Below are positions 1 through 64,000 of a DNA stretch of 64,000 nucleotides, piece by piece. The stretch is from positions 62,001 to 126,000 of the forward strand of contig NZ_VOLC01000005.1 in assembly GCF_009797935.1 (NCBI RefSeq), in the 5' to 3' direction. The notes under the pieces were generated by a model. The model was not told the origin of the DNA. It saw only the letters and a program-made list of their open reading frames with translations, and did not search any database. A program made the translations under genes and the position numbers. The first letter of the stretch is position 1; each line of letters opens with the position of its first letter. This DNA is from Lunatibacter salilacus. Lineage in GTDB: Bacteria > Bacteroidota > Bacteroidia > Cytophagales > Cyclobacteriaceae.

Positions 1-1
1 A

Positions 2-2098
2 GTCGTGGCAACAGGGGATGATACGCAGGTAGGAGAAATCCAGCAGTCGATTGCCAGTGCCGAGGATTTAGAGACACCACTGACCAAAAAAATAGCGTCT
101 TTCAGCCGCCTCCTACTTTGGGTGATTTTAGGCCTCGCAGGAATAGTTATAGTTATAGGATTTTTACGTGGGGAATCTTTTGGTGATATTTTCATGGTCT
201 CCGTAGCCCTTGCAGTCGGGTCGATTCCTGAAGGATTACCTGTTGCCGTTACGATTATGCTAGCCTTGGGAGTTTCCAAAATGGCAAAAAGAAAGGCTAT
301 CATCCGAAAGTTGGTTGCTGTGGAGACCTTAGGCAGCACCAATGTCATCTGTTCCGATAAAACCGGTACGTTGACGGAAAATCAAATGACAGTGCAACAG
401 CTTTTCGATGGGGAAAGGTTTTTTACTGTAACAGGTCTAGGATATAACCCAGAAGGCAAAATTAAACTCGAAGATTCTACAATTCATCCGGAGTCCTTCT
501 TGGCACTCTCGCTTTGTCTCAAAGCGGGTGCACTATGTAACGATAGCCTCCTCAAAAAGAAGGAAGGATTTTGGGTAATTGAAGGTGATCCCACAGAAGG
601 GGCTTTATTAGTATCAGCGCAAAAAGGAAATTATAGTCTAGAAAAACTTGAGGAAAAATACCCTCGAATTAGTACCATCCCCTTTGAATCCGAATACCAG
701 TACATGGCCACCTTACACGGTGGGGAGGAGCACATCCTGTTTATAAAAGGTGCAGCGGAGGCTCTGCTGGAAAGGTGCTCGCAGCGTTACAACTCCACCG
801 ACGATCTGATAGCATTGGATAAAGACGCCATCTTATCCTGCGTTGAGAAAATGGCGGAAAAAGGTCTACGTGTTTTGGCATTTGCCATAAAAAAGCCATG
901 CAAAGAATTGAAGGAACTTAGCCACACGGATACAGCTTCTGATCTGATATTTTTGGGGTTACAGGGAATGATTGATCCGCCGAGAAAGGAAGTTATTGAA
1001 GCTGTGGCTCTATGCCAAAAGGCGGGCATAGACGTGAAAATGATAACCGGAGATCATGCGTTGACTGCCGCAACGATTGCCGCAGAAATCGGGCTAGAAG
1101 GAAAGAAAACAGGCACCAAACTGGTTGCGATCACCGGGAAAGAACTTCAGCAACTTGACGACGATTCTTTTTCCAAAACGGCCAATTCGGTAGCTGTGTT
1201 TGCAAGAGTTTCTCCTGATCAAAAACTAAGGCTGGTAAAAGCACTACAGGGTAAAGGGAAAATTGTGGCTATGACAGGAGACGGAGTAAACGACGGTCCA
1301 GCACTCAAACAGGCTAATATTGGGGTTGCCATGGGCATTACCGGAACAGACGTAGCCAAAGATGCTTCTGACATGGTGCTGACAGACGACAATTTTTCTT
1401 CCATTGAAGGCGCTGTCGAAGAGGGGCGTGGCGTTTTCGATAACCTTACAAAATTTATCGCATGGACACTTCCAACCAATCTAGGTGAGGGATTGGTGAT
1501 TTTGGCGGCAGTCCTTATTGGCGTCCAATTACCTATTTTACCCGTGCAATTACTTTGGATCAATATGACTACAGCCATATTCTTAGGCTTGATGTTGGCA
1601 TTTGAGCCTAAAGAACCGGGAATTATGGACAGACCTCCACGGCCTGCGGATCTCCCCATTCTGACAAGGGATTTAATCATGCGCACCATATTGGTCGGCA
1701 TTCTGATGATGGGCGCTGCTTTTGGGCTTTATTTGTACGAAGTCAAATCCCTGGGGCATTCATTTTCCTACGGCCAAACAGTAGCTACCACCGTCTTTGT
1801 CATGTTGGAATCTGCCTATTTGCTGAATTGCCGCTCCCTGGTCCGGCCCCTCAAGGATATTGGTTTCTTTTCGAATGTGTGGATTTATGTGGGGATTGCT
1901 GGGATGCTGTTTTTCCAACTGCTGTTTGTATATTCACCTTGGATGAATACCTTGTTTAGTTCCACTCCCCTGGAACTTAATTCCTGGCTACGGATTTTAG
2001 GAGCTGCCGTTACTCTATTCGTGATCATCTCAATTGAAAAAGGAATCAGATACAGTATGGAGAAAAAATCCAATAAAAATCCTGAGAATGTTTTATAA
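2..2098 (+). CDS. P-type cation-transporting ATPase, 5' truncated
   Basis: This is a P2-type (Ca2+/cation) ATPase that couples ATP hydrolysis to cation movement across the inner membrane. The frame is already open at the first bases, and the first visible residues (VVATG then a GEI segment) are the actuator-domain end of such pumps, so the N-terminus lies outside the window. Counting from the GTG at base 5, the membrane motif PEGLP is at 75-79, the phosphorylation motif CSDKTGT has Asp118, and the hinge motif TGDGVNDGPAL is near 425. A cation-ATPase C-terminal block with about six membrane segments follows. PEGLP suggests a P2A-like pump, but the ion cannot be told from sequence. A hairpin lies 22 bases after the stop. 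Confidence 0.93.
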   Translation, partial: VVATGDDTQVGEIQQSIASAEDLETPLTKKIASFSRLLLWVILGLAGIVIVIGFLRGESFGDIFMVSVALAVGSIPEGLPVAVTIMLALGVSKMAKRKAIIRKLVAVETLGSTNVICSDKTGTLTENQMTVQQLFDGERFFTVTGLGYNPEGKIKLEDSTIHPESFLALSLCLKAGALCNDSLLKKKEGFWVIEGDPTEGALLVSAQKGNYSLEKLEEKYPRISTIPFESEYQYMATLHGGEEHILFIKGAAEALLERCSQRYNSTDDLIALDKDAILSCVEKMAEKGLRVLAFAIKKPCKELKELSHTDTASDLIFLGLQGMIDPPRKEVIEAVALCQKAGIDVKMITGDHALTAATIAAEIGLEGKKTGTKLVAITGKELQQLDDDSFSKTANSVAVFARVSPDQKLRLVKALQGKGKIVAMTGDGVNDGPALKQANIGVAMGITGTDVAKDASDMVLTDDNFSSIEGAVEEGRGVFDNLTKFIAWTLPTNLGEGLVILAAVLIGVQLPILPVQLLWINMTTAIFLGLMLAFEPKEPGIMDRPPRPADLPILTRDLIMRTILVGILMMGAAFGLYLYEVKSLGHSFSYGQTVATTVFVMLESAYLLNCRSLVRPLKDIGFFSNVWIYVGIAGMLFFQLLFVYSPWMNTLFSSTPLELNSWLRILGAAVTLFVIISIEKGIRYSMEKKSNKNPENVL

Positions 2099-2120
2099 AA
2101 AATTAACCAATTCTGATAAC

Positions 2121-2143
2121 CTGGTAATTGATGTAATTACCAG
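2121..2143 (+). terminator. Hairpin after the P-type ATPase
   Basis: A perfect 9-bp stem (CTGGTAATT / AATTACCAG) with a 5-base loop lies just downstream of the ATPase stop. There is no T-run, so a terminator or 3'-end role rests on position and stem only. Confidence 0.4.
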
Positions 2144-2323
2144 CTGAGCAGTATCCCGAGGTGGAAGCTTTTGTTGACCAATTTCTATTAGGAAAAAGTA
2201 CTGTAAATACGAGTATAACAATACATCCGTACGACCACAACGATTACGCCAACTGGATCGAGGGTGGGCAAAATAAGCTGGCCGTGAACTTTACCTCACA
2301 ATATATCATTATTTACCACTTGA

Positions 2324-2509
2324 CTAACTCTTATCTTGAGTTCCTTTAATTAGGCCCAGACCACTGCTGAAGAAAATCAAGCCCAACACAAGTGAAACAG
2401 TTATCATTCGCCATGCAGGCTCCTCATTAAGAAAAAGATAGGCACCATAAATCAATCCAACTATTCCTAAAATAGTCAATAGGGGGCCAAAAATACGCTT
2501 TAAGTTCAT
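2324..2509 (-). CDS. Small two-helix membrane protein
   Basis: A 61-residue protein with start MNLKRIFGPL, two hydrophobic helices (about 7-27 and 36-54) and a polar C-terminal tail. The glycine-rich first helix followed by a second helix resembles small uncharacterised membrane proteins that I recall from Bacteroidota, but I cannot assign a function. It converges on the ATPase gene and stands alone. The opposite strand has a short frame (2161-2349) overlapping its end, with no protein-like composition, so the minus-strand reading is preferred. Confidence 0.6.
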   Translation of the reverse strand: MNLKRIFGPLLTILGIVGLIYGAYLFLNEEPAWRMITVSLVLGLIFFSSGLGLIKGTQDKS

Positions 2510-2808
2510 ACCTTATCTTATGTGTTTTCTTCAACTGTTCAAAAATACTGCCAATATCGGCGGAAACCTATTGTCCATATTTTCAAGACTATGATTTTGA
2601 TTGAAACATACAGGCGACCAAAATCAGGTAAATCCCAGAATCAGTAGAAAATGAAAAAGAAAAGCTTTTCGAATCTACGAAGGCCTGCAAAAATATCGGA
2701 AAATTAAAATCCGTTCAAAATCAATTTAAAAACTAATGCCGCTAAAGATTGGTTTGAATTTAGACGTAAATCCAATACATTTAAAGTTAACGTAAATCAC
2801 TAGAAAAA
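2510..2808. other. Intergenic stretch, nothing recognised
   Basis: About 300 AT-rich bases separate the small membrane protein gene from the arsenosugar module. They presumably hold promoters for both directions. I see no RNA gene, repeat or convincing open frame. Confidence 0.5.
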
Positions 2809-3141
2809 ATGAAGACATATTATAATCCAGAAGACCTTAAGAAATTCGGTAAAATCGGAGAGTTCCAAAAGCCACTAGCAGATAAATTCTTTGATTATTA
2901 CGGAGAGGTTTTTAAGGAAGGAGCATTGACAGCCCGGGAAAAATCACTGATAGCCTTGGCGGTAGCCCATGCTATCCAATGTCCCTATTGCATAGATGCC
3001 TATACGGTGGATACCATGGAAAAAGGATGTGACGAGGAACAGATGATGGAAGCGGTACATGTGGCTGCCGCTATCCGCGGGGGTGCGTCTTTAGTCCACA
3101 GCACCCAAATGATGAATAAAGTAAAGGAACTGTCCATGTGA
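2809..3141 (+). CDS. AhpD-like protein of the arsenosugar module
   Basis: A 110-residue carboxymuconolactone decarboxylase/AhpD-fold protein. The redox motif CPYC (Cys58, Cys61) sits in the usual helix, followed by a second helix rich in alanine and glycine near 82-93. Its position directly before ArsS matches the family described as the arsenosugar-biosynthesis-associated peroxidase-like protein. By analogy with AhpD it would do thiol-disulfide chemistry, but its true role in arsenosugar synthesis is not known to me. The ArsS gene begins about 100 bases downstream, so the two probably share a transcript. Confidence 0.85.
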   Translation: MKTYYNPEDLKKFGKIGEFQKPLADKFFDYYGEVFKEGALTAREKSLIALAVAHAIQCPYCIDAYTVDTMEKGCDEEQMMEAVHVAAAIRGGASLVHSTQMMNKVKELSM

Positions 3142-3243
3142 AAAAGGCACGAAAGTAAGAATTGCTTAAATTCGTTTGACCGGGTCTCATACCGGAGCCC
3201 AGTTTTAAAAAGGCGGTATTCCCGCCAACCAACTATTTGTCTA

Positions 3244-4287
3244 ATGAAATCATTAAAAGCGCAGAATCACCCTTTATCTAATTCCCAATACGAAATAGAC
3301 TTACTGGAATCCCCCGATTTTGGAGTCAGTTTTGTCCAAAAGCTGGAGGAAACCAATTTGTTTCCCCTAAAGCCTGTGCAAATCGAGACCATGCAAATCA
3401 ATATGGGAAAGATGTGCAATCAGGTTTGCAAACATTGCCATGTGGATGCGGGGCCTGACAGGAAGGAAATAATGACACGGGATATTATGGAGCAATGCCT
3501 AGCCGTGATCGAAAACAACCACATCAAATCCCTAGACCTCACCGGAGGGGCTCCGGAAATGAACCCGGAGTTCCGCTGGTTTGTAAGCAACATCCGCAGC
3601 ATCAGCCCGGATATCAATATTATCGTCCGATGTAATCTGACTATTATTCTGGCCAATCCAAAATACCGTGATCTTCCTGAATTTTTCAAAGCGAATCAGG
3701 TAGAAGTAGTTTCTTCCCTACCCTACTTCTCCGCGGCCAAAACTGATTCCCAACGTGGAGATGGAGTATTTGAAAAATCCATTCAAGCACTCCGCATGTT
3801 GAATGATATAGGCTATGGCATGGAAAATAGCGATTTGATATTAAATTTGGTATATAATCCTTCCGGTGCCTTCCTTCCAGCCGCTCAGGCAGGCCTTGAA
3901 GCAGAATTCAAAAAGAAACTGAAATCCAATTTTAATATCAATTTCAATTCACTGTTCACCATTACCAATGTTCCCATCAGCAGGTTTTTGGAATACCTTA
4001 TCCGTAGCGAAAATTATGAAGGATATATGGAAAAACTGATCGAATCCTACAATCCCACTGCGGCTGCCAATGTGATGTGCCGAACTACAATTTCTGTCGG
4101 TTGGGATGGGTACTTGTACGATTGTGATTTCAACCAGATGTTGGATCTGAAAGTGGAAACACCGCAGAGCCAGCACATATCGGATTGGAACCATAGTGCT
4201 TTAAAAAATAGGAATATCGTCGTCAACCAGCATTGCTTCGGCTGTACGGCTGGGGCGGGGTCAAGTTGTGGGGGAGCCACGGCTTAA
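3244..4287 (+). CDS. arsS: Arsenosugar biosynthesis radical SAM protein ArsS
   Basis: ArsS is a radical SAM enzyme thought to transfer the 5'-deoxyadenosyl group to a methylated arsenical, the committed step to arsenosugars. The 347-residue protein has the cluster motif CNQVCKHC (Cys58, Cys62, Cys65), a LTGGAPE SAM-contact segment near 99-105, and a Cys-rich C-terminal DUF3641-type domain. That domain carries a Cys-x-Cys-like segment (YDCDF) and a final motif with Cys331, Cys334 and Cys342. Relatives of this family are sometimes selenoproteins; every one of these positions is Cys here and there is no in-frame TGA. It lies between an AhpD-like gene and a glycosyltransferase. No ArsM arsenite methyltransferase gene is present in the window. 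Confidence 0.9.
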   Translation: MKSLKAQNHPLSNSQYEIDLLESPDFGVSFVQKLEETNLFPLKPVQIETMQINMGKMCNQVCKHCHVDAGPDRKEIMTRDIMEQCLAVIENNHIKSLDLTGGAPEMNPEFRWFVSNIRSISPDINIIVRCNLTIILANPKYRDLPEFFKANQVEVVSSLPYFSAAKTDSQRGDGVFEKSIQALRMLNDIGYGMENSDLILNLVYNPSGAFLPAAQAGLEAEFKKKLKSNFNINFNSLFTITNVPISRFLEYLIRSENYEGYMEKLIESYNPTAAANVMCRTTISVGWDGYLYDCDFNQMLDLKVETPQSQHISDWNHSALKNRNIVVNQHCFGCTAGAGSSCGGATA

Positions 4288-4378
4288 ACTCGATGTAGGA
4301 AGGGGGAAATTCAGCGATCCATCTTTTTAGTATCAAGGCAACTCTACCAAAAAACATTGATGCCAATTCTACCTTTTT

Positions 4379-5071
4379 ATGAAACTGAGTGTTATTATAC
4401 CTGTTTTGAATGAGGCAAAAAACTTAGTTGAAATGATACCCTTCTTTCTCGCTCATAAGCAGAGAAACAAATTTGAGGTGATTGTGGTGGATGGTGGAAG
4501 CAAAGATGATTCATTGCAGGTAGCACAAAATCTAGGAGTGCAAGTGCTGCAATCCAAGGAACGGTCGAGGGCCTGTCAGATGAACCTGGGAGCCAATCGA
4601 GCCTCGGGTGAAATCCTGTATTTCGTCCATGCGGATACCCGTGTATTACCCTCATTTTTTACCGATATCACAAAGACTGTTGACAGTGGAGTTCCGTCGG
4701 GTTGCTTTGCTTATTCCTTTGATTCTGAAAGTCGGCTTCTGAAAGTAAACTCCTGGTTTACCCAATTCAACGGACTACTCTCAGGGGGTGGGGATCAGAC
4801 TTTGTTTGTCAAAAGGGATGTTTTTGAGGCGTTGGGCGGGTTTGATGAAAGCTACTGCATTATGGAAGATTTTGAATTTGTCCGAAGGCTGAAAAAGAAA
4901 TACCGTTTCCATGTCATCCCAAAAAAAATCACCGTTTCCGCTAGAAAATACAAGTCAAATTCCTGGATAAGGGTACAGTTGGTTAATCTGCTTATGATTG
5001 TTCTATTTCATTATAAAATTTCGCCTATAAGGTTGAAATTTTTATACTCGAGGTTGTTGGTGTATAGATAA
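4379..5071 (+). CDS. TIGR04283-type family 2 glycosyltransferase
   Basis: A 230-residue GT-A glycosyltransferase. It starts with the family-2 nucleotide-binding strand (LSVIIPVLNEAKN), has VVDGGSKDDS near 36-45, the metal-binding HADTR segment near 83-87, and the acceptor-side MEDFEFVRRLKK motif near 161. The short length, with only one weak hydrophobic stretch at the end, fits the TIGR04283 group found in arsenosugar clusters. Placed 92 bases after arsS on the same strand, it probably acts on the same product, but the donor and acceptor sugars are unknown. A terminator follows at 5202-5225. Confidence 0.85.
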   Translation: MKLSVIIPVLNEAKNLVEMIPFFLAHKQRNKFEVIVVDGGSKDDSLQVAQNLGVQVLQSKERSRACQMNLGANRASGEILYFVHADTRVLPSFFTDITKTVDSGVPSGCFAYSFDSESRLLKVNSWFTQFNGLLSGGGDQTLFVKRDVFEALGGFDESYCIMEDFEFVRRLKKKYRFHVIPKKITVSARKYKSNSWIRVQLVNLLMIVLFHYKISPIRLKFLYSRLLVYR

Positions 5072-5100
5072 ATTCAATCTTTCCGCGATTGATACTATTG

Positions 5101-5580
5101 GATATTGGGATATTCGTTGTAATTCCATAAAGTTGACACTCCTATTGATATTCATGGATATTAGATATTGGGATATCATTGGCGATTTTTCTACCCACAT
5201 TTGACCCCGGCTGGGGTCAGTTTTTGCATTGCAATTCTAGTTGATTAAAAATCTTCCGGCTAAAACTAATATGCCAAATACAACAACAGGAAGTAGACGT
5301 TATCGCTCTCCGGGATCTCCGCCATGCAATATTTCTAATATCTACCAATATCCTGCCGATAGGCAAGTATCAATTAATATCCAGTATCCACAAATATCAA
5401 AAATTATATTTCGGCCACTAGGCCATACCCTGATCCGCTACGCTCCTCAGGGTCTACGCTTCGCTCCGATTTCCTCCATATTTTAAAATAATATCAACAA
5501 CTATCAAAAATAATATTTCGGCCGTAGGCCATATTTCAACTATATTTCTATAATCAATAAATATCCAATATCTATCAATA
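5101..5580. repeat. AT-rich spacer with short degenerate repeats
   Basis: No credible gene. The 13-mer GATATTGGGATAT occurs at 5101-5113 and 5164-5176, and many ATATC/CAATATC variants follow. Near 5412 and 5517 two related palindromic pieces read TTCGGCC-x-AGGCCATA (TTCGGCCACTAGGCCATA and TTCGGCCGTAGGCCATA). The composition looks like decayed intergenic repeat elements rather than coding DNA. Confidence 0.6.
5202..5225 (+). terminator. Terminator of the arsenosugar module
   Basis: Stem TGACCCC / GGGGTCA with loop GGCT, then G and five T. It sits 131 bases after the glycosyltransferase stop on the same strand and looks like a rho-independent terminator. Confidence 0.7.
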
Positions 5581-6921
5581 TCATTTTCTCCCATCAATAT
5601 CATTTTTTTTAAGAATATCCATCGCAAACATCCCCATCGCCTTCACCCCCGTTTTAATAGTAGGTTCGTGCAAGGGTGCGAAATAGGGGCTGTGCAGTCC
5701 CGGGATTTCCAGTCCTTCCCGTTCGGCTTTTTCCAAAAACGCGGGGTCCGAAGCCCCCAAGTAAAACATCGTAATGGGTATCTTCCTTTCCTGCAATCCA
5801 AAGCGGCTGAAATCCTCACCGATCATCTGGGCCTCCACTTCTGTGACTTTATCATCCCCAAAGCTATTTTTGAACACTTCCGCCATGCGACCCGTCAAGT
5901 CGGCATCGTTGATTAGTGCTGGCGTATGGGGATCTCTGACCCAATAGGTCGGCATTTTGTCTTCGGGCAAGCCTGCCGCCCTAGCAAGATTTTCACTGAT
6001 ACGTTTCACGCTGGAAAGCAGCACTTCCCTTACTTCCGGAGAGTAAGACCTCAGCGTCAACTGCATCACGACCTCATCGGGGATGATATTGTGCACTGTC
6101 CCTCCGTGAATAGACCCAACCGTCACTACCGCCGGATCCGTCGGCGCAATTGTCCTGCTGACAATAGTTTGATAGGCTTGTATCATCTGTGAACTGAGGA
6201 CAATCGGGTCAATACCTTTGTGTGGCGCAGCCCCATGTGCGCCCTGTCCATAGACTGTCACATTCATCATGTCCACTCCCGCCATCAGGGCACCTGCTTT
6301 GTAACCAAGCATACCTGCGGGAAGAAAGGGGTCATCGTGTAGCGCAATGGCATAGTCTGGATGGGGAAATCGCTCATACAAACCGTCCTTCATCATATTC
6401 GATGCACCCAGACCGTTTTCTTCGGAGGGCTGACCAACCATCAGTAGGGTACCGCTCCACGCATTTTTGTACTCCACCATCATTTTGGCTGTTCCCACAA
6501 AGACTGACATGTGTATATCATGTCCGCAAGAATGCGCGATATAGGTTTCCTTTCCGTCATTTGAAATTCCTTTCTTGGTGGAAGCGTAAGGGAGGCCTGT
6601 TTTTTCTTCCATGGGTAAGGCATCCATATCCGCACGGATCAGTAGGACTGGCCCCGCCCCATTTTCAAGTACGCCAACCACACCGTAGCTCCCCACATTT
6701 TCCGTCACCTGATAGCCCAAACTTTTTAGCTCAGATGCAATTCTTGCCGAAGTCTCCTTCTCCTGCAGTGATAGTTCGGGGTTTTGGTGGAGATGTTTGT
6801 AAAGCTGGTCCAGTTCCGGATAGATTTCGTCAATAAACATGTCGGCATTTTGGGTGAATCCAAATGTCGGAAATAATATAAGGGAAGAAAAAAGGATAAG
6901 GGAAAACAGTAAAACTTTCAT
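5581..6921 (-). CDS. Secreted M20-family amidohydrolase
   Basis: A 446-residue zinc-dependent amidohydrolase/carboxypeptidase-like enzyme of the M20D (amidohydrolase/IAA-amino acid hydrolase) type, with a Sec signal peptide ending near residue 24 (FGFTQ). Motifs in order: HQNPELSLQE near 42, the RADMDALPM segment near 98, SCGHDIHM near 130, and GQPSEEN with the catalytic Glu pair near 165. The C-terminal GEDFSRF and LHSPYF segments complete the active site. It would release amino acids or acyl groups from N-acylated compounds outside the cytoplasm; the substrate is not predictable. It is divergent from the YheT-like gene across a 95-base gap, which must hold both promoters. Confidence 0.88.
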   Translation of the reverse strand: MKVLLFSLILFSSLILFPTFGFTQNADMFIDEIYPELDQLYKHLHQNPELSLQEKETSARIASELKSLGYQVTENVGSYGVVGVLENGAGPVLLIRADMDALPMEEKTGLPYASTKKGISNDGKETYIAHSCGHDIHMSVFVGTAKMMVEYKNAWSGTLLMVGQPSEENGLGASNMMKDGLYERFPHPDYAIALHDDPFLPAGMLGYKAGALMAGVDMMNVTVYGQGAHGAAPHKGIDPIVLSSQMIQAYQTIVSRTIAPTDPAVVTVGSIHGGTVHNIIPDEVVMQLTLRSYSPEVREVLLSSVKRISENLARAAGLPEDKMPTYWVRDPHTPALINDADLTGRMAEVFKNSFGDDKVTEVEAQMIGEDFSRFGLQERKIPITMFYLGASDPAFLEKAEREGLEIPGLHSPYFAPLHEPTIKTGVKAMGMFAMDILKKNDIDGRK

Positions 6922-7016
6922 AAATTTCTTGTAAGATTCTTTTTCAAATAACGTAAATTATTCCCTCTTTTGGATACTCGTTCTAATTTTTGGGCTGATA
7001 TAATGCCAATGCTTTT

Positions 7017-7988
7017 ATGCCAATCATAAAAAAATCCACCTATACGATACCTCCAAGGTACCTTTTCAACGGTCATTTTGAAACCATTATTCCGAGTATA
7101 TTTCGAAAGATAGTGGGAGTTAACTATCATCGGGAACGGATTGATACACCTGATGATGATTTTTTGGATCTGGATTGGTCAAGGGTAGGATCGGACAACC
7201 TGTTGATCATCTCGCATGGGCTGGAGGGAAGTTCTGAAAGGCACTATGCCAGGGGACTGGCTAAACTTTTCAACCAGAATGGGTATGATGTATTGGCATG
7301 GAACAACCGAAGCTGCGGTGGTGAAATGAATATTCAGCCGATCCTCTATCATCACGGATCGTCGTATGATTTAAAAACCGTCATTGATCACGTTGAAAAA
7401 ACCAACGCCTATTCGTCTTATTACCTCGCAGGAATAAGCATGGGCGGTGCCCAGACCCTAAAGTATTTGGGTGAAAATGGATTGGATATCAACCCGAAAA
7501 TCAAAAAGGCAGCGGTCTACTCCGCTCCGTGCAATCTTGCGGATTCGGCTGCAACCTTAAAAGAAAGGCGAAATAGCTTTTATAAAAGACGATTTTTAGG
7601 GAAGTTAAAGGCCAAAATGTTTTTAAAAGGGCAACAATTTCCCGATCTGGTGGATTTGGATTTACTAAAGTCTGTAAGGGAGTTTGACACTTTCGACACC
7701 CAATTTACTGCCAGAATACATGGATACAAAGATGCGGTGGATTTTTACAGCAACGTAAGTGCCGACAAATGGATGGAAAATATCCAACTTCCCACACTGA
7801 TCATCAATGCGCTTAACGACCCCTTGTTGATAGATAGGTGCTATCCGGTGAAAATGGCAAGCAATCACCCCCACCTATTTTTGGAAATGCCCGCTAGAGG
7901 TGGCCATACCGGGTTTATGGTCAAAGGCCAGGAATTCACCTGGGCGGAGTATAGGTTTTTGGAGTTTTTGGGAGATGGGGTGTTTTAG
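7017..7988 (+). CDS. YheT-like alpha/beta hydrolase
   Basis: A 323-residue cytoplasmic alpha/beta-hydrolase of the YheT/UPF0017 type. The N-terminus has the family segment F-NGHFETIIPS near 17-28. The oxyanion strand ISHGLEGS is near 66, the nucleophile elbow GISMGGAQ near 140, the acid Asp in NALNDPL near 262, and the catalytic His in RGGHTGF near 299. The family is linked to esterase activity on unknown lipids or acyl compounds. Start is the ATG immediately before PIIKKS; a longer antisense frame over the start (6918-7130 minus) is not credible. Confidence 0.88.
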   Translation: MPIIKKSTYTIPPRYLFNGHFETIIPSIFRKIVGVNYHRERIDTPDDDFLDLDWSRVGSDNLLIISHGLEGSSERHYARGLAKLFNQNGYDVLAWNNRSCGGEMNIQPILYHHGSSYDLKTVIDHVEKTNAYSSYYLAGISMGGAQTLKYLGENGLDINPKIKKAAVYSAPCNLADSAATLKERRNSFYKRRFLGKLKAKMFLKGQQFPDLVDLDLLKSVREFDTFDTQFTARIHGYKDAVDFYSNVSADKWMENIQLPTLIINALNDPLLIDRCYPVKMASNHPHLFLEMPARGGHTGFMVKGQEFTWAEYRFLEFLGDGVF

Positions 7989-8516
7989 AAAAAGGTGAAT
8001 ACTATAAAAATAGTAAATTGGAGAATGGTGAACGGTGAATGGTGAATTAAAAATTACGGATTACGAATTAAAAATCCAGAACGCACATTTCATCACCCAA
8101 CATTTTTTAGGCATCGTCAAAACATCAATCTGAAATTGAAATCAAAAATCCTAAACCTCTGTTTTCAAAAATATTAATCATTTAAGAACAAATAAACTTT
8201 AGGCATGGTCAATTTGCTTCGATTTCAACAAACGCCATCTGGTAATAAATTCAACTTAAATCTAATATCAAAAAATTTCATTTCCCTTAATTATCCCCAG
8301 GTGGGGAAATTTAGAGATAATTTGGGAAATTATATAAATAGCCATCTTGCTTGATTCATCATCGGTAATTTAAATTTTTCGCAGGTAAAACCTTTGTCCA
8401 ATTCAATTTCAAATCTTTAAAAACGAATCTCATAGGTGGAGTTAAATTCCTTTTGATTTTTACGGCACAATGGTTGTAACAGACTCTATTTATAAAAACC
8501 AACGCATTATTTTGCC
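7989..8516. other. Intergenic region with repeat and hairpins
   Basis: No gene seen. At 8025-8085 lies a degenerate repeat: GGTGAA units followed by AATTAAAAATTACGGATTACG-like words. At 8281-8329 there is a nested inverted repeat: an inner TCCCC/GGGGA stem (8294-8307) inside an outer TTTCCC/GGGAAA pair, about 190 bases before the DUF4382 gene. The last 150 bases presumably hold that gene's promoter. Confidence 0.5.
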
Positions 8517-9329
8517 ATGAATAAGATCATATTTTCAGTACTCATATTATCCAGCTTGCTCGTTTCCTGTTTTAGTGAAAGGGAACCTCAAGTTGAAGGG
8601 AATGCCCGATTAGAAGTGTTTTTGATCGATGCTCCCGCTGATTTTCAGGAGGTATGGGTGGAAGTTTTGGCTGTAGAAATCCTTCCCAGCGGGGGAAATG
8701 AGGGAAACGGTAACGATTGGTTTAATATGCCTTATCTAGCAGATGATAGAGAGATCAACTTGCTTGAGCTTACGGGAGGCAATTCATTACGGCTGGGTGA
8801 AATTGAACTTCCCGCCGGAGACATAACCCAATTAAGACTGATTTTAGGAGATAACAATTACTTGGTTAAGGATGATCAACAAATTCCGCTATCCACTCCC
8901 AGCGCACAGCAAAGTGGACTTAAAGTTTCTGTTGACAAATCGTTGACCGCAGGAGCCTCTCACGATCTGATCATTGATTTTGATGTTTCAAAATCAATTG
9001 TGCGGGCCGGCGCATCCGGTCAATATATTCTTAAACCAGTTCTCCGGGTTCTTGATCAGGAATATGCCACGATAGATGGCGTTGTTTCTCCTCAGGATGC
9101 TTGGCCGGCTTCGGTAGTGGCCGTTACGGGACAGGATTCTATAGGCACCTTTGTTGACACCAACGGATACTTCAAGGTTAAAGGATTGAAGGAAGCTACC
9201 TATACGATTGTGGTCACTCCCAATCAGAATTTTAAAACCTATGTCTCTGAGCCGTTCGAAACAAAGATGAGAGAAACCAAAAGTGCGGGAAGTATAGAAC
9301 TGGAGCGGATATTTACAGGAGAAGATTGA
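8517..9329 (+). CDS. DUF4382 domain lipoprotein
   Basis: A 270-residue predicted lipoprotein: signal MNKIIFSVLILSS with lipobox LVSC (Cys18). The DUF4382 domain starts near 30 (ARLEVFLIDAPADFQEV) and runs to about 185 as a beta-sandwich with conserved IDFDVSKSIV. A carboxypeptidase-regulatory-like segment (about 190-260, GVVSPQDAWPA through LKEATYTIVV) follows. Such proteins are common in Bacteroidota envelopes and have no established function. The gene is isolated; a 51-bp periodic repeat follows its stop. Confidence 0.85.
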   Translation: MNKIIFSVLILSSLLVSCFSEREPQVEGNARLEVFLIDAPADFQEVWVEVLAVEILPSGGNEGNGNDWFNMPYLADDREINLLELTGGNSLRLGEIELPAGDITQLRLILGDNNYLVKDDQQIPLSTPSAQQSGLKVSVDKSLTAGASHDLIIDFDVSKSIVRAGASGQYILKPVLRVLDQEYATIDGVVSPQDAWPASVVAVTGQDSIGTFVDTNGYFKVKGLKEATYTIVVTPNQNFKTYVSEPFETKMRETKSAGSIELERIFTGED

Positions 9330-9347
9330 ATTCCCTTAACCAAAATA

Positions 9348-9535
9348 ATAGGGGCGTAGCCCTGATATCTTAGTAGAATAGAATTGGAGTTGGGAAACAT
9401 AGGGGCGTAGCCCTGACATCTTTGTGCCGCGGAAACCGAATCAAAAACCAAAAGAGCTTTGATCCTGAATCGTTGTAGATCGACATTGGTATCACAATCC
9501 ATAGGGGCGGCCTAAAATCTTCGTAGAATTGAAAA
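9348..9535. repeat. 51-bp periodic GGGGCGTAGCCC repeat
   Basis: Copies start at 9348 (ATAGGGGCGTAGCCCTGATA), 9399 and 9501, and a degenerate copy lies near 9452 (CCTGAATCGTTGTAGAT). The spacing is close to 51 bases. Each intact copy holds the palindrome GGGGCGTAGCCC and a downstream ATCTTnGTAGAAT word. A related word (GCGGCGTAGCC) recurs near 9556. It is intergenic between convergent genes; function unknown. Confidence 0.75.
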
Positions 9536-9651
9536 TCAGCCATTTTGAAGAGTGCGGCGTAGCCACCCTACGTTGTACTCGAAAAGTGACGGGTACCACC
9601 TGATTTTAAGGTTTTTTTGTCCACGGTAGAAATTCCAGCATTGTGTCCGGA

Positions 9652-11733
9652 TTAAAATTCAAATCTTTCGGGATCAATCTCCCAAAAGGTTTCTTCACAA
9701 TCCCATATATAAATTTTGCCATCGGCCATAAATGCCATGTTTCTATCGTATTGACAGGTAAGATAGCTTGGATGGGACAAGTTGGTGACTTGATTTAATA
9801 TCAGGGTTTCCAAATCCAGCACAAAAATATCGTTAGCCACAAGGATGGCCTTGTTTCCTATTAAAAACACCTCATCTGTTTTTACGCCAACACGCCCAAC
9901 TTCACTATATCTTTGGATAAGGTTCCAACTATCAGTGGACACGTCAAATTCATAGAGACCGCTAGCTTCATCCCCATACTCATTGGGGATACCGTAAGCA
10001 AGGTATCTTCCATTATATCTAAATGGAACTGTACGGCCTACTATGCCCCGCTTTTGCACTTTATCAGGCAATTGTATCCATTTTTCAGTAGGTATATCAA
10101 ACTTATATCTTAACCCATGATCTTCACCGGTTTCAGGTTCAAATCCACCCTCCAAATACATTTGATTATTGACTACATGGGTAAACATAGGCCTCCACTG
10201 ATTGATAGGTACATCCGGAAGCCTTCTTATTTCCTTACTTCGAAGGTTAAACACATAAAAAGCACGGTTGAACGGATTGTGATTGGAAGTCTGACCACCG
10301 CCAATATACCAATTATCGCCATGGGCTACTGAAAATGTAAATCTGAGGGTGTTGGTAGCTATTTGCAGCGCACGTATAGGGTTAACGAATTTTTGTGCGA
10401 TGTCAATTTCAAATATCTCCTTATTACCCAAAGCAAAACCTTTTCCTTCGAATCCGGTCATGTTACCTAATCTCAGAAAACTCGAAAAAGGCATTGAGGG
10501 TATTGTATTTCTCACAAAAGGAATATCGGGATCGGTAAGCTCAATAGTTACCGCATTTAATGATATCTTTTTGTTAGTTTCAAATCTAAATTCATTGATC
10601 CGCGAAAAATTAAACCCTTGCCTCCATAGCCTTAATGTCAACGTTTCGCTGTCTGAAGCCTCTGCGCCGACTTCAAAGATCTGTCCATTAATAACCCCCA
10701 AATGTTTGAACGGTGCGGCATAATTGAAATTACGCCCTTTTATGGTGAAGTAGTCATCGAACGCAATTTTGACATATTGTCCAGGATCAATCTCTGTTGG
10801 GTTGTAATCAAAAACCGCAGGTCCCAAGTTGTACTGTTTACCTCTTATTTCTACCGTGACGTAATTCTCCATTCCTGCATTTTTAGGATCTGGCCTGAAG
10901 ACTATCTTTTCCCGATCAGCGGATTCAATCGTGACGTTGCTATAATGATACCATTCAGGTGTCTGAGGGAGAACGATCACTTTTAAATTCAAATCATTCA
11001 GATATTTACCGGAAATTACCACCGAACCTCCATAATCAATATGTTGTATTTCCAATTCGTCAAATTCCGCATCTTTAAATGGAATATGAAGATTCATTTC
11101 AACCTTTTTATCCAATATCTGAATTGAAATCGGGAATACATCTTGGTCTGGAGCATAGGTGCTAAAATCGTAGAATTCTGGTATGATGAACTTAAACGAA
11201 TCATTTTGGACATCAATTACATTAGCCTCCGTATGTTGAAAGGTAACCGAATAATTCCCAGTATTATTGCTGAATTTGCTTCCGTAAACAGTAATGGTAT
11301 CGCCAAAAAAAATCGGTTCTTTATATTCCATTTTTTCGAATACAAAACCAGCAGCGCCTTGGCTTACAAAACTTTGTGGCGCTGAAAAAACCACTCCCGA
11401 TGCAGTTTGCAAAAATGCCACCACCTGATATTTCCTTCCATTAACCATTGAGTGCTCTCCCTTAAGCACGAAATGCTTTTCCGGTTTTCCTGCCTGTCTA
11501 ATTACCTCGGAATTGTCAAAACGGGGAAGCTCGTGGATGCTATAAAGAAATCCATATTCCGAAATTTCCTCGCTGCCAAAATCATAAATATTGGAGGCAA
11601 ACTGCGCCCCAGTAGCGTCAACCTCTTGTATATAAGCCATGCTAAATCTGGGATTGGTTCTCGGCGCTAATTCAGCCGTCTCACACGCTCCTACAAGAGC
11701 GACTAATACTAGTAGAATGATATGCTTTCTCAT
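9652..11733 (-). CDS. Kelch/TIG-domain lipoprotein
   Basis: A 693-residue predicted lipoprotein with signal MRKHIILLVLVALV and lipobox VGAC (Cys17). The N-terminal third has a fibronectin-like segment and two or three IPT/TIG-like beta domains (IDYGGSVVISGKYL near 233 is typical). From about 460 to 690 there are kelch-like blades with motifs such as WYIGGGQTS and MYLEGGFEPETGE, suggesting a beta-propeller. It would sit on the outer membrane and bind something rather than catalyse. Its start codon overlaps the stop of the upstream gene in ATGA, so the two are translationally coupled. Confidence 0.82.
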   Translation of the reverse strand: MRKHIILLVLVALVGACETAELAPRTNPRFSMAYIQEVDATGAQFASNIYDFGSEEISEYGFLYSIHELPRFDNSEVIRQAGKPEKHFVLKGEHSMVNGRKYQVVAFLQTASGVVFSAPQSFVSQGAAGFVFEKMEYKEPIFFGDTITVYGSKFSNNTGNYSVTFQHTEANVIDVQNDSFKFIIPEFYDFSTYAPDQDVFPISIQILDKKVEMNLHIPFKDAEFDELEIQHIDYGGSVVISGKYLNDLNLKVIVLPQTPEWYHYSNVTIESADREKIVFRPDPKNAGMENYVTVEIRGKQYNLGPAVFDYNPTEIDPGQYVKIAFDDYFTIKGRNFNYAAPFKHLGVINGQIFEVGAEASDSETLTLRLWRQGFNFSRINEFRFETNKKISLNAVTIELTDPDIPFVRNTIPSMPFSSFLRLGNMTGFEGKGFALGNKEIFEIDIAQKFVNPIRALQIATNTLRFTFSVAHGDNWYIGGGQTSNHNPFNRAFYVFNLRSKEIRRLPDVPINQWRPMFTHVVNNQMYLEGGFEPETGEDHGLRYKFDIPTEKWIQLPDKVQKRGIVGRTVPFRYNGRYLAYGIPNEYGDEASGLYEFDVSTDSWNLIQRYSEVGRVGVKTDEVFLIGNKAILVANDIFVLDLETLILNQVTNLSHPSYLTCQYDRNMAFMADGKIYIWDCEETFWEIDPERFEF

Positions 11734-12962
11734 AACCTAAAACCCAACATAAATGAGGCAATTAAATGATTATAGGTGACTTGTCCTGATCCGAGTGTTA
11801 GCGCATATCCATTATCTGTATATTCGACATGAACTTCAGAAATGATGCCCCACTTCCTCTTATACCTCAAGTGGGTTCCCAATTTTAAAGCAGGGGAAAA
11901 CTGAATTTTTGAATTGCTGTAAACAGGCCTTTCGAATAATTCGACAATGACTGGCTCGTTTTTGGTCCTGACATCTATGATGTTCATTGTCGTATTGGTA
12001 GCATTAAACCGAAAATTCATACCAGCTCCAACATAAAATTCACTATCTAAGGATCGGAACAGGATATAATCGAAAAAAACAGGGGTCATAATGGTGGAAG
12101 TAGAAAATTCCTGCGTCGCAGTATACATGTGATTATGCGTATCCAATTCTACATGTACGGCATTGTCAACCTGCGAAAACCCAACGCCAAGATCGACGGC
12201 AATGCGTGGCATCCGTCTCCACTGATCCAACTTGAGCCCCAAAGAAATAAAAGGGGCCAAATTACTATCTGTAATATGTCTAACTTTGTCCGGAGAAGTT
12301 GTGGGATATGTTTGGAATATTGAAACTCCAGCACCGCCTATTAGTGAGGCTCGTAGAATAGGTATTTCTTCCACAAGCAATTCGTAGGGATATTGCCCAC
12401 AATGGTGATAGGCCAAAATGATATCTATAAAGCCCCCTTCCGTAAAACTCGTCTTAGCGATCTTACTCTGCATTTCCATGCCACAGGGACCAAACAACAT
12501 GTAGTTTAGAATGCCAATATATTTTCTACGTCTTGTCATGACCACATTCCCCCCAACTTCCCTTGGTGTAGGATTATTGGTCAGTTCCAAGATTTCCTTT
12601 TCATTTTCAACGAAGAACCGACTGTTGAAACTGAGTAGGTTTACCCTTCCACGTAAAATAACTTGAATAAACACCAATTTTCCGTCATCACTATCAGGGA
12701 GTGCGCGGCTTTCAAAGGTTCTGCCGTTGGACAAGCCGAATGCTATTAGATCCTTTGGGAAAAGATTTTGGGATTTTCCATAGAAATCAACAAAGGTTAT
12801 AGAATTGGCTTGGTTAAAATCGAAAGACCGGGATATTGTACCAAACGTTTTCGTGCCATCCAGCGTGATGATGTAATCCGTGGATAAATTTTGCCCAACG
12901 GAAAAAAAATTGATAAACAACAAGCAATAGATTCCAATTGCAAAAAGCCCTATGGTTTTCAT
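11730..12962 (-). CDS. Putative outer-membrane beta-barrel protein
   Basis: A 410-residue protein with a Sec signal (MKTIGLFAIGIYCLLFINFF, cleavage near VGQ). The first 130 residues form a beta-rich domain (DYIITLDGTKTFGTI) that I associate with uncharacterised Bacteroidota envelope proteins. From about 190 on, alternating hydrophobic strands (FISLGLKLDQW, FYVGAGMNFRF, LIASFMLGFRL) and a terminal aromatic pattern suggest an outer-membrane barrel. It overlaps the kelch/TIG lipoprotein gene by four bases, so both probably work together at the cell surface. Function unknown. Confidence 0.7.
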   Translation of the reverse strand: MKTIGLFAIGIYCLLFINFFSVGQNLSTDYIITLDGTKTFGTISRSFDFNQANSITFVDFYGKSQNLFPKDLIAFGLSNGRTFESRALPDSDDGKLVFIQVILRGRVNLLSFNSRFFVENEKEILELTNNPTPREVGGNVVMTRRRKYIGILNYMLFGPCGMEMQSKIAKTSFTEGGFIDIILAYHHCGQYPYELLVEEIPILRASLIGGAGVSIFQTYPTTSPDKVRHITDSNLAPFISLGLKLDQWRRMPRIAVDLGVGFSQVDNAVHVELDTHNHMYTATQEFSTSTIMTPVFFDYILFRSLDSEFYVGAGMNFRFNATNTTMNIIDVRTKNEPVIVELFERPVYSNSKIQFSPALKLGTHLRYKRKWGIISEVHVEYTDNGYALTLGSGQVTYNHLIASFMLGFRL

Positions 12963-13768
12963 ATCTCTTTGAAATAATTTTTGAAAAATCTTCTAAAAGT
13001 GCTCTAAGAAAGTCAAGTTAAAGAGTCAATTTTTTAGAATTCTAATCCAGAACATCCTTAAAAATATTGACATCGAATTCATGCCCGAAAATGCCTATGC
13101 GTGATTTTGAAAATTTTATCACAATCATAAATAAAATTTTGGTAATTTAAAATGACGGAAAAAATAGTTTGTAATAACAATTGTTATTAACCTAATATTC
13201 AGGTCATTAATTTTACAAAAATGGCGATAAATTACTTAAATTTATCGCCATTTTCTCGTTTCAATTAAGCTCAGGAATTAAATCTCAATCCCCAATTTCC
13301 ATTTCTTTGCTAAAAGGCTGCTTATAAAACTTTATGCCTTTTGAAATGTACAGCCACAGTTCCAACAAAGCAGAAAATATGCTTTTGTTTTTGACTGTCC
13401 CATTTATCAATAATTAAAAATGTTTTTTACTGAAAACAAAATTGCGCTGTATTCTTCTGAGTCTTAAGCAACCCTTCCCGATACCCCAGGTTGCACCTCT
13501 GAAGAGTTCGACAGCTTCACTGTCGGTCATTCGATATAAACCTGTTCTAATATTCAAGTTTCTTTCATGAACAATATTTTTCCTTCAGACTAGGATTTCT
13601 TGAAATAAAACAAATCCCGACCCCGAATGGGGTCCAACTCCTCAGTAGCCATGGCTGAAACTCATGGACAAGAAATATCCCCTCGTCCACCACGACCCCG
13701 AAGCGGGTCGAAACTTTGATGCCAGAAGGTAAAGTTCAACCAATTCAGGGTTGGAATTGAATTTGATA
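12963..13768. other. Gene-free region with palindromes and repeats
   Basis: About 800 bases without a credible gene. An 18-base perfect palindrome (TAATAACAATTGTTATTA) lies at 13172-13189 and a 16-bp hairpin at 13218-13254. From about 13480 to 13750 there is repeat-like DNA: GACCCCGAATGGGGTC (13618-13633), GACCCCGAAGCGGGTC (13703-13718), and a CGAAACTTTGATGCCAGAAG word (13717-13736) with a diverged copy near 14981 on the other side of the dehydrogenase gene. Confidence 0.55.
13218..13254. terminator. Strong bidirectional hairpin
   Basis: A 16-bp perfect stem (AAAATGGCGATAAATT with its complement) and a 5-base loop. A and T runs flank both arms, so it could end transcripts in either direction. 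It is more than 500 bases beyond the dehydrogenase stop, so which transcript it serves is unclear. Confidence 0.6.
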
Positions 13769-14833
13769 TTATTCCTTCAGCGATGCCATATCAATGACAA
13801 AACGGTACTTCACATCGCTCTTTAGCATTCTTTCGTAGGCCGTATTGATGTCCTGCATTTTAATGATTTCGATATCAGATACGATATTGTTCTCTCCGCA
13901 GAAGTCCAGCATTTCCTGCGTTTCCGCAATGCCGCCTATTACCGAGCCAGCCACTGATTTTCTTCCCATAATCAATGGGACGGAGTTTAGCATGGGGTCC
14001 AGTTCTCCCAAGTAACCGACCAGAACCAAGGTGCCGTTGATAGTTAATGTAGCGACATAGGGATTGATATCATGGATATAAGGAACGGTGTCGATGATCA
14101 GATCAAATTTGCCCGCTACTGAATCCATTTGGTCGGCGTCTGTAGAAATTATCACTTCGTCAGCCCCCAGCCTTTCCGCATCGGCTTTCTTACCTTCCGA
14201 CCTTGAAAATAGGGTGACCTCCGCTCCCAATCCTTTGGCCAATTTGATGGCCATATGACCTAATCCACCCAAACCCACTACGGCAACTTTGCTGCCTTTT
14301 CCTACCTTCCAATGTCTCAAGGGAGACCAGGTGGTAATTCCGGCACATAGCAAGGGCGAAACAGCGGCAGGGTCCAGATTAGTTGGAACTTTTAACACAA
14401 AATGTTCATCGACAACCACTTTTTCCGAGTATCCTCCGAATGTCTGTTCGTCCAGATATTTCTCATGCCCGTTGTAAGTGCCGGTAAATCCATTCAAACA
14501 ATACTGTTCTAAATCCTTTTTGCAGCTCTCGCAGGTTCTGCAACTATCCACCAAACAGCCTACGCCTACCAAATCTCCAACTTTGAACCCCGTCACTCCA
14601 TTGCCTACCTGTGTCACCTTTCCCACAATTTCATGGCCGGGAACGGTCGGATATATCGTCCCTCCCCAGTCATTGCGAGCCGTATGCAAATCGGAGTGAC
14701 AAACTCCGCAATAGAGGATTTCGATTTCCACGTCTTTGGGTGTGACGGATCTTCTTTTGATATCCAGTTGGTCTAGGTCCGAATCTGGGGATGCAGCACC
14801 GTATGCTTTTATATTTGTAGTTTTCATGTTCAA
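13769..14833 (-). CDS. Zinc-dependent alcohol dehydrogenase (YahK/CAD-like)
   Basis: A 354-residue medium-chain dehydrogenase that would interconvert aldehydes and alcohols with NAD(P). Catalytic zinc ligands are in CGVCHSD (Cys45, His46 region) and PGHE (His67, Glu68). The structural zinc site CRTCESC plus EQYC gives Cys98, Cys101, Cys104 and Cys112. The Rossmann motif GLGGLGHMA is near 187. The HSDLH and GTYNG patterns match the cinnamyl-alcohol/YahK-type aldehyde reductases. The gene stands alone between two repeat-rich spacers. Confidence 0.9.
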   Translation of the reverse strand: MNMKTTNIKAYGAASPDSDLDQLDIKRRSVTPKDVEIEILYCGVCHSDLHTARNDWGGTIYPTVPGHEIVGKVTQVGNGVTGFKVGDLVGVGCLVDSCRTCESCKKDLEQYCLNGFTGTYNGHEKYLDEQTFGGYSEKVVVDEHFVLKVPTNLDPAAVSPLLCAGITTWSPLRHWKVGKGSKVAVVGLGGLGHMAIKLAKGLGAEVTLFSRSEGKKADAERLGADEVIISTDADQMDSVAGKFDLIIDTVPYIHDINPYVATLTINGTLVLVGYLGELDPMLNSVPLIMGRKSVAGSVIGGIAETQEMLDFCGENNIVSDIEIIKMQDINTAYERMLKSDVKYRFVIDMASLKE

Positions 14834-15031
14834 GGTTTTTAAGATTGTTGTTGGGCAGATTTATTCTATAGGCAAATTAATTCCGATTAAAATACATCAA
14901 AAATGGCACCGAAAATCCCAACACTAATAATATCCATTTATGCCCTATTTGGATGATTATATGTAGATTAAAAGCAGGCCGAAACCTTGACGGTAGAAGG
15001 TAGATTGACAAATTTTTATGGGCAAAGGCTT

Positions 15032-15241
15032 CTAGCCGGAGCAAACTGAAATACCGGATTTTTCTTTCTCACCAATCAAATTGTACTCGTTGGCAATTAT
15101 CCAATTGCCCAAGTGGGTTTGTTCCTCCGGCGTAAGGATTTGATTGGCCTTCTCTAATTCTTTTTTAAATAGGCCGTAATCAAAACTAACCTTGGTAAGA
15201 ACTACTTTGTAATAATTCAAATAAGTCATATTCAGTGGCAT
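15032..15241 (-). CDS. Small conserved-looking protein of unknown function
   Basis: About 70 residues, starting MPLNMTYLNYYK. The body (NYYKVVLTKVSFDYGLF, KELEKANQILTPEEQ, LGNWI) is helical and charged like small cytosolic Bacteroidota proteins I have seen but cannot name. A start at 15277 is possible, but it would lie inside a terminator hairpin (15262-15304), so a start at 15241 or at the next Met (15229) is preferred. The C-terminal tail contains one Cys. No partner is evident. Confidence 0.5.
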   Translation of the reverse strand: MPLNMTYLNYYKVVLTKVSFDYGLFKKELEKANQILTPEEQTHLGNWIIANEYNLIGEKEKSGISVCSG

Positions 15242-15261
15242 TTTATAAAGTGTCATTACGA

Positions 15262-15304
15262 TTAAAACAAAGCCCAAAACAATTTCGAACGAACTGTTTT
15301 GGGC
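15262..15304 (-). terminator. Terminator after the first SusC/SusD pair
   Basis: Stem GCCCAAAACA / TGTTTTGGGC (15272-15281 with 15295-15304). Read on the minus strand it is followed by a T-rich run (TTTGTTTTAAT). It lies 55 bases after the SusD stop. Confidence 0.75.
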
Positions 15305-15358
15305 CGATTGCTTTTTTAAGAAATTTTAATTCCCGTTTGTGCTTACTTATGTTTCACT

Positions 15359-17017
15359 TCATTCGTAATTAGGATTTTGGGTTATCAATCCTCTTCCCAA
15401 GTCAATTTGATTTTGCGGAATGGGAAAATACTCGTTTTTACCGGGTATAAAGTTTGCTCCTGACAAATGGGGCCTTCTTTCCTTTTCAACCTCGAAATAA
15501 TCCCTGAGGACATTTGCAGCTACTCCCCAACGTACTAAATCGAAAAACCTGTGTCCTTCATGAGCCATTTCCAATCTTCTCTCCGTCCTCAGCGCCTCTA
15601 ATGCCTGCACTTCATTTGCAAAAGGCTGATTATATTCATTAATCAAATACCTGTCCGCTTCCGAAGTACCAGCAAGATTCATGACTTTTCTACTGTTTTG
15701 AGCTCTTTCTCTTACCAAATTAATATAGGTTCTACCTTCTTCCAGTTTTCCGTTTTTAATCGCTGCCTCGGCTTTCCAAAGGAGTAAATCTGCGTATCGA
15801 ATAACATAGTAGTTCAGACTGTTTATATAGGGCCAAATTTGAAGATAGTGGGTAGATTTAGCTGAAACCATCCGCTTTTTTGGGCTAAACGGCCCATAGG
15901 TAGACAAGTCCCTTGCCCATGAAGCCTCGTAATTGATTCCAAGATCAAGATATGGAACACCAGGTCGTGCAACTGTATGGTCAATTCTAGGATCAAATTG
16001 CTGGTCCTGGCCAGGGTTTATATTATCGGCAACCGGCAAACCCAGTTCATTTGTCTTATAAGCATTTATTAAATTTTGGGTTGGTCTTAAAAATCCATAC
16101 TGAGGATAGAAAGGTCCTCCAGGCGGCATTAGCCGATCTCCGATGGATCCATTATAATTACTGGGAGAACCATCATTTATAGAATGCTGCACCGCAAAAA
16201 TTATTTCAGAACCGTTGTCATTTTCGGGCAAAAACACATCGTTAAAATTTGCCATTAATTGATACGTATTACTCGCAATAACCTCATCAGCTGCGGCCTC
16301 AGCGGCCGCCCAATTTTCCCGATAGAGATAAACTTTAGCCAAATAGGCTTTGGCTGCCCATTTAGTTGGTCTTCCCGGATCTGTTTGCGTCTCCGGTAAA
16401 GCACCAAAAGCTTGGTTAAAATCTGCTTCTATTTTGTCCCAAAGCTCATCGTTGGACAGACTGGTGTTGGAAACGTAATAGTCTTCTGCTGTTTGTGCGG
16501 ATTCATCAACATAGGGAATTCTATTGTAGATTTTCTTTAACTCAAAATAAAAATGCCCCCTCAAAAAGCGCATCTCCGCCAGTCGATTTGAAGCTAATCT
16601 AGGCTCCATATTATTACTTTCTCCAATCAGACGCATGGCCAGATTGGCTCTTTTTACTCCTTCATAGAGTGCCATCCACTTTCTTTCAACATCCCTGATT
16701 GTTGGATTGGTTAAAAAAAGCTCCATTTGATGAATTTGATTTTGATCGCCGGTACCTCCACCCCCTTTGTAGGCATCGTCAGAAACTACATCTCCAAAAT
16801 TCCAATTAGAAGCGGGAGAATTAAAAGCACTAGATGCGTCATCCATCTGTCCATTCAAAATACTATAGGCTGAAATTACAGCTCCTTCTAAATTTTCCAA
16901 CCGAAGAATTTGATCTGGAGATATTTCCCCAACTGGCTGTTCGTCTAGAAAGTTATCCGAACAGGAAGCTCCTAGAAAACAAGAGAGTAAACCAAAGATA
17001 AATATGATATTTTTCAT
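15359..17017 (-). CDS. SusD/RagB family nutrient-binding lipoprotein
   Basis: A SusD-type outer-membrane lipoprotein that caps a SusC transporter and binds the imported nutrient. The start at MKNIIFIFGLLSC gives a clean signal with lipobox GASC (Cys19); an in-frame start 69 bases upstream would add residues not seen in such signals. The SusD N-terminal helix segment (NFLDEQPVGEI), TPR-like helices through the middle (RFLRGHFYFELKKIYN; WAAKAYLAKVYLY) and the C-terminal RRLEMAHEGHRFFDLVRWG block are all present. It follows its SusC gene by 79 bases. The substrate cannot be predicted, and no degradative enzyme lies beside the pair. Confidence 0.93.
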   Translation of the reverse strand: MKNIIFIFGLLSCFLGASCSDNFLDEQPVGEISPDQILRLENLEGAVISAYSILNGQMDDASSAFNSPASNWNFGDVVSDDAYKGGGGTGDQNQIHQMELFLTNPTIRDVERKWMALYEGVKRANLAMRLIGESNNMEPRLASNRLAEMRFLRGHFYFELKKIYNRIPYVDESAQTAEDYYVSNTSLSNDELWDKIEADFNQAFGALPETQTDPGRPTKWAAKAYLAKVYLYRENWAAAEAAADEVIASNTYQLMANFNDVFLPENDNGSEIIFAVQHSINDGSPSNYNGSIGDRLMPPGGPFYPQYGFLRPTQNLINAYKTNELGLPVADNINPGQDQQFDPRIDHTVARPGVPYLDLGINYEASWARDLSTYGPFSPKKRMVSAKSTHYLQIWPYINSLNYYVIRYADLLLWKAEAAIKNGKLEEGRTYINLVRERAQNSRKVMNLAGTSEADRYLINEYNQPFANEVQALEALRTERRLEMAHEGHRFFDLVRWGVAANVLRDYFEVEKERRPHLSGANFIPGKNEYFPIPQNQIDLGRGLITQNPNYE

Positions 17018-17096
17018 GTGTTGATTTCTTAAATTATTGGTATTTTTCACGTTGTCCGGGTGCAACCTAGACATTTCAATGATCAATTTATACCTC

Positions 17097-20000
17097 TTAT
17101 AAAGTTAGGTTAACGCCAAGGGTGAAATTCCTGTTAGGAGGGTAGATTCCCCTATCCACTCCTATATCTAGGTTTCGCAGTTCAGAATTATAATTTTGCA
17201 GGCCAATTTCAGGATCCATTCCCTCATATTTGGTAATAGTAAATAAGTTTTGGGCTTGGAGGTAGACTCTCAGTTTTGTCAAACGTAACTTAGCCAAAAC
17301 ATCTTCCGGTAATGAATAACCGATTTGCATGTTACGTAGTCTCAAAAATGATCCATCTGAAATGTAGTAAGAGCTTGGCCGAATGTTGTTATTTCTGTCA
17401 TTTAAGGATAACCTGGGGATGGTTGACCCCGTATTGTCAGGACGCCAGGCATCCAACACCCGCTCATGCTTATTGTAGGCACTCAGGTTGAAAAAATCCA
17501 GATAGTATCTGGTCAAGTCATAGGTTTCATTCCCGAAACTTCCGTAGAAAAAGAAGGAGGCATCAAATTGCTTATAGTTTCCGGAGAAATTCAGCCCCAG
17601 AGTCATGTCAGGATGCGGGTTTCCAATAAAGGTTCTATCCTGATTATCAATGACTCCATCTCCATTAATATCTCTGAATTTCAGATCTCCCGGACGAGCT
17701 TCTGCCTGGGTGGCATGGGAAGCAATTTCCTCCTGACTGGTAAAAATTCCTAAAGCTTCAAATCCATAAAAAGAGGCAATTGGCTGCCCTACGGCAGAAC
17801 GGGTCACCTCTTGTCCAAAGTTCACCGTGTGTAGGAGGGAGCTGGGAAGCGCAATATAGTCAACCTCGTCAGGTAAACCCGTCATCTCATTTCGAATAGC
17901 TGTAAGATTTAAGCCAACGGAATAAGTAAAATCACCCTCTGGCTTGCTATAATACTGCAACTGTAATTCTAGTCCCCGATTTCTCATTTCCCCGGCATTA
18001 TCCCAACTGGAAATATTTGACCCCCCAAGCATTGGCGAAAGGGGCCTTTCGATCAACATATCGCTTGTTCTTTTTACAAAATAATCCAAGTTGATTCCAA
18101 GCCGATGATTAAAAAGTGTAGCGTCTAATCCAAGATTTGTTTGCGTGGTGGTTTCCCATTTCAGGTTTGGATTACCGTTTCTGGTCTCTGTCAATCCCAA
18201 TGCAACATTGTTTTGGGAGCCCGAAATGGGATAATTGGAGTAGTTGGGATAACTTCTGTAGCTAGAAAAGGTAGAGTATGGCGGGATATCCTGGTTACCT
18301 GTTTCTCCCCAACCAACCCTTAACTTCAAATCGTCAACCATGGCCAGATCGAAGAAATCCTCCCCTGATATTCTCCATCCTGCCGAAAAAGCCGGAAATG
18401 TTCCCCATCGATTATTGGCCAATTTGGAACTACCATCTCTCCTCACAGTGATGGAGGCCAAATATTTATCGGCATAGGAATATTCCACTTTTGCCAAATA
18501 AGAAAACAACGACCAATCTGAGGCAGTTCCGGTGTTACGTTGATCTGATCCGTCTCCAGCATCCAAGTATCTAAAATTTGGGTCGTCATAAGGAAAACCA
18601 AAACGGCTGGCAGAAAATCCTTCCCTGTAAAAGGAAATCGATTCAATACCTGCAAGCATTCCAAACTGGTGTTTTCCGAAGATACGGCTATAATTGAGGG
18701 TATTAGACCATACCCATTCGTATTGGTATCGATTTTCGGTGCTTAGGTCACTTAACACCCGCTGGGTATATATTTCTTCAAAGACAGGATTGAACCTTCT
18801 AAAATTATAATTTTCAAAATTTACACCGAGGTTCGTTTTGAGCTCCAACCCTTCTGACAATTCCAAGTTGGCATAAACATTCCCAAAAAGCTTGAGGTTT
18901 TTCCTTACGTTATCTTTGTTTCTATTTAGCCTTCCAAGGGGATTTTGGGTATCGCTTGTTGCTGAACCGGCGAAATCTCCATTTACATCATATACAGGGG
19001 AAATGGAAGGGAAACGGTAGGCATCGTAAACTATACTTCCCAAAGCCGCATTCGTTGTAACATCCGTATTCCATGTATAGGCCGCCGTAATATTTTCTCC
19101 TATGGTCAACCGATCAAAAAGCTTGAACTCAGAATTAAACCTAGTAGCAAAACGTTTAAATCCCGTGTGCTTAATCAGACCTTCTTGATCAAAATAATTG
19201 AATGAGAGAAAATGGTTGGCATCCTTTGTACTTTTGGAGAAATCAAGGTTATAGGATTGAATGACAGCAGCCCTGAAGATTTCGTTTACCCAGTCCACGT
19301 CCGCAGATGGGACAGTTTCTGCTTGATCTATCCAACTTGGAATAGTAGGTTGGGGGCCGGAACCGTACACGTCACTTGATGGTTGACCACCATCGTTTAA
19401 TGTCGCTTCCCACAAAAGGTTACCATAATCGGCAGCATTTAGCATGCGGGGAAGATTAAAGGGAGTTTGGACTCCCACATAACTGTTGAAATTCATTCTG
19501 GTTTCCTCCGTCCTGCCTTTTTTGGTGGTGATGATGACCACACCATTGGCCGCCCTAGACCCGTAAATAGATGCTGCAGCAGCATCTCTAAGAACCTGAA
19601 AAGAAGCAATGTCATTGGGATTGATCATATTAATCCCCGAAGTAGTAGGAACACCGTCAATTACATACAGGGGATCATTATTTCTTATGGTGCTAAAACC
19701 CCTTACCCTAATCGCAACCCCACCCCCGGGAGCGTTGTCTGACACGACGTTTACGCCAGGCGCCCTACCTTGAATCATTCCATCTATGCCCGCTGAGGGA
19801 ATATTCGCTATTTCCTCCATGTCGATAGTGGAAACAGCACCGGTAACATCCTTCCTTTTTTGCGACCCATAACCCGTAACAATAAATTCATCTAAGGATA
19901 GATCGTCAGCAACCAATCGAACTTCAACAAAGCTCTGATTGCCCACAGTAATTTCCTGAGGGATAAAGCCTAGATAAGATACTAGAATTCGGTTTTCTTC

Positions 20001-20195
20001 ACCCGTAAGCTGTAGGCCAAATATACCGTCAAGGTCTGTAATAGTTCCTGAATTGGTTCCCTTGATTGTAATAGCTGCCCCGACCAACGGTTGGTCGCCG
20101 TCGTCGAATACAATTCCTTCAATTCTCTGCTGCGCATTTATCGTACCGCTATACAGCAGAAATAAAATAACAAGTAGTGGTATATTTTTTTTCAT
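17097..20195 (-). CDS. SusC/RagA TonB-dependent outer-membrane transporter
   Basis: A roughly 1030-residue SusC-type transporter. The start at MKKNIPLLVILFLL gives a normal signal (cleavage near INAQQ); a start 27 bases upstream is possible but less likely. An N-terminal carboxypeptidase-like domain (IEGIVFDDGDQPLVGAA) is followed by the plug: EFIVTGYGSQKRKDVTGAVS, VRVRGFSTIRNNDPLYVIDG and RDAAAASIYGSRAANGV. A long C-terminal barrel ends in NFTLGVNLTL. No sigma factor or anti-sigma gene accompanies it. Energy would come from TonB-ExbBD encoded elsewhere. Confidence 0.95.
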   Translation of the reverse strand: MKKNIPLLVILFLLYSGTINAQQRIEGIVFDDGDQPLVGAAITIKGTNSGTITDLDGIFGLQLTGEENRILVSYLGFIPQEITVGNQSFVEVRLVADDLSLDEFIVTGYGSQKRKDVTGAVSTIDMEEIANIPSAGIDGMIQGRAPGVNVVSDNAPGGGVAIRVRGFSTIRNNDPLYVIDGVPTTSGINMINPNDIASFQVLRDAAAASIYGSRAANGVVIITTKKGRTEETRMNFNSYVGVQTPFNLPRMLNAADYGNLLWEATLNDGGQPSSDVYGSGPQPTIPSWIDQAETVPSADVDWVNEIFRAAVIQSYNLDFSKSTKDANHFLSFNYFDQEGLIKHTGFKRFATRFNSEFKLFDRLTIGENITAAYTWNTDVTTNAALGSIVYDAYRFPSISPVYDVNGDFAGSATSDTQNPLGRLNRNKDNVRKNLKLFGNVYANLELSEGLELKTNLGVNFENYNFRRFNPVFEEIYTQRVLSDLSTENRYQYEWVWSNTLNYSRIFGKHQFGMLAGIESISFYREGFSASRFGFPYDDPNFRYLDAGDGSDQRNTGTASDWSLFSYLAKVEYSYADKYLASITVRRDGSSKLANNRWGTFPAFSAGWRISGEDFFDLAMVDDLKLRVGWGETGNQDIPPYSTFSSYRSYPNYSNYPISGSQNNVALGLTETRNGNPNLKWETTTQTNLGLDATLFNHRLGINLDYFVKRTSDMLIERPLSPMLGGSNISSWDNAGEMRNRGLELQLQYYSKPEGDFTYSVGLNLTAIRNEMTGLPDEVDYIALPSSLLHTVNFGQEVTRSAVGQPIASFYGFEALGIFTSQEEIASHATQAEARPGDLKFRDINGDGVIDNQDRTFIGNPHPDMTLGLNFSGNYKQFDASFFFYGSFGNETYDLTRYYLDFFNLSAYNKHERVLDAWRPDNTGSTIPRLSLNDRNNNIRPSSYYISDGSFLRLRNMQIGYSLPEDVLAKLRLTKLRVYLQAQNLFTITKYEGMDPEIGLQNYNSELRNLDIGVDRGIYPPNRNFTLGVNLTL

Positions 20196-20426
20196 TTTCG
20201 ATCGGTTAAAATTATTTCGCAAAACTCAATAATTAATCGGCGAAAACAGTTAAACTGAGGTTATCTATTTGTCACTATTTGTAGGAGAAGATAATTGTTA
20301 TTTAATATAAAAATAACCAGAATTAATGTTTTGGTGCTAAAATATAATGGGTACTTTACCTCTAAAAACAACCCACAAAATGGTTTTAAAAATGCCTAAA
20401 GAATTGGCGATCTAATAATCACCTCA

Positions 20427-20463
20427 CAACAAAAAAAGCAAGACCATAAATAGACCCTGCTTT
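20427..20463 (-). terminator. Terminator after the aminotransferase gene
   Basis: An 11-bp stem with three G-U pairs (minus strand AAAGCAGGGTC with GGTCTTGCTTT, loop TATTTAT) followed by a T-run. It lies 25 bases past the aminotransferase stop and closes the second SusC/SusD operon. Confidence 0.8.
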
Positions 20464-20487
20464 TACTGATTGGTATTAACAAATTAT

Positions 20488-21642
20488 TTACCCTTTATTC
20501 AATGTTTGTCCCGCAACCTTGGTAAAGGCATCGGCGAACATTTCCAAATCTTCCAATTTACCCATACTTACACGGCAGTAATCCTGACCGTGTATCTTCA
20601 TTCCACGAACAGACACCTTGTTGACCATCATTTTCTTACGATACTCCTCTCCGTCCATAGAGATGGGGAAAAGGACAAAGTTGGTCTGGGAGGGGAAGTA
20701 GTCGTAACCCATTTTATCCAAAAACCCGTATATGAATTTCTTGCTTTCATTGTTCATTTTTACTGAATAACTCAAAAACTCAGCATCCGTCAAACTGGCG
20801 TTAGCAGCCGCCATAGAAGGCCCGGTCAAGGTGTTTCGTGGTCCTTCTTCTGCCAACTTTTTGATAACCTCCGGTTGGGCAATACAATACCCTACACGAA
20901 GTCCCGCAAATGCATGTACTTTTGAAAAGGTTTTCGCAACGATCACGTTTTTACCGTTTCGGATACAATCAACCGCAGTCGATCCTGCCGGATCATCCAT
21001 ATAATCGATATATGCTTCATCTACAAATACAGGTACTTTGTCAGCTACAAGATTACAGAATCCACGGATTTCAGATCCAGTTAAAATCTTGCCTGTAGGA
21101 TTATTTGGATTGACCAGATAGACCAAGGATATAGCTTTGGTTACTTTTGATTCCATAATCCCCAAATCATGATCCATTTCTTTATTTAGGGGAACTTTAA
21201 TCCACTCGGATCCCATTAATTCTGCTGATCTTACCAAGGAAACGTAGGTAGGATCAGCGGAAAGGACCTTTCCTGTGCTGCCGCCATAAACCCTTGCACC
21301 TGCATGCAACAGCTCACTGGAACCGGCACCCAACAAAATATGATCTTTGGACACACCTTCCAGCTTGGCGATGGTCTCCATTAATTCCATCCTAACTTCC
21401 CGGGGATAAAGAAAGGAATCATCAATCGCTGCTTTTATTGCCTTCTTTGCGGAAGCTGCCGGTCCAAAAGGATTTTCGTTGGAGGACAAACGGGCATAAT
21501 AATCATCCGGGCGCTTTTTCCTACTTGAGGAAAGCGAATAAGGACTGGTTTCAAGAGGGTTTGCATGCAATCCTGCGGCAAAAAGGCCAGCGGATGCTGT
21601 CATACTGGCCTTCAGCCAATTTCTTCTGCTAAAATTTTTCAT
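20488..21642 (-). CDS. Tat-signal, HisC-like PLP aminotransferase
   Basis: A 384-residue class I/II aminotransferase resembling histidinol-phosphate aminotransferase. It begins with a twin-arginine signal (SRRNWLKAS, then a hydrophobic AGLFAAGLHA), so export to the periplasm is predicted. Fold-type I landmarks: LSSNENPFGP at 52-61, NPNNPTG at 178-184, DEAYIDY from 208, the PLP lysine in TFSKVHAFAGLR (Lys241) and Arg249. It lies downstream of a SusC/SusD/lipoprotein set on the same strand, across a 172-base gap with a long inverted repeat. Export of a PLP enzyme beside a nutrient importer is unusual; the substrate may be an imported amino compound. Confidence 0.88.
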   Translation of the reverse strand: MKNFSRRNWLKASMTASAGLFAAGLHANPLETSPYSLSSSRKKRPDDYYARLSSNENPFGPAASAKKAIKAAIDDSFLYPREVRMELMETIAKLEGVSKDHILLGAGSSELLHAGARVYGGSTGKVLSADPTYVSLVRSAELMGSEWIKVPLNKEMDHDLGIMESKVTKAISLVYLVNPNNPTGKILTGSEIRGFCNLVADKVPVFVDEAYIDYMDDPAGSTAVDCIRNGKNVIVAKTFSKVHAFAGLRVGYCIAQPEVIKKLAEEGPRNTLTGPSMAAANASLTDAEFLSYSVKMNNESKKFIYGFLDKMGYDYFPSQTNFVLFPISMDGEEYRKKMMVNKVSVRGMKIHGQDYCRVSMGKLEDLEMFADAFTKVAGQTLNKG

Positions 21643-21684
21643 AGGTAAGCTGATTAGTGGATAAATGAACGGTAATAACTAAAA

Positions 21685-21772
21685 TTGCCTTTAGAAAATC
21701 ACCAAAGTTTATCTAATATACTGTAAATCAGTGTACAGTTAAAACAATTCAGTAATTATTTTCTAAAGGCAA
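21685..21772. repeat. 15-bp perfect inverted repeat before the aminotransferase
   Basis: TTGCCTTTAGAAAAT at 21685-21699 pairs perfectly with 21758-21772 across a 58-base spacer, which itself contains CTGT...ACAG. It lies between the small lipoprotein gene and the aminotransferase gene and could act as an RNA structure or a processing or attenuation site. Confidence 0.6.
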
Positions 21773-21814
21773 CAAATAAATTTGCATCAATATCTAAGGC
21801 AATACAAACTGCCT

Positions 21815-22258
21815 TTACCTAACACGCACGTTGTGGTATTGTCTAAAAGCAATGTTTTTATGTGTACCTGCAAACTCAAGGCGAATCTGCCTTCCTGAAG
21901 TGGGACTTGCCACTCCCAAACTCGTCCAGGGTTGTTCGAAAACAATCATACCCGCATTATCAGTAGTTGCTGATCCAACCTCCTCCGTTTGATTGATAAA
22001 TACCCGGATTTGCAATCCAGACACGGGAATAGAGTCAATGCCAACATTATGATCCAAAATACCAGTTTTATCAAGCTCGTAAAACCGTCCCTGAACTGAG
22101 ACAGAAGCGGTAGCATCAAACGTGGTTCCCTCTAACAGTACAAGAACAGGTGACGCCACATTTGGAGTTGCCAACTCAACACCTTCTACACATGAGGTAA
22201 GATAAGCAAGTGCCGTAAAGGCGATAATAAAAGAGGCTTTGTTTATATATTTTTTCAT
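21815..22258 (-). CDS. Small lipoprotein of the second SusC/SusD operon
   Basis: A 147-residue predicted lipoprotein: signal MKKYINKASFIIAFTALAY with lipobox LTSC (Cys23). The rest is beta-rich (VLVLLEGTTFDATASVSVQG; IRVFINQTEEVGSATTDNAG) and looks like a single immunoglobulin- or prealbumin-like fold. I know no function. It sits 129 bases after SusD and upstream of the Tat aminotransferase on the same strand, so it may be a surface accessory protein of that importer. Confidence 0.75.
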   Translation of the reverse strand: MKKYINKASFIIAFTALAYLTSCVEGVELATPNVASPVLVLLEGTTFDATASVSVQGRFYELDKTGILDHNVGIDSIPVSGLQIRVFINQTEEVGSATTDNAGMIVFEQPWTSLGVASPTSGRQIRLEFAGTHKNIAFRQYHNVRVR

Positions 22259-22351
22259 GACTTTGAATTAATTAGGGAAGAAAATTAAACCTGAGAATCG
22301 GATGACTTACATTTTTTACTGAGTTCTCTAGTTTTTTATTTTTGAAGTAAG

Positions 22352-22379
22352 ATTAAAATCGGGGGACGAATCCCCCGAT
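22352..22379 (-). terminator. Hairpin after the second SusD gene
   Basis: A 9-bp GC-rich stem (ATCGGGGGA / TCCCCCGAT) with loop CGAA lies 9 bases past the SusD stop; on the minus strand it is followed by TTTTAATCTT. It may partly terminate the transcript so that SusC/SusD are made in excess over the downstream genes. Confidence 0.75.
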
Positions 22380-22387
22380 ATGTAGAC

Positions 22388-23848
22388 TTATTCAGCCCAC
22401 CATAATTTTGTTCTCATATTGTCTTCACCTCCAAGCAACTGAACCCCTTGAGATAAGTTATCCATATTTAGCGAATATTCACTCAACGGATATTCCAGGC
22501 GGGTAGGTAACACTCCCTCGTTGGAGAAAATAGCGGCCGGATTGGGTGCAGGCATGACTGGGAACCCGGTTCTCCTGTATTCCGTCCAAGCTTCAATTCC
22601 CTGTCCAAAAAGGGCAATCCACTTTTGTGTCATAAGGGACTCCTTATTTAAAGTCCCTAGTTTGGACACATAATCGCCAGGCATTTCAACACCATTTTGA
22701 TCAAATGAAGCTTGAATGGCTTTTTCGAAATATTCGCCTGCATTGCCAGCTATGTCTCCATCTAGTGCAGCTTCGGCCAATACAAACATCAATTCGGAAT
22801 AGGTCATCAAAATACTTGGTGCCTCGGGATCCAAAAACCTTGGACCAATGGTAGATGCGACGTAGGTAGCCGCAGCTTCATCTGTCAATCCGTTGGGAAG
22901 GCCAGCATATGTTCCGTCAGCCAATGGAAGTGCATAGGCAGAAATTCTAGGATCTTCAAGTTCCATCATCTTGGCAACAAAAGTTGTGGAAATATTCCAG
23001 TCAGATCGGGTGGAAAACACGTCGAACATCTTGTTTCTACTGCCGATTACGTTAGCATGGATCAGTTCAGCGAAATCACTATTGCTGGTGAATATTGGAA
23101 ACTGTGTGGGGTTGGAGATAATTTCCTGCATTATAGCCCTCGACTCAGAAGGCTTTTTAGCAGCCTGCCGATTTGCCAACTTTAAACGAAGGGAATTGGC
23201 AAACTTTTTCCAACGTAGAATATCACCGTTGAACAGAATATCTCCGGCAACAGCGGGGCCAGTAACGGAGAGTTTTTCATTAGCTATCTTTAGGTCATCC
23301 AAAATCCCCGCATAAATATCCTCCATGGAATCATACTTCGGTGAATTGATGGACTCCTCCGAAGCCCCTTTTAAAGCTTCAGAATATGGTATCGGACCAT
23401 ATACATCCACCAAAAATGAAAAGGTAAACGCCTTCATAGTAAGAGCTATACCTTCATAGTTCCGGTTAACGAATGGACCGTCGGGACCAGCGAGTTCAAG
23501 AACACTTTCAAAATTAACCAGTGAGTTTCTATACACATTGTCCCAAGTTCCGGACGATATTGTTACAGGTACTTCGTAAGTATCCCCCTCTGAATTAATA
23601 TAAATATTTCGGGCAATATGCTGCACCCAACACATGGCTGCGTCAATATTCAAGCGCTGAAAACGTGTCGAATGCCCCCAGTACCTATCAACGGCAACCT
23701 GAATTGCATTTGGCAGTAACAATGCCGGAGAAATTGTTTCCGGATCATTGGGATTCGTGTTGATCTCTGCAAAATCTTCTGTACATGAGCCAACAAAGAG
23801 GCCCACAGTAATAAGAAATATATAGGGAATTATTTTTCGAATTTTCAT
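22388..23848 (-). CDS. SusD-like lipoprotein (short SusD/RagB type)
   Basis: A 486-residue nutrient-binding lipoprotein with signal MKIRKIIPYIFLITVGLF and lipobox VGSC (Cys22). The opening CTEDFAEINTNPNDPETI, the TPR-like LVDVYGPIPYSEALKG segment and ILRWKKFANSLRLKLANR are typical of the shorter SusD-like family that pairs with SusC proteins of the YSTQ type. It begins 28 bases after its SusC gene. Relatives of this type are often linked to peptide or mixed substrates, which would fit the downstream aminotransferase, but that is inference. Confidence 0.92.
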   Translation of the reverse strand: MKIRKIIPYIFLITVGLFVGSCTEDFAEINTNPNDPETISPALLLPNAIQVAVDRYWGHSTRFQRLNIDAAMCWVQHIARNIYINSEGDTYEVPVTISSGTWDNVYRNSLVNFESVLELAGPDGPFVNRNYEGIALTMKAFTFSFLVDVYGPIPYSEALKGASEESINSPKYDSMEDIYAGILDDLKIANEKLSVTGPAVAGDILFNGDILRWKKFANSLRLKLANRQAAKKPSESRAIMQEIISNPTQFPIFTSNSDFAELIHANVIGSRNKMFDVFSTRSDWNISTTFVAKMMELEDPRISAYALPLADGTYAGLPNGLTDEAAATYVASTIGPRFLDPEAPSILMTYSELMFVLAEAALDGDIAGNAGEYFEKAIQASFDQNGVEMPGDYVSKLGTLNKESLMTQKWIALFGQGIEAWTEYRRTGFPVMPAPNPAAIFSNEGVLPTRLEYPLSEYSLNMDNLSQGVQLLGGEDNMRTKLWWAE

Positions 23849-23876
23849 AGGAATGTGCTTTACTTGATGTTGATAC

Positions 23877-26800
23877 TTAAAAGGTCAGGTTAACGTTGAA
23901 ACCTACGTTTCTCGTGGAGGGCTGCTCACCATAAGAAAAGCCCTGTGCGTTTCCACCTTTCATATCTACTTCTGGATCCATATGTGGATGATTTCTATGC
24001 AGTATGGCTAAGTTTCTTCCAACTAGTGATAATCTAACGCTCTGTATAAAGGTTTTGCTTAACAAGGATTGAGGAAATGAATACCCAAAAGTCACTTCTC
24101 TTAGTTTCACGAAAGACCCATCAAAAATTCCTGCCTCATGGTAATTCCGCGGATTTGTTGCATTCCAGAAAGTAGCAGCGGGAATTATAACGTCATTAGA
24201 CACATAAGACGGATTCTCTACCGTCCCTACATTTTTTACTCCTGCTCCGATTACCCCTTCTTCCCTACCAATAGCAGTTTCCTCATACATGCCTGTCTTT
24301 CTGGCCAGACCAGTACCTACGTCGAAAATATCACCTCCCATACGAATGTCAATGAGGGTTCCGAAGGAGAAATTCCTGTACATAAATGTATTGGAAACCC
24401 CTCCGATCCAATCCGGCTGTATATTCCCCAAATTAAATGTTCCTGCCTCCAGTTGTGGTAATCCGTTACTGTACACAATTTCTCCCTCCGGAGAACGTAG
24501 GTATCTCCTGCCATAGAATGTACCATATGGTTCACCTATTCTCGCTTCTGAAGTCACACTATTCTGGGACCCCAAGGTATAGTTTTCAAGCCCCTCCGCA
24601 AGTTCAACAACCAAGTTCCTGTTTCTGGAAAAATTAACAGCAACATCCCAGTTCAATCCGCCTCTATTTTGAAGTATAGAACCCGTCAACATCGCTTCGA
24701 CTCCCTGGTTTGTTATTTTACCCGCATTGAGCACTTGGCTCTGATAGCCTGATGCAGTAGAAATAGTTACGGCAAGAATCTGATTGGTAGTAGCCTGATG
24801 ATAATAGGTCAAGTCCAAACCGATTCTACCGTTTAGGAAGCGGACATCCAAACCTACTTCCTGACCCGTAGTGATTTCAGGCTTAAGATTTCTATTTGCG
24901 ATTTGAGGAGCCGCAGCATAGGTTGGGGTAGTTCCAGCCCACAATCCCTGAGCAGCGAATACTTGCCTAAGCTGATATGGATCAGCATCATTACCAACTT
25001 GTGCTACCGATCCTCTCAGTTTGGCGAATGAAAGAAATTTACTTTGAATATCGAACATATCCGTAAGTACAGCACTCAAGGCGACAGAAGGATAGAAGAA
25101 AGAATTGGCGTCAATGGGCAGTGTGCTAGACCAGTCGTTTCTTCCAGTAATATCTAGGAAGATGGAATTGTTGTAACCAAACTGGGCTGCTCCAAAAACA
25201 CTGTTTACAACTTGCTTTCTAATTTCACTACTTGGAACTACCGGGCTGGCGTAGTTGCCTAAGTTATACAAACCATCTATGGTTAATTCACGAACATTTA
25301 CCATGTTCATGGAATAATCGTTGGTTCTGTTGATGGCTCCCGCTTGGGCATTGATCGAAAACTTGCTGGCAATAGTTTTGTTGTAACTTAAGATGAAATC
25401 GGAATTTGTTTCTTGGCTGACCATATTGTTCTGCGTGTAAGCACCAAGAATACGCACGGAATTTTTGGTTCTTTCTACGCTGGTAACATTGGTGCGGCTG
25501 TCAGACCAGAAATCTGTTCCCGAACGAACCATCAAACTCAACGCATCATTAAACTTATAAGTGGCTGCAATATTCCCTACCAATCGGTCTTTCTCATTGG
25601 CATTGGTGTAGCGATCCTGGAAAAAGAATGGATTTGAGAAATATTCGTGCTGCCAGTTGGCATAGGGATAGTCATCACCCGGACGGAACGTAGCGCGCTG
25701 GATCTCGTAATATTGATCCCAGTTTCTTAGTTTCTCATAATCAGTATGCCTGTGGGCCCAGATAAAATCTTGACTGGCCGTGTAGTTTCTGTTATTAGAG
25801 CCGGATTTGACATATTCCGCACTTAATGTTACACTAAGTTTGTCCGTGAAATTATAGCCGGAATTAAATTTAAAGTTATTGCGGTAGAAATCATTGTTGT
25901 GCATGATACTGGTTTGGTCTAGCCTACCGATGGAAAGTCTAAAATTCCCTTTGTCGTTGGCACCCGAAACAGCAATATTATTTTGCGTTGACTGACCAGT
26001 TTCCCAGAACTCATCCCAATTGTTCGGCTGTGGCAACAACGCAACTCTGTCCGGAGCGGAATACCATAACGGAACCAAACGTCCGTCCATCGGAGCTCCC
26101 CAACTTTCATCTACACCTGCTGTACCTCTAATACCATCTGCATCAAATCCATTTCGACCGTCCACATACCAGGTTCTATACCCGGCACCTCCTCCATAGG
26201 TGTTTTGGAAATTAGGAGAAACTAGAGGCCTGTCAAAAGTAGTATTGGAATTGATCTCCACCCCTATACCTTTTGTTCCGGAACCGTCTTTAGTAGTTAC
26301 CATGATGACACCATTGGCAGCCCTTGACCCATAAAGGGCTGCAGCGGTAGCACCCTTAAGTACGTTAATCTCCTTAATATTGTCCGGATTGATTTCTGAC
26401 AACCCACCACCATACCTTCTTCCGTCTGTTTGTTCTATAGGAACGCCATCGACTACGATGAGGGGTTGATTGTTTCCCGCTACTGAAGAAGAACCTCTGA
26501 TGACGATGTGGGATCCGGAGCCTGGCATGGAGTTGGAATTAATCTGCACTCCGGCAACTCTTCCGGAGAGGTTATTGGCAATATTACCCTGCCGGGCATC
26601 TGCTAACGCACTTCCGTCTATGGACTGGGTAGAGTAACCTAACGCTTTCTTCTCTCTTTCCATACCAAACGCCGTCACTACGACCTCAGAAAGGGCCTGA
26701 GCATCCGAAACTAGCGAGACAGTAACAGCGGTTTGGTTGCCCACTACTACTTCCTTTTTATCATATCCTATGAAAGAGATTTCGAGGACGTTTTCTTCGC

Positions 26801-27041
26801 CCAATAGGGTGACGGAGAATTCACCATCCAGATCTGTAGCCGCACCCCGAGTGGTCCCTTTGATTAGAACGCTCGCGCCCGGGATGGGATCATTGTTTTC
26901 GTCCAGTACCTTTCCGGTCACTGACCGACCTTGCGCTAATAACGGATTCGTCAGAACTGAACCCGCCAAGATCATTACACTGAGAAAGATTCCTTTGATC
27001 AACAAAGTCCTTTCACTCCAATGAGTAAATGTTTTCATCAT
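23877..27041 (-). CDS. SusC/RagA TonB-dependent outer-membrane transporter
   Basis: A 1054-residue SusC-type transporter with a Sec signal (MMKTFTHWSERTLLIKGIFLS..., cleavage near LLAQG). The carboxypeptidase-like domain (VTGKVLDENNDPIPGAS) is followed by the SusC plug marks EVVVTAFGMEREKKALGYST, IVIRGSSSVAGNNQPLIVVDG and KGATAAALYGSRAANGV. The barrel ends with RNVGFNVNLTF. It leads a minus-strand operon SusC, SusD-like, lipoprotein, Tat aminotransferase. The 790-base AT-rich region upstream must hold its promoter; a small TTACCC-TGT-GGGTAA inverted repeat at 27073-27087 lies in the likely leader. Confidence 0.95.
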   Translation of the reverse strand: MMKTFTHWSERTLLIKGIFLSVMILAGSVLTNPLLAQGRSVTGKVLDENNDPIPGASVLIKGTTRGAATDLDGEFSVTLLGEENVLEISFIGYDKKEVVVGNQTAVTVSLVSDAQALSEVVVTAFGMEREKKALGYSTQSIDGSALADARQGNIANNLSGRVAGVQINSNSMPGSGSHIVIRGSSSVAGNNQPLIVVDGVPIEQTDGRRYGGGLSEINPDNIKEINVLKGATAAALYGSRAANGVIMVTTKDGSGTKGIGVEINSNTTFDRPLVSPNFQNTYGGGAGYRTWYVDGRNGFDADGIRGTAGVDESWGAPMDGRLVPLWYSAPDRVALLPQPNNWDEFWETGQSTQNNIAVSGANDKGNFRLSIGRLDQTSIMHNNDFYRNNFKFNSGYNFTDKLSVTLSAEYVKSGSNNRNYTASQDFIWAHRHTDYEKLRNWDQYYEIQRATFRPGDDYPYANWQHEYFSNPFFFQDRYTNANEKDRLVGNIAATYKFNDALSLMVRSGTDFWSDSRTNVTSVERTKNSVRILGAYTQNNMVSQETNSDFILSYNKTIASKFSINAQAGAINRTNDYSMNMVNVRELTIDGLYNLGNYASPVVPSSEIRKQVVNSVFGAAQFGYNNSIFLDITGRNDWSSTLPIDANSFFYPSVALSAVLTDMFDIQSKFLSFAKLRGSVAQVGNDADPYQLRQVFAAQGLWAGTTPTYAAAPQIANRNLKPEITTGQEVGLDVRFLNGRIGLDLTYYHQATTNQILAVTISTASGYQSQVLNAGKITNQGVEAMLTGSILQNRGGLNWDVAVNFSRNRNLVVELAEGLENYTLGSQNSVTSEARIGEPYGTFYGRRYLRSPEGEIVYSNGLPQLEAGTFNLGNIQPDWIGGVSNTFMYRNFSFGTLIDIRMGGDIFDVGTGLARKTGMYEETAIGREEGVIGAGVKNVGTVENPSYVSNDVIIPAATFWNATNPRNYHEAGIFDGSFVKLREVTFGYSFPQSLLSKTFIQSVRLSLVGRNLAILHRNHPHMDPEVDMKGGNAQGFSYGEQPSTRNVGFNVNLTF

Positions 27042-27832
27042 GTTGTTTGTGGTTAAATAAACTAAATAGGTATTACCCTGTGGGTAACGGTTTTACTAGC
27101 GGTTATCCAGGTTGGATCTTAGAAGGTTATTTGGGAGGGGGTGATGAAGATTCTTCCCATTTTCTGAAATACAGGTTTTCTTCAACGCAATAAATATAGA
27201 CGAGGAACCTGAAAAAATAAAATTTACCAAAATATATTTTTTAATTCCGATAAAATTAAAATATTTAACCATATCTGTTTTGACATATTATTTATATTTA
27301 TTTCATATATTAATCTGTTTTCTTAACTTTTATTTCATATTTCTTATATTTAAAACTCTATTTCTTAAATTATAATTTTAATAAATAAATTTACTACTAT
27401 CGAATCAAAAGGCTTTTTAGTTGATTTAATTTTTTGTTTTTTTACCCATTTTAGATATTACTAATTGATTTTTCAACTGAATATTTATTTTAATTTACCT
27501 TTTCAGTATTTTTAGGATATTTTTCAAACCTACTTGATTTAAAAATATTATATTCAGAATTTTATTTTGTAAATTAAATAAATGAACGTTAAAATATGAA
27601 GCGGATGAAAATAATAGCCTTGTATTCAAAACATAACAGCTCAATCGGGATTTTCTCCAAACTAATACGGCTCAAATTGCGAGGTGAAGACTGATCACGC
27701 CTGAGGGACGATGCTTTTACGGGGAGTAATAAGTCTGTCAAGGCCGTTAACATGGAAATAAAATATCACTTCCCGGCCTTGCAAATTCGCTACTGGCGTG
27801 GGATTTGATGCATTTTTAACCAAAAAATTAAA
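27042..27832. other. Long AT-rich divergent promoter region
   Basis: No gene is seen in 790 bases between the divergent SusC and App1-like genes. Direct repeats include TTTATTTCATAT (27297-27308 and 27329-27340) and ATCTGTTTT nearby. Near the App1-like gene an 8-bp inverted repeat CAAGGCCG / CGGCCTTG (27739-27746, 27774-27781) could form a leader hairpin. Confidence 0.5.
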
Positions 27833-28894
27833 ATGAACATTTTGCGTTGGTTTACTTTCCCACTTCGCTATGCCTTTTCAAAATTTAAGAGAAAGGTGGG
27901 TAAACTGGGCCTGATCCGTATGGAACTGTTCTTGGCCTTTGGAAATGATAAGGAAGTCTTTATAAAAGGCAGAGTTGTAGAAGCCTATAAGCAAAGCCGC
28001 CCCACAGCGGATAAAAATGCCTTACAAAACATCTTGGCTTCTGTCAGAAGGTATGCCGGAAGCAGCATCCCTGATGCGCGTGTTAGATTGGTATATCATG
28101 GGATAGAAGAGATTTTGATCAGTAACGAAGAAGGACTTTTCGAAAGCCATTTATCGCATCCGGTGCCCACTGATGGCAAACCCGATTATGCCACCCTTAC
28201 TATTATGGAAGAAGAAGGCATTACAGCGGAAGAAAAAACCCTCAGCATTCAGATTTCCCGAATTTCGGAGCATCATCCCTTTGGCATAATCTCAGACATT
28301 GATGATACCGTCATTATATCCCACGCCACTTCTCTGGGCAAAAAATTATGGCTGTCTGTTTCAAAGAATGCATATACCCGCAGGCCATTTCCAGGTGTAA
28401 GTGATTTTTACGCGCTTTTAACCAACCAAGATCAACATCCGGTATTTTATGTTTCCAGCAGCGACTGGAATCTCTTTGACCTCATTCAGGATTTTCTACA
28501 ATATAGAGATATTCCGAAGGGCCCTTTATTGTTAAAAGACCCCCATGTCAACTTAAGGAATATCTGGAAATCCGGCGGTGGAAACCATGATCACAAATTG
28601 GAAAAGATTTCTATGCTACTGGCTCTTTTTCCAACTATGAAATTCATCCTAATTGGAGATAGCGGGCAGCATGATCCGGAACTTTACATAGAAATAATTG
28701 AAAAGTATCCGGGCAGGATTAAAGCGGTCTATATCAGAAGGATAAAAAAGGTAGATGAAGAAAGGGAAAACCAACTGAATCAATACAATCCTAAAATTCC
28801 AATCGCCTGGGTCAAGCATTCATCTGAAGCAATCGCCCATGCGAAAAATTTCCTTGATCCATTCTTACACCTCAACTCAAAAGATTGGGAATAG
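27833..28894 (+). CDS. App1-type phosphatidate phosphatase-like protein
   Basis: A 353-residue protein with an App1 (DUF2183) catalytic domain of the HAD type, expected to dephosphorylate phosphatidate to diacylglycerol. The nucleophile motif is SDIDDT (Asp155, Asp157). VFYVSSSDWNLF near 205-216 supplies the conserved Ser/Asp motif, and KFILIGDSGQHDPELY near 278-293 the acidic motif. The N-terminal 140 residues include a beta-rich segment (VRLVYHGIEEILISNEEGLF). It is followed 40 bases later by a diacylglycerol-kinase-like gene, so the pair could interconvert phosphatidate and diacylglycerol. Confidence 0.88.
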   Translation: MNILRWFTFPLRYAFSKFKRKVGKLGLIRMELFLAFGNDKEVFIKGRVVEAYKQSRPTADKNALQNILASVRRYAGSSIPDARVRLVYHGIEEILISNEEGLFESHLSHPVPTDGKPDYATLTIMEEEGITAEEKTLSIQISRISEHHPFGIISDIDDTVIISHATSLGKKLWLSVSKNAYTRRPFPGVSDFYALLTNQDQHPVFYVSSSDWNLFDLIQDFLQYRDIPKGPLLLKDPHVNLRNIWKSGGGNHDHKLEKISMLLALFPTMKFILIGDSGQHDPELYIEIIEKYPGRIKAVYIRRIKKVDEERENQLNQYNPKIPIAWVKHSSEAIAHAKNFLDPFLHLNSKDWE

Positions 28895-28934
28895 ATTTTG
28901 ATATTCTGCCTACTAACCAACAGTTAAAATTCAT

Positions 28935-29822
28935 ATGGGTAAGCATGCCTTGTTAATCGTAAATCCAGTAGCTGGAAATTTCGGAAATCGATCTGAACTA
29001 ATCGAAAATATTATTCTAAACACATCAGACTATACCGTTTCGGTATGGAATACCTCCGGACATGACGACGAACAACAAATAAAAAAATTACTCAATGAAA
29101 ACACCTATGACCTGGTGATGGTAGCTGGTGGGGACGGAACAATCAAATTGGTGGCTTCCCAAATGGAATGGGAAAACATCCCCTTATTACCCATACCATT
29201 CGGATCTGCCAACGGCCTGTGCTCCTGCCTAGGCATTCAAACTTGGGACGACAGCATGAATGCATTGCATAAAGGAAAAACCATCCAGATGGATGTCTTG
29301 GATGTGAACGGCGAGGTATGTCTCCATATTTGCGATTTTGGGTTTAATGCGGGCTTAATCAAGAAATTTGAGGAGCGGGATGAGAGAGGCATGGGCAGTT
29401 ATTTCAAAAGCTCCGTTGCGCAGGTGTTTGAAAACAACAAATATCGGTTCACCCTAGAACTGAATGGTGAAAAAAAAACCGTAAACGCCAAAATGCTGGT
29501 CATCGCCAACGGTGACCGGTATGGCACAGGTGCCAAAATAAATCCTAGCGGAAAAATGGATGACGGAAAATTTGAGGTAATCGTACTCAATCCCGACAGT
29601 TTTAAGGAATGGATGGCGTTGACGGTAGGCTTTATCAGGGAAAACTTTTCGGAGTTGGATTTTGTGCAGACGTATAGTGGGGAAAGTGTCACTATCGAAA
29701 ACCTGGACAATGCCGCCTTTCACATAGACGGAGAAATGAAGGAAATTCAGGAAAAGGTGGAAATACAGCTGAATAAGATGAAAATCGAGTTTTTTACTAA
29801 CTTTGCAGTTGAAGAAGTGTAA
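28935..29822 (+). CDS. Diacylglycerol/lipid kinase-like protein
   Basis: A 295-residue protein of the DagK/YegS lipid kinase family. The nucleotide-binding GGDGT motif (VMVAGGDGTIK) is near 59-69 and the following PIPFGSANGLCSCLGI near 85-100 is typical. A C-terminal beta-sandwich (KINPSGKMDDGKFEVIVL; AAFHIDGEMKEI) completes the fold. It would phosphorylate diacylglycerol or another lipid with ATP. Its coupling to the App1-type phosphatase suggests a phosphatidate/diacylglycerol balance or a salvage step. No membrane segment is seen, so it would act at the inner face of the membrane. Confidence 0.9.
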   Translation: MGKHALLIVNPVAGNFGNRSELIENIILNTSDYTVSVWNTSGHDDEQQIKKLLNENTYDLVMVAGGDGTIKLVASQMEWENIPLLPIPFGSANGLCSCLGIQTWDDSMNALHKGKTIQMDVLDVNGEVCLHICDFGFNAGLIKKFEERDERGMGSYFKSSVAQVFENNKYRFTLELNGEKKTVNAKMLVIANGDRYGTGAKINPSGKMDDGKFEVIVLNPDSFKEWMALTVGFIRENFSELDFVQTYSGESVTIENLDNAAFHIDGEMKEIQEKVEIQLNKMKIEFFTNFAVEEV

Positions 29823-29831
29823 ATTGGATCT

Positions 29832-30041
29832 TGGGTTAGTGGTTATTAGGTTAATAGGTTATTGAGTTAATGGGTTATTAGGTTACTGGGTTACTTGGCA
29901 AAGAAATGGGATGAGTGGTGGGTGACGAAATGTTGACCTAGCAACCTTTCTTCGTTTCCAAATCTCTCAGTCTCTATGTCCCCAAGTCTCTGCGTCTCCA
30001 AGTCTATAAGTCTCTTCGTCCCTAAGTCCCTAAGTCTCCAT
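29832..30041. repeat. Two degenerate short tandem repeats
   Basis: From 29832 to about 29898 a GGTTATTAGGTTA-like unit of 7-8 bases is repeated with drift. From about 29948 to 30041 a second repeat reads as AAGTCTCT-nn-GTCTCC-like words, roughly 8 copies. Both lie between the lipid kinase gene and the DUF1593 gene, close to the latter's start. Confidence 0.7.
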
Positions 30042-30049
30042 AATGGGTT

Positions 30050-31342
30050 ATGAAATATAAAATGATGATGCGTACAAACTCAAAATATCTGCTGCTTACA
30101 ATTTTATCCTTTCTGTATGTTAGTCTTTTGCAGGCACAAAATAAACCAAGGGTTATTGTCAGCTCTGATATTGGGGGGACGGACGACGATGATTTTCAGT
30201 CCATGATCCATTACCTGATGTATTCGGACCGGTTTCAGACTGAGGGCCTGATTGCGTCACCATTTGGGCTAGGGAGAAAATCGGACATACTGCATATCAT
30301 TGATTTGTACGAAAAGGACTATTCAAAACTGGCCGCCAATAGCCAAGGATTCCCCCTTGCCGACGAACTGCGTGCTGTCACCAAACAGGGTGGGATTGAA
30401 AGGGCGCCACTGAAAGGATGGGCCAATTCCTCGGAAGGATCCTCTTGGATTATATACTGCGCCAAAAAGGAGAGTGACCAACCCCTGTGGGTGCTGGTCT
30501 GGGGTGGGCTGGAAGATGTGGCCCAAGCACTGCATGATGCACCGGATATCGCGGACAAACTGCGCGTCTATTGGATAGGGGGCCCCAACAAAAAATGGTC
30601 AGCGGATGCCTACCAGTATATAGCTACCAATTTCCCCAAGTTGTGGATGATTGAGGCAAATGCTACCTACAGGGGTTGGTTTGCGGATGATAAAACGGAC
30701 AAAGCCACCAATGTCAATAATTTTTATGATGCCTATATCAAAGGTAAGGGCGCCATGGGCAGTGATTTTGTCAATTATTACGGAGGACGCATCAAAATGG
30801 GTGATACGCCGGCGGTGGCCTACCTTCTCCATGGAGATCCAAATAATCCAGCAGGCGAAAGCTGGGGTGGCAGTTTTGAATCCATTAGCCACTCTCCGAA
30901 GCGGCTTTTCAAAGCAAGTACCAGTCTTAACGACACTGTGCCTACTTTTTCGGTTATGGAATGGGAGTTTGAGGGAAAGGAAAATGCCATACATCCGGAT
31001 TCATCCTGCTTCGTGATGGAGATAGCCAATCAGCAATTCGAGGGATACTATAAAGGCGATGGACGCTATGCCATCCGCTTTGTCACCAAATCCGCGGGAA
31101 AATGGAAATACCGGATAAAAAGTGATTTGCCAGAGCTTAATGGGCAGGAAGGCGCCTTTGTTTCCGCCGACCCCTGGCCGGGGGAATGTCAGGAAGGAGA
31201 CATTACGGGGCTAATTCAATGGTGGAGTGACAGGACTGATCAAGGAGACTTTGCCGACGGGCATCAGGGCGCCAATACTATTTTCCGGTTTCAGGAAGAT
31301 TTTTTGATGGACTGGGCGGAGCGGTGGAAGTGGTTGGAATGA
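30050..31342 (+). CDS. Secreted DUF1593 / nucleoside-hydrolase-like protein
   Basis: A 430-residue exported protein: signal MKYKMMMRTNSKYLLLTILS with cleavage near LLQAQ. The N-terminal two thirds is a DUF1593 domain with a nucleoside-hydrolase-like fold. The acidic motif SSDIGGTDDDDF near 38-49 matches the calcium-binding DxD cluster of nucleoside hydrolases, and LWVLVWGGLEDVAQALH near 145-160 is typical. The C-terminal part (about 310-430) is a beta-rich domain like the Sde182-type cellulose-binding-protein tail. The enzyme activity is unknown; binding or cleavage of a glycoside is a guess. A start at Met5 or Met6 would serve equally well. Confidence 0.85.
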   Translation: MKYKMMMRTNSKYLLLTILSFLYVSLLQAQNKPRVIVSSDIGGTDDDDFQSMIHYLMYSDRFQTEGLIASPFGLGRKSDILHIIDLYEKDYSKLAANSQGFPLADELRAVTKQGGIERAPLKGWANSSEGSSWIIYCAKKESDQPLWVLVWGGLEDVAQALHDAPDIADKLRVYWIGGPNKKWSADAYQYIATNFPKLWMIEANATYRGWFADDKTDKATNVNNFYDAYIKGKGAMGSDFVNYYGGRIKMGDTPAVAYLLHGDPNNPAGESWGGSFESISHSPKRLFKASTSLNDTVPTFSVMEWEFEGKENAIHPDSSCFVMEIANQQFEGYYKGDGRYAIRFVTKSAGKWKYRIKSDLPELNGQEGAFVSADPWPGECQEGDITGLIQWWSDRTDQGDFADGHQGANTIFRFQEDFLMDWAERWKWLE

Positions 31343-31380
31343 TTAGGTTTTTCACACCTAATAAGCTTTAAATTCTTTTT
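31342..31380. terminator. Weak hairpin between convergent genes
   Basis: A 7-bp stem ATTAGGT / ACCTAAT with a 7-base loop overlaps the DUF1593 stop region, and a T7 run follows about 12 bases later on the plus strand. It may terminate that gene. Confidence 0.35.
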
Positions 31381-31739
31381 TTAACAACGTCATCCAACAA
31401 CCGGCTGAACCCCTCCTTCGTCAGTGGCTTTAGCTGAAAAGAGAATACATTCTGAAACAATTTCGCCTTGTCCCGGTCGATAGAGCTGCTGGAGGAGGTA
31501 AGGATAATGACGGGTATATTTATTTCATGCTCGTTCATAAAAGTCAAAACATCCCATCCCGTCAAGATCGGCATGTTGATGTCTAAAAAAATAAGCTCGG
31601 GATTTTCTGCTTTTAATGCCTGAACAGCCAACAGCGGATTCTCGAAATCATATATATCCAAATCGCTCCTTAACATGGAAAGGTATTTCCGGTTTAGGAC
31701 ATTGGTGATTTTTTGGTCATCGATTAAAAATACTTTCAT
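31368..31739 (-). CDS. Single-domain response regulator (CheY-like)
   Basis: A 123-residue receiver domain with no output domain. The acidic pocket is Asp7 and Asp8, the phospho-acceptor Asp53 (FLDINMP), the switch Thr81 and Lys104 (LKPL). It starts 23 bases downstream of a gene for a kinase-like protein and is probably its partner. Without an output domain it would act through protein contacts or pass the phosphoryl group on, a common pattern in Bacteroidota. Confidence 0.92.
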   Translation of the reverse strand: MKVFLIDDQKITNVLNRKYLSMLRSDLDIYDFENPLLAVQALKAENPELIFLDINMPILTGWDVLTFMNEHEINIPVIILTSSSSSIDRDKAKLFQNVFSFQLKPLTKEGFSRLLDDVVKKRI

Positions 31740-31762
31740 GACTAACTTTCTTTTTAAAATTA

Positions 31763-32569
31763 CTATTCCAATTCTTCTGACCGTCTAATAACTTCCATCA
31801 CGGCCTTATCCAAATCCGAAACCGCCAAGTGCATCAATGGTAAAATGTCCCTTACATATTCCTCGGTTGATAGTTCATCCTTAATCTCGACCATGCTAAT
31901 GACCCTTGTAAGCGGTTCTCTTAGCTGATGCGAATTAAATTGAATGAGGGATTTCAATTTAGTATTTGAATGGAGAAGGCTGGCAGTTCGGTCGGCAATC
32001 GTCCCCTCCTGGATTTGATTCAACGATTCTATTTCAGAGTTCTTGGTTTGTAACTCCCTAGCCAACTCTTCCAATTGTTTATTTTGCCGATGAATCAACT
32101 GAATCATCTTTAGGTTTTCGACTTTTGTGGCCAAGGTTTTATTCACCACCTTTACCAGGGTTATACTGCTTTCTTTAAAAGGATTGGCAACTGTTGACTG
32201 TATTTTTATGAGACTACTTAGGTTATTGCCATTTTCAAATTTCCAGCAGTGGCTTGTTAGTTGATCCGATTCTGAAACTATTGCCTTTGGCACCCCACTT
32301 TGTAGAACTCCCCGTTCCAAACTTGGGAGATCTTCAACCCCACTGCTGAAATAGCAAAAACCATCCAGGGAAATGGAAATACAGTCTACAGAATTTCCAG
32401 CTACATAATAAAAATCGAAACGGTGGTAATTGAATAAATATTTTAAATGGAAGTTTAACTCGGCAGGAAGTTTATCCAGACGGCCAATCTTTGAAATCCC
32501 GGTAGAAAATCTTACCATAGCCTCAAACAGGATTTTATAACCTATATAAGGTTGTTCGGCTGGCACCAC
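31763..32569 (-). CDS. Kinase-like sensor with H-box but no ATPase domain
   Basis: A 268-residue protein. Residues 1-140 look like a small sensory (GAF- or PAS-like) domain, 145-205 are coiled coil, then a HisKA-type H-box (SHQLREPLTRV, His214) leads a two-helix bundle to the end. The HATPase_c domain (N, G1, F, G2 boxes) is absent and there is a normal stop, with no frame continuing it. It could be a phosphotransfer protein, or be phosphorylated by a kinase encoded elsewhere. Its start overlaps the stop of the upstream CMD-family gene by one base, and a single-domain response regulator follows. Confidence 0.75.
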   Translation of the reverse strand: MVPAEQPYIGYKILFEAMVRFSTGISKIGRLDKLPAELNFHLKYLFNYHRFDFYYVAGNSVDCISISLDGFCYFSSGVEDLPSLERGVLQSGVPKAIVSESDQLTSHCWKFENGNNLSSLIKIQSTVANPFKESSITLVKVVNKTLATKVENLKMIQLIHRQNKQLEELARELQTKNSEIESLNQIQEGTIADRTASLLHSNTKLKSLIQFNSHQLREPLTRVISMVEIKDELSTEEYVRDILPLMHLAVSDLDKAVMEVIRRSEELE

Positions 32570-33141
32570 TATAAAGAGTAGCTCAATTCCACGATTTCGT
32601 TGTCAATTTGAATCCCCGAAATATTCGCAATGGTATTCAACATATTCACCAAATCCGCCTGGGCAAACAGTTCTTGAATGTCTCCCTCAGAATATCCCGC
32701 AGCCTTTAAGCTTTCAAAATCGCTCGCTTCTACATGTCCGTCAGACAACGCGGCATTCGCCACTGTACGCACTGCAACTTTATAGCTGTTGGGCACCCAT
32801 TCGCTATCCATATTTTCTGTGATAAGAAAAGCCGGATCTTCCGCCAGTGATTTACCCATCATATCTGCAAAAAGCTTATGGGCTTCAGCACAATAATTAC
32901 ATTTTCTTTCCGAGGAGACCGTAAATATGATCAGTTGTTTGATAATATTGGGGACATCACCCTCGCAAAGTGTGGCTTTTAATTTTGCCCAATTGCCTCT
33001 AAGCAGGGAAGGATTCCCCGCCTGACATTTAAACCAATTCAATACAAAGGGAATCCCCAGTGTTTTCATGGTATCGTCATAGATTTCTTTTACTTCGGGG
33101 CTTGCATCTTGATGCTCAATTAGAGCAAAGCTGTTTTTCAT
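32569..33141 (-). CDS. Carboxymuconolactone decarboxylase/AhpD-family protein
   Basis: A 190-residue CMD-family protein with the redox motif CNYCAEAH (Cys81, Cys84, His88) after a QLIIFTVSSE helix. Two or three CMD helical units can be seen (about 10-100 and 110-175). AhpD-like proteins reduce peroxiredoxins or dispose of peroxides; the two cysteines and His support a thiol-redox role. It heads a three-gene operon with the H-box protein and the response regulator, which suggests that a redox state feeds into that signalling pair. Confidence 0.85.
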   Translation of the reverse strand: MKNSFALIEHQDASPEVKEIYDDTMKTLGIPFVLNWFKCQAGNPSLLRGNWAKLKATLCEGDVPNIIKQLIIFTVSSERKCNYCAEAHKLFADMMGKSLAEDPAFLITENMDSEWVPNSYKVAVRTVANAALSDGHVEASDFESLKAAGYSEGDIQELFAQADLVNMLNTIANISGIQIDNEIVELSYSL

Positions 33142-33441
33142 AATAGCTGCTATTTTTCTAAAAATAACTTATGTAATTAGCACAAACTTAAATTTTTTTA
33201 GGCGTTTTCAGAAAAAATAGATCAATAAATTATTTGAAAAGTGAAAGAATACAAATTTTATTATTTGAAAGAGTGAATTCTGTATGAAAAAGTATAAAAC
33301 AGGACAAATTTTAAATAAAGAATTCGGCAAACCTATACAAAAATATCGCAGCGGTCACCTCGTCAAAACCGTTGCGGCCGCTACGTGAAAACCTTCGCCT
33401 TACTGCGCTGCAGGAAAAATCGATCTGATTCAGCTCCTCTC
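33142..33441. other. Intergenic, one GC-rich inverted stretch
   Basis: The first 190 bases are AT-rich and must contain the promoter of the CMD operon. From about 33348 to 33392 a GC-rich imperfect inverted repeat (GCAGCGG with CCGTTGC, then GCGGCCGC) lies close to the end of the small minus-strand gene and may act as its terminator. Confidence 0.4.
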
Positions 33442-33693
33442 CTAGATTATCCTCGTCTCCGAATACAGATCATACGCTGCCACCAGGAGTTGGTGGTCGG
33501 GTGCCTGACCGTAGCGGGGGTACTTTTGCAGTTCGCTCCGTTGCTCGACATAAACGGGGGCGTATGACGCTTCAAGTTCATCCCAAATAATTACTAGGTA
33601 AGCGTAGGGTATTTTACTTAACCGTCCCTTTTCCAGCCATTCGTCTAAAAGTGATTCATCTAAGGGTTGGGGATAATTAGGGCCTTCAAACAT
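33442..33693 (-). CDS. Small protein of unknown function
   Basis: An 83-residue acidic protein (MFEGPNYPQPLDESLLDEW...) with no signal or membrane segment. The residue use (many Tyr, Glu and Leu, with WLEKGRLSKIPYAYLVIIWDELE) looks like a real folded protein. I know no family. It stands alone, and the inverse strand carries a less protein-like frame. Confidence 0.55.
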   Translation of the reverse strand: MFEGPNYPQPLDESLLDEWLEKGRLSKIPYAYLVIIWDELEASYAPVYVEQRSELQKYPRYGQAPDHQLLVAAYDLYSETRII

Positions 33694-34009
33694 GTTGTTT
33701 TTTTAAAATAAAATTCATCATCAAAGATAGGCCAGTCTAGCCCATGTTCAAAAAGAAGTTGCTATTTTGGAGGTGGCTTTTGTTAGATTTAAATTTAACT
33801 ATGTCGGATTTGTAGCATTCCAATGCTTGGGTTTTTTTAGTAGTAGTTTAATTTTCATCCTTTGGCTGTGCCGATCTAGCTTAGCAATGGTTATAGTTTG
33901 AAAATATATTTTTTATATGCGGCTCAGGTGTATATATTATTGCCAATAATCATGATATTTGTAAGTAATAGTTACAAATATCATGAATATTGTAAGTAAG
34001 TAATGAATT
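33694..34009. other. Spacer upstream of the DUF4143 ATPase
   Basis: About 315 bases without a gene. The proximal part holds a perfect 15-bp inverted repeat (listed separately). The remainder is AT-rich and shows nothing else. Confidence 0.5.
33950..33986. promoter_or_regulatory. Perfect inverted repeat before the DUF4143 ATPase
   Basis: TCATGATATTTGTAA at 33950-33964 pairs with 33972-33986 across a 7-base spacer (GTAATAG). It ends 23 bases before the ATG. Position and symmetry suggest an operator or leader hairpin; it could also be a remnant of a mobile end. Confidence 0.6.
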
Positions 34010-35149
34010 ATGTTTCTCAGAAAACAAATATTGGAAGGTTCCGGAAATGAAAGTCTGTTTCTTTGGGGGGCTCGTCAGACAGGTAAAAGTACTTTGTTAA
34101 AAAGTCTTTTTCCGGATGCGATATGGTTTGATCTTTTGTTGTCAGATACCTATTTAAGGTATAAATCCGAACCCCAGCAATTTCGCCAGGTAATTTTGGC
34201 TAGGGATCGTAAGGAGATTGTCGTAGTTGACGAGATTCAAAAGATTCCTGAACTGCTTGACGAAATTCATTGGTTGATTGTAAATCATTCGATAAAATTC
34301 ATCTTGAGTGGATCAAGCCCTAGAAAAATCATTCGGTCTGGGCATAACCTATTGGGAGGGAGAGCTCTAAGGTACGAGTTGTATCCATTGATTCAATCTG
34401 AAATTCCAGATTTTGACTTGTTGAGAGCGTTAAATAACGGATTGCTTCCAAGGCACTATCTGGCAGAAAATCCGAAAAAACTAATAGATGCATATATCGG
34501 AAATTACCTAAAAGATGAAATTATGGCTGAAGCAAAGATCAGAAATATCAATGCGTTTACCCAATTTTTAGAGGCGGCTGCGTTTTCCAACGGAGAAATG
34601 GTCAATTATTCAAATATCGCTTCCGAGTGTGGGGTAAGCCATAACACCGTTAAGGAATATTTTCAAATTTTAGAAGACACATTACTCGGGCGTTTTGTTC
34701 CTTCATTTCAAAAAAAGCCAAAGCGAAGGGTGATTCTGACATCCAAGTTCTATTATTTTGATATAGGCATTACAAATAAACTTCTAAAAAGAGGGAAAAT
34801 TGAAGCAAGAAGCGAGTCTTTTGGGCATGCCTTTGAGCATTTTATCTATCAGGAATTATATGCCCATAGTAAATATTCTGAGAAAGATTATGTTATCTCG
34901 TACTGGCGGACGACTTCGCAGATAGAGGTGGACTTTATCCTCGGTGATCATGAGGTGGCGCTAGAGATTAAAGGAACGAATAATATTCAACCCCGTCATC
35001 TTAAGGGATTAAAAAACTTTGCGGAAGAATATTCGGTGAGAAGACTAATCGTTGTGAGTGATGATCCTTTAGAGCGAAGAATTGGTGAAATTTCAGTTAT
35101 ACCATGGAAGCAATTCTTGGAACAGCTCTGGAACAATGAAATTATCTGA
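34010..35149 (+). CDS. AAA ATPase with DUF4143 (PD-(D/E)XK-like) domain
   Basis: A 379-residue protein of the AAA_14/DUF4143 family. Walker A is GARQTGKST near 20-28, Walker B is VVVDEIQKIPE near 73-83, and sensor-1 is FILSGSSPRKI near 98-108. A winged-helix-like linker (SNIASECGVSHNTVKEYFQ) precedes the C-terminal nuclease-like domain, whose motif is Q-EVDFIL then ALEIKGT, the D-ExK pattern. Members are common, mobile and of unknown function, sometimes linked to defence or toxin-like roles. The gene stands alone behind the inverted repeat, a layout that suggests self-regulation. Confidence 0.88.
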   Translation: MFLRKQILEGSGNESLFLWGARQTGKSTLLKSLFPDAIWFDLLLSDTYLRYKSEPQQFRQVILARDRKEIVVVDEIQKIPELLDEIHWLIVNHSIKFILSGSSPRKIIRSGHNLLGGRALRYELYPLIQSEIPDFDLLRALNNGLLPRHYLAENPKKLIDAYIGNYLKDEIMAEAKIRNINAFTQFLEAAAFSNGEMVNYSNIASECGVSHNTVKEYFQILEDTLLGRFVPSFQKKPKRRVILTSKFYYFDIGITNKLLKRGKIEARSESFGHAFEHFIYQELYAHSKYSEKDYVISYWRTTSQIEVDFILGDHEVALEIKGTNNIQPRHLKGLKNFAEEYSVRRLIVVSDDPLERRIGEISVIPWKQFLEQLWNNEII

Positions 35150-37781
<2,632 letters not shown>

Positions 37782-37824
37782 TTTCCCCTGCAAGGAATCT
37801 AGTCATTCGTCAATTTGAATTTTT

Positions 37825-37858
37825 GAGCCAGTCCTTTGAGACTGGCTCTTTGTTTTTT
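37825..37858 (+). terminator. Rho-independent terminator of katG
   Basis: A 9-bp stem GAGCCAGTC / GACTGGCTC with a 6-base loop and a TTTGTTTTTT tail, 43 bases after the katG stop. Confidence 0.9.
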
Positions 37859-37899
37859 GATGATTCAGTGTTTAGCATTTACGTTTTCCCATCCATAAG

Positions 37900-38160
37900 C
37901 TAATCCCCTTCAACTCCCATTTCCTTATATCTCTCCCATTCCTCCCGGAATTTTTCTTCTGGATAAAAATATTTTCCTTTTATACTGGTGATGTAGCGCT
38001 CTTACATCGTGTTGAAATCATCTGGAAGGATCATGATTTTGTCGTCCATTATGGGAGTAGTTTTTTTGAACCGTAAATCGATAATTGACTTTTCATAAAC
38101 CAAAATACAATAAATGAATATTACGAGTGGCCTCCATTTCCTTCAGAAAATGGAAGGGAT
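37900..38160 (-). pseudogene. Decayed reading frame with one internal stop
   Basis: A minus-strand frame reads as protein-like text for about 85 residues: VYEKSIIDLRFKK, then DDKIMILPDDFNTM, an in-frame TAA at 38002-38004, then ERYITSIKGKYFYPEEKF to a stop at 37900. The charged, regular composition on both sides of the TAA suggests a recently disabled gene. I do not recognise the family and no clear start is visible. Confidence 0.5.
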
Positions 38161-38259
38161 CGCAATAGCTTTGGAAAAGTATCAAAGAGACTGCTTTTTA
38201 TTTTTGAATTAACCCGAACTACCTTTGGGGATTCATAGCTTATAACTTAAATAAAAAAA

Positions 38260-38520
38260 TCAACCTCCCTTTTTAATCTTTTCAATCATATCTTCGTCAA
38301 ACCCCACATACACTTCTTCAATCTATCCCTTTTCATCTATCAGGTAAAAAGTCGGATATCCGCTGACTCCATACGCTTCACCCACTGTATTGGCGTCGAT
38401 TAGTACGGAAAAAGGAATATCCACCCTGGAGCTATACTTCTCCATCTTTCCAAAGGTTAGGACTCCCATTCCAATTTGAAATTCAGTGGTTGACTGTCTT
38501 GGAAGGAAAGTAGGTGTGTT
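38260..38520 (-). pseudogene. Thioredoxin-like (TlpA-type) gene remnant
   Basis: On the minus strand the text EFQIGMGVLTFGKMEKYSSR, then DIPFSVLIDANTVGEAYGVS and GYPTFYLIDEKG, matches the second half of TlpA/redoxin proteins, including the cis-Pro in GYPTFYLID. It is interrupted by an in-frame TAG at 38323-38325, after which IEEVYVGFDEDMIEKIKKGG continues in the same frame to the natural stop at 38260. The N-terminal half with the CxxC motif is missing. This is a truncated, stop-carrying thioredoxin-fold gene. Confidence 0.75.
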
Positions 38521-38620
38521 TTGGTTGTTATACGCAGTTTATTTCCCATTGAAATTGGCATCTATTTTGACATATTGGAATATTGAAAAATCCAGCTATA
38601 TTCGTTCGGGTTTTTGACAT

Positions 38621-38989
38621 ATGACCAAGGCACTGAAACCAATATTTGGATTTGCTATGGCCGCCATGCTGGCGGTTCAGGCCATGCTTTTGCCCATTCT
38701 GGTAGCGGATGTCAATACTGCCAAAACGGCATTTTCTGACAATTTATCCGCACAAATTACCCTTGTAGATGAACATGCCGACAAGTCCCCAATTATCTTT
38801 GAAAGTGAGCGGCTAATTATATCCATTCCGAAATCTTTTTCAGAAGGGTTAAATTTTATTTACAGCACATTAGCGGATTATTTTTTCTATATAAATCAAC
38901 GGCTAACTACCGCATACCAACTCAGCCAGCAGGTCATGCTGGTTTTTGGTATTCGGGAAATTAAGTTTCCAACCCATTTTTTCTGGTAA
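38621..38989 (+). CDS. Small exported or membrane protein, unknown
   Basis: A 122-residue protein with an N-terminal hydrophobic segment (FGFAMAAMLAVQAMLLPILVAD) that could be a signal or an anchor. The rest is mixed, ending in FPTHFFW. I know no family. It lies alone between the decayed thioredoxin frame and a two-gene unit of unknown function. Confidence 0.5.
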   Translation: MTKALKPIFGFAMAAMLAVQAMLLPILVADVNTAKTAFSDNLSAQITLVDEHADKSPIIFESERLIISIPKSFSEGLNFIYSTLADYFFYINQRLTTAYQLSQQVMLVFGIREIKFPTHFFW

Positions 38990-39109
38990 GTAAAAGTTCT
39001 TCAGAACTATGTTCTGTAACCCCTTGTCTAGGGGATTAAGTTAGGTAAACTTTCTACTTCAATCTTTTCGGTGAGCCAGCTAGCTTCCGAATACTAATAT
39101 CTTATAACC

Positions 39110-39625
39110 ATGTTCGACATAGATTTAATTTCATTTTCCATAGCGGTAATATTAATCGCCGCCTTTGCCCTGCCCTTTTATTTGAATGCACGTAAAGTCA
39201 AAGCAAGAGAACTTAAGGCGCTGAAAATCCTAGCTGATTTTACCTTATCCCACGGATTGAATCTTCAGGATAAAGATCAATGGAGGGATAAATATTTCAT
39301 TGGCCTTGATAAAGAAAAGGCTCAATTGGTATATAGTGCGGATACCTCTCAGGATTACTACAAGTGTATTCATCTCGATCAAATAAAAAGGGTTTCTATT
39401 GCAGAAGTATCCCATCAGGTGACCAATGGGAAAGATAGCCATAAGGAACTTGATCGTTTGGACCTAATACTCATCAACCAGAATGACAAACCCCTTCATA
39501 TATTGGAATTCTATGACGGGGAACAATATTCTGATCTTGTTGGGGAGGCTGTTTTGATCAAAAAGTGGGAAACTTTGCTCAAGGATGCTATTAAAAACGT
39601 ACCCAAACATCAGTTAGTATCATGA
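39110..39625 (+). CDS. Membrane-anchored protein of unknown function
   Basis: A 171-residue protein with one N-terminal membrane helix (ISFSIAVILIAAFALPFYLNA, about 7-27) and a cytoplasmic mixed domain: KILADFTLSHGLNL, then QDYYKCIHLDQIKRVSIAEV and DRLDLILINQNDKPLHILEF. The domain looks like a small PH-like or split barrel fold, but I cannot assign it. It overlaps the next gene by four bases (ATGA), so the two form a coupled unit. Confidence 0.75.
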   Translation: MFDIDLISFSIAVILIAAFALPFYLNARKVKARELKALKILADFTLSHGLNLQDKDQWRDKYFIGLDKEKAQLVYSADTSQDYYKCIHLDQIKRVSIAEVSHQVTNGKDSHKELDRLDLILINQNDKPLHILEFYDGEQYSDLVGEAVLIKKWETLLKDAIKNVPKHQLVS

Positions 39626-39903
39626 ACAAGGAGCAAGTAATTCCAAAAGAAGAGATTTCAGTGATGCATTTCCTAAAAGAGGACGTCCTACAGGATCCAT
39701 CCGATATCCGCCGTAGAAACCAAGATTTGAACCGGGCTATGACCTTGGGAAACTTGGAACACGGCAAAGTCAAAATCCATTTTCTGGATGCACAGCATAA
39801 TTTCTATCAAGTAGAGACTACCGTCTGGGCTGTTACAGATGAATATTTGTGCCTAAAAGGGGATCTACAAATACCCACCTGTGCGGTATTGCGTATAGAC
39901 TAG
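39622..39903 (+). CDS. Small conserved-looking protein, coupled to its neighbour
   Basis: A 93-residue soluble protein (MNKEQVIPKEEISVMHFLKE). The second half (KVKIHFLDAQHNFYQVETTVWAVTDEYLCLKGDLQIPTCAVLRID) is beta-rich and resembles small proteins that are widespread in Bacteroidota but unnamed. Its start overlaps the stop of the membrane-anchored gene, and a strong hairpin follows, so the pair is a complete transcription unit. Confidence 0.75.
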   Translation: MNKEQVIPKEEISVMHFLKEDVLQDPSDIRRRNQDLNRAMTLGNLEHGKVKIHFLDAQHNFYQVETTVWAVTDEYLCLKGDLQIPTCAVLRID

Positions 39904-39944
39904 ATTAAAGGGAAGGGAATCATGACTGATTCCCTTCCTAATCT
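39902..39944 (+). terminator. Hairpin terminator of the two-gene unit
   Basis: An inner 12-bp perfect stem GGAAGGGAATCA / TGATTCCCTTCC (loop TGAC), extended by an outer AGATTA / TAATCT pairing with a 3-base bulge, directly after the stop. The T-run is weak. Confidence 0.7.
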
Positions 39945-40048
39945 TAAAATAATTTCTAATTCACCAGCAAAGGAAAAAAACTGCTAAATAATCGCATCTT
40001 GGTTTAATTTGATTTACTTTAGAAAATATCAATAAAAAATCAAATAGG

Positions 40049-41053
40049 ATGCACCATTTCGTAACTATCAAAGACATCGCTCGGGAACTTAATGTTTCAG
40101 TTTCTACAGTTTCCAGAGCGATGAGAGATACGCATGATATCAGTATTGAAACCAAAAAAAAAGTGCTGGCCAAAGCTGAGGAATTGAATTACAAGCCCAA
40201 TTTCAATGCGCGAGGGTTGTCACAGGGAAGAACAAATAATATTGGAATCATCATCCCCTTTATCACGAATTATTACTTTTCGACCGTAATCACAGGTATA
40301 CAAAACGTAGCTTACTCCAATGGGTATAATATCATTCTTTATGTGACCGACGATTCCGAGGAACGAGAATCCCAGATTGTCAGGAATTTGACGATTTCTG
40401 GCTTAGATGGCATACTTATTTCTACTTGCGCTGGAAACTATGATCATATTAAAGAGATAAAAGAAAATGGTATCCCAATTGTATTTTTTGACAGGACAAG
40501 CGATTTGCATGGGACTAAAGTGATGCAGGACGATTACAATGGCGCCTTGATTGCCACAAAACATCTCATTGAACAGGGTTATTCCAAGATTGCACATATT
40601 ACAGGTCCCAAGGATCAAATGTTTACAAGAAACAGGCTAAATGGCTACCTGGATGCGCTTAAAGAGCATCAGATTTCCGTCAAAAAAGAATGGATAATTC
40701 ACAGTGGTTTCTCACAGGAATGGGGAGAAAAAGACATGATTGAGCTTTTAGCCAGCAATCATGCTCCTGACGCATTGTTTGCCGTAAATGACAGAAAAGC
40801 GATTGGCGCCATGTTGGCACTTAAAAAAGAAAAAATAAATATTGGTACTGAGATAGGCGTCGTTGGTTTCACGAATGATCCCATGTGTACAATCATCTCT
40901 CCGAGCTTAACGACTGTCTCCGAATCCGCATTTGATATTGGGAGGATAAGCTGCGAATTATTACTCAAGCATATCAAGAAAGTGAATTTTCCTCCCCAGG
41001 AAGTTATTCTTCCCGGGGAGTTAATAGTAAGAGAATCAACTGTAAGAAATTAA
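40049..41053 (+). CDS. LacI-family transcriptional regulator
   Basis: A 334-residue LacI/GalR-type repressor. The helix-turn-helix is VTIKDIARELNVSVSTVSRA (5-24) with the hinge helix PNFNARGLSQGRT after it. The periplasmic-binding-protein-like effector domain starts at NNIGIIIPF and runs to the end (AVNDRKAIGAMLALK; VVGFTNDPMCTIISPSLTTV). Such proteins bind near-palindromic sites with a central CG. It is encoded convergently with the minus-strand sugar locus; three operator-like sites with a central CG lie in that locus (53239, 53358, 60530), so it probably controls it, with a sugar or sugar phosphate as effector. Confidence 0.92.
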   Translation: MHHFVTIKDIARELNVSVSTVSRAMRDTHDISIETKKKVLAKAEELNYKPNFNARGLSQGRTNNIGIIIPFITNYYFSTVITGIQNVAYSNGYNIILYVTDDSEERESQIVRNLTISGLDGILISTCAGNYDHIKEIKENGIPIVFFDRTSDLHGTKVMQDDYNGALIATKHLIEQGYSKIAHITGPKDQMFTRNRLNGYLDALKEHQISVKKEWIIHSGFSQEWGEKDMIELLASNHAPDALFAVNDRKAIGAMLALKKEKINIGTEIGVVGFTNDPMCTIISPSLTTVSESAFDIGRISCELLLKHIKKVNFPPQEVILPGELIVRESTVRN

Positions 41054-41108
41054 ATCCAATCGTGAAGTAATGATGACTGAGAGAGGTTTAATGATTTGAT
41101 AAATTACC

Positions 41109-41855
41109 TTACTTTTCTATTTCTATAGACAAGAGTGACGCGGACGCCTCATCCAAAAAAATGGAGCAAGAAGGATGTGATTGAAGGATGCTGGATGGAT
41201 GGAGGTTCGTGACTTCACCTTCCAAACAATCTTTTATCGCCTGGGCTTTTCTTTTATCCGGTACAGAACAAATAATGTGTTTTGCCTTTAGTATCTGCTT
41301 AATGGACATGCTAATAGCCTGGGTTGGAACATCTACTAAGCTATCAAACCACCCTTCATTCAACTGCTGCATGCGACAGGGTTCGTCCAAGTCAACTATA
41401 AGGTAAGGCAATTCTGTATCAAAATCTGCCGGAGGGTCATTAAATGCCAAATGCCCGTTTTCTCCTATCCCCACAAGAGCAACGTCAATGGGATGACTGG
41501 AAATCAATTCCCCCAATTGCTTACAGACTTCTTCCGGGTTACTTTCCCCGTCGATAAAATAGATAGCACCAAGATTTTTTACCTTTTCAACAAATCTTTC
41601 TTTCAAGTATTTCCGAAAACTAGCCGGGTGGGTGTCGGAAACGCCGATGTATTCATCCAAATGAAACACTGTTACTTTTTCCCATGCCACATCCTCTTTC
41701 ACAAGCTGGTTGATAGTTTCAAATTGACTGGTACCAGTCGCCAAAATAATGTTAGCATATCCCTTGAGGCGAATAGCTTCTCTGATTTTATTTCCGGCTT
41801 CTTTTCCGGCTTGGTCCCCTAGTTCTTTTGGGTTCTTCGTTTGAATAATTTTCAT
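41109..41855 (-). CDS. nagB: Glucosamine-6-phosphate deaminase (NagB family)
   Basis: A 248-residue NagB-family protein expected to convert glucosamine-6-phosphate to fructose-6-phosphate and ammonia. The phosphate-binding loop ATGTSQFETI and the motif FHLDEYIGVSD (catalytic Asp/Glu) are present. The ring-opening site is GIGENGHLAFNDPP, where Escherichia coli NagB has NDGHIAFNEP, so Glu replaces the catalytic Asp position. The same variant is seen in the fused protein at 60643. This is the last gene of the minus-strand sugar locus, 77 bases after the M19-like gene. Confidence 0.87.
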   Translation of the reverse strand: MKIIQTKNPKELGDQAGKEAGNKIREAIRLKGYANIILATGTSQFETINQLVKEDVAWEKVTVFHLDEYIGVSDTHPASFRKYLKERFVEKVKNLGAIYFIDGESNPEEVCKQLGELISSHPIDVALVGIGENGHLAFNDPPADFDTELPYLIVDLDEPCRMQQLNEGWFDSLVDVPTQAISMSIKQILKAKHIICSVPDKRKAQAIKDCLEGEVTNLHPSSILQSHPSCSIFLDEASASLLSIEIEK

Positions 41856-41932
41856 GAAATATATGTTTTAGTTAAGTGTATTTGGAAAGCCATTCTAGCC
41901 AGACTCATGTCAAAAACTCACATTTTAAAATC

Positions 41933-43279
41933 TTAGGCAAGGGCACTATTTGCCACACGAATCACATTCCCCCCTAAAATCTTTTGAATATCCTGGTCTG
42001 AGTATCCCAATTGGACCATTCCAACTGTAAACAATGGCCAGTTGGTCCATGCCATACTTTGAACCATCGTTGGGGTTTGCTGAAAATCATCCTCCGGCCA
42101 TAGGGCTTCCCAACGGTTTCGAGGTCTCCTGTACGCAGGTATTTTTTTATTCTCCTCCGTGGCATATTGAGACGTGTAAGCTACATCCGTTCCAATGGCT
42201 ACGTGATCACTCCCAAACTTTTTAACCATGTAATCAATGTGTCTCATCATGGAGGAAATATCGCCGCTGCCTCCCAGAAAGCGGGGTATGCAGCAAATTC
42301 CCATATATCCATCCGTATCAGCGATAGCGCGGATGACAGGGTCTGGCTTACCTCTAAAATGTTTGTGGAGAGAACTCACCGTACTGTGGCTTGCTACCAT
42401 GGGTTTTTCAGACAACTGAGCTGCTTCAAGGCTTGTCTGCCAGCCAGAATGCGATATGTCCACTATGACCCCAACGCGGTTCATTTCCTTCACAACCGCT
42501 CTTCCGAAGTCACTTAGACCGATATCGCCCTTTTCGCCGCATCCCCCGCCAATCATATTGTTGCGGTTGTAGGTTAGGTGCATCATGCGAATCCCCAATT
42601 GGAAAAACACCCTAATGTAACGTAATTCTTCCTCCACAGAAATCCATTCCTGAGGGAGAGGTACCCCGTTTCCCGTAAAATACAGCGCATGGCGGTTTTC
42701 TTTCTTAGCCCGAATGATGTCATCCGGTGTTACCGCTTTGCCAAGAAACTCCTTCATCCAGTCGGTGGCGTAAGTAAATCTAGACAACCGTTTTAGTAGA
42801 CGAGGGATTTCGTTGCCTTCCTCCCCGGCATTCTGAACAACGCAGGTTACCCCAGAGGCTTTCCACGCATTCATAAACTCTTGTTTTTCAAGCTCATTAT
42901 GGACAAACCTAGTCATTGACATATCCTCCTGAAGATCTTGAATTTCCAATGGAGACGCATCGGCATCGATTGCCGATTTCAAGCTGTCTCCATCCACAGC
43001 CGCTCGGGGCATAAAGCCATAAGATTCAACAACTACGGAATTACGGTGAAGCTCCAAGCCATGTTCCAATTGTTTCGTGGTCGGTTTGAGGATGGCTAAT
43101 GCGGTTTGATAAGCCTCTTGCATGGGAGGTGTCATGAAATACTGGTGCCCATTTTCTTCAAAAGATTTTGAAGCTTCAGAAGCATTCCCGGCTGCAAAAC
43201 CCTCTAAACTACTAATACCGGACATGCCAATACCTGCCAAACCGGAAACCCTTAGGAAATTTCTTCGGTTACTTTTCAT
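41933..43279 (-). CDS. Tat-signal M19 dipeptidase-like protein, incomplete metal site
   Basis: A 448-residue protein with a twin-arginine signal (NRRNFLRVSGLAG) and the M19 membrane-dipeptidase barrel. The second-half ligands are present: DISHSG (His277), ASHST (His298) and the IGTDVAY acid (Asp365). At the expected DGHND position there is VVESYGF (86-89), so the HxD pair is gone, and the bridging-Glu segment reads ALYFTGNGVP. A binuclear zinc site is therefore unlikely. It may have a different reaction, or act on a sugar-linked compound within this locus. It lies between a Gfo/Idh gene and nagB. Confidence 0.82.
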   Translation of the reverse strand: MKSNRRNFLRVSGLAGIGMSGISSLEGFAAGNASEASKSFEENGHQYFMTPPMQEAYQTALAILKPTTKQLEHGLELHRNSVVVESYGFMPRAAVDGDSLKSAIDADASPLEIQDLQEDMSMTRFVHNELEKQEFMNAWKASGVTCVVQNAGEEGNEIPRLLKRLSRFTYATDWMKEFLGKAVTPDDIIRAKKENRHALYFTGNGVPLPQEWISVEEELRYIRVFFQLGIRMMHLTYNRNNMIGGGCGEKGDIGLSDFGRAVVKEMNRVGVIVDISHSGWQTSLEAAQLSEKPMVASHSTVSSLHKHFRGKPDPVIRAIADTDGYMGICCIPRFLGGSGDISSMMRHIDYMVKKFGSDHVAIGTDVAYTSQYATEENKKIPAYRRPRNRWEALWPEDDFQQTPTMVQSMAWTNWPLFTVGMVQLGYSDQDIQKILGGNVIRVANSALA

Positions 43280-43355
43280 ATAACTAAGGTGTATTTGGAT
43301 AAAGAAAACACGTTGAAATCAATACCCTTCCTCGAACAGTTCGATAGAAGCAATA

Positions 43356-44699
43356 TCACGCCTTTTTTGCCATCGGCTTAAGTGATGTCAAATCACCAAT
43401 TTTCACAATCTTGCCTGTTTCGATACTTTGTCTTGCCGCTATGCCTATTAAAGCCGACATGGCACCGTCCCGGGATCCTGCGGATTGTTTAAACCGATCC
43501 GGACTGTCGGGAAATCGGAATATTTTATCCTTAAGCCGGGGATCAGACCCTCCATGTCCTCCCGATTGGGGGATAACTTGAATGGTTTTTACATTGCCGA
43601 AAAGATTCGTGATAGTGATTTCCTGGTAAGCAGGGACCCCGGTGGGCATGGAGGATTTAATCCAAGCATCCAGTCTTCCCTTGGTCCCATTGATGGCTAC
43701 CCGGAAACCCTCATAGGGTGAAAAAGCTGTAAGCGAGTAACTCACAGGAACTCCATTGGCATACCGGTATTGCACCGCCATCGTATCATAGATATCGACT
43801 TCCTTCCGGAATACGCATCCATCCCTCAGATAGCCGTCATGTTTTTCATGATCCACATACAGATTCATTGCTCCCCTGTCTTTGGTAATATCCCAATAGA
43901 AATTGCAGGACGACTTATGTGGGCAGGGTCTACAATGGGAATGATTGATGGGACTGTTCTTCTGCCCATAGAAATCCAAGGACCCGTAAGCAAAGACTTC
44001 CTCCGGTTCAGAATCCATCCAATAGCTGAGTGTATCAAAATGATGTGTTGCCTTATGGACCAGCAGGGTACCTCCAAACTCCTTCTCTCCGTGCCATCTT
44101 CTGAAATAGCTTGCTCCATGGCTGGTGTCCAGGTACCAGTTCAGATCCACAGAGGTGATATCACCAATTTCATCATTGCGAAGCAGCTCCCAAATTTCCT
44201 CAACATAGGGAGTGTACCGCATGTTAAAGGTGACGATCACTTTGTTGCCGGTCCGCTTCTCGGCGTCAAATATCGCTTCGCATTTCTCCGCATCTGTGGT
44301 TATGGGCTTTTCGGAGATCACCCTAAGGCCAGCTTCCAGCCCTTTAATAATATACTCGTGGTGGGTAGAGTCTGTAGTGGTAACAATCAGGGTATCCGGC
44401 TTGGTTTCTTTGATCATCTTATCAAAATCCGTGAAAACGGGACAAGATACTTTCATCTGATTTTTGGCATAGGCTACCCTTCCCGGATTGATGTCACAAA
44501 GTCCAACAAATTCCAAAATATCATTGTACGCCTCCTGAACCGAGGTTCCCCACATACCTATGCCTCTCCCCCCGGTACCCACCATGGCCACCCTTTGCTT
44601 TGCTTTTTTGAAACCATATCCTACTAGCGGGGAAAGGAGACTCCCTGCTGCCAACAGTCCTGTGTTTTGAATAAACTTCCTTCGATGTAACGTATCCAT
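43356..44699 (-). CDS. Tat-signal Gfo/Idh/MocA oxidoreductase
   Basis: A 447-residue exported NAD(P)-dependent oxidoreductase. Signal: HRRKFIQNTGLLAAG. The Rossmann motif is VGTGGRGIGMWG near 39-50 and the family's EKPITTDAEKCEAIF near 131 supplies the catalytic EKP lysine. A Cys cluster HCRPCPHKSSC (CX2CX5C) occurs in the substrate domain, as in several members of this family. The substrate would be a sugar or sugar derivative oxidised at a ring hydroxyl. It follows the large esterase gene by 16 bases, and an M19-like gene follows. Confidence 0.87.
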   Translation of the reverse strand: MDTLHRRKFIQNTGLLAAGSLLSPLVGYGFKKAKQRVAMVGTGGRGIGMWGTSVQEAYNDILEFVGLCDINPGRVAYAKNQMKVSCPVFTDFDKMIKETKPDTLIVTTTDSTHHEYIIKGLEAGLRVISEKPITTDAEKCEAIFDAEKRTGNKVIVTFNMRYTPYVEEIWELLRNDEIGDITSVDLNWYLDTSHGASYFRRWHGEKEFGGTLLVHKATHHFDTLSYWMDSEPEEVFAYGSLDFYGQKNSPINHSHCRPCPHKSSCNFYWDITKDRGAMNLYVDHEKHDGYLRDGCVFRKEVDIYDTMAVQYRYANGVPVSYSLTAFSPYEGFRVAINGTKGRLDAWIKSSMPTGVPAYQEITITNLFGNVKTIQVIPQSGGHGGSDPRLKDKIFRFPDSPDRFKQSAGSRDGAMSALIGIAARQSIETGKIVKIGDLTSLKPMAKKA

Positions 44700-44715
44700 A
44701 TGCTTCGGTTTTATT

Positions 44716-46809
44716 TTAGTTGGAATTACTCCCAGTTTGTTGGAAATAGCTATTTCCGGGTTTATTTACTATCTTTTTTACTTTTTCGAATTCAGCTTTT
44801 ACTGCATTTAGTCCGTTGGTGGAAACGGGCACACCCGACATGGAAACCGGATCAATAAAGGTCACATCCCGTGTAGACAGTCCGGCTGCAAGGGAAACAT
44901 CTCCCCAATTTAAAATACCAGGCAGGTGAATTCCCATGCTGAAATAATCAATTTGCTCCCTGTTGTCAAACAGATAACTGACAGGCACGTTTCTTAAGGT
45001 GAGTTTTTGAAGGACATCTTCCTCAAGTGCGCTTAAAAACAGGGCGGCTAAGCCAGCCTCCTTGTTCCCTTCAAATTTCAACGAAGTTGGGTTGTAAGCC
45101 TGCTGGATATACCGGGACACCAGTTCCAGCTCCCTTACCCATTCACCGAGCAGGGTTTTACCCAGCCACAGTTGGGCTCGGGAGAGGGTATGAAACTGAG
45201 ACAAACTTGTGCCTGCGGCGTCCACTTTTGATGCGGCTTCTCCCGTTCCTGATAATTCCACAACAACAATGCCTTCTCCCCTGTCCTTTAATTCCTCCAA
45301 ATGATTTAGCGGAATTTCATTTTTCCCATTCGCATAAGCGAACAGGGTATAGCCCAAATTAGGATTTTTCGGAGCAACATGCAATATCGGAATAAGCATT
45401 CCATCCGATGTTTGAATTGCGCTACGTTCCCATCCATCTTTTCGGGAAAAGTTAAAGGTATTAGTGATCTCAAGTGACGTATCTATACCCAAAACCGTCC
45501 TCAGATCCGATTTCAACTGTTCAGGGTTAAGCGATTGTTTTTTCAAAAACTCCTCCTTTAATTTTTGTCCTTGATTTCTAGTGTAGGTATCCGTGCTGAT
45601 CACCAAAGGACTTCTTTCTCCAATTGGGAAAACCAATAAATCTTCTAACGGCAACAATTCAAATGGCTTTTCAGGCCGAGATTCTCCAGTACCTACGCCT
45701 TTGAGATGCAAGTCAAACCAGCCCAGCATGGCTTCTCGGTCTTCTTTCCAATAACCGTGGGTAAGGTCAAACACTTCATAGGCCACCTTTTCCTCCACGC
45801 CGTGAAGTTTGAAAACAGGCTTGACATTGTAGAAGGTCCGTCGCATTTCCGCTGGGAAAAATGTGGGATTGCTGTCCTGGGCATGGTTGCACATTTTCAG
45901 CGCCCTAGGCGCATATAGGGCCAGTACGCCTGCTGATTCCGTAAAGCTCAGCCCACCTGGAAGTAGTTCGCAAACACAGTTTGATCCCATTACAGCTGAT
46001 TCGAATGTACCTACACTGACTATGGGCATGGTGGCCTTGACCCGCTCATCCAATGCGGCAAACCACATGGTCTGATTTCCTCCCCCGCTTGCTCCTGTTG
46101 CACCGATATTTTCTGAATCCACATAGGGTAATGACACGAGTAAATCCACGGCACGCATATTATCCGCCACCTGAACGCCTAACAGGGATTCCCCGATATT
46201 CATCAGAGATGCCCCCAAATTGGCTCCGTGATATTCAAAATCCCCGTGGATTGTCGTTCTTTCTCCAGCTCCAAATGCGTCTATCACCAAGCTGACATAG
46301 CCATTTTTCGCCATCGAATGCCCCAACGATTGTACACTCTCTGCAATTTTACCTTCACTCCAATGGCCGTGCATGCTTACTACCGCCGGAAACGGTCCCT
46401 GTCCTTCCGGAATATACAGGTTTGCCGTGGCATAAACACCCGGTAGGGTCTGGAAATAAATGTTCTTTACCGTATATCCATCCATAGTCTTGGAACCCGT
46501 TTCCTTCATATCCAACGGTAAATTGGAATACGTTTTCAACCCGCTGTGGAGAATGATTTTATTCCTGATTTCTTCTCTTTTTTCACTCCACTCCTCCAAG
46601 TTGTCGGGAAGGAGATGCGTGGCAAACTTTATCATTGCCTGATTTTTCAAGGAGGTACCTAGCAGATCTGATTGTTGGCCTGCCAAGACATTTGGGAGGG
46701 AGTCCAGTGAATGATGGGTGACAAAAGGTATATTTACACTATGAATATTAGCCTGTGCCATGGGCAAGACCAATAAAAAGCAGAATTTCAATAATAAAAT
46801 ATTTTTCAT
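44716..46809 (-). CDS. Large secreted esterase (acetylxylan-esterase-like)
   Basis: A 697-residue exported alpha/beta-hydrolase. Signal MKNILLLKFCFLLVLPMAQA. The first half holds an esterase core with the nucleophile in GATGASGGGNQTM near 240-250 and a His in DLTHGYW near 348. The second half (from about 420) looks like a second, degenerate hydrolase domain: it has FAYANGKNEIPLN but no GxSxG. Such proteins remove acetyl or other ester groups from glycans. It sits 30 bases after a GH109-like gene and 16 before a Gfo/Idh gene. Confidence 0.85.
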   Translation of the reverse strand: MKNILLLKFCFLLVLPMAQANIHSVNIPFVTHHSLDSLPNVLAGQQSDLLGTSLKNQAMIKFATHLLPDNLEEWSEKREEIRNKIILHSGLKTYSNLPLDMKETGSKTMDGYTVKNIYFQTLPGVYATANLYIPEGQGPFPAVVSMHGHWSEGKIAESVQSLGHSMAKNGYVSLVIDAFGAGERTTIHGDFEYHGANLGASLMNIGESLLGVQVADNMRAVDLLVSLPYVDSENIGATGASGGGNQTMWFAALDERVKATMPIVSVGTFESAVMGSNCVCELLPGGLSFTESAGVLALYAPRALKMCNHAQDSNPTFFPAEMRRTFYNVKPVFKLHGVEEKVAYEVFDLTHGYWKEDREAMLGWFDLHLKGVGTGESRPEKPFELLPLEDLLVFPIGERSPLVISTDTYTRNQGQKLKEEFLKKQSLNPEQLKSDLRTVLGIDTSLEITNTFNFSRKDGWERSAIQTSDGMLIPILHVAPKNPNLGYTLFAYANGKNEIPLNHLEELKDRGEGIVVVELSGTGEAASKVDAAGTSLSQFHTLSRAQLWLGKTLLGEWVRELELVSRYIQQAYNPTSLKFEGNKEAGLAALFLSALEEDVLQKLTLRNVPVSYLFDNREQIDYFSMGIHLPGILNWGDVSLAAGLSTRDVTFIDPVSMSGVPVSTNGLNAVKAEFEKVKKIVNKPGNSYFQQTGSNSN

Positions 46810-46839
46810 AGTTCTATGAATTGGTTTTGTTTGTTCCTA

Positions 46840-48276
46840 TTATAACCTTACTTCTGTATTGCCTCCATGGGCTAAAGTGACATCCACCGGCTCGTTTTTC
46901 TCCCATGCTCCCCCTGTGAAATCGGGTACGTCGATTGAATTCGAACGGTTGGCAACCGACCACTCGCTAAGAGGGAAAATAGAACTCCAAAGGGCTGCAT
47001 CATAAACATCCTGGTCCAAAGGAAGACCGTTTCGCAGACAATCTATCAGTCGCCAGTCCATCAGAAAATCCATTCCTCCATGTCCTCCCACTTTTTTTGC
47101 CAGTTCCCCTATCCTGCGAACTATTTCGGGCTGGTATTTTTCTTCCAAATCCTTCATTTCCTCTTCTGAAAACCAAGCTTCATGCCCGGTAGAGACCCTT
47201 CCGGGTAGGGGATACTTCATGGCCGCTCCTTTCGTGCCGCTAAGCAGGTGAATCCGGGAATATACCCTGGGAGACGACACATCGTGTTGCAGCATGATGG
47301 TTCGCCCTTTACTAGTTTTTATGGTGGTTACATTCATGTTGCCCCTGTAGGGCAGGTTAACAAACTGTTCATAAAAACTATCCTCCCGTGCAAGCGATTT
47401 GACTCCGTCTCCAAGCATAAAATCATTGCTGGAAACAGACACTAGGAATTCCATTTTATCCCCTCTGTTGATATTCATGGCTTGGCAGATTGGGCCAAGT
47501 CCATGTGTGGGATAAAGATTGCCGTTTCTGCTGGCATTGTGTTTGAAACGCCACATGTTCCATTTTTCCTTATTGAAAATACCCGGAATAAAATCATGTA
47601 TATAGGCACCTTCCCCGTGGATGATCTCCCCAAAGAACCCTTGTCTGGCCATATTTAGTGTCATCAACTCAAAAAAATCATAACAAGTATTCTCCAGCAT
47701 CATACAATGCTGTCTTGTCCTTTCGGAAGTTTCTACCAAGTCCCAACATTCTTCTATGGTGATTGCCGCAGGAACTTCCACCGCGGCATGTTTACCATTT
47801 TCCATGGCATAAAGGGCCATTGGCGTATGAAGCTCCCATGGCGTAGCTATATATACCAAATCTATATCCTCTCTTTCGCATAGTTTCTTCCATTCCTCGG
47901 GATGTCCAGAATAAATCACCGGATCATGGGGGGTATCTTTAATTTTTTCCTTTGCTTTCAGTGCCATTTCCGGCCGTAAATCACATAAGGCCTTAATTTC
48001 CACACCTGCAATTTTACTCATTCGTACCACTGCGGCCGGTCCTCTGTTCCCCAATCCAATGAATCCTATCCTTACTTTTTCCAACTTAGGAGCCGCAAAA
48101 CCAGACATATTAAATTGCTGACGGTGTTTTTTCCCGGCAAATTTTTGGGTGGCATCCAATTGCTCTTTTGAAACTCTTTCTGAAGCTAGTGATGCCACGG
48201 GCAACAATCCAGATCCTGCCAAGCCAAATCCGGTCAAGCCTGATATTCGGAGAAATTTTCTACGGTTATTTTTCAT
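46840..48276 (-). CDS. Tat-signal GH109-like oxidoreductase/glycosidase
   Basis: A 478-residue Gfo/Idh/MocA protein of the GH109 type, a family in which NAD-dependent oxidation and elimination cleave alpha-N-acetylgalactosaminides. Tat signal NRRKFLRISGLTGFGLAG. NAD motif GFIGLGNRGP (71-80). Family marks follow: EVPAAITIEECWDLVETSER, LNMARQGFFGEIIHGEGAYI and THGLGPICQAM with the substrate-side His. Specificity is not assured by family membership. It is the first enzyme gene after SusC/SusD, across a hairpin-bearing 103-base gap, and a paralogue lies at 55018. Confidence 0.9.
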   Translation of the reverse strand: MKNNRRKFLRISGLTGFGLAGSGLLPVASLASERVSKEQLDATQKFAGKKHRQQFNMSGFAAPKLEKVRIGFIGLGNRGPAAVVRMSKIAGVEIKALCDLRPEMALKAKEKIKDTPHDPVIYSGHPEEWKKLCEREDIDLVYIATPWELHTPMALYAMENGKHAAVEVPAAITIEECWDLVETSERTRQHCMMLENTCYDFFELMTLNMARQGFFGEIIHGEGAYIHDFIPGIFNKEKWNMWRFKHNASRNGNLYPTHGLGPICQAMNINRGDKMEFLVSVSSNDFMLGDGVKSLAREDSFYEQFVNLPYRGNMNVTTIKTSKGRTIMLQHDVSSPRVYSRIHLLSGTKGAAMKYPLPGRVSTGHEAWFSEEEMKDLEEKYQPEIVRRIGELAKKVGGHGGMDFLMDWRLIDCLRNGLPLDQDVYDAALWSSIFPLSEWSVANRSNSIDVPDFTGGAWEKNEPVDVTLAHGGNTEVRL

Positions 48277-48326
48277 CTTTTGGGTTAATTAGTTAGCACA
48301 TTTTCGTTGGATAATACATCAAAATA

Positions 48327-48352
48327 TGGCTACCACTAGCAAGTGGTAGCCA
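48327..48352. terminator. Intra-operon hairpin after SusD
   Basis: An 11-bp perfect stem TGGCTACCACT / AGTGGTAGCCA with loop AGCA, extended by an ATCAAAAT/ATTTGAT pairing outside. It lies 28 bases past the SusD stop and before the GH109-like gene. It may partly end or stabilise the SusC/SusD transcript. Confidence 0.65.
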
Positions 48353-48379
48353 CATTTGATAGATTCTTAATGCTTGACA

Positions 48380-50071
48380 CTATCGATCTGCACCGTAACC
48401 CGGATTCTGTTCCAACATGCCGTTTTTGTTAATTTCTGTTTGCGGGATTGGCAGCAGGTAATTGGCCGGGTTATAGTTTCCTGTTTTGAAAAACGCAACC
48501 TCATATTGCTTCGTACCATCTGGTAATTTTCTTATGATCATTCTCGTCCTATCCTTATCGGCCTCTTCTTGAAGAATTTCCCATCTACGCACATCGAACC
48601 ACCTATGTTCTTCAAAAACCAACTCAATTCTCCGCTCATTTATGATTCTTTTGAAAAGGTCTTCCCCACTTTCTGTGACATTGGGCATGTTAACACTGGG
48701 CCTATTTCTTACTAAATTTAGGTATTCCCGTGTAATATCCTCATTTCCGAGAAAATAGTTTGCTTCTGCGTAATTCAAAAGAATTTCAGCATATCGAACA
48801 AAGGTCCAGGGTGTCTGGGACATATTTTGTCCGCTTGGATTCACGATACGCTCATTGGCAAATTTCAACTGATAATACCCCGTCTGGGTAGCATTCCAAG
48901 CGGATACAGGGCCTTCGTTAGAATCCAAACCGCCCGGGTAAAAGGTTTCCACTTCTCTTCCCTGAAATAGTGCCCCATCATGCAATATAGAGGCATAAAA
49001 TCTAGGATCTCGGTTTACATAGGGATTTTGCGGATTATATGTTGGATCATCGGCAGGCTTTACACCATTCATTGTCTCATAATCATCAACCAAATTTTGC
49101 AGGGGATGTACTTGGCCGAAACCATTATAGCCATTCGGATATAAACTTAATTCAACATAGACTGCTTCCGGACTGACGAATTGATTATAGGGCCTTTGCC
49201 AGATCATTTCAGAATTATAGATATTTTCTTCCAAAAACATCGTCTTGTAATCATCAAAGAGTGAATACCGTCCCATATCAATGATAGCCTTCGCCGCATC
49301 GGCAGCAGCCTGCCATTTTTGGGCATCTCCGCCTTGATTGTTGCGAGGACTAGCCAAATACAGTAGTGCCCTAGATTTTATGGCCATAGCTGCACCTTTT
49401 GTTATTCTGCCCTGATTAGCATTGTTATAGGTTTCAGGAAGCAAAGCTATGGCTTCGTCCAATTCAGCGATTACAAAGTCCATCACTTCTTGGAACGTGT
49501 TTCGTGTCATCCTGAAATCATCTTCCAATGAAAATGTATTCGTGAATAAAGGGACACCACCAAATAAACTGGCCAGTTTGAAATAGGAGAAGGCCCGGAT
49601 AGTTTTCATTTCGCCTATCATTCTATTCTTGGTTGCCTCCGGGATTTCTACCGCACGTTGCCTGTCAATATTTTCAAAGAAAATGTTGGCTCGGTTGATC
49701 GGCTGCCAAAAATTAATGTTTCTATTGTTTGCCCCAGTCCAGTAATCCACCTCTCGGAGGTCATCTGGATTGAGATCCCCTTCCCATACGCTCCAAGCCC
49801 ACGCGTTACTCCGCGCATTGTTTTCATCCGTAACCACAGAAAGCCCATAGAGGCTATACCTAATGCCACTTGGAATGGTCCGATAAGCGTTACCAATAAA
49901 TGCTTCAATCAGGGCCTGATCAGCCCATACAGCCTCGTCGGTGAATCGGTCAGCAGGAACGATGTCCAATACATCTTCATTACAGGACACCTGTAATGAT
50001 GCGAATATAAAAAGAGCGGATATAATACCCAGTCTTTTTGTTTTCTTAAAGTATTTATATGTGCTTTTCAT
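48380..50071 (-). CDS. SusD/RagB family nutrient-binding lipoprotein
   Basis: A 563-residue SusD-type lipoprotein. Signal with lipobox VSC (LFIFASLQVSC, Cys30), then EDVLDIVPADRFTDEAVW, which is the usual opening of SusD proteins. TPR-type helices (IRAFSYFKLASLFGGVPLF; KSRALLYLASPRNNQGG) follow, with the C-terminal block RRIELVFEEHRWFDVRRWE and the last LLPIPQTEINKN segment. It binds the glycan fragment and closes over SusC. It starts 30 bases after the SusC gene and belongs to the amino-sugar locus. Confidence 0.94.
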   Translation of the reverse strand: MKSTYKYFKKTKRLGIISALFIFASLQVSCNEDVLDIVPADRFTDEAVWADQALIEAFIGNAYRTIPSGIRYSLYGLSVVTDENNARSNAWAWSVWEGDLNPDDLREVDYWTGANNRNINFWQPINRANIFFENIDRQRAVEIPEATKNRMIGEMKTIRAFSYFKLASLFGGVPLFTNTFSLEDDFRMTRNTFQEVMDFVIAELDEAIALLPETYNNANQGRITKGAAMAIKSRALLYLASPRNNQGGDAQKWQAAADAAKAIIDMGRYSLFDDYKTMFLEENIYNSEMIWQRPYNQFVSPEAVYVELSLYPNGYNGFGQVHPLQNLVDDYETMNGVKPADDPTYNPQNPYVNRDPRFYASILHDGALFQGREVETFYPGGLDSNEGPVSAWNATQTGYYQLKFANERIVNPSGQNMSQTPWTFVRYAEILLNYAEANYFLGNEDITREYLNLVRNRPSVNMPNVTESGEDLFKRIINERRIELVFEEHRWFDVRRWEILQEEADKDRTRMIIRKLPDGTKQYEVAFFKTGNYNPANYLLPIPQTEINKNGMLEQNPGYGADR

Positions 50072-50101
50072 ATGTTCGATTGTTAAATACTGAAATTTTG
50101 A

Positions 50102-53100
50102 TTAGAAAGAAAGGTCAATTCCCAAATTAAAAATCCTACTTTGGGGGTAAAAACTCCCTCTCTCATTGTCTCCCTCTGGGTCAAACCACTTGATCTCTGA
50201 GATGGTAAAGATATTATTACCATTCAGATAGACCCTCGCCGAGGATAATTTCAATTTGTTAATCAACGGTTGAGGAATCGCATAACCGAGCTGTAGGGTT
50301 TTCAGTCTTACAAAAGATGCATTCTGGAGCCAGAAGGTACTTTGAAGACCACTTGGTTGTGTTCGGGTATCCAAATCAGGCAAGATGGGGTACTTAGAGT
50401 TCATACTACCCGGGGTGTACCTGTTTTCGATCAGCTCGGCCAATCCGTTTACTGCAATTCTGGCATTTTGGTGATAGTACTGCCATGCGCGACCCTGTCC
50501 GGCAAAATTCACAAATAAGGATAAAGGACCGTAATTTAGGGTACTGTTTAGGCCAAAGGTAATTTGGGGAATGTTGGATCTATCCAACCTTACCATATCC
50601 TGGGAGCTGATGATGCCATCCCCATTGGTATCTTTATACTGAAGGTGGCCTACCCGCGTTCCTGGAAAGATTGGGTTTGAGGTAACTTCTTCCTGTGTCC
50701 TGAAAATCCCCACAGCTTCATAATACAACCCCGCACCCAGAATTCTTCCCTCTGCTTTTTGATAATCAGGTACATCCTGAGCTTCACTGAGGTCGATAAC
50801 CTTATTCCTATTAAAAGCTATGTTCCCGCCAACGGAGTATGAGAAGCCCCCTGGAGAAGAACCACGGCTACGGTGGTTCAATGCGATCTCTATCCCTTTG
50901 TTTTCTACTATGCCAATATTTTCATCCGGCAAAAGCAACCCCGTATAAAAAGGCACTTCCAAATCCCTTTTCGTTAGAATATTTTCCCTTGTTTGTTTGA
51001 ATAAATCGACGCTAAACCCGAGTCCTCCATTCCAAAACATACCGTCCAATCCAATATTTGTAATCGTTGCTACTTCCCAGGTAACATTTGGATTGGGAGT
51101 TACGCCAGGTACAATCCCTAATTGAGACGTAGTGGGCGACCCGAAGTGATACCCAAGAAGTCCCAGGCTATAGGCAGGCATAAATTGAAAGGGATCGATT
51201 CTGTCATTTCCCATTCTCCCTATGGAACCCCTCAATTTCAAATCATTAACCCCTGGCGTATTCTTCATCATCTCCTCAGACAATACCCAAGCAGCAGAAA
51301 CTCCGGGGAAAAATCCAAACCGTTGTCCTTTTGGAAACACATAAGAACCGTCATACCTGGCATTGAAATCAATCATATATTTCTCCTGGTAATTGTAACT
51401 TACCCTACCTAAAAGGCTTTGACGTGAAGACTCTGAGGAAACACCGGTATTTTGCTGGGAGGCTGGGTCCCCGGCGAAAAGTTCTCCCAAGACAGGAGAG
51501 AGGTAGTTTCTCCTATAGGCCTGATAGTACCCATTGTCACCCTTGGTCTGCTCAGCACCGATAAACGTACTGATATAATGATCATCCATCTGATTCTCAT
51601 ATTTCAGTCTGAGATTTATAAAGGTACTGGTGATGCTTCTGGTGGACTGCGTTAATTCAGGAGCAATAATTCTTCCCCCCCGAAGCGGTATGTATTCGTC
51701 GGTGACTCTGTTATGATTATAGACAGTCCATGGAGTTCTCCATCTTTTATCCAATATATCCTCGTTACTGTATACAACAAAGCCGTCTAATCCCAGCCCC
51801 TTTACCCATGGAGCTTTAATGTCAAAACCCATTTGGGTAATTGCTCTTTTGGTTTTGGTATTATGGTTGCCGGAGGCAGCTGTTGTCATTACCGCGGGAT
51901 TAAGCCCCTGCTCAATCCCTGCTGAGGGTAATCCATTCTGATAATAAACTGGCATCATGGGAATGGCATTCAACCAACCCCAGGGATTCTCAGTTCCTGG
52001 CTGGGTCCGGTCATCCAATCCCAAATTCAAATCCAGATTTACTTTAATGTATTCATTGATGTCAGCGTCAATATTTGACCTGATTGTGTACCCCTTAAAT
52101 TCATGGATGCCTTTTTCAAAAATACTATTTTGATTAGAGTATGATCCAGATAGTGAATACCTCACCGATTCTGTTCCTCCTCTGAGGCTCAGGTTATGCA
52201 TGCTTTGCAGAGAATAATCCCTTAAAACTTCTTTGTACCAATTCGTATTCGGATAGTTGGGATCCGTTCCATCTCTAAACAGCTGGATTTCCTGTTGCGA
52301 ATACCTCGGATCTTGCCCATCCCTAACCATCATCTCATTCACATATTCTGCAAAAAGCGGAGATCCCGCCAACTCAGGTAACCTAGTAGGCTGACTAATT
52401 CCCTGATTAAAGGTATAATTAATCATAGGCTTACCTACACTACCCCTTTTCGTGGTTATCAGGATTACTCCATTTGCGGCTCTTGCTCCATAAATTGCCG
52501 CAGAAGCATCCTTTAGAATTGTGAGGGATTCAATGTCATTCGGATTGATTCTTTGCCATCCGGGTGGGTTTTGAACTCCATCAACCACTACAAATGGGCT
52601 GTTGTCGCCTGTAGTATTGCTTCCTCTTATCAGGAGGGCTGAATTATCCGCGCCCGGTTCCCCGGAACGATTCAACGCAACTAGGCCTGGTAGGAGACCC
52701 GACAAGGAATTCGTCAGATTAACGGACGGATTGCTAATAATCTGTTCGTTTTCTACACTAGTTATCGAACCGGTCAATGTAGCTTTCTTTTGTGTTCCGT
52801 AGCCAATCACAACGAATTCCTCCAATTCCTCCGTATCTTCCTCGAGCGTAATGGAGATAAGGTTCTGGTTACCTATCGTTATTTCCTTGGTTAACATACC
52901 GACAAAAGAGACGACCAATGTCTCCGCGCCAGGTCCCACAGTAAGACTATAATTGCCATCAATATCGGTGACCGTCCCATTGGAAGTGCCTTTTACCAAA
53001 ACGGTAGCCCCAGGAACAGATTGTCCAGCGGTAGTCGAGACTATTCCTGAAATCACCCTGCCGCCTTGGGCGAGCAGCTGTTCAGAATTCATCACTCCTG

Positions 53101-53143
53101 AAAACATCAGGAAGATCATTAAAACGGTAGTAAATTTTTTCAT
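50102..53143 (-). CDS. SusC/RagA TonB-dependent outer-membrane transporter
   Basis: A 1013-residue SusC-type transporter. Signal MKKFTTVLMIFLMFSGVMN, cleavage near LLAQGG. The carboxypeptidase-like domain (ISGIVSTTAGQSVPGATVLV) is followed by the plug marks EFVVIGYGTQKKATLTGSI, LIRGSNTTGDNSPFVVVDG and LKDASAAIYGARAANGV, then a barrel ending in RIFNLGIDLSF. It is the first gene downstream of a 270-base region with two operator-like palindromes, so it probably leads the SusC-to-NagB transcript. Confidence 0.95.
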   Translation of the reverse strand: MKKFTTVLMIFLMFSGVMNSEQLLAQGGRVISGIVSTTAGQSVPGATVLVKGTSNGTVTDIDGNYSLTVGPGAETLVVSFVGMLTKEITIGNQNLISITLEEDTEELEEFVVIGYGTQKKATLTGSITSVENEQIISNPSVNLTNSLSGLLPGLVALNRSGEPGADNSALLIRGSNTTGDNSPFVVVDGVQNPPGWQRINPNDIESLTILKDASAAIYGARAANGVILITTKRGSVGKPMINYTFNQGISQPTRLPELAGSPLFAEYVNEMMVRDGQDPRYSQQEIQLFRDGTDPNYPNTNWYKEVLRDYSLQSMHNLSLRGGTESVRYSLSGSYSNQNSIFEKGIHEFKGYTIRSNIDADINEYIKVNLDLNLGLDDRTQPGTENPWGWLNAIPMMPVYYQNGLPSAGIEQGLNPAVMTTAASGNHNTKTKRAITQMGFDIKAPWVKGLGLDGFVVYSNEDILDKRWRTPWTVYNHNRVTDEYIPLRGGRIIAPELTQSTRSITSTFINLRLKYENQMDDHYISTFIGAEQTKGDNGYYQAYRRNYLSPVLGELFAGDPASQQNTGVSSESSRQSLLGRVSYNYQEKYMIDFNARYDGSYVFPKGQRFGFFPGVSAAWVLSEEMMKNTPGVNDLKLRGSIGRMGNDRIDPFQFMPAYSLGLLGYHFGSPTTSQLGIVPGVTPNPNVTWEVATITNIGLDGMFWNGGLGFSVDLFKQTRENILTKRDLEVPFYTGLLLPDENIGIVENKGIEIALNHRSRGSSPGGFSYSVGGNIAFNRNKVIDLSEAQDVPDYQKAEGRILGAGLYYEAVGIFRTQEEVTSNPIFPGTRVGHLQYKDTNGDGIISSQDMVRLDRSNIPQITFGLNSTLNYGPLSLFVNFAGQGRAWQYYHQNARIAVNGLAELIENRYTPGSMNSKYPILPDLDTRTQPSGLQSTFWLQNASFVRLKTLQLGYAIPQPLINKLKLSSARVYLNGNNIFTISEIKWFDPEGDNERGSFYPQSRIFNLGIDLSF

Positions 53144-53238
53144 AGGACGATTGTTAGGTTGATTAATAATTTACTGCATTTGCATGACTAAATTACCCTA
53201 AAAACTCTATGAAAATATAAAATAATAAAATTTAATTA

Positions 53239-53252
53239 CGATAACGTTATCG
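53239..53252. promoter_or_regulatory. LacI-type operator, perfect palindrome
   Basis: CGATAACGTTATCG is a perfect 14-base palindrome with a central CG, the form recognised by LacI-family proteins. It lies 96 bases upstream of the SusC start. Confidence 0.75.
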
Positions 53253-53357
53253 AAAAACATATAATTTATATTATAAAAAAGGAAAAGTAATTTTTGTTAC
53301 TGTCTTGATGGGAAATAATGAAAAATAATTAATTTTTCTATTTATACTATTAAAAAT

Positions 53358-53371
53358 CTATAACGATATCA
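53358..53371. promoter_or_regulatory. Second operator-like site
   Basis: CTATAACGATATCA matches the perfect palindrome at 53239 in 11 of 14 positions, including the central ACG. It lies 119 bases further upstream, a spacing that would permit a loop between two repressor dimers. Confidence 0.45.
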
Positions 53372-53414
53372 AACAAATACAGTTAAAAATCTGAATCATC
53401 AAAAACTCGAATCG

Positions 53415-55007
53415 CTAGGGGATTATCTTGTTTTCCAAAATCGCCATGGGGCTGTTCATCTCTTCCGCAGCTTCACTACCTATATAGCGTCCATGCGACC
53501 CAAGAATAATATCCAAATCTCCGTCTCCATCTAAATCCCCGATATCAAACGTGATCCAACGGGAATCCAGGTTTTTGCTCAAATATTGCGGCTTATATTT
53601 ATTAGTTGATTCTTTTTTCAATAAGACAAAATCCCGGCGCGTTGAATTATTCTCATCTGGGAAAAAGGAAATCCCAATTATTTCAAGTATACCGTCCTGA
53701 TCAAAATCGCCAGCCGAACACTTATTCACCCCGTGCATCGGATAAAAATAAACCTGCTCAAATCGGTTGCTACCGTCATTTTCAAATATTCTTATACCAT
53801 GGTACGGCTTAGAGATAGGAGGATAATCACCATTGTCCCCATTTCCATACAGAATATCCAAATGCCCATCCATATTAAAATCTACTAACTCAAACCAGAC
53901 AGAACCAAAAGTCGGAGGAAACCTCAGGACTCTTTCCTCTATAAACTTTCCCTCCCCCTGATTAAGGAAAAAGGAAATTCCCTCATCTCCCTGCGCAAAA
54001 AGGCAAACTATATCTTTGCGACCATCACCGTTCATATCCTCAACAACCAGTCTAATTGCCCCTGGGGTATTTTTTAGGATTGTTTTTGTATAGGGATTAG
54101 AAGGGTTTCCAGTATTTTCAAACAATGTTAGAGAACCAGTATAGTAACCGAATTCAGCAATTAAGATATCTACAAGTCCATTGCCATTTATATCCTCAAA
54201 AACAACTTGGACAGGTCGGTTCAATTTGGTTCCAAACTTGCTGAATGAAGAATAGGTGCTGTCTCCTGATTGCTTGAAAAGTGTAATCAATTCTCCAAAA
54301 GCATTGTTGGAGGAGGCAAGTCTGAGCGAGCCAGCCAGTGTTACCGATATATTATCGGTACCAAAAGACACATCAGTTGGAGGGGACGGCAAGGGAATAA
54401 CTTGGGAAAGATGTTTCCCGTCTTTTAAAACGGCTAAGTATCCTCTACTATCATCCGTACCGCCTACGAATAGTGAAGACGTTTCATCATCTAGTTTTAC
54501 GAGGGTCACTTGTTGTAACTTTTTTATGGGATCGGGACTATGAATGTCAAATCCCTTCAAAACGTCCTCATTAGGTGAATGCTGAATACTTTCCAACGAA
54601 TCCGGAGCAGCGGAAATATAATAATCGGTTATCTGCTGCCATTCTTCATCGGAGATCCGTTGATCAGTCGGAAACATATCCAGTTCTTCTACTTTTCCTC
54701 TGTCAATCGCTCCCCGAAGAATTTCCTCCCTGGGAACAGATTCTTCATAGATACCAAAAAGCCTCCCCATCAGGGGCAAAACCGATCTTTCCCATGTCTT
54801 TTTGTCCAACAGTTCTGGTTCCGGATATAAATGGCAGCTTTGACAATACCTTTGGGAAAGTTCCTTCCCCACAATTGATGATTCCAAGAGCGCTTCCGAT
54901 ACTTGCTTCTTATCGCCAGAATTGTTGCAGGCAGAAAGGACCAACAAAAAACAAATTGCCAGCGAAACTATTTCCCAAAATCTACTCGTTCGATTTTCGC
55001 AGGCCAT
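53415..55007 (-). CDS. Lipoprotein with haem motif and FG-GAP/VCBS repeats
   Basis: A 530-residue lipoprotein: signal SLAICFLLV with lipobox LSAC (Cys27). A c-type haem motif CQSCH (Cys55, Cys58, His59) follows, in a small cytochrome-like segment (about 45-110) that also has a TPLMG-like PLMG stretch. The rest (about 140-530) has at least five calcium-type DxDxDG repeats, for example DINGNGLVD, DMNGDGRKD, DFNMDGHLD and DLDGDGDLD, which form a beta-propeller. It starts 10 bases after the second GH109-like gene. A role in electron transfer for exported redox enzymes is possible but unproven. Confidence 0.85.
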   Translation of the reverse strand: MACENRTSRFWEIVSLAICFLLVLSACNNSGDKKQVSEALLESSIVGKELSQRYCQSCHLYPEPELLDKKTWERSVLPLMGRLFGIYEESVPREEILRGAIDRGKVEELDMFPTDQRISDEEWQQITDYYISAAPDSLESIQHSPNEDVLKGFDIHSPDPIKKLQQVTLVKLDDETSSLFVGGTDDSRGYLAVLKDGKHLSQVIPLPSPPTDVSFGTDNISVTLAGSLRLASSNNAFGELITLFKQSGDSTYSSFSKFGTKLNRPVQVVFEDINGNGLVDILIAEFGYYTGSLTLFENTGNPSNPYTKTILKNTPGAIRLVVEDMNGDGRKDIVCLFAQGDEGISFFLNQGEGKFIEERVLRFPPTFGSVWFELVDFNMDGHLDILYGNGDNGDYPPISKPYHGIRIFENDGSNRFEQVYFYPMHGVNKCSAGDFDQDGILEIIGISFFPDENNSTRRDFVLLKKESTNKYKPQYLSKNLDSRWITFDIGDLDGDGDLDIILGSHGRYIGSEAAEEMNSPMAILENKIIP

Positions 55008-55017
55008 TAATTGATAG

Positions 55018-56436
55018 TTATATTAGATTGGTATTACCACCTTCTTGCAGGTTGATATCCATTCCCCTCTTGTTAGATTTCCAAGAACCCGAAGTAAAAT
55101 CCGGAACTTTTACCGTATTCCCCATCTGCGCAACCGACTGTTCACTTAAAGGTGTTACCACACTCCATAGTGCCGCATCATACACGTCCATTTCTAGGGG
55201 AAGTCCATTTCTAAGACAATCAATCAAGCGCCAATCACTAGCTGTGACTCTTTCATAGGACCGATTTCCCTTAGTACCTCCAGCCCGTGATACTTTTTCA
55301 CGAAATGTCTTGGTAATTTGGGGAGTGAACTTTTCGACAAGGGCTTTAAACTCTTCCTCTTGGGTCCATTCTTCACTTGTGGCAATTCTTGGAGGATCAG
55401 CATGATAAATCCCTCTAGATCCACTAATTAACTGGAATCTTGAACCAGGCCTGGGTGAACTGATATCGTGTTGCAGCATGATGGTTCTTCCTTTGTTTGT
55501 CCTAATCACAGTAGTGTTCATGTTCCCCCTGAACTTTAGCCCATCAAAGCTTTCAAAGTAAGGATCACTTTCGGCAAGCTCCTTCATTTTTGGACCCATT
55601 GTAAAATCATTGCTGGAAATAGAAACCAAATAATCCATTTTATCTCCATAATTAAGGTCCATCATTTGGGCCACTGGTCCCAAACCATGCTGCGGGTACA
55701 TGTTTCCATTTCGTCCTACATTTTCCTTCAAACGCCATGGCCGGTATCCAAACCAATTATCCTCATCCCTCTCCCACCTTCCCGGTCCATTTACCCTATC
55801 ATGAATGTAATTGCCTTCTCCGTGGATCAACTCCCCAAAAAAACCCTGCCTTACCATATTCAATACAATGGCGGACATTCCATCATGACACGAGCCACAT
55901 CCCATGTAACAATGTTTCTTGGTCCTTTCGGAAGTTTCCACCACCTGCCAACATTCCTCCAAGGTGACTCCGACAGGAAGTTCAGTATATACATGTTTGT
56001 CACGCTCCATGGCATATACAGCAATGGGAGCATGGTATTTCCAAGGGGTGGCCACGTAGATCAAATCAATATCAGAACGGTCACAAAGCTCTTTCCATGC
56101 GTCCTCACCATCAGTGTAAATGGCTGGTGAATGGCCAAATCCATCAATGGATTGCATGGCCTTATGAACATTACCGGGTACGATATCGCAAAGTGCCACG
56201 ATGTCCACATTCTCTATACTGGCCAGCCGAAGAAGTGTGCCTGATCCGCGTTCGCCAATGCCAACTAACCCCACTTTCACCCGATCCAGCTTGGGTGCAC
56301 GATAACCATGCATGTTAAATGATTGCAGGTGATTTCGCTCCGTGGATTTCTCGGCCATTGCCCGATCTGGACCCACAATTACCCCCGCTCCCGCAAGGCC
56401 TGCAAGTTTGATAAAATCTCTTCGGTTCTTTTTCAT
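55018..56436 (-). CDS. Second Tat-signal GH109-like protein
   Basis: A 472-residue paralogue of the GH109-like protein at 46840. Tat signal NRRDFIKLAGLAGAGVIVG. The NAD motif is GLVGIGERGSG near 57-67. The marks TELPVGVTLEECWQVVETSE, LNMVRQGFFGELIHGEGNYI and PQHGLGPVAQMMDL are all present. The usual EKP lysine motif is TELPV here, as in the GH109 subgroup. Its presence with a paralogue suggests two linkages or two steps of one glycan. It precedes the haem-motif lipoprotein by 10 bases, so they are probably co-translated. Confidence 0.9.
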   Translation of the reverse strand: MKKNRRDFIKLAGLAGAGVIVGPDRAMAEKSTERNHLQSFNMHGYRAPKLDRVKVGLVGIGERGSGTLLRLASIENVDIVALCDIVPGNVHKAMQSIDGFGHSPAIYTDGEDAWKELCDRSDIDLIYVATPWKYHAPIAVYAMERDKHVYTELPVGVTLEECWQVVETSERTKKHCYMGCGSCHDGMSAIVLNMVRQGFFGELIHGEGNYIHDRVNGPGRWERDEDNWFGYRPWRLKENVGRNGNMYPQHGLGPVAQMMDLNYGDKMDYLVSISSNDFTMGPKMKELAESDPYFESFDGLKFRGNMNTTVIRTNKGRTIMLQHDISSPRPGSRFQLISGSRGIYHADPPRIATSEEWTQEEEFKALVEKFTPQITKTFREKVSRAGGTKGNRSYERVTASDWRLIDCLRNGLPLEMDVYDAALWSVVTPLSEQSVAQMGNTVKVPDFTSGSWKSNKRGMDINLQEGGNTNLI

Positions 56437-56493
56437 TTTGTAGCTTGTTTACGTCAACATTTCCAACCGTTATCCATTATTCACAACGTTGGA

Positions 56494-57726
56494 CTAAGTC
56501 CAATTCAAAACCTTTAATGCATTTTCCCTATACAACTTTAGCAAAACGTCGTCGGGAAGCTCTAGCCCATAGTACCTCCACCAGGATCTACCGGGCATAT
56601 GTTCGTCGGCACTTTCCAGTAGCCGCCACCATCCCTGGTACATGCCTTTGTCCATTCCCATATCGGTCCCAAACAGTACGCGGCCGCTGTATTGCGAAAG
56701 GAATTTGGCCGCGGCTCGGGGTTGTCTTCCCACTTCATAATCCCGCGCTGAAATGTCGAGATATAAATTGGGGTGGGTGTCCAGCGTCTCTCCCAGTCTT
56801 TGCAAATCATTCCCAAGGTTTGCCAGGTGACAGGCGATAAAGGTAGTTTCAGGTTGTTTTGTCAACAGTTTAGGTAGGTAATTTAGCAACTCATCATAAG
56901 GAACCCCATCACTTCCATACTGGTTAAACTGCTGAAAAATCGGGGTTCTTTCCTGAAATACATCCGGCGGCTGCCAGGAGGAAGGATGATCAGCCAAATG
57001 GAGATTAACGGGAATATTTAACTCCGCACATTTGCTCCAAAAAGGATCTAAACGGACATCGTCAAAATGCATACGTTCATTCGGGGCCAGTCGGGGATCG
57101 CCCGTAATGCCATATCCTTTATCGGTTACTTCGCCCACCCCTCGGGCTCCTAAACTATAGCAACGTTCCAATTCCTTTACAGCCCTTTCCGGAAAATCCG
57201 GCTTGTCTATATCGTTCCTTTCAACGCCACAGAAAAGTTGGAACCTGTCAGGATACGAGTTGAGATAGAAATCAACCATCATATCGAACTGAGATCCGGT
57301 GGCCACTGTGAGGATTACCGACTTTTCGATTCCTACCTCATCCATGGTTTTTACCCATTCCTCCAGGGCTTCCTTTGGTCGTTTCCCCTTTTCTTGGGCG
57401 GGGTAATGATGCAGGTGAACATCAATAACGGGAAATTTGGCTTTTGGAATAAACGTTTGAGGGGCAATGACAGAGGACCGGGGAGCGTAATCCTTCACGA
57501 GCACATGATCCATGGGTCCAGGTCCCACCGGAACGCCGGGCCCACTCCATTCCCCGTACTTCACTTTCAGCCATTCCGGATCGGAAGTCCATGCTTTTTC
57601 GACTGCGGCCGATTCTGTCCCTGTTTCCTCAGTAGTACATCCTGGAAGAGACCCCATTCCAGCGGCCCCCAGCCCCAACAATCCAGCCTCTTTCAAAAAA
57701 CCTCTGCGATTTTTTTTCATCTCCAT
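56494..57726 (-). CDS. Tat lipoprotein of the amidohydrolase-2 family
   Basis: A 410-residue TIM-barrel hydrolase of the amidohydrolase-related (PF04909) type. The N-terminus has both a twin-arginine motif (NRRGFLKEAGLLGLG) and a lipobox (LPGC, Cys29), so it should be a Tat-exported lipoprotein. The first metal motif is VHLHHY, then VNLHLADHPS (His), FIACHLAN (His) and the last LFGTDMG Asp. Related enzymes decarboxylate or hydrolyse cyclic acids or lactones. Here it may open a lactone made by oxidation of a sugar, which is inference. It begins 57 bases before the GH109-like gene. Confidence 0.85.
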   Translation of the reverse strand: MEMKKNRRGFLKEAGLLGLGAAGMGSLPGCTTEETGTESAAVEKAWTSDPEWLKVKYGEWSGPGVPVGPGPMDHVLVKDYAPRSSVIAPQTFIPKAKFPVIDVHLHHYPAQEKGKRPKEALEEWVKTMDEVGIEKSVILTVATGSQFDMMVDFYLNSYPDRFQLFCGVERNDIDKPDFPERAVKELERCYSLGARGVGEVTDKGYGITGDPRLAPNERMHFDDVRLDPFWSKCAELNIPVNLHLADHPSSWQPPDVFQERTPIFQQFNQYGSDGVPYDELLNYLPKLLTKQPETTFIACHLANLGNDLQRLGETLDTHPNLYLDISARDYEVGRQPRAAAKFLSQYSGRVLFGTDMGMDKGMYQGWWRLLESADEHMPGRSWWRYYGLELPDDVLLKLYRENALKVLNWT

Positions 57727-57846
57727 ATATAAATAGGGTTAATAAAATTTCTTTTCAATCCACTTTTACATTACTATATAAGCAATTATCATTGAAATAA
57801 GGTACTAATTACGCTTTTTTTACCTTATGTCTGATGAGCGGTTTTT

Positions 57847-59088
57847 TTAGAAAAACTCCGCAACGGCAAAATAAGCCGTCAATAAGCTGAACAGAATCAC
57901 AGCCCCAAGGCCAATATTTTCCTTCAATCCCGCCACGTGGGATTTCATCAGTATCTTGTTGTTGATCAATAGAAATACAGGGATGGCTACGGCAGGAAGA
58001 ATAAATGCCTGAAAGGCCTGCGAAAAAACCATTAACAACGGGGGACGGGTTTCCATAAACTGCATGCCAAAACCAAACATAATACCTATAAAACCCAATA
58101 TCCGGTACATGGGGGATCGGATATCTCTTGGTTGCCCAGTGTAATCACTAATCAGCCAGGGAGCTATTAGGATTATTGGGAAGACCGTAGATATACCCGC
58201 ACCGACAATTCCCAAAATCAGAATAAAGGCAGCAACTCTCCCACCTAATGGTTCAAACAAACTGATCATCTCAACAGTATTGTCCAACTTCATCCCCATC
58301 ACATGAAGCGTCCCGGCGGATACAGCCATAATAATGACGCTTAATACAAACATCAGCGAAGCAGAAACCATGGCATCCTTTTTTTCATTTTTAAGATCTT
58401 GAATCTTCCATCCTTTTTCTACCACCACCGTACTTCTGATGATAAATACAGCTGCAGAACACGTAGTACCAGCAATGGCAGCGATAAGCTGTAGTACGCC
58501 CGGCTCATTGGGTATGGAAGGAGCTAGTCCTCCCACGATAGTAGAAATACTTGGGTTGACCAGAAAAAAAACAACCACAAAGGAACCTACCATTAAGGCC
58601 ACAAAAAACACTAACACTTTTTCGAACACCTTATAACTACCAAACCAAAACAAGGTATAAAGCACCGTGACCAATACGGCTGTAATCCATAGGGTACTGA
58701 ACCCTTCCCCTCCCAGCAGGAGTCTAGACCCTTCCTGTATTAGATCGGCAATAATTCCAAATATGCCCATCAAAGCCATGATTTCGCCTATGATCAGAGC
58801 CACAATGATGTAAATTGCCAGTACAGCTCCGTTTTTTATTTTATGCTTGATATTGAATAAGGCCGTATTCCCGGTTACCAAGGTAGTTTTGCCATAGGCC
58901 ACCATCAGCACATAGGTAAAAATACAGGACAAGGCCAAGGCCCAAGTCAACGTCATACCATATTCGGCTCCTACTTTGGCCATGGTAGTGATGCTGCCTG
59001 TGCCGATATTATAGCCAATTAAAAAAAGGCCAGGACCAATTAAGCTTACGGCGAGTACAAACTTTTTTAAAATTGTATTTTCTTTCAT
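57847..59088 (-). CDS. Nramp-like transporter without the usual metal motifs
   Basis: A 413-residue, about 11-helix membrane protein of the Nramp superfamily. The first helix has GPGLFLIGYNIGTGSITT (18-35). Canonical Nramps have DPGN at the 29-32 position; here it is GTGS. In helix 6 the canonical MPHN is replaced by a TTCS segment near 208-211. Both core metal-binding motifs are therefore lost, so a divalent-metal role is doubtful. Nramp-related families with other ions are known (magnesium, aluminium). It is embedded in the sugar locus, so transport of another solute is conceivable. Confidence 0.85.
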   Translation of the reverse strand: MKENTILKKFVLAVSLIGPGLFLIGYNIGTGSITTMAKVGAEYGMTLTWALALSCIFTYVLMVAYGKTTLVTGNTALFNIKHKIKNGAVLAIYIIVALIIGEIMALMGIFGIIADLIQEGSRLLLGGEGFSTLWITAVLVTVLYTLFWFGSYKVFEKVLVFFVALMVGSFVVVFFLVNPSISTIVGGLAPSIPNEPGVLQLIAAIAGTTCSAAVFIIRSTVVVEKGWKIQDLKNEKKDAMVSASLMFVLSVIIMAVSAGTLHVMGMKLDNTVEMISLFEPLGGRVAAFILILGIVGAGISTVFPIILIAPWLISDYTGQPRDIRSPMYRILGFIGIMFGFGMQFMETRPPLLMVFSQAFQAFILPAVAIPVFLLINNKILMKSHVAGLKENIGLGAVILFSLLTAYFAVAEFF

Positions 59089-59157
59089 AGTTGGGGTTTA
59101 TTGCGAGATAACTTACAGAGTAATATGTCAATTTTTTGAATTCCTTTCCCTAATACA

Positions 59158-60441
59158 TCAGGTCTTTAACCACTGATCAAACCAGTCAAAAGCTGCTATT
59201 TGCATCTTTTTGTCAAATTGATGCCCTCCCGGGAAAAAACTACATTTATACTTGTCCTTGGCTCCGGCTTTTTCATATACCTCCCCCAAAATCCGGTCTG
59301 CTTCCTTCATTTCATCCAGAGTATATAGACCATCCTCATTGGAATTGATGACCATCGTAGGTAAGGGAACTCTTAACCCCAGGATTTCGGGGAAATCGAG
59401 TTCTTTGGGCAGCACCGGCACGAAAGCCATCCAGGTATGGGTGAAGGATTTATGCAAAACCATGTCTTTCCAACTAGTCATAAACCCCACACAAATCGCA
59501 CATTTGATCCTAGGGTCAAGTCCTCCCATAAAAACTGTACGCATGCCTCCTCCTGATAACCCGCCACAGCCGATCCTGTCCGCATCCACATCTTCCCTAC
59601 TACAAAGGATATCGAGGGCTTTTTGATCCTCAGCAAAAAACACTCCCGGCCAGGTAGTTCCCGCGCTGAAGAGTGATTTTGCCATGGTATCTGCCTGTCC
59701 TTTTGCCCAATTGTTATATGCTCGCGCATTTTCAGGCAGATCAGGCTGTTCATCTGTCAATCCCTGCCTAAGACGCTCGGGAACGTCCATCAATCGAACC
59801 CTGCGACTGGCAAAGGGGAAGGCATCAGGAACAAATACCACGTACCCTCTTTTGGCCACTTCATTGGCCCATGCCAGACCGCCATAATAAAACTTCTGAT
59901 GGTCCACCATCATGGGATGCTGTTCCGATCCAGTTTTGGTAATCTTTCGTTTGCCAAAATATTTCCAGCCTCCATGATCATGAAATGCCAAAATGCCCGG
60001 TAACTTTCCCGTAGCACCTTGGGGCTTTAACAATATACCTTCGGACCGACCTCCGGTAGGCAACTGCCAGCTGATTTCCTCTATATGTAATCCGTCATAA
60101 TTATATTGTTTATCTATGGTAAACGTTGGCACCTCCCCAAGATCGGGAGCAGCTATTCGGTCCTTCAATCGTTCGGTAGCCTGACTTTTCCATTTGGCAA
60201 GGTTTTTCCATTCCTTTCTTCTAAAAGAATGGCTGGGCAGCGACTTCTCCAGCAATCCCGAGGCCCAATTGCCATAGGTACCGATTATCGGTTTATCCTC
60301 ATTTACCAATCCATCAGCTACAAAATTCGCCGCTTTGTCGGAAAATATTTCTTTGGCATATGATTTAATTCCCGGCTTGAAAAAGAAGCCCATTCCCAAC
60401 AAACTTGAAATTTTCAAAAAAAACCTTCTATTATTCCTCAT
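59158..60441 (-). CDS. Tat-signal acetyl-xylan-esterase-like hydrolase
   Basis: A 427-residue exported alpha/beta-hydrolase of the AXE1/dienelactone-hydrolase type. The signal is NNRRFFLKISSLLGMGFFF. The nucleophile is in GCGGLSGGGMRT near 295-306, the Asp in VINSNEDGLYT near 370 and the His in FPGGHQFD near 411. It would remove acetyl or other esters from sugars. It begins downstream of an operator-like site and is the first gene of the run to the haem-motif lipoprotein. Confidence 0.87.
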   Translation of the reverse strand: MRNNRRFFLKISSLLGMGFFFKPGIKSYAKEIFSDKAANFVADGLVNEDKPIIGTYGNWASGLLEKSLPSHSFRRKEWKNLAKWKSQATERLKDRIAAPDLGEVPTFTIDKQYNYDGLHIEEISWQLPTGGRSEGILLKPQGATGKLPGILAFHDHGGWKYFGKRKITKTGSEQHPMMVDHQKFYYGGLAWANEVAKRGYVVFVPDAFPFASRRVRLMDVPERLRQGLTDEQPDLPENARAYNNWAKGQADTMAKSLFSAGTTWPGVFFAEDQKALDILCSREDVDADRIGCGGLSGGGMRTVFMGGLDPRIKCAICVGFMTSWKDMVLHKSFTHTWMAFVPVLPKELDFPEILGLRVPLPTMVINSNEDGLYTLDEMKEADRILGEVYEKAGAKDKYKCSFFPGGHQFDKKMQIAAFDWFDQWLKT

Positions 60442-60529
60442 GAAACGCCTGTTTGCGGTTGATCAAATAATTTTTATTGAAGATAGTTTTATTTGAAAAA
60501 AGTTTACTGTCGATCGTGTAATTTATTTA

Positions 60530-60543
60530 CGAGAGCGTTATCA
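60530..60543. promoter_or_regulatory. Operator-like site upstream of the Tat esterase
   Basis: CGAGAGCGTTATCA matches the perfect palindrome at 53239 in 11 of 14 positions with the central CG intact. It lies 89 bases upstream of the esterase start. Confidence 0.45.
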
Positions 60544-60580
60544 AAAATGAATCCGATCAGTGAAGAATAAACTGATCGGA
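60543..60580 (-). terminator. Terminator of the NagB-NagA fusion gene
   Basis: A 10-bp stem TCCGATCAGT / ACTGATCGGA with a 9-base loop, followed on the minus strand by TTCATTTTTG. It lies 63 bases past the stop. Confidence 0.75.
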
Positions 60581-60642
60581 CATTCCGGCATATACCCGGA
60601 AAATCAGCGATAGTTGAAATAAGCCATCCACCCCCTAAGAGG

Positions 60643-62526
60643 TCAATGTAGTGACGCATTCACTACTATATCCGCTGCATAGACGGTTTTATTGCTTTTT
60701 ATGACCTGCCGAATGGTTATACCGGTAGCGGATTTTTCGAAGATGACCCGGTCCTTTATGCGGAAATTATCTCCATAAATATACCTAGCTGGAATAACAG
60801 ATCCTTTTACCCATGCATCTGAAAGGGATAAAAGATTACTATCAAGGAGGTATTCAACGTTTTGAAGTAAATCCTTAGCCGCCCCTGCAAGCATTCCGTT
60901 GGAACCTTTCATGGACAGTTTTCCGTTCGCCTCCAGCACCACTTTCCCGCCAATATGCGCATCATATTCACCGGGAGGCATGCCAGCAAATGCTGTCGCA
61001 TCACTCACCAAGAAACTCTTGTCGCCCTTTATTTTGAAAGCGACCTTTAGAAACTCATCGGGTACGTGACATCCGTCGGCGATTAGGCTTGCGGACAGGT
61101 TCTCTTCCGCCAGCAGGTCCCAAAGAATGTTCGGATGTCTTTTAAGCATAAGTGGAACAGCATTACCCAAGTGGGTTACCATAGATAAACCAGCTTCTAC
61201 TGATGCCTTGATATCCTCCAGCTTGGCCATACTGTGTCCAATGGCTACTTTTATACCTTTATCAACACAGGCTGCAATAAATTCCAGTGAATTTTCCCGC
61301 TCGGGTGCCAATGTTATCAGTGCAATTCGATTATCGGAAATGGCAATAGCTTCTTCCAAAAATCCGAGTGAGGGATTTTGGATACAGTCCTTGGGATGCG
61401 CCCCTCTTGCCCCGTCCTCGGGAGATATAAATGGGCCTTCTAAATGGACCCCCAATACACAGTCATTTACCAGCGGATACACTTCGCAGGCATCCCGAAT
61501 TACCCCCAATAAATGAAACATTGTGTCCTTAGTGCCTGTAATCAAAGTAGGGCAAAAAAGAGTGACTCCCTTACTTAACAAATATTGGGTTGCCGCCAAG
61601 ACATCTTCTTTGGTAAGCTCCATTGAATTAAAGTCTATCCCGTTGATCCCGTTGATTTGAAGATCTACTAAGCCAGGTGCTAGATAGGTTTTAGTGGGGA
61701 AATCAGCTGGAAGGATAAAATCAACCCCGTATATTTCATCCACACAAATAACCTCATTTATAACAATATCCTTTGATGCACGATCTTTTAAAACCTGGAT
61801 TTCGGGTGAGGACTCATGGTCCACAAATAAATCACAATTATTTAATGTCCTTAAAAAAGAAGCAGGGCAGGCGGTGGAAATCGGGCCAAACAGCGTGTCG
61901 TGAACGGCAGCTTTTTTTGTCTGACCGGGGACCACACAAATTAAATGGGATGCATTTATAATCGTGGGAATGGTCAGGGTTATGGCCTGTTTGGGCACTT
62001 CTTCAAAATTTTCAAAACACCCGTCATTTACCTGCTGCTGTCTGCATATCAGGTCCAGTTCCACTTTTTTGACAGCAGAGATATCAAGGAAATCGGCAAC
62101 AGGTGGGTCATTAAAAGCAATGTGTCCATTTTCACCTATTCCCAGACAAACTAAATCGATAGGGTTTTCTTGTAACAACGCCGAATACCTTGCTATCTCG
62201 GCATCTATTTCCGCCAGTCCATTAATATAGTGAACCGCTTTAAAGGAAACGTGATCAAACAGGTGATGTCTAAGGAAATTGGAAAAAAGAGCTGGGGACG
62301 AATCGGAAAGGCCAATATATTCATCCATATGGAAAGCGGTAATTCGCCTCCAAGGGATTTGGTTACTTTTTCGCAGGTAGGCTAGTGTATCCGATTGGGA
62401 AGGGGCGGCTGCAAAAATAACCCGAAGCCCCTCCTTGGTACGTAATAGCTCTAGCAGTTTTGCTTCTACAGCCCTTCCGGCTGCTGTTCCCATCTCGGAT
62501 CGGTTTTCGTAACGGTGTAATTTCAT
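60643..62526 (-). CDS. NagB-NagA fusion: deaminase plus deacetylase
   Basis: A 627-residue protein fusing two steps of GlcNAc-6-phosphate use. Residues 1-245 are NagB-like: FHMDEYIGLSD (Asp68, Glu69) and GIGENGHIAFNDPP (131-142), with the same Glu-for-Asp variant as the free NagB. Residues 255-627 are NagA-like: GLVDLQINGINGIDF, the metal Glu363 in HLEGPF, His431 in IGHSMAK, His452 in THLGNA, and the catalytic Asp509 in VSDATAFAG. The order deaminase-first is opposite to the order of reactions (deacetylation precedes deamination), but both active sites look complete. There is no membrane segment, so it is cytoplasmic. Confidence 0.9.
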   Translation of the reverse strand: MKLHRYENRSEMGTAAGRAVEAKLLELLRTKEGLRVIFAAAPSQSDTLAYLRKSNQIPWRRITAFHMDEYIGLSDSSPALFSNFLRHHLFDHVSFKAVHYINGLAEIDAEIARYSALLQENPIDLVCLGIGENGHIAFNDPPVADFLDISAVKKVELDLICRQQQVNDGCFENFEEVPKQAITLTIPTIINASHLICVVPGQTKKAAVHDTLFGPISTACPASFLRTLNNCDLFVDHESSPEIQVLKDRASKDIVINEVICVDEIYGVDFILPADFPTKTYLAPGLVDLQINGINGIDFNSMELTKEDVLAATQYLLSKGVTLFCPTLITGTKDTMFHLLGVIRDACEVYPLVNDCVLGVHLEGPFISPEDGARGAHPKDCIQNPSLGFLEEAIAISDNRIALITLAPERENSLEFIAACVDKGIKVAIGHSMAKLEDIKASVEAGLSMVTHLGNAVPLMLKRHPNILWDLLAEENLSASLIADGCHVPDEFLKVAFKIKGDKSFLVSDATAFAGMPPGEYDAHIGGKVVLEANGKLSMKGSNGMLAGAAKDLLQNVEYLLDSNLLSLSDAWVKGSVIPARYIYGDNFRIKDRVIFEKSATGITIRQVIKSNKTVYAADIVVNASLH

Positions 62527-62558
62527 GTGGATGCAATTTATTATTCTTTTTCAATAGC

Positions 62559-62857
62559 TTAAAGCAGTCTGTCAACATTTTCATCATTGGCTTTACCCCA
62601 AAGAAACCAATGACGATAAATAAAAACGCTAAAAACCAACAAAGGCAGGGAAACTACCGGTATCAGATTAAATATGCCATTATTCTTTTCAAAATGAAAA
62701 CCAAAATGCCAGATGCAATGGAACTAATACTAACAAGAAAATAGGAGACCTTCTGAAATAGCAGAGAATCATAGATTTGGATCAAAGAATTCTCCTTCCT
62801 CTTAATTTCCAAAATACTGACTAAATATTTATAATGCACCGGCCGTAATGGAATCAA
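62559..62857 (-). CDS. Possible small membrane protein, perhaps frameshifted
   Basis: A minus-strand frame from 62857 to 62663 gives 64 residues with one hydrophobic helix (VSYFLVSISSIASGILVFIL). In a second frame, overlapping its end and running to 62559, there is another hydrophobic segment (FNLIPVVSLPLLVFSVFIY). A single frameshift near 62700 would join them into a two-helix protein of about 95 residues. Neither part is recognised. It lies 32 bases upstream of the fused NagB-NagA gene. Confidence 0.3.
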
Positions 62858-62894
62858 AAATTTCGGCAGGAACTTTTTATGGTATCCTGCCGAA
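62853..62894 (-). terminator. Terminator of the last Gfo/Idh gene
   Basis: A 10-bp stem TTCGGCAGGA / TCCTGCCGAA with a 13-base loop, followed on the minus strand by ATTTTTGA. It starts 15 bases past the stop. Confidence 0.8.
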
Positions 62895-62909
62895 TTAAGA
62901 AAGAAAATA

Positions 62910-64000
62910 TTAGACTTTTGGTTCCCAGCCTTTCTGATAAGCTCTTTTCCAAAGTCGTTGAGCTGGTTTGTTATTTAGAATATGACCGTTTTGGGGGTCG
63001 ACATGCAGGGTCTCTCCTGTTCGCTGGGCGATATTTCCCAGCTGACAAAGCAAGGTACTCATATGTCCGCTGACAATATCGGAATTTAAGGGAGTACCCT
63101 GCCGGATACTTGAAAAAAGGTTTTGAATATGCAAACTGTCTAGATTTTGGGCAGGATTAGCCAAATCTCTGGCATCTATTACAGTATCATTCTTCACCTC
63201 TTTTACTAGGTTGTTTTTAAGGTCATAAATGGAATAGGCATTCCCTCCGTCAATTTTGAGTGCTCCAGTCTCTCCATAGAACATCACGCCGACGCTGGCC
63301 CCTTCAATAAGGTGTCCATTACAGCTTCTGCCTTCCCAGGTGATCTTGGAGTTATTATCAAATTCCAAACTGATTGTTTGGGTATCCGGAGTCTCCCAAT
63401 CATCATCATAACGGTACCTTCCCCCTGCAGAAGTCACTCTAGTGGGGTATTCTACTCCAAGCCCCCACCTAGCTATGTCCACCATATGGGTTCCGTTGTT
63501 CAATGCCTCACCAGTACCCCAGTTCCAGAACCAGTGCCAGTTATAATGTACTAAATTATCCCGGAACTCTTCCCGTGGAGCAGGTCCCTGCCACAATTCA
63601 AAATCCAACCAATCCGGAACGGCCGTTTTTTTCCCGACACCTATTGGTCCTCGGTTATTGGTATACCATGTCTTTGCGTAATAAGGCCGGCCAATTGCCC
63701 CACTTTTCAACTCGGCAATTCCAGCTATCACATTTGGCCATGACCTTCTTTGATTTCCCATCTGAAGAACCCGTCTATATTTAGAAGCCGCTTCTATCAG
63801 GAGTTCTCCTTCATTCGGATTATGACTCGCAGGTTTTTCGAGATAAACATCCTTTCCCGCCTGACAAGCCATGATGGCTGCCGGCGCATGCCAATGATCT
63901 GGAGCTGCTACCACCAAAACATCTACGTCCTTATCCTCTAGACTCTTTCTAAAATCAGGAACAGCTTTGGGTGAAAAATCCTGAATTTTACCTACGGATC
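62910..64000 (-). CDS. Gfo/Idh/MocA oxidoreductase, N-terminus outside window
   Basis: A partial NAD(P)-dependent oxidoreductase of at least 360 residues. The frame is open to the last base, so the Rossmann motif and any Tat signal are not visible. Visible marks: DVLVVAAPDHWHAPAAIMAC, the EKP motif in VYLEKPASHNPNEGELL, and the substrate-side HYNWHWFWNWGTGEALNNGT followed by HMVDIARWGL, with the family His. It resembles the secreted Gfo/Idh proteins of the Bacteroidota that act on sugars. A TTG in VLVVAAP is not a real start. A terminator follows. Confidence 0.88.
   Translation of the reverse strand, partial: SVGKIQDFSPKAVPDFRKSLEDKDVDVLVVAAPDHWHAPAAIMACQAGKDVYLEKPASHNPNEGELLIEAASKYRRVLQMGNQRRSWPNVIAGIAELKSGAIGRPYYAKTWYTNNRGPIGVGKKTAVPDWLDFELWQGPAPREEFRDNLVHYNWHWFWNWGTGEALNNGTHMVDIARWGLGVEYPTRVTSAGGRYRYDDDWETPDTQTISLEFDNNSKITWEGRSCNGHLIEGASVGVMFYGETGALKIDGGNAYSIYDLKNNLVKEVKNDTVIDARDLANPAQNLDSLHIQNLFSSIRQGTPLNSDIVSGHMSTLLCQLGNIAQRTGETLHVDPQNGHILNNKPAQRLWKRAYQKGWEPKV

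Follow-up and report, generated by a model that had tools for sequence, protein, structure and literature searches.

Nramp-related proteins have been described as a paraphyletic set outside the canonical Nramps which lacks the DPGN and MPH motifs and the proton path, and in which the groups besides the NRMT-like and G-motif 3 proteins are called uncharacterised, according to the available part of a preprint (Ray, Berry and Gaudet, 2026; PMC12873925). The available text on EleNRMT presents it as a Mg2+ transporter that keeps the helix-1 Asp and is not proton-coupled, with DxxG-TxxA/T given as the NRMT site motif (PMC8806188). Genetic evidence for manganese import is reported, in the accessible portions of the two sources, for MumT of A. 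baumannii (PMC5050338) and YcsG/MntG of B. subtilis (PMC10448178), both of them Nramp-related proteins encoded in metabolic operons. As told in the same portion of the latter source, YcsG was earlier linked to 5-oxoproline use, so its cargo is disputed. In the part of the account of Alteromonas sp. 76-1 at hand, a 'Nramp, metal-ion transporter' appears among the genes of the alginolytic system (PMC6431674).

The window protein and its place among Nramps

The window analysed here is a stretch of 64,000 nucleotides from Lunatibacter salilacus (contig NZ_VOLC01000005.1, positions 62,001 to 126,000). It contains an intact ORF with an ATG start, in which the following elements were located:

57847..59088, minus strand: Nramp-type transporter gene of the GTGS clade, 413 aa (ORF and PF01566 match)
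58993..59004, minus strand: GTGS (residues 29-32) at the helix-1 DPGN position (alignment to solved Nramps)
58783..58785, minus strand: E102 in helix 3; Glu in amino-sugar loci, Gln in uronate loci (context comparison)
58456..58467, minus strand: T208-T-C-S211 in helix 6, with T208 and S211 at the AxxM ligand positions (alignment)
58435..58437, minus strand: R218, the helix-6 arginine, invariant in the clade (74/74 members)

The Pfam Nramp model PF01566 matched the protein with 178.9 bits (E 2e-52, cut-off 29.8), and the match was nearly full length, spanning residues 33-386 of the protein and positions 1-355 of the model. The general Nramp model of NCBI scored 63.8 bits against a cut-off of 50, and the MntH model reached 60.8 bits, below its cut-off of 430.

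In the alignment to solved Nramps, D-P-G-N corresponds to G29-T30-G31-S32, and the helix-1 ligands Asp and Asn are both absent. This bears out the sequence-only reading that helix 1 carries GTGS instead of DPGN, a motif found exactly in all 74 clade members. For helix 6 the same reading had taken MPHN to be TTCS-like. The TTCS sequence at residues 208-211 is real, but this register lies three residues early, since MPHN aligns with S211-A212-A213-V214; the conclusion that MPHN is missing survives the correction. At the position of the canonical A/CxxM motif the protein has T208-x-x-S211, with T208 present in 74/74 clade members. The Arg at 218, aligned to a His of DraNramp which we take to be His237, was found in none of the 46 other Nramp-type proteins that were compared.

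Canonical MntH identity was rejected on the lack of DPGN and MPHN and on the position in another clade. Plain NRMT identity was rejected as well, because the site reads GxxS-TxxS rather than DxxG-TxxA/T, with the Thr in common and the Asp absent. A sequencing error or pseudogene was discarded on the occurrence of GTGS throughout the clade. The AlphaFold2 model, computed from an input of the window protein with L005 and L006, had a mean pLDDT of 35.8.

The compared set consisted of 74 ORFs of the GTGS clade and 46 other Nramp-type ORFs (controls), all taken from retrieved genome stretches. Forty of the controls were chosen by us at non-clade places in a search of 49 genomes carrying a clade member, and the remaining six had been met at loci examined earlier. 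Left out of the counts were L053, which repeats the window stretch; L070, a genuine match missed by the greedy ORF caller; and the fragment G1023:C153 from the search of the family of G130. Trees and dereplicated counts also omit L133, L134, L140, L143 and L144; in dereplication, rows with at least 88% identity to a kept row were removed. The phylogeny against Nramp relatives that had been proposed as a check placed the window protein in a distinct and well-supported clade (SH-aLRT 100 in a quick tree, 100/100 in a careful one), separate from the canonical metal transporters in both trees. EleNRMT fell outside this clade on a very long branch; both trees gave a long-branch warning, and its position is unsure for that reason. 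Absence of the known metal site was upheld by the alignment, but the earlier wording that the site is 'lost' is probably wrong, because Nramp-related proteins are placed outside the canonical Nramps in the available part of PMC12873925; more likely, the site was never present in this lineage.

A query search at 1e-30 found a match in 21 of the 296 genomes of the phylum sample, and the GTGS branch itself in 20/296 once G107, which has a GPGT-type gene only, was set aside. With a 24-row profile at 1e-100, matches were obtained in 13/395 (class), 4/194 (order), 20/244 (class of G187) and 24/149 (family of G130) genomes, these samples overlapping one another. The genome of the window has four PF01566 genes, namely the window gene, a second GTGS gene (L040) whose product is 40% identical to the window protein, a GPGS gene (L051) and an AIGVS gene (L052). 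None of the four has DPGN or MPHN, so any manganese uptake in this organism would need either another family or one of these proteins. The second GTGS gene (L040:9232-10497) has SusC/SusD and two amidohydrolase genes in its vicinity and, by the subclade pattern, Gln at position 102.

Gene neighbourhoods of the window gene and its clade

The transporter gene is part of a same-strand run whose start is at the window end or further out, and which extends down to 41109. The sole break is a plus-strand ORF of 94 aa (62460-62744), which overlaps a larger gene. The run comprises, besides the transporter:

62910..64000, minus strand: GFO/IDH/MocA oxidoreductase, gene of 450 aa continuing past the window end
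60643..62526, minus strand: fusion of NagB-like and NagA-like parts, 627 aa (PF01182; NCBIfam models)
59158..60441, minus strand: alpha/beta-hydrolase (Abhydrolase_7/AXE1 type), 427 aa, directly upstream of the transporter
56494..57726, minus strand: amidohydrolase-2, 410 aa, directly downstream of the transporter
55018..56436, minus strand: GH109-type GFO/IDH oxidoreductase, 472 aa
53415..55007, minus strand: FG-GAP repeat protein, 530 aa, N-terminal CxxCH
50102..53143, minus strand: SusC-type TonB receptor
48380..50071, minus strand: SusD
41109..48276, minus strand: further run genes, in the order GH109-type GFO/IDH, AXE1-like hydrolase, GFO/IDH, M19 peptidase, NagB-like
41109..41855, minus strand: the second NagB-like gene, last of the run

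In the fusion protein, the nagB match spans residues 1-245 and the nagA match residues 251-583; each scored under its NCBIfam cut-off. Two of the four NagB-like genes of the genome are inside this run. A simple hydropathy count assigned at least five membrane helices to the transporter and to no other protein of the run. The CxxCH near the start of the FG-GAP protein is a possible haem-binding site. Just beyond the window end, a further SusD/SusC pair (L053:14279-19195) prolongs the run on the same strand.

The contexts of clade and control genes were compared using a set of alginate and amino-sugar markers (PL6, PL7, PL17, KdgF-like cupin, KDG kinase, KDPG aldolase, NagB, NagA, GH20 and GH84). 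A marker was present within six genes for 44/74 clade members versus 3/46 controls, and within one gene for 28/74 versus 0/46. After dereplication the six-gene counts were 33/59 and 2/39 (Fisher 9e-8), the contexts counted not being independent events. The three marker-positive controls are all GPGS-type genes, and one of them directly adjoins a clade member; at this NagA/NagB locus (L100) GPGS-type and GTGS-type genes lie side by side (L100_8, L100_9). SusC or SusD was found within six genes of 37/74 clade members versus 6/46 controls. No marker gene occurs within six genes of 30/74 clade members, some of which have carbohydrate genes of another kind nearby, for example a mannose-6-phosphate-isomerase-like gene (L106) or GH10 (L104).

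Since the marker list came from the clade's own loci, the immediate neighbours were scanned against all of Pfam. The scan covered 109 neighbours of 56 of the 59 dereplicated clade members (six ORFs were skipped for length or residue limit) and 77 neighbours of all 39 dereplicated controls. Among the leading families next to clade members were Amidohydro_1 (7), glycoside hydrolase 2 (6), KDPG aldolase (6), alginate lyase (5), AP_endonuc_2 (5), short-chain dehydrogenase (4) and Glucosamine_iso (4). Next to the controls LamB/YcsF came first (8); this PxpA-type family adjoins six GPGT-type genes (L113, L114, L116, L117, L118 and L147). Glycoside hydrolase 31 and GFO/IDH were each found twice there, and DtxR-type repressor and FeoA domains matched two neighbours. 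From these comparisons, chance nearness to sugar genes was rejected, and linkage of the clade to sugar catabolism genes was retained.

No metal regulator occurred among the 25 leading Pfam families of the clade neighbours, while a check of ten control neighbours showed that repressors adjoin two of the three canonical Nramp genes (L108, L109). This speaks against the strongest rival explanation, unlikely in our judgement, by which the window protein would be a divalent-cation transporter with a rebuilt site, similar to the Mg2+ transporter EleNRMT, that feeds the metal-dependent enzymes of the locus. The third canonical gene (L110) is located between glycosidase genes; sugar-gene neighbours alone therefore prove nothing, and they inform the question of cargo without deciding it.

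Residue 102, the E. coli member and the likely cargo

The contexts follow the subclades, with 14 alginate-lyase loci, 22 amino-sugar loci and none having both. Residue 102 is Glu in all 22 amino-sugar contexts, including a single one with an additional KDPG aldolase gene, and Gln in 21 of the 22 contexts with uronate genes only. Because the Glu members form two subclades, independent Glu-102 events are few. The E102 of the window protein could serve as a cation ligand, which together with EleNRMT being the nearest solved relative by sequence would suit a rebuilt cation site. Such a site is hard to reconcile with the clade at large, where 45/74 members have Gln, Val or Ile at position 102, the helix-6 Arg is invariant, and the Asp kept in EleNRMT is replaced by Gly in the window protein. 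The suggestion of the sequence-only reading that a different, sugar-like solute is carried fits the context of the clade, the subclade residues and the invariant R218; it is qualified by the genetic manganese evidence reported for the Nramp-related MumT and MntG/YcsG in the portions of the two sources at hand, which counts for the cation transporter.

Relatives of the window protein were found neither in viral contigs nor in phages. On plasmids there were 79 records, of which three were looked at. A GPGT-type gene on a haloarchaeal plasmid adjoins hydantoinase/oxoprolinase genes, and one on a Pseudoalteromonas plasmid is near curli and soxR genes. A plasmid match led to a clade member in E. 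coli:

L151:7028-8257 (NZ_AP018784.2): E. coli clade member

Of 5426 complete E. coli genomes, 546 carry this gene with at least 99% identity, and its product is annotated in NZ_AP018784.2 as 'Nramp family divalent metal transporter'. The protein has GTGS, keeps the Arg, shares 37% identity with the window protein and falls inside the GTGS clade with starred support in the careful tree. It is flanked by genes for an enoyl-CoA hydratase and an FAD-dependent oxidoreductase, and the operon also encodes a CoA transferase and a LacI-type regulator. These CoA-ester partners point to an organic acid as cargo and not to a sugar, by which the likely cargo range of the clade is widened.

By hydropathy count, no polytopic protein besides the Nramp-type one is encoded within six genes in 12 of the 14 alginate-lyase loci, and the same is true of 24 of all 44 marker loci. 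An SSF symporter is encoded as well in five amino-sugar loci, and an MFS transporter in seven uronate-type loci. Such additional importer-type transporters, like the CoA-ester enzymes around the E. coli member, would be compatible with a protein that serves these pathways by export or exchange, for instance by removing a by-product like acetate or a keto acid. This alternative is considered improbable, as most alginate-lyase loci would then have no other polytopic protein nearby as importer and as residue 102 tracks the type of sugar. A transporter-like sensor without transport could likewise account for the second symporter in some loci and for the missing ligands of known transporters. It is very improbable, given that clade members are full-length proteins of a transporter fold family that carry no extra domain and are conserved in E. 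coli as well as across Bacteroidota.

The window protein is, with fair probability, an organic-solute importer for a sugar released by glycan breakdown and not a metal transporter. A sugar-like cargo is probable because the metal residues are absent and the branch is often found among sugar-degradation genes. Weighing against it are the 30/74 members with no marker gene nearby, the marker loci that encode a further polytopic protein, the dependence among the contexts counted, the manganese phenotypes of MumT and MntG, and the setting of the E. coli gene apart from sugar enzymes. The importer would be an inner-membrane protein of the Nramp/LeuT-fold superfamily and part of a clade of its own. 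Where relatives have the divalent-metal site, this clade has small and hydroxyl-bearing residues instead (GTGS in helix 1, TT in helix 6), and the invariant R218 and a subclade-specific polar residue of helix 3 (E102 here) may contribute to the site. Glycine-rich helix-1 loops bind substrate in amino-acid transporters of the superfamily. Helix 8 presumably keeps a Ser/Thr pair at the LeuT sodium-site position; canonical Nramps also have such a pair. Driven by Na+ or H+, the protein would carry into the cytoplasm a monomer set free when glycans are broken down in the periplasm. For the clade as a whole, sugars or sugar acids are the most likely imports. For the window protein, the cargo is probably an N-acetylhexosamine product, and this N-acetylhexosamine or derivative would be handed to the NagB/NagA-like and GFO/IDH enzymes encoded beside the transporter. 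The cargo of the alginate subclade would be an unsaturated uronate or the linear keto form of it.

Extended to the whole branch, the proposal is held somewhat less firmly, as only just the probable one: it would import sugars, sugar acids and other small organic compounds, position 102 would help to read the cargo, and the branch would supply the inner-membrane import step that many alginate and amino-sugar loci of Bacteroidota otherwise lack, with the E. coli member, present in about one tenth of the complete genomes, carrying an organic acid. If an organic cargo is correct, the label 'Nramp family divalent metal transporter' given to the clade proteins in databases would be wrong for a branch occurring in the phylum and E. 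coli genomes counted above, a superfamily known for metals would also move sugars, and a candidate inner-membrane importer would be at hand for marine alginate degradation. As to the YcsG/MntG dispute, branches which each have their own metabolic partner can be explained by an organic cargo no less well than by metal supply.

Comparison with known systems

Ray et al. (2026) probably cover the GTGS clade with their uncharacterised Nramp-related groups, in which case the branch as such is already known; the available part of that preprint (PMC12873925) treats neither gene context nor sugar cargo for these proteins. No paper proposing a sugar cargo for Nramp-related proteins was found in the literature searched, most subscription journals lying outside it. 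With the canonical Nramp/MntH proteins (DraNramp, ScaDMT, BfraNramp) the window protein shares the superfamily and a near full-length alignment, but it lacks DPGN and MPHN and belongs to a different clade. EleNRMT (7qia; E 8e-18 with the single sequence, 2.6e-37 with the clade profile) has the helix-6 Thr in common with it but differs in having an Asp in helix 1 and no Arg in helix 6. The Nramp gene of Alteromonas sp. 76-1, compared by label and not by sequence, belongs to an alginate locus, as some clade genes do, and is labelled as a metal-ion transporter in the portion of PMC6431674 at hand. YcsG/MntG and MumT resemble the window gene in being part of metabolic operons, and the cargo reported for them in the accessible portions of their sources is manganese.

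Follow-up and report, generated by a model that had tools for sequence, protein, structure and literature searches.

The 64,000-nt stretch of Lunatibacter salilacus DNA analysed here (contig NZ_VOLC01000005.1, positions 62,001 to 126,000; hereafter the window) carries, on its minus strand, a gene whose product joins a NagB-like domain to a NagA-like domain. Amino-sugar deaminases and deacetylases usually are separate proteins. The features that bear on this gene are the following, with the evidence for each in brackets.

60643..62526 (-), NagB-NagA fusion gene, 627 aa (ORF, domain searches, orthologues, AlphaFold2 model)
61792..62526 (-), NagB-fold domain, residues 1-245, AAPSQ/GENGH subfamily (profile searches, alignment, Foldseek)
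62395..62409 (-), AAPSQ, residues 40-44, where canonical NagB has the TGG(T/S)P phosphate loop (alignment)
62122..62136 (-), GENGH, residues 131-135; His135 corresponds to E. coli His143, and Glu132 lies at the S. mutans Arg127 position (alignment)
61690..61791 (-), junction, residues 246-279, variable, including the start of the NagA small beta domain (orthologues, model, dN/dS)
60661..61689 (-), NagA-fold domain, residues about 280-622 (profile search, residue alignment, Foldseek)
62910..63998 (-), Gfo/Idh/MocA oxidoreductase just upstream of the fusion; continues outside the window, its full length in the genome being 450 aa (gene context)
46840..48276 (-), GH109-type protein (N-acetylgalactosaminidase family) with a GGHGG loop (same gene cluster)
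55018..56436 (-), second GH109-type protein, without the GGHGG loop (same gene cluster)
41109..41855 (-), free NagB-like paralog with a TGTSQ loop and GENGH, about 20 kb downstream of the fusion, in the same direction

The fusion ORF begins with ATG and runs for 627 codons with no internal stop, and no signal peptide is evident in its product. A sequence-only reading of the locus had described one frame with a NagB-like and then a NagA-like domain, and the uninterrupted ORF and the domain searches agree with it: PF01182 matched residues 8-226 (1.3e-17) and TIGR00221 (NagA) matched residues 251-583 (1.6e-58). That reading had proposed a search against PF01182 and PF01979; the former was found as anticipated, whereas PF01979 gave no match in the protein at 1e-3 and TIGR00221 matched instead. 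Curated equivalog cut-offs were not reached by the NagB half against TIGR00502 (121.7 vs. 236.9 bits, about 115 bits short) or by the NagA half against TIGR00221 (198.5 vs. 225.65 bits), and the score of the fusion against the AgaI model PRK09762 (galactosamine-6-P isomerase) was 83.5 bits, below the curated cut-off of 271. An AlphaFold2 model of the whole protein, built from 105 sequences, had a mean pLDDT of 94.9 and a pTM of 0.91. By Foldseek, its NagB half matched the NagB structures 2bkv and 2ri0 (TM 0.87-0.90), and its NagA half matched the NagA structures 3egj and 9up6 (TM about 0.8 by target length).

The fusion is genuine. It was found as one frame in 17 of 391 genomes of the same family, distributed over six genera, and again in Cyclobacteriaceae bacterium YHN15 (L069), for a total of 18 genomes of at least six genera in one family; at the threshold used, 395 genomes sampled across the phylum yielded no additional fusion. 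In one of the 17 (G188, L140), a TGA that follows codon 550 removes the C-terminal end of the NagA half. In sister genera of the family, Imperialibacter included, the NagB-like and NagA-like genes are separate and adjacent, with small overlaps or small gaps between them, and several pairs overlap by 4 bases; since the same two genes lie side by side in relatives in this way, the fusion derives from a coupled gene pair. Genes overlapping by 4 bases could be joined by a single frameshift, but an assembly artefact or frameshift that merges two genes, including the missed stop or frameshift near residue 250 that the sequence-only reading had raised, is ruled out for practical purposes by one-frame fusions in 18 separately assembled genomes, all within one clade. 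The adjacent pair also occurs in Paenibacillus, Pantoea, Enterobacter, Erwinia, Vibrio, Clostridia, an Opitutales MAG and Agrobacterium. The fusion arose once; a concatenated tree computed from 46 fusions and pairs places the fusions in a single clade with support of 98/95 that is present in 100% of 200 bootstrap trees, and single-domain trees also group them, with weaker support (92 for the B half, 69 for the A half). Both halves are under purifying selection. Over seven pairs, in the most distant of which dS is saturated, dN/dS ranged from 0.06 to 0.11 in the B half and from 0.05 to 0.22 in the A half, with the B half tighter in five of the seven and the junction looser. The reactions and folds are known; a NagB-NagA combination was not found in the literature searched, which is no proof of absence.

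Every residue tested in the NagA half is kept in alignment to E. coli NagA, which bears out the earlier description of a NagA-like domain with all expected metal and catalytic residues. Retained are Q59, N61, E131, H143, H195, H216, N219, R227, H251 and D273 (E. coli numbering), comprising the metal and catalytic set (E131, H195, H216, D273) and the phosphate and substrate set (N219, R227, H251, H143). In E. coli NagA, R227 and H251 contact the substrate phosphate. The fold, metal site, catalytic Asp273, R227, H251 and QxNG motif are common to the fusion half and known NagA (TIGR00221; 3egj, 1yrr, 2vhl), whereas the fusion half is 24-30% identical, scores below the curated cut-off, sits behind a NagB-like domain and has LGNA(V)..RHPN where known NagA has LYNAM..REPG. 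The residue pattern gives good support to the prediction that this half deacetylates N-acetylhexosamine-6-phosphate. As the fusion is the sole NagA-like sequence in the L. salilacus genome and in all 17 fusion genomes searched, its deacetylase half must serve any pathway that requires NagA.

The NagB half departs further from its characterized relatives. It shares with NagB (TIGR00502; 1dea, 2bkv, 2ri0) the fold and Asp72, Glu73, His143 and Lys208 (E. coli numbering), and Asp72, His143 and Lys208 are present in every aligned subfamily member. The complete catalytic set attributed to the domain from the sequence holds for these residues; it does not extend to the phosphate loop, the lid Arg or Glu148, and with the profile score also well short of the cut-off given above, a plain NagB reading of this half is not supported. 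The loop TGGTP (41-45) is replaced by AAPSQ, N140 by Glu, D141 by Asn and E148 by Asp, the last in every aligned subfamily member, and lid Arg172 of E. coli NagB has no counterpart. Simulations of S. mutans NagB have Lys194, Thr38, Ser37 and, via water, Arg127 holding the phosphate, and place Arg159 in the lid (PMC8369159). These residues appear to correspond to the kept Lys, the Ser, the Pro, the GENGH Glu and the lost lid Arg in the fusion, and on alignment Pro and Ala occupy loop positions whose S. mutans equivalents contact phosphate. The N of GENGH was considered as the unusual feature and rejected, since it is common among such proteins, occurring also in AgaI, in S. mutans and B. subtilis NagB and in the canonical NagB of L. 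salilacus. The odd features are rather the Glu that precedes this N, the following FND and the AAPSQ loop. A PSQ loop is present in 82 of 98 B-type relatives; TSQ or ASQ takes its place in most of the rest, a state also seen in the 41109 and C65 paralogs. Judged from these alignments, GENGH marks a larger subfamily in which the fusion belongs to the PSQ branch, and the altered pocket is common to the whole of this widespread NagB-like subfamily, for no member of which did our literature search find an activity. Because the distal pocket is rebuilt (AAPSQ, Glu for Arg, no lid Arg), the substrate of the NagB half is probably not plain GlcN-6-P.

The company that the fusion keeps in its genomes points the same way. 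The free NagB-like protein at 41109 does share GENGH with the fusion, as first noticed from the sequence, but it falls on a different branch of the B tree (TGTSQ, 38% identical), which makes it a paralog and no copy of the fusion's deaminase half. The earlier count of two deaminase domains and one deacetylase is right for the locus, whereas the genome as a whole has five NagB-like proteins and still one NagA. The five are a canonical NagB (contig C14), a NagB-PIG-L type (C33, L185), the fusion, and the TGTSQ paralogs 41109 and C65. Canonical NagB was recognized by motif in 12 of the 17 fusion genomes, in one of them split (G309), and the remaining five have a 235-aa NagB-like gene. Since at least 12 of the 17 genomes keep canonical NagB as well as the fusion, standard GlcN-6-P in those genomes does not depend on the deaminase half, which probably has a task other than the standard deamination of GlcN-6-P. 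The nearest precedent for the architecture is NagB-PIG-L (PRK02122; NF002557), which also joins a NagB-like domain to a de-N-acetylase-type domain; its deacetylase fold is unrelated to NagA, however, and its NagB motifs are canonical-like; the two are not homologous as fusions. The C-terminal half of the present fusion is NagA, not the PIG-L/LmbE domain of that family. L. salilacus thus has two unrelated NagB-deacetylase fusions, the second of which (1315-3642 of L185, on contig C33 of genome G000) has 775 aa, is flanked by two ROK-family genes and, by inspection of the sequence, appears to be of PIG-L type in its C-terminal part.

An ortholog of the upstream Gfo/Idh/MocA gene sits in the fusion operon of other genera, where the order is Gfo/Idh, SSS importer, fusion, and a second Gfo/Idh is usually nearby. 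In L. salilacus, the fusion and one Gfo/Idh lie inside a long cluster of genes that share one direction, together with two SusC/SusD pairs, the two GH109-type genes, esterases, an Nramp-family transporter and an M19 dipeptidase, and a Gfo/Idh pair with the SSS ortholog, without the fusion, is located on contig C21. A same-genus MAG (L042) has the new downstream neighbours in common with L. salilacus. The second GH109-type protein reads AGGTKGN where the first has GGHGG, the family's named catalytic acid/base site. The Nramp-family transporter (57847-59088) of this glycan-use cluster has a weaker relative (28%) in a related cluster (L130), and the window also encodes a catalase-peroxidase-like protein (35505-37781) whose N-terminus resembles a signal peptide. 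The same two subfamilies occur as separate genes in Paenibacillus, Pantoea, Agrobacterium and others, usually in the same order and with similar neighbours, and in some cases an SIS gene lies between them. Around unfused pairs are found Gfo/Idh pairs, ABC or SSS importers, a xylose-isomerase-like TIM barrel, and SIS, ceramidase-like and AGE genes.

Taken together, we favour with moderate confidence a bifunctional enzyme, an N-acetylhexosamine-6-phosphate deacetylase and amino-sugar deaminase of shifted specificity, that would act in a Gfo/Idh-importer module. The protein would be a cytoplasmic enzyme of amino-sugar catabolism, produced by one fusion of adjacent coupled genes in an ancestor of several Cyclobacteriaceae-type genera. 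Its C-terminal NagA half would strip the acetyl group from an N-acetylhexosamine-6-phosphate, and its N-terminal NagB-like half may then deaminate or isomerise the freed amino sugar via Asp72 and His143. Being fused, the two activities would be present in equal amounts and next to each other, possibly with a benefit from proximity. Since the NagA half keeps its phosphate contacts and the NagB half has lost most of its own, it is not certain that both halves work on one and the same line of substrates.

A simpler scheme is the ordinary GlcNAc pathway in one chain, in which NagA yields GlcN-6-P, the NagB half converts it to fructose-6-P, and the loop change is neutral. Retention of catalytic Asp72 and His143 and of phosphate-binding Lys208, the close fold match to NagB and the status of the fusion as the genome's sole NagA are consistent with it, yet it must accommodate the apparent Pro and Ala at phosphate-contact positions, Glu for Arg127 and the missing lid Arg159, a loop so prevalent among relatives that drift is not the explanation, and the canonical NagB also kept in most fusion genomes. 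We consider it possible, though on balance unlikely. Rather doubtful, too, is the idea that the AAPSQ/GENGH subfamily works without a 6-phosphate, on an amino sugar that is either free or differently substituted at C6, in a kinase-less route of which the fusion would supply two core steps and whose other members would be the Gfo/Idh pair and an SSS or ABC importer beside the NagA-like and NagB-like proteins. In its favour, when 57 loci were scanned roughly by motif, no more than 3 had a kinase-sized ROK or PfkB-like gene within 6 kb, and two of these hits could be fortuitous; against it stand the NagA phosphate contacts, NagB Lys208 and the ROK kinases present elsewhere in the L. salilacus genome.

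GalNAc is a candidate substrate in L. salilacus from its GH109 genes, as both alpha- and beta-GalNAc are substrates of GH109 enzymes (PMC12269599) and NagA-type enzymes accept GalNAc-6-P (PMC3668189; PMC12680351). A route from GalNAc-6-P through GalN-6-P to tagatose-6-P is nevertheless improbable for the fusion: GH109 genes were not seen beside it in other genera, E. coli NagB and AgaI both fail to do the second step (PMC3668189), and GatZ/KbaZ were not found in the genome, a weak sign since other aldolases exist. The evidence for a tagatose route is weak either way. A NagB half that is catalytically dead or regulatory, leaving a deacetylase only, might explain the altered phosphate loop, D141N and E148D, but is very unlikely given the invariance of Asp72, His143 and Lys208, the low dN/dS of the B half and the D141N state of B. 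subtilis and S. mutans type NagB. A sialic-acid route was also considered from the SSS, Gfo/Idh, AGE and DHDPS-like neighbours. A literature search for a Gfo/Idh 3-keto pathway returned only work on 2,7-anhydro-sialate. A link to the NagS-type SIS dehydratase was dropped, as NagS is limited to Streptomycetaceae (PMC12680351).

Beyond this family, the fusion links two enzyme subfamilies as functional partners, which backs the same inference for the many genomes in which the genes are mere neighbours, and it offers a handy single protein for testing the substrate of AAPSQ-type proteins. Unfused pairs are annotated as "glucosamine-6-phosphate deaminase/6-phosphogluconolactonase" and "amidohydrolase". 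Proteins that now bear the first of these names are found in several phyla without the standard phosphate loop, which makes their assigned substrate doubtful. If the subfamily does work without a 6-phosphate, a widespread kinase-less route would be annotated as GlcN-6-P deaminase or 6-phosphogluconolactonase. On two alphaproteobacterial plasmids (L212, L213), the unfused homologues are annotated as 6-phosphogluconolactonase, a name that is probably wrong, and amidohydrolase; one plasmid has an SIS gene between them, and on another uxuA and a mannitol dehydrogenase family gene follow. In Paenibacillus silvestris (L092, 8032-9681), a xylose-isomerase-like TIM barrel is fused to an AAPSQ-type NagB domain in a protein of 549 aa. 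Finally, four Bacteroidales loci (L087, L090, L093, L101) have a lone AAPSQ-type NagB beside SusC/D, fasciclin protein, heparinase II/III-like and GH20-like genes, a context hinting at a glycan of uronate plus hexosamine.
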